41,430 bases of DNA from Deltaproteobacteria bacterium (GTDB taxonomy: Bacteria > Desulfobacterota > Desulfobulbia > Desulfobulbales > Desulfurivibrionaceae): assembly GCA_026388735.1 (NCBI GenBank), contig JAPLJG010000028.1, forward strand, positions 1 to 41,430, read 5' to 3'. The notes beneath the pieces are model-generated. The model saw only the letters and a list, made by a program, of their open reading frames with translations, made no database searches and was not told the DNA's origin. This document shows positions 1-41,430 of this stretch, one piece after another (the first letter of the stretch is position 1; the number at the start of each line of letters is the position of its first letter). The translations under genes were made by a program, and so were the position numbers.

Positions 1-2
1 CC

Positions 3-1694
3 TTGCTGGCTGTGCTGCTGTCCGTTGTTGTGGTGGGTTGCGGCCTGTCCCTGCCCTATCTGATCCGCTTGGCCGTGGATGATTTCATCCTCAACACCGG
101 GCCTGCCGTCGAGGTTCGCCTTGCAGGGCTCAAGCATCTGGCCCTCGCCTTCTGCGGCCTCATGGCCTTCGAGTTTTTCGGCAACTTTGTCCAAGTCCTG
201 ATTCTTGAATGGACAGGGCAGAGGATCATGCACCGGATGCGGCAGATGATGTTTGTCCATCTCCTGCACCTGGACCTGAAATATTTTCACCGCAACCCCG
301 CAGGCCGCCTGGTAACGCGGCTGACCAACGACATCCAGAACATGCACGAGATGTTCACCTCGGTGATCGTCACCCTGTTCAACGACGGGGTCAAACTCCT
401 CGGCATCCTGGGGATTCTCTTTTGGATGAACTGGCGGCTGGCCCTGGGCATCTGTCTGCTTCTCCCGCTGATGGTGGGCAACACCCTTTGGTTCAGCCGC
501 CTGGCCCGCGACGCCTTTCGGCAGATCCGCACCCATCTGGCCAAGATCAACTCCTTCTTGCAGGAGTCGCTGTCCGGCGTCTCGCTCATCCAGCTTTTCC
601 GGCGCGAGGAGTCCAGCCAGGCCCAATTTTCCCAGCTCAACCAGGCCTTTTTTGCCAAGGCCCTCTATCAGATCAGGGTCTTTGCCGTGTTCATGCCCCT
701 CATCGAGCTGATGAGCGCACTGACCATCGGCACCATCCTCTGGTATGGCGGCAGCCAGATCATGGCCGGGAAGATGACCATCGGGATGCTGGTAGCCTTT
801 CTCTCCTATATGCGGCTTTTTTTCCAGCCCATGCGCGAGCTGTCGCAGAAGTATTCCATTGTCCAATCGGCCCTGGCCTCGGCGGAACGTATCTTCGAAC
901 TGCTCGACTCCAAGGAGACCCTGCCCCTGGCCTCTTCTCCCTTACGGCCTGTCTCCGGCAAGGGCGAGATAGAATTCCGGGAGGTGCGCTTCGGCTATGC
1001 GCCGGAGCATCCGGTGTTGGAGAATTTTTCCCTGAGGATTCCGTCCGGCCAGACCCTTGCCATCGTCGGCGCCACCGGCAGCGGCAAGACCACGATCATC
1101 AATCTGCTGGAGCGGTTTTACGACCCGGATGGAGGGGATATCCTTCTGGACGGCATCGACCTGCGCGATCTCGATCCGGACTGGCTGCGTCGTCAGGTGG
1201 GGCTGGTGATGCAGGACGTGTTGCTTATTCCCGGCACCATCCGGGAGAATGTCCTGCTCGATGTCGAAAAAACCGACGAGGCCCTGTGGGCGATCCTTGA
1301 AAAAGCGCAATTGGCTCGTTTTGTCCGCCAGTTGCCCGAGGGCCTTGCCGCCAGAGTGGGCGAGGGCGGCATGGACCTTTCCGCCGGGCAACGACAATTG
1401 CTGGCTTTTGCCAGGGTTCTCGCCAGGGAGCCGCGCATCCTGGTGTTGGACGAGGCCACCGCCAGCGTGGACCCGGAAAGCGAGATGCTTACCGAGCAGG
1501 CCATTGGTGCGACTTTTGCCGGACGGACCAATATCGTTATTGCCCATAGGCTTTCCACGATCCGGCGGGCAGATCATATTCTGGTTATGGCTGAGGGCAA
1601 GATCATTGAGCAGGGGAGCCATGCGGAACTGGCTGTGGCTAATGGGGCGTATCGGCGGCTGCTGACTATCTTTAGCGCTGGGTCTGGGGCGTGA
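3..1694 (+). CDS. ABC exporter, fused membrane and ATPase domains (5' partial)
   Basis: MsbA/LmrA-type half-transporter that would export a lipid, drug or peptide across the inner membrane as a homo- or heterodimer. The reading frame is open to the left edge and begins inside the first membrane helix, so the real start and roughly 20-40 residues lie outside the window. The visible part has an exporter membrane domain (about residues 1-300), then the nucleotide-binding domain. That domain shows Walker A GATGSGKT near residue 356, a Q-loop (VMQD), an ABC signature written LSAGQRQ, Walker B ILVLDEA and the H-loop IAHRLS. The ATPase site looks intact. The signature departs slightly from LSGGQ. 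In many genomes such genes come as tandem pairs, so the partner may lie upstream. The substrate cannot be told from sequence. Confidence 0.95.
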   Translation: MLAVLLSVVVVGCGLSLPYLIRLAVDDFILNTGPAVEVRLAGLKHLALAFCGLMAFEFFGNFVQVLILEWTGQRIMHRMRQMMFVHLLHLDLKYFHRNPAGRLVTRLTNDIQNMHEMFTSVIVTLFNDGVKLLGILGILFWMNWRLALGICLLLPLMVGNTLWFSRLARDAFRQIRTHLAKINSFLQESLSGVSLIQLFRREESSQAQFSQLNQAFFAKALYQIRVFAVFMPLIELMSALTIGTILWYGGSQIMAGKMTIGMLVAFLSYMRLFFQPMRELSQKYSIVQSALASAERIFELLDSKETLPLASSPLRPVSGKGEIEFREVRFGYAPEHPVLENFSLRIPSGQTLAIVGATGSGKTTIINLLERFYDPDGGDILLDGIDLRDLDPDWLRRQVGLVMQDVLLIPGTIRENVLLDVEKTDEALWAILEKAQLARFVRQLPEGLAARVGEGGMDLSAGQRQLLAFARVLAREPRILVLDEATASVDPESEMLTEQAIGATFAGRTNIVIAHRLSTIRRADHILVMAEGKIIEQGSHAELAVANGAYRRLLTIFSAGSGA

Positions 1695-1753
1695 TCATGG
1701 TTTCATGGTATAATTAAGAATTCAGAACGGCCTATAATAGAAGGAGGTGCTAC

Positions 1754-2275
1754 ATGGAGCTAGAGGGCAAGAAGGTAATACTGCTGGTGGAAGAGACCTA
1801 TAACGACCGGGAATTCTGGTACCCTTACTACCGCCTCAAAGAGGCCGGCGCCCAGGTGACGGTGGTCGGCCCCGAGGGCGGCATGAGCTATAGCGGCGCC
1901 GCCGGCATCAAGGCCACTGCCGATGCGGGCATCAAAGAGGTGCGGGCCGATGATTTCGACGGTCTGGTCATCCCCGGCGGCTACGCTCCGGACCACATGC
2001 GTCGTCACCTGGCCATGGTCAAACTGGTCAAGGATATGGCGGAAGCCGGTAAGATTGTCGCCGCCATCTGCCATGCCGGCTGGATGCTGGCCTCAGCCGA
2101 GGTGATTAACGGCAGGAGCGTCACCGGCTTTTTTGCCATCAAGGATGATCTGGTGCATGCCGGCGCCAAATACGTGGATCAGGAGGTGGTGGTGGACGGC
2201 AACCTTATAACCAGCCGTACGCCCGACGACTTGCCCGCCTTTCTGCGGGCCATCATCAAGGGGTTGGCTGCCTGA
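1754..2275 (+). CDS. DJ-1/PfpI family protein
   Basis: Cytoplasmic DJ-1/PfpI superfamily protein of 173 residues, the usual length for the PfpI/YhbO branch. Members have been described as proteases, glyoxalases or deglycases, and the in vivo role is disputed. The nucleophile elbow AICHAG places the reactive cysteine at residue 106, followed by His107. A conserved acidic residue (Glu14 or Glu15) lies near the N terminus, and the C-terminal signature TSRTPDDLPAF is typical of PfpI. The start is fixed by a strong AGGAGG ribosome site 7 bases before the ATG. The gene stands alone, 59 bp after the ABC exporter and convergent with the diguanylate cyclase. A stress-response role is inferred from the family only. 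Confidence 0.93.
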   Translation: MELEGKKVILLVEETYNDREFWYPYYRLKEAGAQVTVVGPEGGMSYSGAAGIKATADAGIKEVRADDFDGLVIPGGYAPDHMRRHLAMVKLVKDMAEAGKIVAAICHAGWMLASAEVINGRSVTGFFAIKDDLVHAGAKYVDQEVVVDGNLITSRTPDDLPAFLRAIIKGLAA

Positions 2276-2342
2276 TCTAATGCCGTCGCCATCGTTCCCC
2301 TATTTTCTCGTGACTTTTTTTACGTTTTTTTTAATACCGAGC

Positions 2343-4379
2343 TTAAATCGACGCAGGCAAGATCTCAAAGCGATTGCGGCCATTCATTTTGGCGTGGTAC
2401 AAGGCCCGATCCGCAAGGGCGACAAGTTGGGCTCCATCGGTCAAGACATGATCCGCTGCCGATGCAATTCCAAGGCTGATCGTGACAAATTCGGCTGTGT
2501 CCGATTTGGCATGGGGCAGGGCAAGCCTACGTACGGATTCACCGATGCGTCTTGCCAAGGCTGCCGCTCCTTGACTATCTGTGTCGGGTAGGATGAGCAC
2601 AAATTCCTCTCCGCCGTAACGAGCCAGGATATCAGGAGCACGTTCAACCACAGTCTGGAGGGTATGGGCAATCTGCCGCAGGCAAGCATCCCCCTCAAGA
2701 TGACCATAGTGGTCGTTATATTTTTTAAAATGATCCACATCAAGCATGATCAAGGACAATTGTGAGCCTGATCTTTTGTGTCTTGCGAATTCCGTCCGGA
2801 AGGCATTGTCAAAAAACCTGCGATTTGACAGACCCGTCAGGCTATCCGTCAGCGAATTGCTTTGGGCAAGATCCCTTTCGATCTCAAGCTGGTGAACCAA
2901 TTCTTGAATCTGTTGCTCTGCCTTCTTGCGACTTGTAATATCCCTAACAATTAAGACCATCCGAACAGGATTCCCCTGTCGGTCGCGAATCAAGGAATTG
3001 TTGACCTCGATGTCCAAGCGGGACCCGTCTTTGCGTAGGGCGCGGTATTCATTTGGGCCTGGATAATTTTCGTGTAACATCTTCATGATATTGGCCTGCG
3101 CCCTTTCATGATCTTCGGGGACAATAAAATCCATGACCGACATGCCAGGACCCTCCCCGGGAGGGTAGTCAAATATTCTATGCGCGGCCTCAGAGACCAT
3201 AATGATACGCCCCGAAAGATCAGCGATGGTAATATCGTCGGGCGAAGCCATCAAGATGGTTTTATAGGTCTCTTCGCTTTCTTGAAGTTCACGGGCCTTG
3301 GCATTCAGTTCTTTTTTTGCCAACTGGCCGATTTCCCAGGCCATACTCCCGATTTCGTTGTTCGGATAGACGTATTCTTCAATATCCGGCTCGTTTCCAG
3401 CAATGGTAGCCTTGATTTTTTTGCCAAGTTCAACCAGCGGACGGGACAAACGTCTGCTCAGCAGAATACTCTGTACAAGTCCCAAGAACACAGCGATGAT
3501 CCCGGTCAGACCGATAAGAAACAATACCTGCGTTATGATTGGGCGGAGTATCTCTCTCTTTTCGACCACTGTCACGACCGTCCAGCCGGTTACCGTGCTG
3601 CGGCTGTAATGGGCGACGTCTTCCACATTGTCAAGGCGGTATGTGAAGTCGCCTTGACTGTCCTGTTGGAAGGCTTTCGTTATTTCCGGAAGCGATTTGC
3701 CCAGTAAAGATTGATCGGGATGTATGATGATTTTTCCGGACCTGTCCACGACAAAACTGAATTCCGTCTTGTATTCGTCGTGTTGTGCAAGAAGGTGGAC
3801 AACCTGGTCAATTGAACAATCAATAGCTACCACACCGCCATATCCGCCGCCGGACTGCTTCAGCACTCTGCTGGTCGAAACCAGCCACTCTTTTGATTTA
3901 ATCTCCTGATATGGCAGACCGATCGACGTCTCTGGTTTGATGGCCATCGCCGCCCTATACCAGGGGCGGGTGGTCGGATCAAATCCTTCCGGAGGCGTGT
4001 AGTCGTTTATCAGCATCAGGCCATTTTCGTAACCCGAATAGATATAGGTGATATTCTTGTTTGCTTTGGAAAAAGATCGGTACGAAGCCAAGATGTGCTG
4101 ACGATTTTCTTCATCGAGAGCCATCGCATCCTTAATTTCTTTAATTTCGTCCAGCATCGTGATGGTGTTACTGATTTCGCTGAAATACCCATCAATAAAA
4201 AGAACAACGCCGCGATTGGTTCGGCTTATGACAGCACGCGCCTTGGAGATTGCGGAATAATACAGAATGGCTGAGAGTAAAAACCCGAAAATAGCCACGA
4301 CAATTAAAGCGAACAGAGCGCTGCTTTGAAATATCTCTCGCTTGATGCTTGATTTTTTTGGAGAAGACTGGGTCTTGAT
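2343..4379 (-). CDS. Membrane diguanylate cyclase, Cache-PAS-GGDEF, non-standard start
   Basis: Makes c-di-GMP in response to an extracytoplasmic ligand. Order of domains, numbering from the GTG at 4298: Cache-type periplasmic sensor (about 30-250), membrane helix (about 258-280), HAMP-like linker, PAS (340-460) with its PAC tail, GGDEF (485-651). The active-site motif is GGEEF near residue 560, and the inhibitory RxxD site (RAPD) is intact. The only standard start (GTG 4298) would cut through the first membrane helix. The same frame stays open upstream to a TGA at 4431-4433 and encodes a basic N terminus followed by a good helix. The only well-placed initiation candidate is ATC at 4379-4377, preceded by AAGGAAAAGGA. 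I give that coordinate with low certainty; the function is secure. Convergent with the PfpI gene. Confidence 0.85.
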   Translation of the reverse strand: MKTQSSPKKSSIKREIFQSSALFALIVVAIFGFLLSAILYYSAISKARAVISRTNRGVVLFIDGYFSEISNTITMLDEIKEIKDAMALDEENRQHILASYRSFSKANKNITYIYSGYENGLMLINDYTPPEGFDPTTRPWYRAAMAIKPETSIGLPYQEIKSKEWLVSTSRVLKQSGGGYGGVVAIDCSIDQVVHLLAQHDEYKTEFSFVVDRSGKIIIHPDQSLLGKSLPEITKAFQQDSQGDFTYRLDNVEDVAHYSRSTVTGWTVVTVVEKREILRPIITQVLFLIGLTGIIAVFLGLVQSILLSRRLSRPLVELGKKIKATIAGNEPDIEEYVYPNNEIGSMAWEIGQLAKKELNAKARELQESEETYKTILMASPDDITIADLSGRIIMVSEAAHRIFDYPPGEGPGMSVMDFIVPEDHERAQANIMKMLHENYPGPNEYRALRKDGSRLDIEVNNSLIRDRQGNPVRMVLIVRDITSRKKAEQQIQELVHQLEIERDLAQSNSLTDSLTGLSNRRFFDNAFRTEFARHKRSGSQLSLIMLDVDHFKKYNDHYGHLEGDACLRQIAHTLQTVVERAPDILARYGGEEFVLILPDTDSQGAAALARRIGESVRRLALPHAKSDTAEFVTISLGIASAADHVLTDGAQLVALADRALYHAKMNGRNRFEILPASI

Positions 4380-4570
4380 AAAAAATTCCTTTTCCTTGGT
4401 CGGAAGAGTATGGAGGAGAAATGTTTTTGCTCAACACTCTTTGTATTAATAACAAACAGGTAAGCCCACGGTTCTGCTGGGGGCCTCGCAGAAATAACCT
4501 AATGCACTTCCCCTGTCTTCTCAAAAAAAACAGGGAAATGCCTTAAGTTTTTTCTGGTTGATTTTCAACT

Positions 4571-4717
4571 ATGGCAAGGTATGTGGAAGTCTCCGGGAAG
4601 TCAAAAGAAAAATACCCGCAGGTCATGGAGGGGATTCTTGAACGTGTCGATATCGCGCTACTCCTTGATGCAGTGCAGAAAACTAGGAACACGCCCCTGT
4701 TTTTTGAGAAAATATAA
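4571..4717 (+). CDS. Possible 48-residue small protein
   Basis: ATG-initiated open frame of 48 codons ending in TAA, in the otherwise gene-free stretch 4434-4861. Its composition is protein-like and alternates charged and hydrophobic residues in the C-terminal half. I recognise no family. No clear ribosome site precedes the ATG. Its middle (4634-4669) overlaps a block that is about 80% identical to the 3' end of the neighbouring oxidoreductase gene (5111-5146). The frame may therefore be a by-product of a decayed duplication rather than a gene. Confidence 0.22.
   Translation: MARYVEVSGKSKEKYPQVMEGILERVDIALLLDAVQKTRNTPLFFEKI
4634..4670 (-). repeat. Degenerate copy of the oxidoreductase gene's 3' end
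   Basis: Thirty of 37 bases match 5111-5147, which encodes the last residues of the FAD/NAD oxidoreductase on the minus strand. Read in the matching frame, the copy gives IKE-stop-RDIDTFKN against [12 protein letters not shown] in the intact gene. An in-frame TAG replaces a glutamine codon. The similarity does not extend clearly to either side. This fits a short relic of a duplication. Chance or a shared regulatory sequence cannot be excluded. Confidence 0.45.
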
Positions 4718-4861
4718 GGGGGTGTACCCTGCTTTCTCTCGAAAAAAATATCCGTGCTCATTTGAAGGTAATCCGTCGTGCCATAAAAGCCCATTGGATA
4801 TCTGCTCAATTCCTGTTACCATGCAGGCAGAGGGGAAAACCTATAAGAGCACGGAGCATCA

Positions 4862-5059
4862 ATGAAACGTTTCAAATATCAGATGAAAGACAGTAAAGAA
4901 CTTTGGGTATGCGAGGATTGCAAAAAGGCGCAGGCCGATCTCATCCTGCTGAAATCCTGGCGGCTTATTGACAAGAAAAATGACGATTCTGCCTGCGAAT
5001 ACTGCTCGCCTCCAATCTTTGTTCCCGAAGCGCCAGCCGATCTAAGTGTGCATCATTAG
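4862..5059 (+). CDS. Small two-CxxC putative zinc-binding protein
   Basis: 65-residue basic protein with two CxxC pairs (CEDC near residues 17-20 and CEYC near 46-49) that could hold one zinc ion as a zinc ribbon. The segment between the pairs is rich in Lys, Leu and Asp. No family is recognised. The ribosome site is weak (ACGGAG about 6 bases before the ATG). The gene is convergent with the oxidoreductase, with 39 bp between the stops. Spacing of the four cysteines and the isolated position suggest a small regulator or an RNA/DNA-binding protein; this is inference. Confidence 0.55.
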   Translation: MKRFKYQMKDSKELWVCEDCKKAQADLILLKSWRLIDKKNDDSACEYCSPPIFVPEAPADLSVHH

Positions 5060-5098
5060 AGATGAAGAGAACCAGAAGGGTCTAACGGGACCTCCGGG

Positions 5099-6271
5099 TC
5101 ACAACAGACTATTCTTGAGCGTGCCGATATCCCGTTGCTCCGTGATATAGCGGGTGATGGTGTTGAAGTTTTTGGTGTCCCCCACCATGATGCAGCCGAT
5201 GAGCCGGTTGTTCTCGATGACCAGCTTTTTGTAGATACTCCCTGAGCTTACCACCTGCGATTCATGCCTCCCTTCCGCGTCGATGTTGCCTGCGGCGGCG
5301 ACGTCGATGCCTGCCACCTTGAGGATATTGCTCATGGTGGTGCCGTGGTAAGCTGCTTCGCCGCCCGCCATGTTGGCGCCAGCCACCTTGCCCTGTTGCA
5401 TGGCCGCAGGCCAGATGCCGGAGACTACGCCCTGATGCTCGGCCACATCGCCTGCCGCATAGATGTCGCTGGCGCTGGTTTCCAACCGGTCATTCACCTT
5501 GACCCCCTTGTCACAATCAAGCCCGCTGCTCTTGGCCAGTTCCAGATTGGGCCGCACCCCGGCGGAGACGATGACCATCTGGCCTTTCAGGGTGTTGCCG
5601 CCTTCGAGGACTATGCCGTCGGCTCGGCCATTGCTGCCGGTGATGGTCTTGGTCATGGCCGAGAGGCGGAAGGCAAAGCCCATCGTTTCCATGAGTTCCT
5701 GGAGCATTTTGGCCCCCTTGGCGTCCAGTTGCCTCGGTAGGAGGCGCGGGAAAAATTCGACCACCGTGACCTTTTTGCCCAACTTGCGCAGGGCATTGCC
5801 CGCTTCCAGGCCGAGCAGGCCGCCGCCGATGAGGATCACCTCCTCGCTTTTTTGGGACTGGGCCAGGATGGCTCTGGCGTCTTTGATGTGGCGGAGGCTG
5901 AACACCCCCTGCTGGTCGATGCCCTCGATGGGCGGCAGGAAGGAGTGGCTGCCCGTGGCGAGGAGTAACCGGTCAAAGGGTAGCATCTCGCCGGTCTCGG
6001 TGGTCAGTCGTTTGCCAGCGGCATCGAGCTTGGCGATCCGGGTATTGAGGCGCAGGTCGATCCGCTGCTCATGGTACCAGGCCTCTTTCTTGGCGATGAG
6101 CTTGTCTTCGCCCACATCCCCGCTTATGAAATCGTTGAGTCTGATCCGATAGTAAAAGGGGATATCCTCTTCGCTGAGGATGGTGATGCTGCCTTTGGGG
6201 TCCTGCTGGCGGATGGCTTCCGCCGCAGAGGTTCCGGCTACGCCGTTGCCGATGATCAGGTAGGTTTTCAT
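5099..6271 (-). CDS. FAD/NAD(P)-dependent oxidoreductase, NirB N-terminal/rubredoxin reductase type
   Basis: Cytoplasmic pyridine-nucleotide disulfide oxidoreductase-fold flavoprotein of 390 residues. It carries an N-terminal FAD-binding motif ([16 protein letters not shown]), a second nucleotide-binding motif for NAD(P)H ([15 protein letters not shown], about residue 145) and the second FAD motif (YAAGDVAEH). It resembles the N-terminal half of NirB/NasB and stand-alone rubredoxin or NADH oxidases, but lacks the BFD iron-sulfur and sirohaem domains. The likely role is passing electrons from NAD(P)H to a small redox protein. I chose ATG 6271, where the FAD motif begins at once. The frame is open upstream to 6370, but that extension has no family character and overlaps the promoter region shared with the divergent YchJ gene. 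Confidence 0.9.
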
Positions 6272-6382
6272 GGCAGGTGCCTCAGAAGGAGGTTGAAGGG
6301 AGGGGAGAATAGAGATATTGTGGCACACTCCGTTGGGGATGTACAAGTATTCCCGCAAATATATAAACAAGGAAGGTGTTGG

Positions 6383-6880
6383 ATGGCCAAGAAAGAGAAG
6401 AAGAGCCTTTGCCCGTGCGGCACGGGGTTGGAGTTTGCCGAATGTTGTGGCCCGTTTTTGGAGGGCAGCCAGCCCGCGCCGACCGCCGAGGCGCTGATGC
6501 GCTCACGCTATACCGCCTTTGCCAGGCAGGATATCCCCTATATTCTGCGTTCCTGGCACCGGAGCACCCGTCCGGCCGATCTGAATCTGGATGATGAGGC
6601 TGGGTTTGTTTGGCACGGGATTGAGGTGTTAGCGACCGAGGCAGGCGGCGCGGGGGAGGAGGCCGGGGTGGTGGAGTTTATCGCCAACTTTTCCGGGCAT
6701 GGCCAGGACCATCACCTGCATGAGCGGGCCAAGTTTGTCTGCGAAGAGGGGCAGTGGCTGTACGTGGACGGCAAGGTGAATCCGGGGCGGGTTCCGGTAA
6801 TCAGCGAAAAGATCGGCCGCAACGAACCCTGCCCCTGCGGGAGCGGCAAGAAGTATAAGAAGTGCTGTCAGCTTAAGTAA
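6383..6880 (+). CDS. ychJ: YchJ-family (UPF0225) protein with two SEC-C motifs
   Basis: 165-residue protein of the YchJ family, function not established. It has a SEC-C zinc motif at each end: [14 protein letters not shown] at the N terminus and [15 protein letters not shown] at the C terminus. Between them lies the conserved YchJ core (residues about 25-130, starting [14 protein letters not shown]). SEC-C motifs bind zinc and in SecA contact SecB or ribosomes. The start at 6383 has a GGAAGG ribosome site, and the longer open frame upstream is not family-like. The gene is divergent from the oxidoreductase, with 111 bp between the starts. Confidence 0.92.
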
Positions 6881-6896
6881 GGCGAAGAGTTTTTGG

Positions 6897-6916
6897 ACCC
6901 CGGCTTTCGCCGGGGT
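6897..6916. terminator. Bidirectional hairpin / REP-like palindrome
   Basis: Perfect inverted repeat ACCCCGGC-TTTC-GCCGGGGT between the convergent ychJ and 55-residue genes, followed by GACGG. It is placed to end transcription from both sides, although U-tracts are short. The form CCGGCTTTCGCCGG-GTGAC is that of a palindromic element scattered through many proteobacterial genomes. A looser copy lies at 12841-12866. Confidence 0.7.
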
Positions 6917-6943
6917 GACGGTTTACTATGCCGGTCGGCGGTC

Positions 6944-7111
6944 TTACTCCATATAGTCCTTCAGCTTTTCCAAAAGACTCTCCGGCAACTCCTCGTCGTA
7001 CATGAAGGCCTGGGCCTCTTCCCCGGTGATCTGGCTCTTGATCTCCAGGGGCAGGGAGCGAAGGATGGCTACCCGCTCCTGGTTGGGCTTTTTTTTCTCG
7101 TTGTTGTCCAT
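6944..7111 (-). CDS. 55-residue hypothetical protein next to nitroreductase
   Basis: Short acidic protein (55 residues) with a lysine-rich start and a C-terminal half rich in Glu and Leu, probably helical. No cysteines, membrane helix or recognised family. I chose ATG 7111 because AAGAGG lies 6 bases upstream. Another ATG at 7117 sits directly against that site. It follows the nitroreductase gene on the same strand with a 26 bp gap, so the two are probably co-transcribed and end at the hairpin at 6897-6916. Function unknown. Confidence 0.72.
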   Translation of the reverse strand: MDNNEKKKPNQERVAILRSLPLEIKSQITGEEAQAFMYDEELPESLLEKLKDYME

Positions 7112-7137
7112 GTGCATCCTCTTGGGGTGTGGGTGGA

Positions 7138-7938
7138 TTAGGAGCGCCAGATGATCCGGGTCTCTTTTCTGGCCGGAATCTTGAAATACGGAAATCTCGG
7201 GTAGCCGAAGATCATGGCCCCGTAAAGGTGGTGGTCCTCGGGCAGGGCCAGGGCGTCGAGCAGGGGCTGGTATCCGGCCGCGACGGCGCTCATCAGGATG
7301 CCGGCCCAGCAGGTGCCGATCTCACAGCTGGCTGCGGCCAGGTCAAAATAGGTCAGGGCGATGGTGCAGTCGATCTCCGGCTTGAGGCTGTCCTTGTGGG
7401 CATGGGCCACCAACAAATGGGGAGCGCCGCGCAGGACCATGTCCTTGTCCTGATCCCAGGCAGCAACGATGCCGGGATAGCTGGTTCCGGTTCGCAGCCA
7501 GTCCACGACCAACCCTGCCAGATGCCTTACCGCCTCGGGCGTTTCCAGAACCAACCACTGCACCGGTTGTGCGTTCTTGGCGGAGGGCGCCCAGCGGCAC
7601 AGGTCGAGCAGCTGTTCGATCTGTTTTCGGGGAATCGTCTGCTGCTGGTACGTCCGGATGGAGCGCCGGGAGGTCAGCAGCTGTCCGGTTTTCTTGAGCG
7701 TGGGTGGGGAGCCATAGCCGATGGTCTGGAAGCCGTTGGGGTTCATGGCCGCAAGGCTTAAGGCGTTATGGGGGCAAACCGCTACGCAGTGGCCGCACTG
7801 GATACAGAGGCGGGCGGCGGCCGGGCGGATCTCTGGAAATCCGTCCTCGCCGGTGAGCGAAATGAGGCTGAACGGACATTCTGCCGCGCAGATCCCGTCT
7901 TTTTTGCATCGTGTCCGGTCGATGGTGATCATGGCCAT
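7138..7938 (-). CDS. Nitroreductase fused to an N-terminal ferredoxin domain
   Basis: 266-residue fusion of a two-cluster ferredoxin (residues 1-62) and an FMN-dependent nitroreductase domain (about 85-262). The second cluster has CIQCGHCVAVCP. The first reads CxxDxxCxxxCP (C11, D14, C17, C21), with aspartate in place of one cysteine. That pattern is common in this fusion family and in three-iron or Asp-ligated ferredoxins. The nitroreductase part opens with SRRSIRTY, the usual FMN-phosphate region. It would pass electrons from ferredoxin to FMN and then to an unknown nitro- or other substrate. AGGAATAAGCC precedes the ATG; a second ATG two codons later is possible. The 55-residue gene follows at 26 bp. 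Confidence 0.92.
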   Translation of the reverse strand: MAMITIDRTRCKKDGICAAECPFSLISLTGEDGFPEIRPAAARLCIQCGHCVAVCPHNALSLAAMNPNGFQTIGYGSPPTLKKTGQLLTSRRSIRTYQQQTIPRKQIEQLLDLCRWAPSAKNAQPVQWLVLETPEAVRHLAGLVVDWLRTGTSYPGIVAAWDQDKDMVLRGAPHLLVAHAHKDSLKPEIDCTIALTYFDLAAASCEIGTCWAGILMSAVAAGYQPLLDALALPEDHHLYGAMIFGYPRFPYFKIPARKETRIIWRS

Positions 7939-8052
7939 TGGCTTATTCCTGTTATATTTTCACAATTCTGCTAACTGCACATCGTGATGGGGATTTTTCG
8001 GTATCTAGCCAGACGAACGCACTATTTTGCTGTCGGGCGGGAGAGGGAAGAT

Positions 8053-9582
8053 TCAGACAGATGGAGGGGGCGGCTCGGTTTCTGTCTCCGGCCTGATGGT
8101 GGGGGGGATAGTCTGGCCGAGTTTGGTCGGGGCAACCACGGTGATGGTGGTTCCCTTGCCGGGAGCCGAAACAATCTCCACTTTGCCGTTGATCAGTTCG
8201 ACCCGTTCGGTGATGCCAGCTAGGCCAAAGCCCTGTCCTTTCAGGGCAGGGGTGAATCCAGCGCCTTGGTCCTCGATGGTGAGGGTGATCTGGTCTTTTT
8301 CAAAGAGGATCCGCAGGCTGGCCGTGTCGGCGTGGGCATGCCGGAGAATATTGGTGAGCGCTTCCTGGGCTACCCGGAAAAGAACGGTTTCGATCACCGG
8401 GTCAACCCTTCTCTGGTCGCCGGTAGCCTCAAAGGTAATGGTGATTTTGCGGCTGAACCATTTTTCCTCGGTCAGGTGGCGCAGCGCCGGGACCAGGCCG
8501 AAATCGTCCAGTTGGGCGGGGCGCAGATCGTGGACCATCCGGTACAGGGCTTGGGACATCTCTTGGCAGAGGCTCTGGGAGCGGGTAAGCAGGGTCGTGG
8601 CCTTGGTGTTGGTGCCAATCTCTGTTTTTAAGGCTGCCATGTTCAGGCTGGCGGCGGTGAGAATCTGGGCGGTATCGTCATGGAGTTCTCTGGAAATGCG
8701 ACTGCGCTCTTCTTCCTGGGCCAGGACGATATGGCGGAAGAGATCTTTGCGCATTTCCCTGCGCTTCAACAGCTCAGCCTGGACCTGTTCCAAGGCGGCG
8801 AGTTTGTCCTGTTGGGCCTGGTGCAGTTCCTGGCGGCGGCCCTTTTCGGCAATATGGGAGGCGTGGATGAGGCTGCCCATGGTGAACAGGGCCAGAAGCG
8901 TGCTGACAAGCTGGATCGGGATGCCGGTTATTTCCTGGAATAGCTCGGCGTTAATGAATGGCGCCGGATAGACTGCGGCTCGGGCGGGGAAGATCTGGGT
9001 CAGGCCGTATAAGGCAAAGCCCGAGGCGGCAAGGCAGTAGGCTTTGGCCAGGGGGGCATTGGTCTCTTTGTTTTTGCGCGAATGGTTTTTTAAGGCCAGG
9101 GCGGCGAGCAGGGCGCCGGGTAGGGCGAGAAGATAGCGGGCCTGGGCATCGGCGCAGCGCAGGCAGTTCGGTTTTGTTTCCCAGGGGATGATGTGGTCGA
9201 GGCCTATGGCGAGAATATAGACCAGGAGAAAGCCCAGGCTGACGTACAGGCTCGCCGCAATTTGGCGTCTGGCCGGGCGATAGGCTTGAACCCCAAAGGC
9301 GGTCAGGGCGGCAAAGGAAAGGGCCAGGAAAAAGAGCTTAACCAGAAGGAGCGGCCTAGGGGTGGCGATTCCCATCCAGACGCCCGGTAAAATAACGATC
9401 TCCAGCCATTGGCTGATGGCGTTGAGGATGCCGAACATGGCAAGGGGTTTGAGGAGCGTGGCTTCGGCGACATCGGGCGAACGAGCCCCTTCGAGGGCCA
9501 TGGCCAAGCCCATGCTGAAAAAGGCAAGGCCATAGATGAAGTACATCAGCAGATAGTTGAGTTGCAGAAAGCTAAAATACAT
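8053..9582 (-). CDS. Membrane sensor histidine kinase, HisKA_3 (NarL-type)
   Basis: Two-component kinase with an N-terminal block of about seven hydrophobic helices (residues 1-240) in place of a periplasmic domain, a coiled-coil stretch (about 255-285), a HisKA_3 dimerisation domain with the phosphoacceptor in SRELHDD (near His300) and a C-terminal ATPase domain ending in a proline-rich tail. HisKA_3 kinases normally phosphorylate LuxR/NarL-type regulators, and no such regulator is in the window, so the partner is elsewhere. The frame runs upstream to 9759. I prefer ATG 9582, directly before the first helix; ATG 9657 is also possible. The gap to the nitroreductase (7939-8052) shows no gene. 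Divergent from the alpha/beta hydrolase. Confidence 0.88.
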   Translation of the reverse strand: MYFSFLQLNYLLMYFIYGLAFFSMGLAMALEGARSPDVAEATLLKPLAMFGILNAISQWLEIVILPGVWMGIATPRPLLLVKLFFLALSFAALTAFGVQAYRPARRQIAASLYVSLGFLLVYILAIGLDHIIPWETKPNCLRCADAQARYLLALPGALLAALALKNHSRKNKETNAPLAKAYCLAASGFALYGLTQIFPARAAVYPAPFINAELFQEITGIPIQLVSTLLALFTMGSLIHASHIAEKGRRQELHQAQQDKLAALEQVQAELLKRREMRKDLFRHIVLAQEEERSRISRELHDDTAQILTAASLNMAALKTEIGTNTKATTLLTRSQSLCQEMSQALYRMVHDLRPAQLDDFGLVPALRHLTEEKWFSRKITITFEATGDQRRVDPVIETVLFRVAQEALTNILRHAHADTASLRILFEKDQITLTIEDQGAGFTPALKGQGFGLAGITERVELINGKVEIVSAPGKGTTITVVAPTKLGQTIPPTIRPETETEPPPPSV

Positions 9583-9801
9583 AGGCTGGTTGGAAACAAG
9601 AGGTTGGGAGTATTTTTTTGGTAAACGGACACTCTTTGAAGCCTTCAGCACAGTCATACCTGAAACACCGAAACTGTGCAAAGAAAAAGCGAAGAAAATT
9701 GGGTAGATATTGCCATTCTGAATGGGTATAGTTGAAGAGATGCTCGGACCGATGAGCAACGGAGGCCGGAAACGATTTCTGGCGCAGGCTTAGGGGAGAA
9801 C

Positions 9802-10626
9802 ATGGCGCAGATACGAACATACGAAAAACTTGATCGGCCCGAGGTGGGGGCTGCACTGTTTTATCCTCGGCAAGACACCACCGTCCCGCCGGTCGGTGCT
9901 CAGGATCACGGGATAGAGGTGGCAGCAGGGGTGGTGCTCGGGGCCAGATTTTTTCTGACTGCTGACCCGGCTGCGGTCAATCTTCTTTTTTTTCACGGCA
10001 ATGGCGAGGTGGTCGCCGACTACGATGAGGTTGGCCCCCAGTACAATGCCCAGGGCATCAATTTCTTGGCCGTTGACTATCGTGGCTACGGGCAAAGCAC
10101 CGGTGCCCCGACGGTGAGCGCCATGATCCAGGACGCGCATCGGGTCTTGCACTGGGTGCTGGCCTGGCTGGAAGGAGAGGGGCGCACCGGCCATCTGGTG
10201 GTGATGGGCCGTTCCCTGGGCAGCGTCTCGGCCATCGAACTGGCCGCCACGGAAGCGGCGGTTGCCGGACTCATTGTCGAGAGCGGCATTGCCCAGACCC
10301 TGCCGCTTTTGCGTACCCTCGGGATTGATGCCCAGGCCCTGGGTATTGCCGAGGTCGACGGCTTCGGTAATCTGGAAAAAATCTGCCAGGTGCAAAAGCC
10401 CACCTATATTCTCCATGCCCAGCATGACCAGATTATTCCCGTCGTTCTGGCCGAAGAGTTGCAGAGTGTCTGCGGGGCGCGGAGCAAGGAATTTCAGATG
10501 ATTCCCGGCGCCGATCACAATAATATTCTGGCCCTGACCGGCAAGCTCTATTTTCAGGCGATCAAGCAATTTCTTAACAGAGTCGGCAAATCACACGGAC
10601 CGAGACGCTCCGGGATTCGCGGCTAA
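9802..10626 (+). CDS. Alpha/beta hydrolase
   Basis: Cytoplasmic alpha/beta hydrolase of 274 residues (BAHD/YqkD-like serine hydrolase). The sequence shows the oxyanion-hole segment HGNGE, the nucleophile elbow GRSLGS (Ser138), the acid in HAQHDQ (Asp209) and the base in GADHNN (His239), so the catalytic triad is complete. No signal peptide. Start ATG with AGGGGAGA about 5 bases upstream. Fifteen bases separate it from the GAF-GGDEF gene, so the two are probably one transcript. The substrate is unknown; esters or thioesters are likely from the family. Confidence 0.93.
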   Translation: MAQIRTYEKLDRPEVGAALFYPRQDTTVPPVGAQDHGIEVAAGVVLGARFFLTADPAAVNLLFFHGNGEVVADYDEVGPQYNAQGINFLAVDYRGYGQSTGAPTVSAMIQDAHRVLHWVLAWLEGEGRTGHLVVMGRSLGSVSAIELAATEAAVAGLIVESGIAQTLPLLRTLGIDAQALGIAEVDGFGNLEKICQVQKPTYILHAQHDQIIPVVLAEELQSVCGARSKEFQMIPGADHNNILALTGKLYFQAIKQFLNRVGKSHGPRRSGIRG

Positions 10627-10641
10627 AGGCCTGAGGGGAAT

Positions 10642-12780
10642 ATGGCAAGAGATCGACGCCAAGCACATCGGAGCGGCAGCAGCACGTTCCGGCAGGCTGG
10701 TTTCGTGGTCGGGCTGCTGGGGGGCTTGGCTGTGGCCGTGGGTCTGTATGAGCCCGGCGCCGACTTTGCCGTTGTCGCCATGATCCTTGCCGGGTTGGTC
10801 CTGATCTTTGCCCTGCTGGAGATGCGGCAGGGAGGAGACGATTCTCCGGCGGAGTCTTCTTTTTTCGGCACGGCCGGGCCTCTGCTCTGGGCCGTTGTCG
10901 CCTGGATTCTTTTCCGTTATTTCGGAGAGGGTACTCCCCAGTTGATTCTGCTCCCGGTCGGACTCATCGGCTGGCTGGCCATTAGTTTTCCCATGCAGGC
11001 TCTGCTCGTGCCTGTTTTGGCCGTGCTCGGCATGGAGGCAGGGTTATGGGCCATGGGCTTTCAAAAAACCGCCGGGCTGGCAGGCAATCTGGTGGCCTAT
11101 GCCGCCGCCGGGGTGGGGCTCAGTGTTTTCATGAGCAGTAAGGCATACCGCCAACGGATGCGAAAGGCCCTGATCCGGGCCAAAAGGGACACCGCCAGTC
11201 GGCAGTATGCCCGGGATCTTGGCCTGTTTGCCGAGACGCCCGATATTCTCAGTGCCCTGCCGGATTTCGATCTCATCGATGATCCGGAGGCTGGCAGTCA
11301 GCCCGCCGTGAAAACCATCGCCGCAGCCTTTGACCTGCAACTGGAACTCATCCGCCAGACCCTGACCCTGTCAACGGTGGCCCTGCTGTGGCCGGACCCG
11401 GAGGGCCAAGAATATCGGCTGCGCAGTATTGCCACCATCAGAAAAGATATAGCCCCTGGGCCGTTTGGGGTAGGGGTCGGTATCACCGGGGCGTTGCTGG
11501 GGGTGGAGGAGATGGTGAGTCTTGCCCCTGCCACCCCTTCCTTGGGCGTCCCCTATTACCTGAACCAGATTGAGGTGGGAGGGATTCTCGCGGTCCGTCT
11601 TCCCGATGACGCGGAGGAGTGGCTCGGGTTTGACGACAAGAAGATCGCCCCGCTTCTCTGCGTGGATCGGCCCGGTCAGCAACCTTGGACCGAGGCGGAA
11701 AAAGCGATCATGACCCTGACCGCGCGCAAGCTCGCCCTTGACGTGAACATGGGCAGGCAGTTTCAGGCCATGGCCCATGAGCGCAGCGCCATCCAGCGGG
11801 TTTGTCTGGCCATGCGGGAGCTGAACGGGGCCTTGGGGCTTGAACAGGTGCTGGGGGCCACGATCAAGGCGGTGCGGACTCTGGTGGGTGCTGATTTTAT
11901 CTCCATCAGCCTGGTTTGCGGCAACGGGCATTGTGTGGCCCTGGCCGAGGGCGAAGGGGCGGAGCAACTCATGGGCCGTGAGTTTTCCCGAGAAGAGGGG
12001 CTGGTGGGCCAGGTGCTTAAGATCAACCGGCCTCTGCCGGCCAAGGCCCAGTGCCATGGGCCGACCCAGGTTTTCGGCCACGATCATCTGCTCACCGGCT
12101 ACAATTCGCTGCTGATTCTGCCCCTGCAAAAGGAAAAAGGAGAGGCAACCGGGGCGCTCACCGTGGCGGTGAAAAAAGCGGAGGTCTTTACCAAGGCCCG
12201 GCAGGAGATTCTCGAACTCATCGCCGCCCAGGTTGCGGTCAAGATCGATCTGGGGCAGGCCCATGAGGAGATCAACCGGCTGGCCACCATCGACGGACTC
12301 ACCGGCTTGCTCAATCACCGCACCTTTCAGCACGGCTTTGAAGTGATGCTGGCTCGGGAGGAGCGGCGGGCTGGGGCCTTGAGTCTGCTCATCTGCGATA
12401 TAGATCATTTCAAGAAGATCAATGACAGCCATGGCCATCCCTTTGGCGACAAGGTTCTCAAGGAAGTGGCTGCTATCCTGCGCCGGGCGGCGCGTAGCGT
12501 GGATATTGCGGCCCGGTACGGCGGCGAGGAATTTGCCCTTGTGCTGGAAGGCTCCGGCGAACAGGGAGGTCTACAGATGGCCGAGCGCATCAGGCAGGAG
12601 ATCGAAAACATGGTGCTCCATAACGAAAATGGGCCGGTGCAGATTACTCTATCCCTTGGGCTTGCCGTTTATCCCGACCACGGCACGGACAAGGAGCGCC
12701 TGATCAGGCGGGCCGACCAGGCCTTGTATCGGGCCAAGAAACAGGGGCGCAATCGGGTGGTTCTCTGGGAGAAGGAATGA
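10642..12780 (+). CDS. Membrane GAF-GAF-GGDEF diguanylate cyclase
   Basis: 712-residue protein with four or more membrane helices (residues 15-170), two GAF-like regions (about 235-385 and 395-545) and a C-terminal GGDEF domain (about 555-710). The catalytic motif is GGEEF near residue 628. The inhibitory site RSVD lies in the correct place before it, so the enzyme should make c-di-GMP with product inhibition. There is no EAL domain. The start has GAGGGGAAT before the ATG. It follows the hydrolase by 15 bp. The GAF ligand is unknown. It is one of three GGDEF proteins in the window. Confidence 0.93.
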   Translation: MARDRRQAHRSGSSTFRQAGFVVGLLGGLAVAVGLYEPGADFAVVAMILAGLVLIFALLEMRQGGDDSPAESSFFGTAGPLLWAVVAWILFRYFGEGTPQLILLPVGLIGWLAISFPMQALLVPVLAVLGMEAGLWAMGFQKTAGLAGNLVAYAAAGVGLSVFMSSKAYRQRMRKALIRAKRDTASRQYARDLGLFAETPDILSALPDFDLIDDPEAGSQPAVKTIAAAFDLQLELIRQTLTLSTVALLWPDPEGQEYRLRSIATIRKDIAPGPFGVGVGITGALLGVEEMVSLAPATPSLGVPYYLNQIEVGGILAVRLPDDAEEWLGFDDKKIAPLLCVDRPGQQPWTEAEKAIMTLTARKLALDVNMGRQFQAMAHERSAIQRVCLAMRELNGALGLEQVLGATIKAVRTLVGADFISISLVCGNGHCVALAEGEGAEQLMGREFSREEGLVGQVLKINRPLPAKAQCHGPTQVFGHDHLLTGYNSLLILPLQKEKGEATGALTVAVKKAEVFTKARQEILELIAAQVAVKIDLGQAHEEINRLATIDGLTGLLNHRTFQHGFEVMLAREERRAGALSLLICDIDHFKKINDSHGHPFGDKVLKEVAAILRRAARSVDIAARYGGEEFALVLEGSGEQGGLQMAERIRQEIENMVLHNENGPVQITLSLGLAVYPDHGTDKERLIRRADQALYRAKKQGRNRVVLWEKE

Positions 12781-12840
12781 CCGACTGATTGCTTCCGGCT
12801 TTTTGTGCCTTTTTGGCTCGAATCTCGTTTTGTTCATGTA

Positions 12841-12866
12841 TCTCCGGCTTTCTGTCGGAGTGACAA
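12841..12866. repeat. Imperfect second copy of the REP-like palindrome
   Basis: CTCCG and CGGAG arms enclose GCTTTCTGT and are followed by GTGACA. The layout matches the element at 6897-6916 (CCGGCTTTC, arm, GTGAC). It lies between the GAF-GGDEF gene and the YprB-like gene. Confidence 0.5.
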
Positions 12867-12912
12867 CCGATTTTCCAACCCCACATATTAAAATTTACCG
12901 GCGATTGTTGGG

Positions 12913-12934
12913 GCAGGCAAGGTTCTTTGCCTGC
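12913..12934 (+). terminator. Hairpin between GGDEF and YprB-like genes
   Basis: Perfect 8 bp inverted repeat GCAGGCAA / TTGCCTGC with a six-base loop, 130 bp after the GGDEF stop and about 30 bp before the YprB-like start. No U-tract follows, so it is either a Rho-dependent end or an mRNA structure near the next ribosome site. Confidence 0.4.
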
Positions 12935-12962
12935 GGCCCGGTGTGCCGTATGAGGAGAAGGC

Positions 12963-13733
12963 GTGCCGATGCTTTTTAATACCTTTGTCCATATCCCTGG
13001 GATCGGTGAAACCACGGAGCGGCGGCTTTGGCAGGCCGGGGTGGAGACCTGGGATGATTTCAGGGAGCCGTACCCGGAGTTCCTTTCCGGCCAGAAGGTG
13101 AAGCTCATCCAAGACCATCTGGCCCGCAGCCGTGCCCAGGCCGGGCAACAGGCGCCCCATGAATTTCTCCGGCAGCTGCCTGCGGCCCAGCGTTGGCGGA
13201 TTTTTCCGCCCGTCAGCCTCTACGACGGCAAAGAGGTGTTTACCTATGTGCAGGGGGAGAATCTCGCAGATTTTGCCGAGGACATCGGGAAATACCAGTT
13301 GTTGGTCACCTACAATGGCAAGGCCTTTGATGTTCCCATGCTGGAGCGGCATTTCGGGTTCAAGCTGAATCAGGCCCACATCGACCTGCGCCCGCTGTTG
13401 CAGGGGCTTGGGTTTGTCGGCGGCCTCAAGGGCTGCGAGAAGCAGCTGGGCCTTGATCGCGGCGCGTTGGCTGGGGTCGATGGGTACTTTGCGGTGTTGC
13501 TCTGGCGGGAGTACTGTCGGACAAGGGAGCGGCGGGTGCTGGAAACCCTGCTTGCCTACAATGTGGAAGATGCGGTGAATCTTGAGTCGCTGCTGGTGCA
13601 AGCCTATAACCTGAAACTGGCGGGTACCCCGTTTGCCGAAAGCCATCGGTTGCCCATGCCGATCCTGCCGGAGAAGGCATTTCTTCCGGATCTGGAGCTT
13701 ATCGATCGATTGCGTGGGCGGCTGCGGGGGTGA
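12963..13733 (+). CDS. YprB-like RNase H-fold exonuclease, first catalytic motif missing
   Basis: Ribonuclease H-like domain protein (YprB family). The N terminus has the helix-hairpin-helix-like segment HIPGIGETTERRLWQAGV (about residues 10-27). Then come YNGKAFDVPML (near 118, carrying the second catalytic Asp), HIDLR, and YNVEDAVNLE (third Asp) near the C terminus. Family members have a strand with DIETTG between RWRLFP and the strand ending in ALYDG. Here RWRIFP (76-81) runs almost straight into SLYDGKEVF (85-93), so the DxE motif appears deleted in frame. The protein is 256 residues, shorter than its relatives. It is probably inactive as a nuclease, though it could still bind nucleic acid. 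Start is GTG 12963; ATG 12969 is also possible, with AGGAGAAGG upstream. Confidence 0.85.
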   Translation: MPMLFNTFVHIPGIGETTERRLWQAGVETWDDFREPYPEFLSGQKVKLIQDHLARSRAQAGQQAPHEFLRQLPAAQRWRIFPPVSLYDGKEVFTYVQGENLADFAEDIGKYQLLVTYNGKAFDVPMLERHFGFKLNQAHIDLRPLLQGLGFVGGLKGCEKQLGLDRGALAGVDGYFAVLLWREYCRTRERRVLETLLAYNVEDAVNLESLLVQAYNLKLAGTPFAESHRLPMPILPEKAFLPDLELIDRLRGRLRG

Positions 13734-13842
13734 CGGGGTATTGAGGGAAAAAGCGGAGAAAGCCCGGCTGCTGCCGAGCTCTCTCCATGGGGTGGATGTT
13801 CTGGCACGGTGCTGTTTTTTCGATTCGACGGGTGAAGGGCAT

Positions 13843-13875
13843 AAAAAAACCCGTCTCTGTTGCCGGAGATGGGTT
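13843..13875 (-). terminator. Rho-independent terminator after the riboswitch
   Basis: On the minus strand, AACCC-TCTC and GAGA-GGGTT arms (13848-13875, one mismatch) enclose CGGCAACA and are followed by seven U residues. It lies 20 bases downstream of the riboswitch aptamer. The hairpin may also serve the YprB-like gene on the plus strand, where GGGTTTTG follows the stem. Confidence 0.85.
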
Positions 13876-13895
13876 TTGTGAAATCCATTGTTCCC

Positions 13896-13984
13896 CTGTC
13901 GGCAACCCGGCCATCCGCGCTCGCTGGCGGACCCGTTGGCTTTGCGTCCCCGAATTACTCCGGGTTTGCCTTTTTCCAAGACAG
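13896..13984 (-). ncRNA. c-di-GMP-I riboswitch aptamer (GEMM-I), orphan
   Basis: On the minus strand the sequence has every hallmark of the GEMM-I aptamer: GGCAAACC, then a stem CCCGGA / UUCGGG closed by the GNRA tetraloop GUAA, then GGACGCAAAGCC, then a second stem (UCCGC / GCGGA) and the closing CCGGGUUGCC. CUGUC at the 5' end pairs with GACAG at the 3' end to close P1. The base equivalent to Vc2 G20 is G (in GGCAAACC), which favours c-di-GMP over the cGAMP-binding Geobacter variant. It is followed by a strong terminator but no gene: the next gene in that direction (YprB-like) is on the opposite strand and convergent. It may be a stand-alone regulatory RNA or the remnant of a lost gene's leader. 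Confidence 0.92.
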
Positions 13985-14001
13985 CATTCAGCTGTACAGT
14001 C

Positions 14002-14031
14002 ATAGTGGCATAGCCAGCCGGTTTCTGTCAA
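14002..14031 (-). promoter_or_regulatory. Candidate promoter for the riboswitch RNA
   Basis: TTGACA (minus strand, 14031-14026), an 18 base spacer and CACTAT (14007-14002). A transcript would start near 13995, about ten bases before the aptamer. The -35 is perfect; the -10 is weak. This placement supports a short RNA of about 150 bases that ends at 13843. Confidence 0.45.
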
Positions 14032-14130
14032 TCTGTTTTTCCCGGTGGATACGGGAGGAGCTTGGTTTTTCCCCGACCTGTGGTAGACTAATTTCGAAAG
14101 TCTGGTCTCCAATAACCATAGGAAGTTGCC

Positions 14131-14258
14131 ATGTCCGAGTCCTTTGTCTGCCTCAATCCAGAATTTTCCCTGCCTGCGGAGGCTGCCTTGCCGTGAGCCA
14201 CGGTTTCGGGCTCGATGTCTTCAGCCAACGCGATCCCTACTGTTTTCTGGAGTATTAA
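14131..14258 (+). CDS. Two overlapping tiny ORFs, possibly one frameshifted small gene
   Basis: ATG 14131, with AGGAAG 6 bases upstream, opens a 21-codon frame that stops at 14194-14196. A GTG at 14193 overlaps that stop (GTGA) and continues for 21 codons to TAA at 14256-14258, two bases before the EEP gene's ATG. This could be translational coupling of two leader peptides, or a single small protein of about 42 residues broken by a one-base shift. No family recognised. Confidence 0.3.
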
Positions 14259-14260
14259 TT

Positions 14261-15001
14261 ATGGATTTACGGATTCTTTCCTACAATATCCACCGGGCCA
14301 TCGGCGTTGACCGGCGGTTTCGTCCCGAGCGCATCGCCGCGATTCTGGCCCATTACGATGCCGATATTGTCCTGTTGCAGGAGGTGGACGTGGGCGCGCC
14401 CCGGTCGCGGGAATTGAATCTGGCCCAAGAACTGGCCGAGCGGTGCAATTATCCCTACTACGCCGTTGGCCTGAACGTCCAGTTGCGCAAGGGCATGTAC
14501 GGCAACGCCACCCTGAGCCGCTATCCCATTGCCAAAGAGCGTAATATTGATCTGACCCTTGATGGCCGCAAGGCCAGGGGTTGCCTGTTTACCGAGCTGG
14601 AACTGCCCGCGGGGGCAGCCACCCAGCTCTTGCCCGTGTTCAACTTGCATCTGGGGCTGTCCTTCAAGGAACGGCCCCAGCAGGTGGGGCGCCTGGTGCG
14701 GACCCCGGAGTTCATCGGCATCGCCGCCGATGCTCCCTGTGTGGTGGCCGGGGATTTCAACGACTGGTGGACCCGGCTTGCCCCGCTGTTCACCGAGGCC
14801 TTGGGCTTTGTCTGCGCCACCAACCATGGAGTTGGCTACCAGAATGCCATGCTGACCTATCCCTCCTTTTCGCCCACCACCGGTCTGGACAAGGTGTTTT
14901 GCCGGGGGCCGATCACCGTGCTGGGCGGCAGGCGCTGCCGTCTCAGGGTGTCCAAGGTCGCCAGCGATCATCTGCCCGTTATTGCTGATCTGCAACTATG
15001 A
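14261..15001 (+). CDS. Endonuclease/exonuclease/phosphatase (EEP) family hydrolase
   Basis: 246-residue metal-dependent phosphodiesterase of the EEP fold. The key motifs are in order: SYNIHRAIGVD near the N terminus, LLQEVD with the metal-binding Glu, the catalytic GDFND in the middle (near residue 166), and SDHLPV with the Asp-His pair close to the C terminus. No signal peptide or membrane helix. Substrates in the family range from DNA and RNA to phospholipids, and this branch often sits beside phospholipase D or membrane-protein genes. The start ATG 14261 has GGAG 10 bases upstream. The longer open frame upstream is the tail of the small ORFs described at 14131-14258. Confidence 0.92.
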   Translation: MDLRILSYNIHRAIGVDRRFRPERIAAILAHYDADIVLLQEVDVGAPRSRELNLAQELAERCNYPYYAVGLNVQLRKGMYGNATLSRYPIAKERNIDLTLDGRKARGCLFTELELPAGAATQLLPVFNLHLGLSFKERPQQVGRLVRTPEFIGIAADAPCVVAGDFNDWWTRLAPLFTEALGFVCATNHGVGYQNAMLTYPSFSPTTGLDKVFCRGPITVLGGRRCRLRVSKVASDHLPVIADLQL

Positions 15002-15055
15002 GCTAGGTTGTCAGTGAGAGCGTTTTTTCGTTGACTTTGCGGGACATTTTCCTGA

Positions 15056-15069
15056 GCATATCAATATGC
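15056..15069. promoter_or_regulatory. Perfect palindrome in the signalling-operon leader
   Basis: GCATAT-CA-ATATGC lies 27 bases before the receiver-GGDEF start, downstream of a TTGACT at 15031. It could be an operator for the operon that follows. No regulator can be assigned. Confidence 0.3.
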
Positions 15070-15096
15070 CTTCCTCAAAACCCAGGTCAACCGTGT

Positions 15097-16521
15097 ATGG
15101 ATAGCAGTGATTCTTCACAAATACTTATTCTGCTTGTCGAAGATGATGTCGGCGATGCCCTGCTTGTGCAGGAAATGCTCTCGGAAATCAAGGCCCCTCG
15201 TTTTATCGTGACCCATGTCGACCGGGTTGCCAAGGCCATGGCCCAACTCCGGGAAGCGCGGTTCGGGGTTATCCTCCTTGATCTTTCGTTGCCCGACGGC
15301 CAGGGAATGGATCTGGTCAAGGCGGTGCGACTGGCAGCGCCCGAAACGCCCATCGTGGTGATGAGCGGCCAGCGGGATGACGATCTTGCCCTCAAGATTG
15401 TTCAGGAAGGGGTGCAGGATTATTGTGTCAAGGGGCATGTCGACAGTTTTCTCCTTACGCGTACCCTTCAGTATGCCATTGAGCGCAAGCGCATCGAGGA
15501 TGCCCTGCGTCGGAGCAACACCGAGCTGGCCGTACTGTTTCATGTTTCCTCCACGGTAAGCCGCTGTATCGATATGCAGGGGCTTCTTGCCGATATTATT
15601 GGCTCGCTTGCCGGAATGGAGATTCTTAGCCTGAAATGGCAGGGTGCCATCCTGACGGTTGAAGATGACGGGTCTCTGCGGCTTGCCCAGGAATTGGGTC
15701 ATTCTCCGGCCTTTATCGAAGCGCATCAGCGTCTGCACGGCGGCGAATGCCTGTGCGGCGTGGCCGTGGAGAGCGGGGAGATGGTGGTTTCGTCCGATGC
15801 CTTTCAGGATGCGCGTCATACCCTTCGCTATGCCGGCATGGAGCCCCATGGTCATATTATTATTCCCCTCAAATCAAGAGAACGGGTCGTTGGCATTCTC
15901 TGTCTTGATACCGTGCCGGGAATCTCGGTGCGAGAGGGCGAGCGAAAACTGCTGCTTTCCATCGGTGAACAGGTCGGCATTGCCGTTGCAAACGCCAGGC
16001 TTTATGAGGAAACCAGGCGACTGGCGCTCCATGATTCACTCACCGGACTAGCCAATCGGCGGCACCTGGATATCATGGCCGAAAGCAATCTTGCCAGGGC
16101 CCGTCGCCATGGCACCCCCTTTGCCATCATCCTGCTCGATCTCGATCATTTTAAACGTTACAACGATACCCACGGCCATAGCGCCGGGGATCAGCTTCTG
16201 GTGGCAGTGGCCAATACCATGAAACATGAGGTGCGGGAGACCAGCCTTGTGGTGCGCTATGGTGGCGAGGAGTTTTTGGTTCTGCTCTCGGATACGGAGA
16301 TTACTGCGGCTTTGGCGGTGGCGGAGAGGATCAGGCTCAAGATTCAGGAAAATACCGGCGTCACCGTGAGCCTGGGGGTGTCGTGGGCCAAGGATGCAGA
16401 CCGCTCGCTGGCCGCATTGATTGCCGAGGCCGATGCGGCGCTTTATCAGGCGAAAAATAGCGGGAGAAACAGGGTGGCCCGTGCCGAAACGCGGCAAAAT
16501 GGGGAGGACGTGCATGGCTGA
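15097..16521 (+). CDS. Response regulator: receiver-GAF-GGDEF diguanylate cyclase
   Basis: 474-residue soluble protein. The N-terminal receiver has the acidic pair in LVEDD and the phosphoacceptor Asp in LLDLSLPDG (near residue 62). A GAF domain (about 150-310) follows, with a Cys pair in GGECLCG. The C-terminal GGDEF domain carries GGEEF near residue 390. The inhibitory site reads RETS instead of RxxD, so product inhibition is probably lost. Phosphorylation by one of the kinases downstream would switch on c-di-GMP synthesis. The stop overlaps the start of the first solute-binding gene by 8 bases, which ties the cyclase to the operon. I chose ATG 15097, just before the receiver; the frame is open to 15031. 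Confidence 0.93.
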   Translation: MDSSDSSQILILLVEDDVGDALLVQEMLSEIKAPRFIVTHVDRVAKAMAQLREARFGVILLDLSLPDGQGMDLVKAVRLAAPETPIVVMSGQRDDDLALKIVQEGVQDYCVKGHVDSFLLTRTLQYAIERKRIEDALRRSNTELAVLFHVSSTVSRCIDMQGLLADIIGSLAGMEILSLKWQGAILTVEDDGSLRLAQELGHSPAFIEAHQRLHGGECLCGVAVESGEMVVSSDAFQDARHTLRYAGMEPHGHIIIPLKSRERVVGILCLDTVPGISVREGERKLLLSIGEQVGIAVANARLYEETRRLALHDSLTGLANRRHLDIMAESNLARARRHGTPFAIILLDLDHFKRYNDTHGHSAGDQLLVAVANTMKHEVRETSLVVRYGGEEFLVLLSDTEITAALAVAERIRLKIQENTGVTVSLGVSWAKDADRSLAALIAEADAALYQAKNSGRNRVARAETRQNGEDVHG

Positions 16522-17575
16522 TTATCGTCTCAGGACAAGCAAGGGTGTGGTCGGAGTTGCGGGGGCAGCGGGAAAGTTTCTGGTCGGGTTTCTGGTTGCG
16601 GTTGCGCTGATGGTTGTTGGCTGCAAGCAGCGTCCAGAGGAAGCAACCAAGCCGACGTCTGTGACGCTGGAATCGGTTGCGCTCTGTCGCTCCACGACGG
16701 CCCTGCTGCCCATGGTGGTGGCTGAGAAGCAGGGCTTTTTTGCCGAACAGGGGCTTACGGTTACGGTTCGAGAGTCCATTATGGGCAAGGAAGCATTGGA
16801 GGGCATGCTCAGGGGAGAATGCGACTTTGCCACCGCCGCTGAGCCGCCCGTGGTCGAATACGCCCGGCAGCGGGATGATTTTCGTCTGCTTGGCGCGTTG
16901 CAAAATTCGGACAATCTGAATCGCATCGTAGCCCGGGCCGATCGGGGCATTGCTAAGCCGGAGGACCTGCGCGGCAAACGGATCGCCACAGCTAAGGGAA
17001 CCGCCCCACACTATTTTCTGGAGCTGTTTCTTGAAAAGCATGGCCTGGAGCCCAAGGATATTAAAATCGTTTTCATGAAATCAGACGAGTTGTTGGCGGC
17101 GCTTACCAGCGGTCAAGTCGATGCCGTCTCCATGACTAACAATATTGTAACCAAAGCCCAGCAGGCATTGCAGGCCAATGCGGTGCTTATGGAGGAGCCG
17201 GGTTTGTGTCGCAATTATTACTTGCTTTTGGCGACCACGAATCTGCTTGAAAAACGTCCAGAGGTGGTGGCGCGGTTTCTTCGGGCCTTGCTCAAAACCG
17301 AGGAGTTTATCAAGCAAAAACCTGATGAAGCATTGGCCATTGTTCTGGCCAGCCAAGGCCAGAAGGAATCTTCTGCGGAGATCAAGCAACTTCTTGCTGG
17401 CTATCAATATCGATTGAGCTTGGAACATAGCATGCTGATGGGCTTGGAGGATATGGCCCGCTGGACAGGCCAACAGGCCGGGGAGAGTCAACGTTCTATC
17501 CCTAATTTTCTCAATCTGATTGCTGCGGAACCACTGCGAACAGTGAAACCGGAAGCCGTCAGGCTTGAAAAATAG
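16514..17575 (+). CDS. Solute-binding lipoprotein 1 (NMT1/SsuA-like)
   Basis: 353-residue periplasmic binding protein of the NMT1/THI5, SsuA/TauA type, whose relatives bind sulfonates, nitrate or pyrimidine precursors. The N terminus has a basic start, a hydrophobic helix and a lipobox VVGC with Cys37, so it should be anchored as a lipoprotein. The core opens with VALCRSTTALLPMVVAEKQGFFAEQGL, followed by GMLRGECDFATAAEPPVV and RGKRIATAKGTAPHYFLELFLEKHGL. Start ATG 16514 has GGGGAGG upstream and overlaps the cyclase stop by 8 bases. No permease or ATPase gene is nearby. The downstream neighbours are a paralogue and a kinase, which suggests a sensory role. Confidence 0.92.
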   Translation: MADYRLRTSKGVVGVAGAAGKFLVGFLVAVALMVVGCKQRPEEATKPTSVTLESVALCRSTTALLPMVVAEKQGFFAEQGLTVTVRESIMGKEALEGMLRGECDFATAAEPPVVEYARQRDDFRLLGALQNSDNLNRIVARADRGIAKPEDLRGKRIATAKGTAPHYFLELFLEKHGLEPKDIKIVFMKSDELLAALTSGQVDAVSMTNNIVTKAQQALQANAVLMEEPGLCRNYYLLLATTNLLEKRPEVVARFLRALLKTEEFIKQKPDEALAIVLASQGQKESSAEIKQLLAGYQYRLSLEHSMLMGLEDMARWTGQQAGESQRSIPNFLNLIAAEPLRTVKPEAVRLEK

Positions 17576-17585
17576 GAGTCCGATC

Positions 17586-18626
17586 ATGTTCTGTTATTCC
17601 TCATATTCATGCCTTTCGCAGGCAGCGTGTCATCGGTTTGTGGTTGCGAGTCTTGTGTTGCTCACAATGGTTTCCGGCTGCAAGCAGAAAGATGAGACCC
17701 CTTCCTCAGGGGTACCGGTCGTGCCTATTGCCGTAACCATTTGCCATGGCAGCGTGACCGACATTCTGCCCCGTATTGCCCTGGAACAGGGCTATTTTGC
17801 CGAGGAAGGTCTTACGGTTACGCTCAAGGACCTCGATGGCAAGCTGGCCTTTGACGGCATGCTCAAGGGAGAGTGCAATTTTGCTGTGAGCGGGGCGCCG
17901 CCCATCGTTTTGGCCGATCCCAAAGTCACCCCATTCGCCATCCTGGCCACGCTGTTGTCCGACGATGATTCCACCAGGATTGTCGCCCGTCGCGACCATG
18001 GTATTGCCACACCTCAGGATCTCAAAGGCAAGCGAATCGGGGTTAAAAAAGGGGTTAATGGCCATCTTTTCCTCGATTTGTTTATGATGAAGCATGGCTT
18101 GGCGCAGAACGAGGTTTATCAAGTGTTCATGGATTCGGATAAGCTTCAATCCGCCTTGGCCAATGATGAGATCGACGGGTTTTCCATGACCAACAAAATG
18201 GCCAATGCTACAGCCAGAACCCTTGGTGACAAGGGGGTGGTCTTTGCCGAGCCTGGGCTGAACACTATCCATGCCATCCTCACGACCCGGCTTGATATCC
18301 CGCTCAACCTGCAAGTTGTCTCCAGAGTACTGAAAGCCATGGTTCGGGCAGAGCAGTACGCGAAGCGCGAGCCCGCAGCAGCCAAGGGGGTGGTGGCCAA
18401 GGCAGCGGCCCTGCCCGCCCAGGAGCTTGAAGAGATTTGGTCCCGCTCCACCATCGAGGTGGCCTTGGCCAACCCTCTCTTTGTCCATCTGGAAGATCAG
18501 TACCGCTGGCAGATGGAGCGAGGCGGATCGCCTGGGCCTGCAACCATGCCCAATTACCTGGGCCTTGTTTTTCCGGAGTATCTGCGCGCTATCAAGCCGG
18601 ATGCTGTTTCGGTCGCCAAGCGCTGA
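17586..18626 (+). CDS. Solute-binding lipoprotein 2 (paralogue of 1)
   Basis: 346-residue paralogue of the preceding protein, with the same layout: lipobox VSGC, then ICHGSVTDILPRIALEQGYF, GMLKGECNFAVSGAPPIV and KGKRIGVKKGVNGHLFLDLFMMKHGL. Shared motifs and a 10 base gap point to tandem duplication followed by divergence. Residues lining the ligand pocket differ (for example CRSTTAL versus CHGSVTD), so the two may bind different ligands. Start ATG 17586 has AGGAG 7 bases upstream. Ten bases after its stop comes the sensor kinase. Confidence 0.92.
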   Translation: MFCYSSYSCLSQAACHRFVVASLVLLTMVSGCKQKDETPSSGVPVVPIAVTICHGSVTDILPRIALEQGYFAEEGLTVTLKDLDGKLAFDGMLKGECNFAVSGAPPIVLADPKVTPFAILATLLSDDDSTRIVARRDHGIATPQDLKGKRIGVKKGVNGHLFLDLFMMKHGLAQNEVYQVFMDSDKLQSALANDEIDGFSMTNKMANATARTLGDKGVVFAEPGLNTIHAILTTRLDIPLNLQVVSRVLKAMVRAEQYAKREPAAAKGVVAKAAALPAQELEEIWSRSTIEVALANPLFVHLEDQYRWQMERGGSPGPATMPNYLGLVFPEYLRAIKPDAVSVAKR

Positions 18627-18635
18627 GGGGTCACA

Positions 18636-21053
18636 GTGAAGATACGGTGTAAACTCATTCTGGTTGGCGTAATTCCTGTGTTTTTGCTGCTGACATTGAC
18701 CGCGGTTTTCCTTTTTGCGACCAACAAGGTGGACCGCATCAACCACAAGGCCATTGTTGCCGATGAGATTGCGACGACTCTGGGCGATCTGTCCATTTTG
18801 ACCTATGAGCATCATATCTATTTCGAGGACCGTGCCCACGTTCAGTGGGTGGAAAAATATGCCTTCCTTGGTAAGCAGCTGGAAAAGGAGGGGGCGCTCT
18901 ACGATACGGCCGAGGAAAAAGAGCTTCTGGAGCGAATCCTGCGCGCGTCGCGAACTCTGGCCTTCCTCTTTGCACAGTACGGACCCCCACCCAGCCAAGG
19001 CCAAGGGATACGGCAAACCGAACAGGGCAAAAGTTTTCATGAGCGGATTACGGCCCGGATTCTTCAGGAACTGGCAGTGGCCAGCCCTGCGGCGGATGCT
19101 CTCCATGAGTTGAATCATGAGCGTGCCCGTGCCCTTTCCAGGCAGATCGCGTTGGTAAGCATCCTGGTGGTCGGAGGCGTCGCCATCTTCATGCTGGTCA
19201 TCTCCTTTTTGGCCATCCGCGCCTTTACGGTGCCGGTGGGGAAGTTGAGCGATGCTTTTGCCGCAGTCAGCATCGGTGATTTTGGCCACCGCATCAGCAG
19301 CTCGGCCAAGGACGAACTGGGCAGCCTCTCCCGGGGCTTTGACAATATGGCCCAACGCCTTCAAGAGAGCAGCGATTCATTGCATCGTCTGAACCTCGAA
19401 TTGGAGCAGCGGGTGGCGGCGCGCACCGAAGATCTGTCGTACGCCAATGCGGAGTTGAAGTTGAATGAAGAGCGGCTGGCAGTCCTGCTTGCCCTCAGCC
19501 AGAGGGAGTTTGCGACCGAGGTGGAATTAATCCGCTATGCCCTGGAGGAGGCGGTGCGGCTCGCACGCAGCAAGGTCGGCTATCTGCATTTCTTCAATGA
19601 AGACCAGCAGACCCTGGGGCTTTTTCAATGGTCCGAGGCGGTTATGGGGTTCTGCACTGCGACGAAAACTCCGCATTATCCCTTGCAGGATGCCGGGGTT
19701 TGGGCTGATTGTGTGCGGCAGCGCCAGCCGGTGGTGCATAATGATTACCAGAATCTGGCGAAGAAAAAAGGCCTGCCCGAAGGCCATTTTCCCCTGTCGC
19801 GGCACTTGAGCCTGCCCATTTTTGATGGGGAGAAGATCGTCGCGGTTCTCGGGGTCGGCAATAAGGACGAGCCCTATGATGCGGATGATATCCGGCAGCT
19901 TATCCTGTATATGCGCAGCACCTGGGAGATGGTCAAGCGCAAGCGGGTGGAGATTCAGCTTGCTGAGTCGGAACAACGGTATCGCACCCTTTTCAACGAG
20001 TCGCCGGAAGGCATTGTGCTGATCGATACGGAAACCGGCAAGGCGCTTGAGTTCAACGACGTCGCCCACCAGCAGTTGGGTTATAGCAGAGAAGAGTTCG
20101 CGGTGCTCACGGTCGCGGATTACGAGGCCAAGGAGGATGCCGAGGAGATCAGGGAACATTTTGAAAAAATTAAACGTCTGGGCAAGGAGAACTTTGCGAC
20201 CCTGCATCGGACTAAGTCCGGAGAGATCAGAAATATAGCGGTGTCAAAACAGTCCTTGCTCCTTGGCGAGCGGCAATACCTTTACGCCATCTTCCGGGAC
20301 ATCACCGAACTGCGCCAGGCTCAGGAGAGGTTGAAAGAATACGCCCAATCCCTGCAACGGAGCAATAAGGAGCTGGAGCATTTCGCCTACGTGGCTTCCC
20401 ATGATTTGCAAGAGCCGCTACGCAAGATCGGCAGCTTTACCGAGCTGCTGGCCCGGAAATATCAGGGGAGGCTGGACGAAAAGGCCGACGTTTACATCGG
20501 CTACATTGTCGATGGTGCGCAGCGGATGCAGATTTTGATCAACGATCTGCTTGCCTTTTCTCGGGTAACCACCAAGGGGAACGAGTTTGCCCCGGTTGAC
20601 TGTAACGCGCTTCTGGCGAGGGTGCAGCAGGATCTTGAGCTGGCCCTCAAGGAGAGCGGGGCCCGGCTCAGCGTGGCCGATCTGCCGACGGTCATGGCGG
20701 ATGCGGTGCAGCTTGGCCAGGTGTTTCAGAATCTCATCGGCAATGCCGTCAAGTACTGCGCTGCCGGGCAGGCCCCGGAGATTGCCGTGGCAGCGGTTGC
20801 GCGCGATGGCGATTGGCTTTTCTCGGTGCAGGATAGCGGAATCGGCATAGACTCGCAGCATTTCGAGCGGGTTTTTCAGCTTTTTCAACGCTTGCACACC
20901 CGGGAGGAATACTCGGGCACTGGCATCGGCCTGGCGTTGTGCAAGAAGATCGTCGAGCGGCATGGCGGGAAGATTTGGATTGAGTCGGCTGCGGGGAAGG
21001 GGGCGACCTTTTTCTTCACCGTGCCCCGTGCGCTGGGTCAGAAAGAGGCGTGA
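18636..21053 (+). CDS. Sensor histidine kinase, HAMP-GAF-PAS-HisKA
   Basis: 805-residue membrane kinase. Helix 1 (about 7-29), a periplasmic loop (30-165), helix 2 (about 167-192), HAMP (about 195-245), coiled coil, GAF-like domain (about 285-435), PAS (445-565), HisKA with the phosphoacceptor in VASHDLQEPL (near His589), and an ATPase domain with N, G1 (DSGIGID) and G2 (GTGIGLALCKK) boxes. The HisKA type is the phytochrome-like one that often pairs with single-domain Rcp1-like receivers, and two receivers lie downstream. The small periplasmic loop could touch the solute-binding lipoproteins encoded on both sides. Start is GTG with GAGGGG upstream. Confidence 0.93.
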   Translation: MKIRCKLILVGVIPVFLLLTLTAVFLFATNKVDRINHKAIVADEIATTLGDLSILTYEHHIYFEDRAHVQWVEKYAFLGKQLEKEGALYDTAEEKELLERILRASRTLAFLFAQYGPPPSQGQGIRQTEQGKSFHERITARILQELAVASPAADALHELNHERARALSRQIALVSILVVGGVAIFMLVISFLAIRAFTVPVGKLSDAFAAVSIGDFGHRISSSAKDELGSLSRGFDNMAQRLQESSDSLHRLNLELEQRVAARTEDLSYANAELKLNEERLAVLLALSQREFATEVELIRYALEEAVRLARSKVGYLHFFNEDQQTLGLFQWSEAVMGFCTATKTPHYPLQDAGVWADCVRQRQPVVHNDYQNLAKKKGLPEGHFPLSRHLSLPIFDGEKIVAVLGVGNKDEPYDADDIRQLILYMRSTWEMVKRKRVEIQLAESEQRYRTLFNESPEGIVLIDTETGKALEFNDVAHQQLGYSREEFAVLTVADYEAKEDAEEIREHFEKIKRLGKENFATLHRTKSGEIRNIAVSKQSLLLGERQYLYAIFRDITELRQAQERLKEYAQSLQRSNKELEHFAYVASHDLQEPLRKIGSFTELLARKYQGRLDEKADVYIGYIVDGAQRMQILINDLLAFSRVTTKGNEFAPVDCNALLARVQQDLELALKESGARLSVADLPTVMADAVQLGQVFQNLIGNAVKYCAAGQAPEIAVAAVARDGDWLFSVQDSGIGIDSQHFERVFQLFQRLHTREEYSGTGIGLALCKKIVERHGGKIWIESAAGKGATFFFTVPRALGQKEA

Positions 21054-21082
21054 CGGATTGGTTAACAGACGAGGGGGCAACC

Positions 21083-22072
21083 ATGGCTAAGCCACAAAAA
21101 AGTACAACCAGAACGACTTGCAAGGTGTTGTGTCTGTTGTTCCTCGTCGTCGGCAGTGCCTTGGCGTTCAACGGGTGTGCACAGCGTCAGGAACCGCTGC
21201 TGCGCGTTGCCTCCAATGTCTGGCCCGGGTACGAAACGCTCTATCTGGCGCGCAGTCTCGGATATTACGATGACAAGAACATCCGCCTCGTGGAAATGCC
21301 CTCCACTAGCCAGGGTTCGCAAGCGCTGCGCAACGGCATGATCGAGGCGGCCTGTCTGACCCTTGATGAGGTGCTCTCGTTGATGCAGGACGGGATGGAT
21401 TTACGGGTTGTGCTGGTCATGGATGTTTCCCTAGGAGCGGATGTGTTGATGGCCAGGCCGGGGATCGACACCCTGCAAGCACGCCGCGGCAAAAGGATCG
21501 GCGTCGAGAACGCTGCGGTGGGCGCGGTTATGCTGGACGCAGCGCTCCAGGCTGGGGAGCTTCGGGCACAGGATGTAACCATCGTCCCGTTAACGGTGAA
21601 TGAGCATGCTGCTGCTTATCTCGCGGGCAAGATCGATGCAGTCGTAACCTTTGAGCCGGTGCGCAGTCAGCTTCTCAAGGCGGGCGCTAGGGTTCTTTTC
21701 GATAGCTCGCAGGTTCCGGGCCGGATCGTTGATGTGCTCGTGGTGCGCTCGGAGATTGCCGCTGCCCATGCTGAGGCGCTCAAGGAATTGCTGAAAGGGC
21801 ACTTCCGGGGGATAGAGTATCTTGCCAGTCAGCCACAAGACGCTGAGAAGAGAATGGCCCCACGTTTAGGAGAAAAGGCTCTTGCGCAGTTTACTGGCCT
21901 CAACCTGCCGGATCTCAAGGAAAATCGGGCGTTGCTTGGCGGTAATCCTCCACCCCTGAAGAGCACAGCCCGTGGCCTAGTCGATCTCATGCTTCACCGG
22001 AAACTGTTGCAAAGGCCAGTTTCTGTAGAGCGCCTTGTCGATCCGTCCTTTCTTCCCGAGGGGAATAAATGA
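21083..22072 (+). CDS. Solute-binding lipoprotein 3 (SsuA/NMT1-like)
   Basis: 329-residue periplasmic binding protein with lipobox FNGC. The mature part opens RVASNVWPGYETLYLARSLGYY, typical of the SsuA/TauA/NMT1 fold but from a different branch than proteins 1 and 2. It continues with MIEAACLTLDEVLSLMQDG and RRGKRIGVENAAVGAVML. Start ATG 21083 has GAGGGGGCAACC before it; a GTG at 21050 overlapping the kinase stop is an alternative. Its stop overlaps the hybrid kinase start by four bases (ATGA), the tightest coupling in the cluster. This suggests that binding protein and kinase work together. Confidence 0.92.
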   Translation: MAKPQKSTTRTTCKVLCLLFLVVGSALAFNGCAQRQEPLLRVASNVWPGYETLYLARSLGYYDDKNIRLVEMPSTSQGSQALRNGMIEAACLTLDEVLSLMQDGMDLRVVLVMDVSLGADVLMARPGIDTLQARRGKRIGVENAAVGAVMLDAALQAGELRAQDVTIVPLTVNEHAAAYLAGKIDAVVTFEPVRSQLLKAGARVLFDSSQVPGRIVDVLVVRSEIAAAHAEALKELLKGHFRGIEYLASQPQDAEKRMAPRLGEKALAQFTGLNLPDLKENRALLGGNPPPLKSTARGLVDLMLHRKLLQRPVSVERLVDPSFLPEGNK

Positions 22073-24795
22073 ACAACTTTCCCACCATCCGCTTGCGCCT
22101 CTGGCTTCCGATTCTGGTTTTTGGGGCATTTAGTCTGCTGCTTATAGCCTTCTCATTTCATGAGTACCGTCAGGATGAGAGCAATATCGTAGAAGAATCG
22201 CTCACGTCCCTAAAAGAGAGTCTTGCCCGGGCAGATATCAGGTTCGAAGCTCTCCTGAGAAATGGCATGGACAGCCTTGTTGAAGTTGATATCGCTGACA
22301 TGAGCCTTTCGGAAGAGATTCGGTCGATTGTGTTTGTCGATGAGCAGGGACTTGTTCTCTATGGGTCACAAATGGGATGGCGGGGCCGTCCTGTATATGA
22401 AGTGCTGCCTGCCTTCGACCGCAATCGTTTTCTTGCCGCCCAGGAAACCCGAAGGCCGGATATCCGTTTGTCATCCGATGGCAATGCCATTGCAGCCTAC
22501 CAGCCGGTGGTGCTCACACTCTCTGTGGAATCCGGCCAGATTCGTGCCACACGGGTTGGCATGATTTTCGTTGGTTACGACCTGTCCCGCAGCAAGGCAA
22601 GGCTTTTACGGGTCATGGCTGTAAACAGCCTTTTTGTCTGGGCTGTTGGTATATGCCTGATGTTGGCCCTCTGGGCGTCGCTGAGTCGTTGGCTGACGCG
22701 GCCACTCTCCCACCTTAAAAATATAGTTATCCGCTTCAGCAACGGTGAGGATCTTGTCAGGGCTGACGTCACCGGTAGCGGTGAGTTGAGCGAGCTGTCC
22801 CAATCCTTTAACGCCATGGCCGATGCGGTGCTCAGAAACAGCGCCCGGCTCCAGGCGGTGCTGAATTCCGCCACGGAGTATGCGATCATCGCCACTGATT
22901 TGCACGGAGTCATTACCGTGTTCAACCATGGGGCAGAGCGAATGCTCGGCTACACGTCCGAGGAAGTGGTTGGTCAACAGACCCCGCTACTCTGGCATCT
23001 TGACTCCGAGATCAGCGCTAGGGGCGAGGGGTTCAGCAGGATACTGGGCCGCCCGGTGAGTGGTTTTGCGGTGTTTACCGAGATTGCCCAGCAAGAGAAG
23101 ACGCTGGCGGACGAGTGGACCATGGTCCGAAAAAACGGAACCCAGCTGAATGCCCGGCTCGTTGTGACGCCAATACTGGACGAGAATAAGAAGATCGCCG
23201 GCTATCTCGGGATCGTGGAAGACATCTCCGAGCGAAAGCAATCCGAGGAATTCATCAAAAACATTCTCGAATGCGTTGACGAGGGATTTGTCGTCATCGA
23301 CCGTGATTTTCGAATTCTGTCCGCGAACAAGGCGTACTCGCAGCTATTCGAGAAGCCCATGGAGGAGATCACTGGCAAGCACTGTTACGAAATTTCCCAC
23401 CATGCTTCGGTGCCCTGTTTTGAAGCTGGTTGCGATTGCGCGGTCAAAAAAGTGTTCGAGACAGGCCAGCCTCATTCTGCCACGCATAAGCATAAGGATG
23501 CACAGGGAGAGGCTGTTTTTTTTGAGACCAAAGCCTATCCTTACGCGAAAGACAGTGCAGGCGAGGTGATCACCGCGATCGAAACGCTGGTCGACATCAC
23601 GGAACAGCACACCCTCGAAGAACAACTCCGCCAAGCCCAGAAGATGGAAGCCATCGGCACCCTGGCTGGCGGCATAGCCCACGATTTCAACAATATCCTT
23701 TCTCCGATCCTAGGCTACAGCGAAATGGTTGTGGAACAGTTGCCTCCCTCCGGCAAGGAGCGCGGCATGGTGCTGGAAATCCTGAAGGCAGGGGGCCGGG
23801 CCAAGGAACTGGTCAAGCAGATCCTCACCTTCAGCCGTCAGAGCGAGCAGCAGCGCCATCCGCTCCAGATCCACCTGGTCGTCAAGGAGGCGCTCAAGCT
23901 TCTGCGTGCCTCAATCCCCACCACCATTACGATCCATCAGGATGTCGCGGATTGTGGCATGGTAATGGCTGATCCGACCCAGATCCATCAGGTGCTGATG
24001 AACCTCTGCACCAACGCCTACCACGCCATGCGGGAGACCGGCGGAGAGTTGAGCGTCAGCCTGTCGGTGGTGGAGATTACGGCGCAGGATTATCTGGATA
24101 ACCTGGCATTGCAGCCAGGCCCGCATGTGAAATTGATCGTCCGGGACACCGGCTGCGGCATGTCCAAGGAGCTTCAGGAACGAATCTTTGAGCCCTATTT
24201 CACTACGAAGAAGCCAGGGGAGGGAACAGGGCTGGGGTTGTCGGTGGTGCATGGCATCGTGCGGAGTCACCAAGGCCATATCACCATGTACAGCGAGCCG
24301 GGCCAGGGCACCGCGTTTCATGTTTACCTGCCTCAGGTGCAGTTGCAGGCCGAGGGGATTGTCGAGGAGGCCGTGGCAATCCCGCAGGGGAGCGGCACCG
24401 TTTTGGTGGTGGACGATGAGGAGGCCATTTGTCAGATGCAACAACAGGTGTTGCGCAGCCTGGGCTACGAGGTGGTGCTCAGCTCCAGCGGGCCCCAGGC
24501 ATTGGAGGCCTTCCAGCAGGAGGGAGCGAGGATTGATCTGGTCCTCACCGACATGACCATGCCCGGCATGAACGGGGCGGAGCTGGCCCGGCGGATCAAG
24601 CAGCTCAGCCCGGCCACGCCGGTGATTCTCTGTACCGGGTTCAGCGATATCATGGATGAGGAAAAGGCCAAGCGAATGGGGATCGACGCCTATCTGCTCA
24701 AGCCGATCATCAGGCGCCAGCTTGCCCAGACGCTTTATGAGGCTCTGCAGAAAAAGGGTGCGTCAGTTCAGGAAGATGCGTGGCAGATTATTTAA
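22069..24795 (+). CDS. Hybrid sensor histidine kinase, HAMP-PAS-PAS-HisKA-receiver
   Basis: 908-residue membrane hybrid kinase: helix 1 (about 8-27), a periplasmic domain (28-185), helix 2 (187-207), HAMP (210-260), PAS 1 (265-390), PAS 2 (395-510), HisKA with [11 protein letters not shown] (near His538), ATPase domain, and a C-terminal receiver with LVVDDEE and [11 protein letters not shown] (phosphoacceptor near 829). PAS 2 has a cysteine-rich stretch ([19 protein letters not shown]) of the type seen in PAS domains proposed to bind metal or haem. The start overlaps the stop of solute-binding protein 3 (ATGA). Phosphate could pass to the receiver genes that follow or to the cyclase at the start of the operon. 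Confidence 0.93.
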
Positions 24796-24818
24796 CCAAG
24801 AAGAGGGGAGAGGGAACC

Positions 24819-25259
24819 ATGGCTAGCCCACATAGAATAGACATCCTGCTGGTGGAAGACGACCCCGGCGATGTAGAATTGACCAAGGAGGGGCTGCTGG
24901 CCGCCAAGATGCTGGTCACGCTCCATGTGGTGGAAGATGGGGAAAAGGCTTTGAAGTTTCTGAGGCAAGAAGCGCCTTACATCGAGGCGATCCAGCCGGA
25001 CATTATCCTGCTCGATCTCAATATGCCGAAAAAAAATGGCATGGAGGTGTTGAGGGAGATCAAGGCTGATCCCGCTCTCCGCTCCATCCCCGTGGTTGTC
25101 CTGACCACCTCGGAGGCGGAGACCGATATCGCCAAGTGCTACGACCTGGGCGCCAACTGCTACATCACCAAGCCGATCAGTTTTGCGGCCTTTACCAAGG
25201 TGGTGGCCATGATCGAGGAGTTCTGGTTTACCATTGTGAAAATGCCGCCCAAAAAATAG
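24819..25259 (+). CDS. Single-domain response regulator, Rcp1-like
   Basis: 146-residue receiver with no output domain. Acidic pair in LLVEDDPGD, phosphoacceptor in LLDLNMPKKNG (near Asp67), the TTS switch, and the conserved Lys in ITKPIS. The layout matches Rcp1-type regulators that work with phytochrome-like kinases such as the one at 18636-21053. It probably shuttles phosphate or acts by protein contact. Start ATG 24819 has AGAGGGAACC upstream; an earlier in-frame ATG at 24780 overlaps the hybrid kinase and has no ribosome site. Confidence 0.93.
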   Translation: MASPHRIDILLVEDDPGDVELTKEGLLAAKMLVTLHVVEDGEKALKFLRQEAPYIEAIQPDIILLDLNMPKKNGMEVLREIKADPALRSIPVVVLTTSEAETDIAKCYDLGANCYITKPISFAAFTKVVAMIEEFWFTIVKMPPKK

Positions 25260-25334
25260 GTCGGGCGGGGCAAGGTTTTTTTTAAGATTGTCGTTTCACA
25301 ACGGTAATGATTCCAACGGAGAGAAGGTGCCGCT

Positions 25335-25946
25335 ATGGTAATGAGGGTTCTCCTTATAGAAGACGATCCGGCCGATGCGTTTCTCATCCAGGACATGCTG
25401 TTGGAATCGACGGCTGGCAACGCCGTTGTCCAGCATGTTACTCGGCTTGAGGAGGGGATACTCCAGTCCGACGAGGAGGGGTTTGATATCATCATCTCCG
25501 ACCTTGGCCTGCCGGACAGCCAAGGGCTGGCCACTGTCACGGCGTTGGCCTCGGCGGCGAAGCATCTTCCCTTTATCGTGCTGACCGGCCTGGCGGATCA
25601 TGGGGTCGGTCTTGCGGCGGTGAACGCCGGAGCCCAGGATTATCTGGTCAAGGGAAAGGTCACTGGGGAGATGTTGGTCCGCGCCATCCGTTACGCCATT
25701 GAACGCAAGAGGATCGAAAACGAAAAGGCGAAGGTCATAGTCGAGCTACAGGAGGCATTGGCAAAGGTGAAACTGCTGAGTGGGTTTCTCCCGATTTGCG
25801 CCTCCTGTAAAAAGATCAGAGACGATAAGGGATATTGGCGGCAGATTGAATCGTATATCAGCGAGCATTCCAACGCGGAGTTCAGCCATTCCATCTGTCC
25901 GGAATGTTCCCATCGACTTTACCCGGAGTTGTACCCGGAGGGGTGA
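25335..25946 (+). CDS. Response regulator with C-terminal CxxC/CxxC domain
   Basis: 203-residue protein: receiver (1-120; LIEDDPAD, SDLGLPDSQG), a short coiled coil (125-145), then a conserved C-terminal module (about 147-200) that starts LSGFLPICASCKKIRDDKGYW and ends with ICPEC. The two CxxC pairs could bind a metal. This module is common at the ends of delta- and other proteobacterial kinases and regulators, but its function is not settled. Start ATG with GGAGAGAAGG upstream. It is the last intact gene of the signalling operon. The next 385 bases in the same frame hold a broken peroxiredoxin-like gene. Confidence 0.9.
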   Translation: MVMRVLLIEDDPADAFLIQDMLLESTAGNAVVQHVTRLEEGILQSDEEGFDIIISDLGLPDSQGLATVTALASAAKHLPFIVLTGLADHGVGLAAVNAGAQDYLVKGKVTGEMLVRAIRYAIERKRIENEKAKVIVELQEALAKVKLLSGFLPICASCKKIRDDKGYWRQIESYISEHSNAEFSHSICPECSHRLYPELYPEG

Positions 25947-26331
25947 GTTGAGAAAACGACCTTGCGCTGTCCTGTGTGGCAGTATGTCGAGGATTCCGGC
26001 TTTGTCTGGCCGTTGTTGGTCGATGAAAAACGGGAACTCTATAGGGGCTACGGGATGCTTGCCGCTTCTTTCTGGGATATCTGGGGGCCGAAGAACTGGT
26101 GGGCGTATCTGAAAGATGTTTTGTACGGGCAGAAGTTGCAGCGATCTCAAGGCGATAGCTCCCAGCGCGGCGGCGACGTGCTCATCGACCCGACCGGCAT
26201 GGTCCGTCTGCATCATGTGGGAGAAGGCCCGGGCGGACCGGCCTTCGGTGGCGCAACTTCTGGAAGCGATCCGGGCAGCCGGAGGGGATAGCAAGGCTCC
26301 GAGGCGGCGCTCGCCATTTTTGCAGATCTGA
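25947..26331 (+). pseudogene. Remnant of AhpC/TSA-type peroxiredoxin-like gene
   Basis: The C-terminal half of a redoxin-fold protein: residues reading CPVWQYVEDSGF, then WPLLVDEKRELYRGYGML, then QRGGDVLIDPTGMVRLHHVGEG. The N-terminal half with the redox cysteine motif is gone. The remaining frame begins right after the stop of the response regulator, in the same frame. A second lesion near 26227-26235 is an extra G: removing it would restore DRPSVAQLLEAIRAA from the neighbouring frame. Two independent breaks make a pseudogene more likely than a sequencing slip. Confidence 0.75.
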
Positions 26332-26349
26332 TAAACCCCTACTGGCGAA

Positions 26350-27192
26350 TCAGGAAAAACGGTAGATCACCGCAGTTGCCACGGCCCAGAGTAGGATCAG
26401 GATTGTCCCGCCAGCGCAGGCCGCGCCAAGCAGCCGGTGGCTGAGCATTTCGCGGCGGTTTTCCTGATAGCCCAGAAGCAAGCCGCAGAGGGCGCCCGCA
26501 GCCATGCCGCCGCCGTGGGCCCAGTTGTTGATCCCCGGCACCAGCAACCCGAAGACGAAGATGCTCATGGCCCAGCCGCCGATCTGCTGGTACACTTGTT
26601 GGCCATAGCTGCCGCCCCGGCTTTTCCCGTAATAAAGCGCCGCGCCGATCAGGGCGCAGACCGCCGCCGATGCGCCGATGGTAAAAGGGACGCCTGCCAG
26701 AAAGGAGAGGAGAAAGCCGCCGATGCCGCCCAAGGTATAGATGGTGAACATCCGGGCCAGGCCGTATTCCTGGATCACCAGGGGGCCGATCTGCCGTAGG
26801 GCGATGAGGTTGAAGATGAGGTGCAGCAGGCTGCCGTGCAGGTAGCTGGCGGAAACCAGCGACCACCAGCGGTGCAGGGCCTCGATGGGCATGGTGCCGG
26901 TCGCCCCAAGCAACAATAGGCTCCGATTGTCCGGGGAAAGAAAGCCAAAGGGGTTCATGCCCATGGACGTGCCGCCGGGATTGAGAATGATCGAGAGCAC
27001 AAAGAGGGCGACGTTGAGGCCGCTCAGCCAGGTGAGGAAAAGCTCCGGGGTCTGGAGAGGGTGGAGCAGCGCATTGTTTTTCCACCAGGAACCAGGAGAC
27101 TTGATGCCGCAATACGGGCAGCTGGGTTCATCCCGGCTGATGAGGCGGCGGCAATTGGGGCAGAGCTGGGAGGTCTTGTGAGAGGGTGTCAT
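26350..27192 (-). CDS. Rhomboid-family intramembrane protease with N-terminal zinc ribbon
   Basis: 280-residue membrane protein. The N terminus carries a zinc ribbon (C11, C14, C25, C28: CPNC and CPYC). The rhomboid core follows with six or seven helices. The catalytic serine is in TIGASAA (Ser175) and the catalytic histidine in NNWAHGGGMAAG (His226); the HGSLLHLIFN motif supplies the oxyanion residues. It would cleave membrane proteins within the bilayer. I chose ATG 27192 before the zinc ribbon; the frame is open to 27315 but that part runs across the start of the divergent Cys-rich gene. The ribosome site is weak. Confidence 0.93.
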   Translation of the reverse strand: MTPSHKTSQLCPNCRRLISRDEPSCPYCGIKSPGSWWKNNALLHPLQTPELFLTWLSGLNVALFVLSIILNPGGTSMGMNPFGFLSPDNRSLLLLGATGTMPIEALHRWWSLVSASYLHGSLLHLIFNLIALRQIGPLVIQEYGLARMFTIYTLGGIGGFLLSFLAGVPFTIGASAAVCALIGAALYYGKSRGGSYGQQVYQQIGGWAMSIFVFGLLVPGINNWAHGGGMAAGALCGLLLGYQENRREMLSHRLLGAACAGGTILILLWAVATAVIYRFS

Positions 27193-27313
27193 ATGGCCGT
27201 TTCGGTGTTTGCTAAGGTTATTTTTCGTTGGACCAACTAACCACACCCGCCCTGAAAAAACCAGAAAAAGTGTGACTGCATGGTCTGGGTCAGCCACCGA
27301 TGAGGAGACCACC

Positions 27314-27853
27314 ATGGGGACGCAGTCTTGTTTTTCTTTGCAGGATTTTTACGGCGGCAGCATCACTGCCCGGCTCGCCATTGCCCAGATGCTCTATGCC
27401 GATCTCGGACTGGAGCTGGGCGGAGGTGAAGCGTTTGCCCCGATGCTGGTCCAGGCGGTGATTCTGGAAAAAGAGCTGGCCCAGGTCATGGCCGCCCTTG
27501 ACCTGGGCGGACTTTGCACCGTCTGCGGCGCCAAGGATGGAGGCGGATGTTGCAGCAGCTTCATGGCCGGGGAAAACGATGTGGTCCAGTTGCTGATCAA
27601 TCTCCTGGCAGGGGTTGCGGTTACTGCCATGCGGGAGGATGCGGAGTGCTGTTTTCTTGGCGAACGGGGCTGTCTGCTCCTGTTCAAGCCCATGTTTTGC
27701 CTCAATTATAACTGCCAGCAGATCAGGCATGGCGCTGGCCCAGCCCGGATGCAGAGGCTGGACCAGGTCGTTGGCCTTCTGCTCCAGCAGCAGTATGCCA
27801 TGGAGCAACTGCTGCTGGAGGTATTGCGGAAACGAGGCACCCTGATCGGCTGA
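27314..27853 (+). CDS. Cysteine-rich hypothetical protein
   Basis: 179-residue soluble protein with ten cysteines. They cluster as C68-x2-C71, C79-C80, C112-C113, C120, C129 and C134, suggesting one or two metal or iron-sulfur sites, as in YkgJ-like iron/zinc-chelating proteins. The flanking helices are hydrophobic but not membrane-spanning. I cannot name the family. Start ATG 27314 has GAGGAGACCACC before it; the frame upstream to 27209 is not protein-like. It is divergent from the rhomboid gene (121 bp between starts) and converges with the cytochrome gene with no gap between the stops. Confidence 0.8.
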   Translation: MGTQSCFSLQDFYGGSITARLAIAQMLYADLGLELGGGEAFAPMLVQAVILEKELAQVMAALDLGGLCTVCGAKDGGGCCSSFMAGENDVVQLLINLLAGVAVTAMREDAECCFLGERGCLLLFKPMFCLNYNCQQIRHGAGPARMQRLDQVVGLLLQQQYAMEQLLLEVLRKRGTLIG

Positions 27854-28360
27854 TCAGCAGCCTTCTACTGCCTTGCCTTTCTTCTTGGCCGGGGCCGGAG
27901 CGGTAGCCGCCGGAGCCGCCTTCTGCTCGGGAGCAGCAGTCGCCGCGGTATGGCAGGCGGTGCAGGCGGTGGGTCCATTCTTGCCGTTCACCCCGGCGAT
28001 GTGGCAGGTCTTGCACCGTCCATGGAACACATCCATGGGCTTCTGGAGTTTGGCATTGGCAAATTTTTCGTTATGGCAGGTTGCGCAATGCAGTCCGTCT
28101 GTTTTTCCCAGGCCGGCGATGGCCGCCTCGTTTAAGGGCTGGTGCTTGGCATCGTGATGGCAGGTGGTGCAGTCAAGGCCAAGGGCGGTATGTTTGGCAT
28201 GGCTGAACAGGGCGGGTTTCTTGCCCTTGATCACCAGATCCTGGGCCGGGGCCGTGGTCTTGCCAGCGGCCTGGGTGGTGGCTGCGGCATGCAGATCGGT
28301 CAGGGTCAGGCTCAGTCCGGCCGCGCACATCATGGTAAGAGCAATCATTGTTTTTTTCAT
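27854..28360 (-). CDS. Periplasmic four-haem cytochrome c (c3/c7 type)
   Basis: 168-residue exported cytochrome with a Sec signal peptide (MKKTMIALTMMCAAGLSLTL, cleavage near DLHA-A). It has four CxxCH haem sites (CTTCH, CATCH, CKTCH, CTACH) and extra histidines (FSHAKH, CHHDAKH, VFHGR) for bis-His ligation, as in class III cytochromes. The C terminus is an Ala/Pro/Lys tail ending in Cys. It would carry electrons in the periplasm, for example from hydrogenase or formate dehydrogenase to membrane complexes. I prefer ATG 28360, 7 bases after AGGAGG; ATG 28366 sits too close to it. The gap to the U32 gene (28361-28627) shows no gene. Confidence 0.93.
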   Translation of the reverse strand: MKKTMIALTMMCAAGLSLTLTDLHAAATTQAAGKTTAPAQDLVIKGKKPALFSHAKHTALGLDCTTCHHDAKHQPLNEAAIAGLGKTDGLHCATCHNEKFANAKLQKPMDVFHGRCKTCHIAGVNGKNGPTACTACHTAATAAPEQKAAPAATAPAPAKKKGKAVEGC

Positions 28361-28627
28361 GGTCATTCCTCCTAAGGTTGTTTTTTGGGTTTCCAGGGGG
28401 CTCCTGCGGAGTCCTTCTCCTGTTGATGGTATCCTATCCGCGATCCGGTGGTTTTTCTAGAGGACATGGGGTCATGTCTGGCGACATCGGTTGCCGGGTG
28501 GGGGATGTCGGGTGGCCGTGTCGGGCAGCCAGCGATTTCCATTGCCCCTGCTTTGGCGGGCGTGGTAGTCTGGCGCCCGGTGAAAAGAGGGCAGGGCGCG
28601 CGGTTGCGCTTTTTATAATGGAAGGAA

Positions 28628-30726
28628 ATGATGACGCAGCAGAAAACAAACAAAAAAACAGAACTCCTTGCCCCGGTTGGGAGCCTGGAGTCATTTTTCG
28701 CCGCCCTGGAGAATGGGGCCGATGCGATGTATTGCGGCTTAAAGGAGTTCTCCGCCCGGGCCAAGGCCGAGAATTTCACTTTGGCTGAGGTGGAGAAGCT
28801 GACAGCCCAAGCCTCTACATCGCCCTCAACACCCTGATCAAGGAAAAGGAGCTTCCCCAGCTGGTGGGGATTTTGGCCGACCTGACCGGGATCGGGATCG
28901 ATGGCCTGATCATCCAGGATCTCGGGGTCTGGCGGCTGGCCAAGAATCATTTCCCCCAGTTGCCGTTGCACGCCTCAACCCAGATGGCCGTGCACAACGC
29001 AGCCGGGGTCAGGATGCTGGAGCAGATGGGCTTCACCCGGGCGGTCCTGGCCCGGGAACTCTCCTTGGCCGAGATCGCGGCCATCCGCCGACAGAGCAGC
29101 ATCGAGCTGGAGCATTTTGTCCACGGCGCGCTCTGTTTTTCCGTTTCCGGCCAGTGCCTGTTTTCTTCCGCGGTGAGCGGCATGAGCGGCAACCGGGGCC
29201 GCTGCGCCCAACCCTGCCGCCGCAAGTATCTCAACCGGGAACAGTCGGGCTATCATTTTTCCACCAGCGATTTTTGCGCCCTTTCTTCGTTGCCCCAGCT
29301 GCTCAAGGCCGGGGTCATCAGCCTCAAGATCGAAGGCAGGATGAAGAGCGCCGACTATGTGGCCCGGGTGGTGGCGGCCTACCGGCTGGTGCTGGATGCC
29401 CCGGAAAGCGGGCGCAAGCAGGCGATGCAGGAGGCCGAGGAGCAGCTGGCCCTCTCCTTTGGCCGCCAGGCGACCAAGGGGTTTCTTACCGGTTCTATCC
29501 CGGCGGCGATTGCCGATTCCGCCAAACAGGGGACTCTCGGTAAGCATCTCGGCGAGGTGACTTCACTGCGCGGCGGCATGATCGGGTTTGAGACCAGCGA
29601 CCGGCTGCATGTGGGGGATCGAATCCGCGTCCAGCCGCAAAACGACCAGGCCGGCACCGGCTTCACGGTGCGGGAACTCTGGCTCGAGCAGAAAAAACTT
29701 AAAGTCGTCAAGGCCGGGGATTTTGTCCGGGTACGGATACCCGACAAGGGCGGCTTTTTCCAGGTGGGCGATAAGGTTTTCAAGGTGGGGGGCAAGGCTG
29801 CCTTTACCCTGAGCCCGGAGGCCTGCCGCGCCACCCTTGATCAGGTGGCTGTACCGGAAAAGAGCCCGGCCCAAAAAGAAAGCCTGGCCCAGACCAGGCA
29901 GCAGGGACTAGCCAGTCTGCTGCCTGGAGCCGCTTCCCAGGCAGTCTCTGCGCAGACCCTGACCGTGCGCGGTCGGGAACCCCAGGATTTCCGTATCCTC
30001 GATGAACCTGGGGTTGCCGAGCTTGAGTTGCCGCTGACCCCGGAGACCCTGGCGGGTTTGAGAAAGGTGGATCACCGGCGTACCGATTGGCAGGGGCGGG
30101 TCATCTGGGAGATTCCCCCCATGCTCTTCGGCCCGGAGTGGGACGAATACCGCCGGGCAGTGGGGATGCTGACCGGGCAGGGCTTTCGCCGCTTCCGGAT
30201 CAACAACCTGGGGCATCTTCCCCTGTTTGCCGGCCTCTCCGATCTGACCCTGTTGGGCGGCTTCCGCTGCTACACCCTGAACAGCCAGGCCGCGCTTGCC
30301 TGGCAGGAGCTGGGTCTTGCCGAACTCACCGCCGATCTGGAAGACGACCGCAAAAACCTGCAGGAACTCTTCCGCCGGGGTGAACATCTGCCCCCCCTGG
30401 CGATCACGGTCTACAGCCCGCTGGTGGTGATGCTTTCCCGCATCCCGGTCCGGGGGGTACGGGCCGGCGCGGTGCTGCGGGCGGAAGGGGGAGAGGGATA
30501 CCGCGTTTTCCAGCACCACGACCTCACCGAGGTTCTGGCGGAGCAGGATTTTTCCCTGCTGGGCCATCTCGGGGCACTCAAGTCCATGGGCTGCGCCCGG
30601 ATCATCGTTGACCTGAGCCATTGCGGGGCTATGTCCGCCAAGGGACAACAGGTGCTGGCCGCTTGCGCCGCCGACCGGCCCCTGCCGGAGACCACGATCT
30701 TTAACTACCAGCGCGGCCTCGCCTGA
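28628..30726 (+). pseudogene. U32 peptidase family gene (RlhA/YdcP-like), frameshifted
   Basis: Peptidase U32-family protein with the C-terminal collagenase-like extension, as in RlhA/YdcP (a 23S rRNA hydroxylation factor). The first 60 codons (28628-28809) have the typical start ELLAPVGSLESFFAALENGADA. Around 28805-28816 the frame breaks: the expected linker of roughly 6-8 codons is missing and the protein resumes in another frame with LYIALNTLIKEKEL. The remaining frame, open to 30726, is intact, including the family motif GNRGRCAQPCRRKY, in which the cysteines ligate an Fe-S cluster in related proteins. Read as a single deletion of non-multiple-of-three length, this would inactivate the protein unless restarted internally (GTG or ATG near 28864). 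It could also be a sequencing or assembly error. The start has GAAGGAA before ATGATG. Confidence 0.85.
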
Positions 30727-30732
30727 ATCCTT

Positions 30733-30758
30733 CCCCTCTTCTTGATGGATGAGAGGGG
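30733..30758 (+). terminator. Hairpin after the U32 gene
   Basis: Inverted repeat CCCCTCT / AGAGGGG (7 bp) just after the U32 stop. No U-tract follows, so termination is only suggested. Confidence 0.35.
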
Positions 30759-30825
30759 TGAAGTTGCCGACGGGTCCTAATTCCTCGAAGTATTATCTCC
30801 CCTGGAATTAACACCGAATTTTCCG

Positions 30826-30871
30826 CTGTACAGCACTATTTGGTGGTGCTACAGTAAGTGCTGTTAACAGC
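30826..30871 (+). promoter_or_regulatory. Operator-like palindromes before the antitoxin
   Basis: Two perfect palindromes, CTGTACAG (30826-30833) and GCTGTTAACAGC (30860-30871), flank an imperfect pair AGCAC / GTGCT. They lie 20-66 bases before the Phd-like antitoxin start. Such antitoxins repress their own promoters by binding palindromes, so these are probable operator sites. Confidence 0.55.
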
Positions 30872-30891
30872 CCTACAAGGAGGACCGTATT

Positions 30892-31161
30892 GTGAATATC
30901 AGATTTTCAGAGGATGTCATTCCGTTAAGCGACCTGAAAGCAAATCCCGGCAAAGTCATACGGCATGTCTCCGAGGCGCATCGACCGGTCTTGTTGACCA
31001 GCCGGGGGCGAGGGGTTGCGGTGGTGCAGAACCTGCGGGATTATGAAAAGACCGAAGAGGAATGTTCTTTCATGCGGGCCGTGGTCAAGGGCATGGTGGA
31101 ACTGGATCAAGGACACGAGACATCCCTTGCCGAGGTAAAAACCCGCCTGGGACTGACCTAG
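30892..31161 (+). CDS. Phd/YefM-family antitoxin
   Basis: 89-residue DNA-binding antitoxin of the Phd/YefM fold. The N-terminal half shows the typical IPLSDLKANPGKVIRHV and RPVLLTSRGRGVAVVQNLRDYE; the C-terminal tail (from about 58) would wrap around the toxin. It neutralises the ParE/RelE-type toxin encoded two bases later and represses the operon. Start is GTG 30892 with AAGGAGG 9 bases upstream. Confidence 0.92.
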   Translation: MNIRFSEDVIPLSDLKANPGKVIRHVSEAHRPVLLTSRGRGVAVVQNLRDYEKTEEECSFMRAVVKGMVELDQGHETSLAEVKTRLGLT

Positions 31162-31163
31162 AA

Positions 31164-31472
31164 ATGGCCGGGACGATGCCCATAACCTTCGCGGAGTCCG
31201 CGGTTCAGGATATGGAAGACATTCTTGCCTATTATACCGGCCAGGCAATGCCGCAGGTTGGCAGCCGATTAGTCGCGGAAATTATCGCCGACATTGAGTT
31301 GCTGGCCAGCCAGCCCCGCATGGGCCGCATGGTGCCGGAATTTGAGCAGGATTTTCTACTGGAGCTGATCCGGCCCCCTTTTCGGATTGTCTATCGTGTG
31401 GATAGAGATCAGGTCAGGATCGTCAGGGTCTGGCGTAGTGAAAGATTGCTCAAATTACCACAAGACGGTTGA
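31164..31472 (+). CDS. ParE/RelE-superfamily toxin
   Basis: 102-residue toxin of the ParE/RelE fold. It shows FAESAVQDMEDILAYY at the N terminus, ELLASQPRMGRMVPE in the middle and the C-terminal FRIVYRVDRDQVRIVRVWRSERLL. RelE-type members cut mRNA on the ribosome, ParE-type members poison gyrase; the sequence pattern (YY, MGRMVPE, FRIVYRV) is closer to ParE. The start ATG 31164 lies two bases after the antitoxin stop, so translation is coupled. An alternative ATG is at 31176. Confidence 0.92.
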   Translation: MAGTMPITFAESAVQDMEDILAYYTGQAMPQVGSRLVAEIIADIELLASQPRMGRMVPEFEQDFLLELIRPPFRIVYRVDRDQVRIVRVWRSERLLKLPQDG

Positions 31473-31669
31473 AGCGCACAGTGCACTTGTAATTTGAATG
31501 CACCTCTAGTTGACAGGAATTAGGTATTATGTCACCGGAATTTCCAATAATAGTAAGTGAAGCTACATTTTTCGCAAGGCAAGGTTGCCATGCGGGGAAG
31601 TGGGCCACAAAATCTCGCGCTAGATAATAATATAGTTAGCTTTCCTCTATCGAATTAAGGAGCCTTGAA

Positions 31670-32041
31670 TTGAAGACGGAAGATATAGTTGGTGAAAATG
31701 CTTTCGAAGCATACAAGTGCGTTTTGGACTATTTAAAGCATATTACCACGGTTTGTTCAGCAGTTTCTTTGGTTGGTATTGCGATTTATAAAGATATAGT
31801 CGTTCCAGATTTTAAGTTTATATTGATAGATTCAATTGGTTTGTTTATTGCGGCTGCTGGAGCTTCAATAGTTACCCATTTGGTTTTTTTAGTACCAAAC
31901 TTTGAAGGACAAAATAGAATCAAGTTTAAGAAAGATGCAGGTTTTGGACTCGTAATTACAATGTTATCGGCTCTATTTGGGTTCTTTTTTCTGCTTTTAT
32001 ATGTAGTTTTAACGCTGCATGGGCTTAATCTGGGGACATAA
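31670..32041 (+). CDS. AT-rich orphan membrane protein
   Basis: 123-residue protein with three or four predicted membrane helices (about 32-50, 52-72, 95-120) and a charged N terminus. Start is TTG 31670 with AAGGAG 7 bases upstream. No family recognised. Base composition is markedly more AT-rich than every neighbour, as is the upstream 200 bases, which suggests recent transfer together with the adjacent toxin-antitoxin pair. Its own promoter region (31473-31669) has no clear motif. Confidence 0.7.
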   Translation: MKTEDIVGENAFEAYKCVLDYLKHITTVCSAVSLVGIAIYKDIVVPDFKFILIDSIGLFIAAAGASIVTHLVFLVPNFEGQNRIKFKKDAGFGLVITMLSALFGFFFLLLYVVLTLHGLNLGT

Positions 32042-32216
32042 TACCTATTTCTCCGGGTTTGTCCCCATTGTGCCGGATTACTGCCGTTCACTCTGAGTGT
32101 CCGAAAAATGGTTTTCTCTTTTTTCCTATAGGCTCATCCGCACTGTTCCCCCCGAACAATTCTTTCCTCGTTTTTCCTCATTTCTTCTCCCGTCCTCCAG
32201 GTTTTTCTGAAAAATA

Positions 32217-32255
32217 TTGACAACCCCTTGGCAACAGCTTAGTAATACCATTACT
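32217..32255 (+). promoter_or_regulatory. Promoter with overlapping palindrome before the Ehr operon
   Basis: TTGACA (32217-32222), a 17 base spacer and TAGTAA (32240-32245) form a probable promoter. A palindrome AGTAAT-ACC-ATTACT (32241-32255) covers the -10 and the start site, a typical repressor position. The first gene of the transcript encodes an HTH protein, so self-regulation is likely. Confidence 0.6.
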
Positions 32256-32284
32256 TAGTCATCTTTGGACAAGATTGGACAGGA

Positions 32285-32971
32285 ATGGATAAAACATTTA
32301 TTTCCATAAAGGGTGTGGCGGAAAAGCTGGGTGTTTCCGAGAAGACCATCTATCGTATGGTGAGCGATAACCAGATTCCCTTTGCCGTGAAGATCGGCGG
32401 GCAATGGCGCTTCAAGGCCGACGAGGTGGTTGACTGGATCGATAGCCAGAAACCGGGCGTCGCCGCACCCCGCAAAAAGACGGATTATCGCATCTCCCTG
32501 GCCGAGGCTCTGGAAAACGGCGCAGTTCTTTATCGCATCCACGGCACGAACCGTGATGAAGTTATTGATGAGCTGCTGGCGGCCCATCCCTATACCGCGA
32601 ATTTTGATGCCAAGGGGATCAAAATTTCCTTGCTGTCGCGTGAGTCGGTGGTGTCCTCCTCCATGGATGGCATTGCCTGGATGTGCCCCGACCCGGCCCT
32701 GCCGGTCTACCTGGAAAAGAGCATGGTGATTCTCGCCTTTCTCGAAAAGCCGGTGGACTTCAAGGCGTTGGACAACCGGAAGACCGAACTGCTTTTTCTG
32801 GTGCTGCCCGCCAACAACACCGAACTGGCCATCCTCGAACGTAAATTGTGGCGGCTTTCCATGTCCGCGCCCTTTCTGGCCGGGATCAGAGAGCAGCTGA
32901 CTCGCAAGAAACTGCTCGAGTTCATTGCCGCAGAGGAATCGATGATTTTTCAACAAAGGCCCAGCGTATGA
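32285..32971 (+). CDS. Transcription regulator: excisionase-type HTH plus EIIA-like domain
   Basis: 228-residue protein. Residues 1-54 are a helix-turn-helix of the MerR/excisionase type (SIKGVAEKLGVSEKTIYRMV, then WRFKADEVVDWID). Residues about 68-215 resemble the fructose/nitrogen PTS EIIA domain. EIIA proteins accept phosphate on a histidine in the motif GIAIPH; here the same place reads GIAWMC (129-134), so the histidine is lost and the domain cannot be phosphorylated in the usual way. It may sense by binding only. Its stop overlaps the HyfB-like start (ATGA), so it belongs to the Ehr operon and very probably regulates it. Confidence 0.9.
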   Translation: MDKTFISIKGVAEKLGVSEKTIYRMVSDNQIPFAVKIGGQWRFKADEVVDWIDSQKPGVAAPRKKTDYRISLAEALENGAVLYRIHGTNRDEVIDELLAAHPYTANFDAKGIKISLLSRESVVSSSMDGIAWMCPDPALPVYLEKSMVILAFLEKPVDFKALDNRKTELLFLVLPANNTELAILERKLWRLSMSAPFLAGIREQLTRKKLLEFIAAEESMIFQQRPSV

Positions 32972-34950
32972 ATCTTCTTTTCGGTGCCTTTCTTTTCTTC
33001 GGTCTCGGCGCGTTGCTGGCGGTCATGCCTTGGCGGGGCGCGAAAGCGGCCACTTTTTTCGGCAGCGGTGGCGCCATCCTCGGGTGTCTTCTCGGTCTGG
33101 TTGGAGCAGGACAGGGTCTGGCTGCCGGAGTGGCGGAAACATTTTTTCTGCCTTTGTCCATGCCGGGCGGTGCGTTTTCCCTGCGGCTGGATGGATTGTC
33201 CGCCTTTTTTTTGCTCCCCCTCTTTATCGTCGGCCTGGTCGGCGCTCTCTATGGGACCGAATACATGGGGAGCGGGGGGAAAACCCGGTGGTCAGGGCTG
33301 CATTGGACCTGGTACAATCTGCTCATCCTTTCCATGACGCTGGTGGTGACCGCGGCCAACGGACTGTTGTTTCTTTTTGCCTGGGAGTGTATGTCGCTCA
33401 CCTCATTTTTTCTGGTAATCACCGAGCACAATCTGGCGGAAGCGGTGGAGGCCGGTTGGACCTATCTGCTCGCCACCCATCTTGGCGCGGCCTTTCTTTT
33501 TGCCTTTTTTCTTTCGGCCAGCGCGTTTTCCGGCAGTCTTGAGTTTGCTTCTTTCCAGGTTCTCGGACAACTTTCGACCCCGGTTGCCTCTGGGCTCTTC
33601 CTTCTGTTACTGGTCGGCTTCGGCAGCAAGGCAGGCATTTTCCCCTTTCATGTCTGGCTGCCCGATGCGCATCCGGCCGCGCCCAGCCATGTTTCCGCGC
33701 TCATGAGCGGGGTCATGGTGAAGACCGCCATTTACGGGCTTCTCCGGCTCTTTTCCTTTTTGCCTGCGGCCCCGCCATGGTGGGGCGGTCTGTTGATGGC
33801 AATCGGTATTGTCGGGGCCCTGTTCGGCATCGCCATGGCAGCCCTGCAACGTGATGTGAAAAGAAGCCTGGCCTATTCCACCGTGGAAAACATCGGCATC
33901 ATCCTGCTGGCCCTCGGCTTTTGGATGCAGTGTCGGGCCACCGGGCATTATTTTGCCGCGGCCCTGGCCCTGGCCGGGGGGCTGATCCATCTTCTCAACC
34001 ATTCCCTGTTCAAAAGCCTGCTCTTCATGGGGGCCGGCTCGCTCATGCACGGCAGCGGCAGCCGCGATCTCAACCGGATGGGCGGCCTCATGCGCCGCAT
34101 GCCCATAACCGGGGTGCTGATTGTCTGCGGCGGGCTGGCCATCAGCGCGTTGCCGCCCTTCAATGGCCTGATCGGCGAATGGTTCATTTACCGCGCCCTG
34201 CTCGAGAGCGGCACTGTGCTCTCCGGTCTGGCCGCTTTTTTTCCCCTGGTGCTTATCGGTCTTCTTGCCTTGGTGGGCGGCATGGTGATTATCGTCATGA
34301 CCAGGATCATCGGCATCGCCTTGGCCGGGGAGCCGCGCAGTTCGGCAGCCGCCCGGGCGCATGAGGCAGGCTGGCGCATGTGGGGCGCCATGGCCGCCTT
34401 GGCCTTGCTCTGCCTGGCAGGCGGGCTTATGCCGGTTCTTTTGTTGCAAGTGGCGGGACGGGCTGCGACCCTGCTTGATCCGGCCGCCGCAACTCTGCTG
34501 GCAGACAATGCCATGTCGCCTTGGTGGCTGGGGATCATGGCGGTCTTTCTTCTTGGTTGCATCCTGGCAGCCTATGGTTTCAGTCGATGGCGGCAGGGCT
34601 GCGGCATTGTCCCATCTTCTGCTACCTGGGGCTGCGGCTTTGCCTTTCCCTCAAGCCGCATGTCTTACAGCGCTGAAAGTTATACGGAGCTTCCCCAAAG
34701 CGCCATGTTCTGTAGCTGCCTGAATCCCTCAACCGAAGACGGCCGGACCATCGGCTTTTTCCCGGAGGCGAAAAGCTTTTCTTTTGAGGCGCCGGATCCG
34801 GTGCTGGAGCGACTGTTCAAGCCTTTCTTCCGGCGGGCGGCCAGGGTTTGTAGCGGATTTCGCGGCTTGCAGGCAGGGCAATTGCATGTTTACCTGCTCT
34901 ATATCTTCAGCGTCACCATCCTGCTTCTTTTTTGGGTGGGGCAACGATGA
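32968..34950 (+). CDS. HyfB-like antiporter subunit (ND5/MrpA family), Ehr complex
   Basis: 660-residue membrane protein with about 16 helices, of the proton/sodium-pumping ND5/NuoL/HyfB family. The family signature HVWLPDAHPAAPSHVSALMSG (about residues 228-248) and the following KTAIYGLLR are clear, and conserved charged residues lie in helices (for example MAWECMS-like FLFAWECMSLTSFF). In hydrogenase-4 and related complexes this subunit moves ions across the membrane. The start ATG 32968 overlaps the regulator stop. The longer frame from 32848 overlaps the regulator gene and is not real. Confidence 0.94.
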   Translation: MNLLFGAFLFFGLGALLAVMPWRGAKAATFFGSGGAILGCLLGLVGAGQGLAAGVAETFFLPLSMPGGAFSLRLDGLSAFFLLPLFIVGLVGALYGTEYMGSGGKTRWSGLHWTWYNLLILSMTLVVTAANGLLFLFAWECMSLTSFFLVITEHNLAEAVEAGWTYLLATHLGAAFLFAFFLSASAFSGSLEFASFQVLGQLSTPVASGLFLLLLVGFGSKAGIFPFHVWLPDAHPAAPSHVSALMSGVMVKTAIYGLLRLFSFLPAAPPWWGGLLMAIGIVGALFGIAMAALQRDVKRSLAYSTVENIGIILLALGFWMQCRATGHYFAAALALAGGLIHLLNHSLFKSLLFMGAGSLMHGSGSRDLNRMGGLMRRMPITGVLIVCGGLAISALPPFNGLIGEWFIYRALLESGTVLSGLAAFFPLVLIGLLALVGGMVIIVMTRIIGIALAGEPRSSAAARAHEAGWRMWGAMAALALLCLAGGLMPVLLLQVAGRAATLLDPAAATLLADNAMSPWWLGIMAVFLLGCILAAYGFSRWRQGCGIVPSSATWGCGFAFPSSRMSYSAESYTELPQSAMFCSCLNPSTEDGRTIGFFPEAKSFSFEAPDPVLERLFKPFFRRAARVCSGFRGLQAGQLHVYLLYIFSVTILLLFWVGQR

Positions 34951-34975
34951 AAAGAGAATTAACGAGAGAACCGTG

Positions 34976-35884
34976 ATGCTCCAACTGTTCCTGCACCTTC
35001 TCCTGCTACTGGGCCTTTCCCCTCTCTTGCCAGGGGTGATCGGCAAAACCAAGGCTCTCTTTGCCGGGCGAACCGGCCCCCCGTTTCTGCAGTCCTACTA
35101 TGACATCTGGAAACTGTTCGGCAAGGGTCTGGTCATCAGCCGCACCACCACCTGGGTTTTTCGGGCGGGGCCGGTACTCGGCCTTGTCGTGCCGGTGCTT
35201 GCCGCGCTCATGGTTCCCTTTGGCTCCATAGGGGCGCCTATTTCCTTTGCCGGCGACCTGATCTTCTTTGTCTATCTTTTCGGGCTGTCCCGTTTTTTCA
35301 CGGCCAGCGCCGCCCTGGACACCGGCTCCTCCTTTGAGGGCATGGGCGCGGCTCGCGAGGTCACCTTTGCCTGTTTGGCCGAGCCGACTGTTTTTTTCTC
35401 CTTCATTGTTTTGGCCCGGCTTTCCGGTTCGCTTTCCCTGGACGTCATGTTCGGTCAAGCCCTGAATACGGCCTGGCAGAGCGCGGGGCCCTCCCTGATT
35501 CTGGTCGTGGCCTGCCTGTTTGTTGTGGTCCTGGTGGAAAATTGCCGCATCCCCTTTGACGACCCCAATACCCATTTGGAACTGACCATGATCCATGAGG
35601 TGATGGTTCTGGATCACAGCGGTCCTGATTTCGGCATGATTCTCTATGGCGCCGCCATGAAGCTTTTTGTCCTGGGGGCGCTGGTCGTTCGCCTCGTGTT
35701 TCCTGGCTCAACCGGGAATGTATGGTTCGACACCCTGCTGTTTAGCGGCGGAATGCTGCTTCTGGCCGTGGTCATAGGGGTGGTTGAATCCACCATGGCG
35801 CGGTTGCGACTGCTGCGGGTGCCCCAACTGCTGGTCGGAACCTTGCTGCTTTCTTTTTTTTCGCTGATCCTGCTCTTGAGGTAA
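34976..35884 (+). CDS. HyfC/HycD-like membrane subunit (NuoH family), Ehr complex
   Basis: 302-residue protein with about eight helices, equivalent to HyfC/HycD and NuoH. It links the catalytic arm to the membrane ion pumps. Typical segments are PPFLQSYYDIWKLFGK near the N terminus, FEGMGAAREVTF in the middle and VENCRIPFDDPNTHLELTMIHEVM near residue 200, the loop that faces the quinone-like cavity. Start ATG 34976; a GTG one codon earlier is possible. 25 bp after HyfB. Confidence 0.94.
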   Translation: MLQLFLHLLLLLGLSPLLPGVIGKTKALFAGRTGPPFLQSYYDIWKLFGKGLVISRTTTWVFRAGPVLGLVVPVLAALMVPFGSIGAPISFAGDLIFFVYLFGLSRFFTASAALDTGSSFEGMGAAREVTFACLAEPTVFFSFIVLARLSGSLSLDVMFGQALNTAWQSAGPSLILVVACLFVVVLVENCRIPFDDPNTHLELTMIHEVMVLDHSGPDFGMILYGAAMKLFVLGALVVRLVFPGSTGNVWFDTLLFSGGMLLLAVVIGVVESTMARLRLLRVPQLLVGTLLLSFFSLILLLR

Positions 35885-35887
35885 GGA

Positions 35888-36532
35888 ATGGACAATTATA
35901 ATCCGGCCAATCTGCTGTTGTTGCTGGTCATCCTGTTCAACTTCTTTCTCCTGGGGAGCAGCCGTCTGAATGCTTGCATCCGGACCGTGGCCATCCAAGG
36001 TGGCATCCTCTCGTTGCTGCCCCTTTTTATCCACGGGTTTTCCGGTCATTCCCTGTTCCTGGCCGGCGGGGCTTTTCTGCTCAAGGGGCTTGCCATCCCC
36101 TTTTTGCTTCTCAGAGCCATCCGCCAGGTGCATATCCGTCGGGAAATGGAGCCGTTGATCGGGTATGTTCCGACCCTCCTTTTGGGCACTCTTGCCACGG
36201 CCGGTGCTTTTATTTTCAGCGACCGGCTGCCGCTTATCGAGGCGCACCGTGGCTCACTTTTTATCCCGGTCGGTCTGGCCACCCTGGCCACCGGGTTTCT
36301 CATGCTCATCACCCGGCGTAAGGCCATCACCCAGGCCCTTGGTTACCTGATCTTTGAAAACGGGGTCTTCATTTTCGGCATGCTCCTGGCCGAGGCCATG
36401 CCCCTTATGGTGGAGGCCGGGGTACTTCTTGATCTTTTGGTTGCGGTTTTTGTCATGGGGATTGTCATGCATCAGATCAACCGGGAATTTTCCAGCATGA
36501 ACACCGGCCAGCTTTCTTCCTTGAGGGAATAA
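35888..36532 (+). CDS. HyfE-like membrane subunit, Ehr complex
   Basis: 214-residue membrane protein with six or seven helices. It matches HyfE, a fusion-like relative of NuoK, in position, length and pattern (LLLRAIRQVHIRREMEP, YLIFENGVFIFGMLLA). Start ATG 35888 with AGGTAAGGA directly before it, 3 bp after HyfC. Confidence 0.9.
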   Translation: MDNYNPANLLLLLVILFNFFLLGSSRLNACIRTVAIQGGILSLLPLFIHGFSGHSLFLAGGAFLLKGLAIPFLLLRAIRQVHIRREMEPLIGYVPTLLLGTLATAGAFIFSDRLPLIEAHRGSLFIPVGLATLATGFLMLITRRKAITQALGYLIFENGVFIFGMLLAEAMPLMVEAGVLLDLLVAVFVMGIVMHQINREFSSMNTGQLSSLRE

Positions 36533-36533
36533 C

Positions 36534-37976
36534 ATGATAGCCGCACTTCTACTTCTACCCCTCTGCGGCGGTCTCGCCGCTTTTTGTCTCCCTTCGGATC
36601 GCTTCCGTCCGTTGTTGCTGCCGGTCTGCGGCCTGGGACATCTGGTGTTGACTTTCTTTGTCATTCAGGGCGGGCAGGTTGCTTCCTTGCCGCTGGCCGG
36701 GAACTGGATCGGTGTTGATCCGTTCAGCCGCCTCATTTTGCTCATCGTCAGCCTGCTTTTCTGCGGGTGTTCGGTTTATGCCTTGGGCTATCTGCGCTAC
36801 CGCATCGCCTGGGGGAACAGGATCTTTGTCAGCTGTCTGCTTCTTTTTCTTTCCGCCATGAGCCTGGCGGCCGTGGCCCGGCATCTCGGGCTCCTCTGGG
36901 TGGCGGTGGAGGCGACCACCGTGGCCAGCGCCCCGCTCATCTATTACAATCGCAACCGCCTTTCCATCGAGGCGACCTGGAAATACCTGATTCTCTGCTC
37001 CGTCGGCATTGCCCTGGCCATGCTCGGCATTCTTTTTGTTGCCTACGCATCCCTGGCCGGAGGAGCGCATGTCAGTTTGCAGTTTGACGACATCCTGCAC
37101 GGCGCGGCAAATTATTCCAAGCCTTGGCTCAGGGCCGGCTTTGTCTTCCTGCTCGTCGGCTTCGGCACCAAGGCCGGGTTTGCGCCCCTGCACACCTGGA
37201 AACCGGACGCCTACGGCGAAGCGCCCGGCCTGGTCGGCGCTCTCCTGGCTGGCGGCCTTACCAGTGTGGCTTTTCTTGCCTTGCTGCGTACCCTACAGAT
37301 CATGGATGCCGCAGGCGACGGGGCCATGGCGCGCGAGGCCTTCCTGGCCATGGGCCTTGTCTCTCTTGCCTTTGCTGCGGTTTTTGTTATCAGGCAGCCC
37401 GATTTTAAACGGCTGCTCGCCTATTCAAGCGTTGAGCACATGGGAATTCTCGCCATCGGCGTTGCCGTCGGCGGAGTCGCCACCTTCGGAGCCATGCTGC
37501 ATCTGATGAACAATGCCCTGACCAAGGGGGTGCTCTTTTTGTCCGCAGGCAACATCCATCGCCGTTTCGCCAGCAAGCGGGTCGGTGAGGTTCAGGGCGC
37601 CCTCACCCTGGTGCCGGTTTCCGCCAGTCTTTTTCTCCTCGGCTTTCTTGCCATTACAGGCTCACCGCCCTTCGGCCCGTTTATCAGCGAGTTTACCATT
37701 CTCCGGGGTATCTTTACGGGGGGCCATTATCTGACCGGCGGCTTGTTCCTTTTTTTTCTGGCTGTCATTTTTATCGGCATGGGCAGCACGGTGCTCTCGG
37801 TTGTTTTCGGTAAGCCTCTGGAGCGGAAGGGAGACACCAATTACCGGGAGACCATCATGACCACCGGCACCCCGCTGATCATGCTTCTCATCATCCTTCT
37901 CCTGGGGCTCTACCTGCCAGAGTCGGGCAGGAAGCTTTTTGCCGATGCCGCCGCACTGCTGGAGGTGAAGCCGTGA
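36534..37976 (+). CDS. HyfF-like antiporter subunit (ND2/ND4 family), Ehr complex
   Basis: 480-residue membrane protein of the ND4/NuoM/HyfF family, with about 14 helices. The signature region reads VGFGTKAGFAPLHTWKPDAYGEAP (about residues 208-231), with conserved lysine in a helix. It would be a second ion-translocating unit next to HyfB. The start lies one base after the HyfE stop and has GAGGG upstream. The stop overlaps the HyfG-like start. Confidence 0.94.
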   Translation: MIAALLLLPLCGGLAAFCLPSDRFRPLLLPVCGLGHLVLTFFVIQGGQVASLPLAGNWIGVDPFSRLILLIVSLLFCGCSVYALGYLRYRIAWGNRIFVSCLLLFLSAMSLAAVARHLGLLWVAVEATTVASAPLIYYNRNRLSIEATWKYLILCSVGIALAMLGILFVAYASLAGGAHVSLQFDDILHGAANYSKPWLRAGFVFLLVGFGTKAGFAPLHTWKPDAYGEAPGLVGALLAGGLTSVAFLALLRTLQIMDAAGDGAMAREAFLAMGLVSLAFAAVFVIRQPDFKRLLAYSSVEHMGILAIGVAVGGVATFGAMLHLMNNALTKGVLFLSAGNIHRRFASKRVGEVQGALTLVPVSASLFLLGFLAITGSPPFGPFISEFTILRGIFTGGHYLTGGLFLFFLAVIFIGMGSTVLSVVFGKPLERKGDTNYRETIMTTGTPLIMLLIILLLGLYLPESGRKLFADAAALLEVKP

Positions 37977-39502
37977 AGGATCTGAACCCGAAACTTTTGA
38001 AAAACGGCGAGGCCATTGCCCTTGAGTTGGTGGAGATCCTTGATTTTGATGATTTCCGCGATTGTTTGCTGGAGGAAGTCCGGAAACAGGGCAGGGTGGC
38101 GGCCTGTTTTGCCGTGCCCGCAGTTGAAGCGAGTAGGGGGCTGGAGCTTTTTGCCCTTGTCGCCCGGGATCGCAACGCCTGTGTCGCCGTGTACCGGACC
38201 TGCATCGGGGAACGGTTTCCCTCTCTAACCCCCAGTTGTCCGCAGATGCATCTTTTTGAAAGGGAGATTGCCGAGCAGTACGGGGTTGTGCCTGAAGGGC
38301 ATCCCTGGCTCAAGCCGCTTCGCTTTCACACCGCCTGGCGTCCCGGAGTCGATGCCTGGGGGCGTCCGGCGGATCAACATCCCCGCAGCGGCGAGATGGA
38401 GTTTTATCAGGTGGAAGGGGAAGGGGTGCACGAGGTGGCGGTTGGACCGGTCCATGCCGGAATCATTGAGCCGGGTCATTTCCGTTTTCAGTGTTACGGC
38501 GAAAAGGTTATGCATCTTGAAATCTCGCTTGGCTACCAGCACCGGGGTATTGAGCAGATGCTGCTGAACGGCCCCCATCCCGCCACCATGGCGCAGATGG
38601 AAACCATTGCCGGCGACACCACCATCGGTCATGGCTTGGCTTACTGCCAGGTGCTTGAGGCCTTAAGCGGCTGCGAGGTTCCGGCCAAAGCTCAGTCCAT
38701 CCGTGCCCTGGCCCTTGAACTGGAACGGCTGGCCAACCATGTGGGGGACATCGGCGCCTTGGCCGGCGATGTCGGTTTTTTGCCCACCTTCTCCTATTGC
38801 GGACGATTGCGCGGCGACTATCTCAATCTGACCGCCGCCCTGTGCGGGAGCCGTTTCGGCCGGGGCTTGGTGCGGCCAGGCGGGGTTGGTTTTGATCTTG
38901 ATCCGGTTCTGGCCGGGGAAATGCTTGCCCGGCTCAAGGGTATCGAAGGCAATACCATGGGCGCGATGGAAATCTTTTTTGATGCGCCTTCGGTTTTGAG
39001 CCGGTTTGAAGGGAGAGGTCGCCTGTCCCGCTCGGTGGCCGAGGATCTCGGACTGGTCGGGGTGGCTGCCAAGGCCTGTGCCGTACCCCGCGACAGCCGT
39101 TTTTTCCATCCAACCGGAGTCTACCGCCATCTTTTTGATGACCTGATCACCGAGGAAACCGGGGATGCCATGGCCAGGGCCAAGGTGCGCAGCCGGGAAA
39201 TCACCGTGTCCATAGAGCTGCTCCGGCGGATTGGAACCAGTCTGCCGGAAGGGCCCATCAGAGCCCCGGTCGGGCCGCTCAAGGCTGATGCCCTGGCAAT
39301 CGCCCTGGTGGAAGGCTGGCGCGGCGAAGTGGTCCATGTCGGTCTCACCGGCGGCGATGGCCGCCTGCGGCGTTATAAGATTGTTGACCCCTCCTTCCAT
39401 AACTGGAGCGGCTTGGCCATGGCGATGCGTGATGAGCAGATTTCCGATTTCCCTTTGTGTAACAAGAGTTTCAACCTGTCTTACTGCGGGTTTGATTTAT
39501 AA
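37973..39502 (+). CDS. HyfG-like large subunit without nickel-binding cysteines, Ehr complex
   Basis: 509-residue protein fusing a NuoC-like domain (1-150) and a NuoD/hydrogenase large subunit-like domain (160-509), as in HyfG/HycE. In real [NiFe] enzymes two CxxC motifs hold nickel and iron. Here the first place reads IAGDTTIGHG (near residue 212), where CGICGFAH would be expected, and the second reads DPSFHNW (near 475), where DPCxxC is expected. All four cysteines are replaced (A, T, S, N). The protein cannot be a hydrogenase; it is the Ehr type described in other anaerobes. It could bind a quinone-like or unknown cofactor. Start GTG 37973 has GGAGGTGAAGCC upstream. Confidence 0.93.
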   Translation: MKDLNPKLLKNGEAIALELVEILDFDDFRDCLLEEVRKQGRVAACFAVPAVEASRGLELFALVARDRNACVAVYRTCIGERFPSLTPSCPQMHLFEREIAEQYGVVPEGHPWLKPLRFHTAWRPGVDAWGRPADQHPRSGEMEFYQVEGEGVHEVAVGPVHAGIIEPGHFRFQCYGEKVMHLEISLGYQHRGIEQMLLNGPHPATMAQMETIAGDTTIGHGLAYCQVLEALSGCEVPAKAQSIRALALELERLANHVGDIGALAGDVGFLPTFSYCGRLRGDYLNLTAALCGSRFGRGLVRPGGVGFDLDPVLAGEMLARLKGIEGNTMGAMEIFFDAPSVLSRFEGRGRLSRSVAEDLGLVGVAAKACAVPRDSRFFHPTGVYRHLFDDLITEETGDAMARAKVRSREITVSIELLRRIGTSLPEGPIRAPVGPLKADALAIALVEGWRGEVVHVGLTGGDGRLRRYKIVDPSFHNWSGLAMAMRDEQISDFPLCNKSFNLSYCGFDL

Positions 39503-39514
39503 AGGAACAACAGC

Positions 39515-40267
39515 ATGCTGCAGATGATACGAGAACGGTGGCGCCAGGGATTCAGAACGGGAAAATTCCCGAAGGAGGAGCCGATCCTGCCTCCGCGCTT
39601 TCGGGGCCTTCCCCAGTTCGCCGGGGAGTGTCCGTCCGACTGCGACCGGGCCTGTGAGGTGCTGTGCCCGTTTTCGGCCTGCAAGTCGGGGGATGGCCGT
39701 TTGGTTCTTGATCTGGGACGCTGCCTGTTCTGCGCAGACTGTCCGGCCTGCCCCCAGGGACGGATCACCTTTGGCAACGATTACCGGCTTGCCGTTCGGC
39801 AGCGGCAGGATCTGCTGTACAGCGGCGGGGAATATCCCCTGGCGCAACCCCTTGAGCCTGAGCGGCTGAAGCTTTTTGGCCGATCCCTCAAGCTGCGCCA
39901 GGTTTCCGCCGGCGGCTGCAACGGTTGCGAAGCAGACTGCAACGTGCTCGGCACCCTAGTTTTCGACCTGGGCCGCTTCGGCATCCAGTTTGTCGCCTCA
40001 CCCCGCCACGCGGACGGCCTCCTGCTGACCGGGCCGGTCACAGAAAACATGCGCAGCGCAGTGCTGGCCACCTATGAGGCGATGCCGGCGCCGAAAATCG
40101 TCATCGCGGTCGGGGCTTGCGGCATCAACGGCGGGCCTTTTTTGCACAGCAGCGAGGTGAGTCCGGGGCTCGATCCTCTGTTACCGGTTGACCTCTATAT
40201 CCCGGGCTGTCCGCCGCACCCCTACACCATCCTGGATGGCCTGTTGCGTTTGCTTGACAGGAGGTAA
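39515..40267 (+). CDS. HyfI-like small subunit fused to a ferredoxin domain, Ehr complex
   Basis: 250-residue soluble subunit. Residues 35-82 form a cysteine-dense ferredoxin-like part (C39, C43, C47, C51, C56, C70, C73, C76, C79) with unusual spacings, taking the place of a separate HyfH gene. Residues 120-250 are the NuoB/HyfI domain with ligands of the proximal cluster: GGCNGCEADC (C135, C138), GACG (C202) and PGCPPHP (C232). Electrons would enter through the ferredoxin part and pass to the HyfG-like subunit. Start ATG with AAGGAACAACAGC before it, 12 bp after HyfG. The 115 bases to the next gene show no clear promoter. Confidence 0.92.
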   Translation: MLQMIRERWRQGFRTGKFPKEEPILPPRFRGLPQFAGECPSDCDRACEVLCPFSACKSGDGRLVLDLGRCLFCADCPACPQGRITFGNDYRLAVRQRQDLLYSGGEYPLAQPLEPERLKLFGRSLKLRQVSAGGCNGCEADCNVLGTLVFDLGRFGIQFVASPRHADGLLLTGPVTENMRSAVLATYEAMPAPKIVIAVGACGINGGPFLHSSEVSPGLDPLLPVDLYIPGCPPHPYTILDGLLRLLDRR

Positions 40268-40382
40268 CTATCCAGCAGCACCGCATCTGCTTTGGAGTAT
40301 AGCGAATCAATCTCTTTCGCGCATCTGCGGCGCGGCGGAACAGTTACCAACAAATGAACTGAAGAGAGGGGGGACAGGAGAT

Positions 40383-41430
40383 TGGCTGAGTTCTATCTTG
40401 CCGCTGTATGCCTGATCTTCTGCTCGGGGTTGCCTGCCTTGGCTTGGGGGCGATGGGCAAAGAGCGGCGAAATGCTCTCCGTTGTTCTTCTGTTGACCGG
40501 CTCGGTCCTTGGCCTTGCCGCCTCGCTTGCCGGGGCCTGGCAAAGCCCTGCGTCTTTGCTGACTGTGGCCTGGGCGATCCCCGGCGGCAATTTTTGTATT
40601 GAACTGGACGGGCTGGCTGCTATTTTTCTTCTGCCCGCCCTGGTCATCCTCGGTCTGGGCGGTGTTTACGGGCTCGGCTACTTTCCCCAGGCCCGACACG
40701 GCTGGGCGGCGGGCAGGCTCCGGCTCTTTTACGGCATGTTGGGCGCGGCCATTGTTCTCCTGCCGGTCTGCCGCAACGGGATTCTTTTCCTTATGGCCTG
40801 GGAGGTCATGGCCATCTGTTGCTTTCTGCTGATCCTTACCGAGCAGGAAGAAGAAGCGGCCCGCCGGGCTGCCTATGTTTATCTGGCCGCCACGCACACC
40901 TGCACCCTGGCCCTTTTCGCCATGTTCATTCTCCTTGCCGGGAACAGCGGGAACTTTGATTTTCCCCAGGCTGGCACGCTTGACGGCGCCACATTCCAGG
41001 CCGGGGCGGTTTTTCTCCTGGCCCTGTTCGGTTTTGGACTCAAGGCGGGGGTCATGCCGCTCCACTTCTGGTTGCCGAGCGCCCATGCCGCCGCGCCCAG
41101 CCATGTCTCAGCCCTAATGAGCGGGGTGATGCTCAAGGTGGGGATTTACGGTTTGATTCGCATCACCGGCTTCTACGCCGGGCAGCCGGCTTGGTGGGGC
41201 GGGTCCATTCTTGTCATGGGTGTGGTTTCGGCCATTATGGGCGTGGTTTTTGCCCTGGCCCAGCACGACATCAAGCGGCTGCTCGCCTATCACAGTGTGG
41301 AAAATATCGGTATCATTCTGATCGGCTTGGGCGCCGCCCTGCTGGGAAAAACCTTCCACAGCCCGACTCTTGTCGTGCTTGGTCTGGCCGGAGCTCTGCT
41401 CCATGTGGTCAACCACGGCCTTTTCAAATC
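40383..41430 (+). CDS. Second HyfB/ND5-like antiporter subunit (3' partial)
   Basis: At least 349 residues, open at the right edge. It is a ND5/HyfB-type ion-pumping subunit. It contains LHFWLPSAHAAAPSHVSALMSG followed by LKVGIYGLIR, and the region FLMAWEVMAICCFLL, matching the HyfB-like gene at 32968 in order but clearly diverged. It starts at TTG 40383 with AGGAG 2-6 bases upstream. It could be an extra pump subunit of the same complex, or the first gene of a second Ehr/Hyf-like cluster beyond the edge. Confidence 0.9.

What the first reader, a model, noticed from the sequence alone, without database searches (positions are those of the whole stretch)
15097..25946. Transporter-free cluster of solute-binding lipoproteins, kinases and a diguanylate cyclase
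Eight genes run in one direction with overlaps or short gaps: receiver-GAF-GGDEF, two paralogous NMT1/SsuA-like lipoproteins, a histidine kinase, a third lipoprotein, a hybrid kinase, two receivers. The lipoprotein and kinase starts overlap or lie within 10-30 bases. No permease or ATPase is present, although such binding proteins normally serve ABC uptake. The likely logic is ligand binding by anchored lipoproteins, kinase control, and c-di-GMP output through the GGDEF protein, whose inhibitory RxxD site is lost (RETS). Overlap of cyclase and first lipoprotein genes (8 bases) and of lipoprotein 3 and hybrid kinase (ATGA) supports joint function. This may be an undescribed sensory system.
Basis: partly seen in the sequence, partly recalled or inferred. 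Interest (0 to 1): 0.82.

Follow-up and report, generated by a model that had tools for sequence, protein, structure and literature searches.

The report
Lipoprotein-fed kinase sensors without a transporter
These bacteria appear to have turned nutrient-uptake binding proteins into membrane-anchored sensors that report to partner kinases instead of feeding a transporter, and the same partnership recurs in many related bacteria.

Summary
Eight co-directional genes encode REC-GAF-GGDEF, three NMT1-fold lipoproteins (LP1-3), kinase HK1, hybrid kinase HHK and two receivers; no SsuC/TauC-type permease was found in the 91.6%-complete assembly. LP1/LP2 belong to a family that splits from transport proteins. 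Of 84 members in fetched loci, 0 lie near such a permease and 72 precede a kinase with HK1's periplasmic domain (58 within 300 nt); without the 19 profile rows, 0 and 55 of 65. All 20 lower-scoring relatives lie near the permease, none before that domain. In 30 pairs the lipoprotein tree tracks the periplasmic domain (r 0.79), not the catalytic core (r 0.27); cores are swapped among HisKA, HisKA_3 and HisKA_2/HWE types. The domain models as a four-helix bundle. LP3-HHK is a cassette in a slot between HK1 and RR1 that is empty in four of eight loci and holds another lipoprotein-kinase pair in one. The cyclase is optional (5 of 9 loci), so c-di-GMP output is plausible, not core. Best reading: dedicated binding-protein/kinase sensors, working like TorT-TorS, XylFII-LytS or LevQRST but a different, apparently undescribed Desulfobacterota family. 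Ligand, binding and phosphotransfer are untested.

The parts
15097..16521 (+). DGC: receiver-GAF-GGDEF diguanylate cyclase, motif GGEEF intact, inhibitory site RETS
   Evidence: Pfam; I-site; optional in relatives
16514..17575 (+). LP1: NMT1/SsuA-fold lipoprotein, sensory LPA family
   Evidence: Pfam PF09084 124 bits; below SsuA_fam cut-off, 133 vs 163.5; lipobox VVGC
17586..18626 (+). LP2: paralogous NMT1-fold lipoprotein, the one adjacent to HK1
   Evidence: Pfam; AlphaFold2 pLDDT 91, nearest TauA/SsuA; lipobox VSGC
18636..21053 (+). HK1: TM-periplasmic helical domain-TM-HAMP-GAF-PAS-HisKA-HATPase (GTG start)
   Evidence: Pfam
18636..19220 (+). HK1 periplasmic sensor region (aa 1-195), no Pfam family, modelled as a four-helix bundle
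   Evidence: found downstream of 72 of 84 LPA members
21083..22072 (+). LP3: NMT1-fold lipoprotein of a separate branch
   Evidence: Pfam; own clade, SH-aLRT 100; lipobox FNGC
22069..24795 (+). HHK: hybrid kinase, periplasmic region (aa 1-205, no Pfam family)-HAMP-PAS-PAS-HisKA-HATPase-receiver
   Evidence: Pfam; ATGA overlap with LP3; pair with LP3 in 8 loci
24819..25259 (+). RR1: single-domain receiver
   Evidence: Pfam; conserved downstream of the kinase(s)
25335..25946 (+). RR2: receiver with a Cys-rich C-terminal tail; receiver 46% identical to that of DGC over 125 aa
   Evidence: Pfam; compare

Best explanation
The cluster encodes binding-protein-dependent sensor kinases. LP1 and LP2 are former uptake (SsuA/TauA-like) binding proteins that lost their transporter, became membrane-anchored and capture a small solute in the periplasm. 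Ligand-dependent closure changes how they sit on the four-helix periplasmic bundle of the HK1 dimer; TM2 and HAMP carry the change to the kinase core, which phosphorylates RR1 and RR2 and, where present, the receiver of the cyclase. LP3-HHK is a second, separately evolved binding-protein/kinase input inserted in front of the same receivers. Shown computationally: gene anatomy, no permease found, the lipoprotein-sensor-domain linkage, their co-divergence, interchangeable kinase cores, and the slot. Inferred: direct binding, direction of the signal, phosphotransfer targets, c-di-GMP output. Unknown: the ligands.
For: Neighbourhoods: 84 LPA members in 64 fetched loci, 72 upstream of the HK1-type sensor domain on the same strand within 2.5 kb, 58 within 300 nt (47 of these 14-29 nt between the two profile matches), 0 with a SsuC/TauC-type permease in the stretch. 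Leaving out the 19 members that built the profile: 55 of 65, 49 within 300 nt, 0 of 65. Of 20 members scoring 80-188 bits, 20 have the permease and 0 the sensor domain; 7 of these 20 supplied the permease profile, so 13 of 13 independent ones. Co-divergence, n=30: lipoprotein vs sensor r 0.785, vs catalytic core 0.266; thinned to 22 distant pairs 0.54 vs -0.02; sensor beats core in 1000 of 1000 subsamples. Cores by my own profiles: HisKA 33, HisKA_3 12, HisKA_2/HWE 5, unassigned or truncated 8 of 58; nine of ten downstream genes confirmed as kinases in Pfam. Tree: sensory LPA group SH-aLRT 100. Lipobox by crude pattern in 49 of 84 sensory vs 2 of 20 transport members. Fold: LP2 pLDDT 91, nearest TauA/SsuA; sensor pLDDT 91, nearest NarQ. 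Natural NMT1-kinase fusion in the same order (L026). SsuC/TauC-type permease not found in 11 of the 13 LPA-bearing genomes tested (of 49 LPA-bearing).
Against: No binding, ligand or phosphotransfer data. The 188-bit cut was set after seeing the scores and lies in a narrow gap (L060 189 bits with a kinase, L059 183 with a permease); the transport group was sampled only down to E 1e-25. 12 of 84 members lack the sensor domain downstream in that scan: L044, L131, L112, L157 (two) and L151 lie 2-1563 nt from a contig end (L157 has a weak truncated match there, L131 a fragment on the other strand); L053 is degraded; L049 and L159 look orphan; L060 has another kinase; L050 and L143 have kinases whose sensor match is weak. 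The search from the sensor side is largely circular: 18 of its 19 hits over 130 bits were in the model's own alignment; of the 7 hits not in it, 3 follow an LPA gene and 4 (49-98 bits) do not. Foldseek support for the sensor is weak (NarQ E about 1e-3; LytS of XylFII-LytS 0.04; QseG-QseE 0.22), usual for helical bundles. Lipobox +2 residues are K, K and A, which by the E. coli sorting rule (recalled) would suggest the outer membrane; the rule may not hold here.
Confidence: 0.83

Rival explanations
1. Shared binding proteins: LP1-3 deliver substrate to an ABC permease encoded elsewhere and the kinases merely regulate that uptake.
For: BctC serves transport and signalling at once (passage in PMC9602780). 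G015 and G041, which carry the cluster, each have one SsuC/TauC-type permease (G041's match is weaker, E 2.6e-24).
Against: None of the 6 PF00528 hits in the own genome is of that type, and the dedicated model finds none; it finds none in 11 of 13 LPA-bearing genomes tested. In G015 the permease sits with its own, distinct binding protein (L062). 0 of 84 family members lie near one. Assemblies are incomplete (75-98% for these 13), so single absences are not proof.
Confidence: 0.08
2. One integrated c-di-GMP switch: all eight genes form an obligate circuit whose output is the feedback-insensitive cyclase.
For: 8-base overlap of cyclase and LP1 in the window, L042, L044 and L045 (17 in L043); cyclase receiver 46% identical to RR2; loss of the inhibitory RxxD aspartate in 5 of 5 intact cyclases.
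Against: Cyclase absent in L046, L047 and L104 and only a remnant in L103, while LP1-LP2-HK1-RR1-RR2 stay. LP3-HHK absent in 5 of 8 loci, four with an empty slot and one with another pair.
Confidence: 0.3
3. Genomic hitch-hiking: lipoproteins and kinases are neighbours only by shared operon history, without physical interaction.
For: Adjacent genes co-diverge by common descent in general.
Against: The catalytic core in the same polypeptide shows no such co-divergence once near relatives are thinned (r -0.02 vs 0.54, n=22), and the family occurs over 19 family codes with three kinase types.
Confidence: 0.06

Closest known systems
TorT-TorS, LuxP-LuxQ, XylFII-LytS (binding-protein-activated sensor kinases)
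   Same: Periplasmic binding protein read by the periplasmic domain of a kinase (passages in PMC6321045); the LytS domain is a weak fold match to HK1 (E 0.04)
   Different: Binding proteins of other families (type I periplasmic binding proteins: recalled); here NMT1/SsuA-type lipoproteins and a sensor domain without Pfam family
LevQRST of Streptococcus mutans
   Different: Gram-positive sugar system; LevS has up to five predicted TM segments and little exposed part
CuaD-CuaS-CuaR of Ruminiclostridium cellulolyticum
   Same: A lipoprotein binding protein, distinct from the transport one, binds the kinase (passages, PMC10384115)
   Different: Controls an ABC transporter operon (cuaABC-cbpA); cellobiose binder, not NMT1 (recalled)
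SsuA/TauA uptake binding proteins
   Same: Nearest fold and sequence family
   Different: Those come with SsuBC/TauBC; LP1-3 score under the SsuA_fam cut-off (133, 82, 105 vs 163.5) and no such permease was found
PcpI-type and 9smy sensor domains
   Same: By sequence the periplasmic part of the HK1 family matches a solved 158-aa HAMP-protein fragment (9smy, E 2e-5) and an ancestral PcpI domain (9snn, E 1e-3)
   Different: PcpI (if the same protein as in PMC9543091) is a chemoreceptor that binds salicylate directly; no binding protein for it was found there (passages)
NspS-MbaA of Vibrio cholerae
   Same: Transport-type binding protein coupled to c-di-GMP signalling (recalled; only a reference title seen)
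   Different: Acts on a membrane GGDEF-EAL protein, not through a histidine kinase (recalled)

Membership tests
Binding-protein-dependent three-component sensor system | Solute-binding protein gene adjacent to a transmembrane sensor kinase | tested here: met
   72 of 84 LPA members, 55 of 65 outside the profile; LP3-HHK in 8 loci
Binding-protein-dependent three-component sensor system | Cognate response regulator encoded alongside | tested here: met
   RR1 in 9 of 9 and RR2 in 8 of 9 window-type loci with sequence beyond the kinase (W, L042, L045, L046, L047, L053, L070, L103, L104); not counted for the wider family; pairing itself not tested
Binding-protein-dependent three-component sensor system | Binding protein physically engages the kinase sensor domain | not testable with these tools
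   Only indirect: co-divergence and a natural fusion
Binding-protein-dependent three-component sensor system | A ligand controls the kinase through the binding protein | not testable with these tools
   No ligand known
SsuA/TauA/NrtA-type ABC uptake system | Permease and ATPase encoded with the binding protein or elsewhere in the genome | tested here: not met
   None in the cluster; no SsuC/TauC-type permease found in the genome; assembly 91.6% complete
SsuA_fam (TIGR01728) | Score over curated cut-off 163.5 | tested here: not met
   133.2, 81.7, 104.8
Pfam sensor domains (Cache, PAS, 4HB_MCP and others) | Pfam match to the periplasmic part of HK1 or HHK | tested here: not met
   0 families for HK1 1-192 and HHK 1-214 at E 0.01; one HK1 relative (L048) has a sub-threshold 4HB_MCP_1 match, 16 vs 27 bits
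Feedback-insensitive diguanylate cyclase | Intact GG(D/E)EF with lost RxxD | tested here: met
   GGEEF with RETS; activity not tested

The most novel reading that the evidence does not exclude
A whole family of dedicated sensory lipoproteins, derived from SsuA-like uptake proteins, has co-evolved with an undescribed four-helix sensor domain across Desulfobacterota. Here two such lipoproteins jointly gate one kinase dimer, so that the kinase reads a ratio of ligands, and the position between HK1 and the receivers is an exchange slot into which different lipoprotein-kinase inputs are plugged, all converging on the same receivers and sometimes on a feedback-free cyclase.
Probability: 0.35. Interest if true: 0.8.

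Novelty: new variant of a known kind. Interest (0 to 1): 0.62.

Why it matters
About ten cases of binding-protein activation of sensor kinases were counted as characterised in a 2022 paper (passage in PMC9602780). This family offers 58 adjacent lipoprotein-kinase pairs in which the presumed interacting halves co-vary while the kinase core is exchanged, a natural data set for mapping how a binding protein drives a kinase and for rewiring sensors. Such lipoproteins match uptake families and would easily be annotated as uptake proteins, so transport capacity may be over-predicted in these genomes (inference).

Tried and rejected
Considered and rejected: hidden uptake system (no SsuC/TauC-type permease found); a single obligate eight-gene circuit (cyclase and LP3-HHK optional); that members without a detected kinase use other outputs: ten downstream genes were scanned with Pfam, nine carry HisKA, HisKA_2 or HisKA_3 (L137 without a HATPase match) and one (L135) shows only HAMP and PAS. 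A longest-ORF caller chose antisense frames in this high-GC DNA and was replaced by codon-usage scoring. Plasmid homologues outside the phylum: 10 records at 26-30% identity; of five opened, four sit with ABC ATPase and permease and one has no annotation; no plasmid match for the HK1 sensor.

Changed on re-checking: the search from the sensor side was first taken as independent support; 18 of its 19 strong hits were training rows, so it now counts for little and the main confidence was lowered from 0.85 to 0.83, with two rivals raised by 0.01 each.

Not resolved: ligand class; which membrane the lipoproteins sit in; whether the family occurs outside Desulfobacterota (the only genome-contig scan used a single protein and found seven close relatives). 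Near the 84 members only SsuC/TauC-type permeases were scanned for, not every transporter.

Rows dropped: the tree left out hits under 75 bits or 200 aa (142 rows kept). The LP alignment for folding used 81 of 84 (L053, L044, L112 left out). The sensor alignment used 59 for folding and 56 for searching (L051, L052, L166 left out). The core comparison used 30 of 58 pairs, those with a HisKA core longer than 170 aa. One place over the cut, the second copy in G464 (C292:64591-65517), was not fetched. At most 8 or 5 candidates per genome were scored, so members may be missed.
Full report
WHAT IS THERE. DGC overlaps LP1 by 8 bases, LP3 and HHK share ATGA, and other gaps are 9-75 bases. LP1 and LP2 are 38% identical and LP3 is 24% identical to LP1. 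All three have a lipobox by pattern. Upstream is an endonuclease/exonuclease/phosphatase gene, downstream a rhomboid gene on the other strand. Seven named relatives of LP2 are Deltaproteobacteria, Proteobacteria or Desulfobulbaceae metagenome assemblies, so the host is probably a Desulfobacterota member (inference).

NO TRANSPORTER FOUND. The genome (G000, 91.6% complete) has five NMT1 matches, three being LP1-3. Its six PF00528 permeases are YejB/Opp, PstC, PstA, ModB, PstC and PstA types by NCBIfam. A model built from eight permeases next to NMT1 proteins in relatives (A5) finds nothing in G000. Of 13 LPA-bearing genomes tested (of 49), it matches in G015 and, more weakly, G041; it also matches in the positive control G011. 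In G015 that permease lies with its own binding protein (L062).

THE CORE AND ITS CASSETTES. Window-type loci were read in G005, G016, G006, G041, G003, G015, G007, G053, G221 and G222. The stable core is LP2-HK1-RR1, normally with LP1 and RR2. DGC is present in 5 of 9 loci with sequence upstream of LP1 (window, L042, L043, L044, L045), a remnant in L103, absent in L046, L047 and L104. The space between HK1 and RR1 could be read in 8 loci: empty in 4 (L042, L045, L046, L104), LP3-HHK in 3 (window, L047, L070), and a different lipoprotein-kinase pair in L103; degraded L053, not counted, is also empty. LP3-HHK also exists away from HK1 (L178, L179, L180, L187, L188) and keeps a 4-base overlap in 7 of 8 pairs (L187 has a 2-base gap). 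The position thus behaves like a slot for lipoprotein-kinase inputs in front of common receivers (inference from these loci).

A DEDICATED SENSORY FAMILY. Profiles of LP1/LP2 (A1) and LP3 (A2) were searched in the class (257 genomes), and A1 in a draw of the phylum (395 genomes); neighbourhoods were fetched. A1 matches over 188 bits occur in 22 of 257 and 29 of 395 genomes (G000 and G041 in both, 49 in all), over 19 family codes. Six-frame profile scans of 122 sources gave 84 members over 188 bits in 64 loci: 0 with a SsuC/TauC-type permease, 72 upstream of a kinase with the HK1-type sensor region, 58 of them within 300 nt. Nineteen of the 84 built profile A1; without them the figures are 0 of 65 and 55 of 65 (49 within 300 nt). 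The 20 members at 80-188 bits all have the permease (19 within 1.5 kb), none has the sensor region, and none has a kinase on the same strand within 3 kb by my kinase profile; seven of the 20 supplied permease-profile rows, leaving 13 of 13. The cut was set after seeing the scores: L060 (189 bits) has a kinase, L059 (183 bits) a permease. The 12 exceptions are listed under evidence against. For the LP3 family, 17 members over 250 bits have no permease and 14 have a same-strand kinase within 2.5 kb; of 20 members at 75-170 bits, 17 have the permease and L065, L197 and L203 do not. From the kinase side, 25 sensor-region hits were found in 21 of 257 genomes, but 18 of the 19 over 130 bits were in the model's own alignment. 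Of the seven others, three follow an LPA gene (G007, G013, G014) and four (G034 twice, G140, G123; 49-98 bits) do not. The search does show that no further strong copy without a lipoprotein was detected in the class.

PARTNER CO-DIVERGENCE. For the 58 adjacent pairs, lipoprotein and sensor-region tree distances correlate at r 0.67 (Spearman 0.45; largest of 1000 permutations 0.12). For the 30 pairs with a usable HisKA core the values are lipoprotein-sensor 0.785, lipoprotein-core 0.266, sensor-core 0.366. Thinned to 22 distant pairs they are 0.54, -0.02 and 0.03. In 1000 random 70% subsamples lipoprotein-sensor exceeded lipoprotein-core every time; in the thinned 58-set r is 0.49-0.58 with 0 of 1000 permutations as high. 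Cores are HisKA 33, HisKA_3 12, HisKA_2/HWE 5, unassigned or truncated 8 of 58 by my own profiles; ten downstream genes were checked in Pfam, nine being kinases. The unit of evolution is therefore lipoprotein plus periplasmic domain, with kinase cores exchanged beneath it. Common descent alone does not explain why the core in the same polypeptide fails to follow; saturation of core distances could contribute and was not tested.

TREE. In a quick maximum-likelihood tree of 142 rows the sensory LPA members form a group with SH-aLRT 100 (85 rows: 77 kinase-linked, 7 unassigned, and the long-branched L059, whose own permease and ATPase lie beside it). LP3 and its kinase-linked relatives form another (17 rows: 14 kinase-linked, 3 unassigned; 100). 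Two further kinase-neighbour rows (L065, L197) fall among transport rows on long or uncertain branches. The transport label needs 4 changes against 33.6 in shuffles. This fits at least two separate recruitments from transport proteins; deep branches are weak and rows were chosen by similarity to LP1-3. In a sister set of eight LP3-like genes, seven lie next to a kinase related to one with a fused phosphonate-binding-protein domain (Pfam-checked in L071 and L069), and the eighth (L186) next to a kinase fragment.

STRUCTURE. LP2 models at pLDDT 91 with TauA and SsuA as nearest folds. HK1 1-250 models at pLDDT 91 as long helices forming a bundle that runs into HAMP. Nearest solved folds are NarQ (E about 1e-3); the XylFII-binding domain of LytS (0.04) and the QseG-QseE complex (0.22) appear further down among other helical bundles. 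By sequence the family's periplasmic part matches one solved HAMP-protein fragment (9smy, 2e-5). The periplasmic parts of HK1 and HHK match no Pfam family. A natural fusion NMT1-PAS-HisKA-HATPase (L026) and an NMT1-PAS protein open at the locus end (L027) show that nature also joins the two halves.

MECHANISM. Most likely, ligand-bound LP1/LP2 alters its contact with the HK1 bundle and shifts the kinase/phosphatase balance toward RR1 and RR2; where the cyclase is present its receiver, 46% identical to RR2, is a plausible third target. Its inhibitory site is lost in all five intact copies, so activity would be limited by phosphorylation rather than product inhibition (inference). Twelve of 58 kinases have two or three lipoproteins within 2.5 kb in front; LevQRST of S. 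mutans is a precedent for two binding proteins on one kinase (passages).

RELATION TO THE KNOWN. It works like TorT-TorS, LuxP-LuxQ, XylFII-LytS, CuaDSR and LevQRST (passages). Physical binding and ligand control, the defining features of the kind, could not be tested. Searches for a description of NMT1-type sensory lipoproteins (listings and abstracts, with passages of six papers) found none; the library is open-access only and the 2021 review on this theme is not held, so 'undescribed' is provisional.

Noticed in passing
L056:5846-10583 (own genome, contig 62): A weak PstS-family binding protein is directly followed by a TorS/BarA-like hybrid kinase and then a YejB-type permease: another binding-protein/kinase neighbour pair.
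   Followed up: partly
L071:10454-12592 and L069:10809-13004: Kinases beside LP3-like genes carry a fused N-terminal phosphonate-binding (PhnD-type) domain, so a binding protein sits next to a kinase that has a binding-protein domain of its own.
   Followed up: partly
L049:8886-9923: In G013 an orphan LP2 without kinase lies just upstream of a gene set resembling the membrane-complex operon of window 32285-41428 by gene sizes and TM counts.
   Followed up: no
window 32285-41428: Complex I/Mrp-related membrane complex genes preceded by a HTH_17-PTS_EIIA_2 protein, an unusual regulator combination (three genes scanned).
   Followed up: no
window 25740-25946; L046:5063-5584; L070:6436-6957: The Cys-rich tail of RR2 recurs (42% over 66 aa) on a 173-aa membrane protein near the cluster in two relatives.
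   Followed up: no
window 10705-12780 and 2343-4298: Two further GGDEF proteins (five predicted TM-GAF-GGDEF with intact RSVD site; dCache-PAS-GGDEF) lie within 13 kb upstream.
   Followed up: no
L053:6410-7594: In G053 LP1 and LP2 are reduced to one chimaeric frame and HK1 to fragments, while RR1 and RR2 remain.
   Followed up: no
L065 and L197: Two LP3-like proteins (122-123 bits) lie near kinases without a permease yet group with transport proteins in the tree, possibly further recruitments.
   Followed up: no
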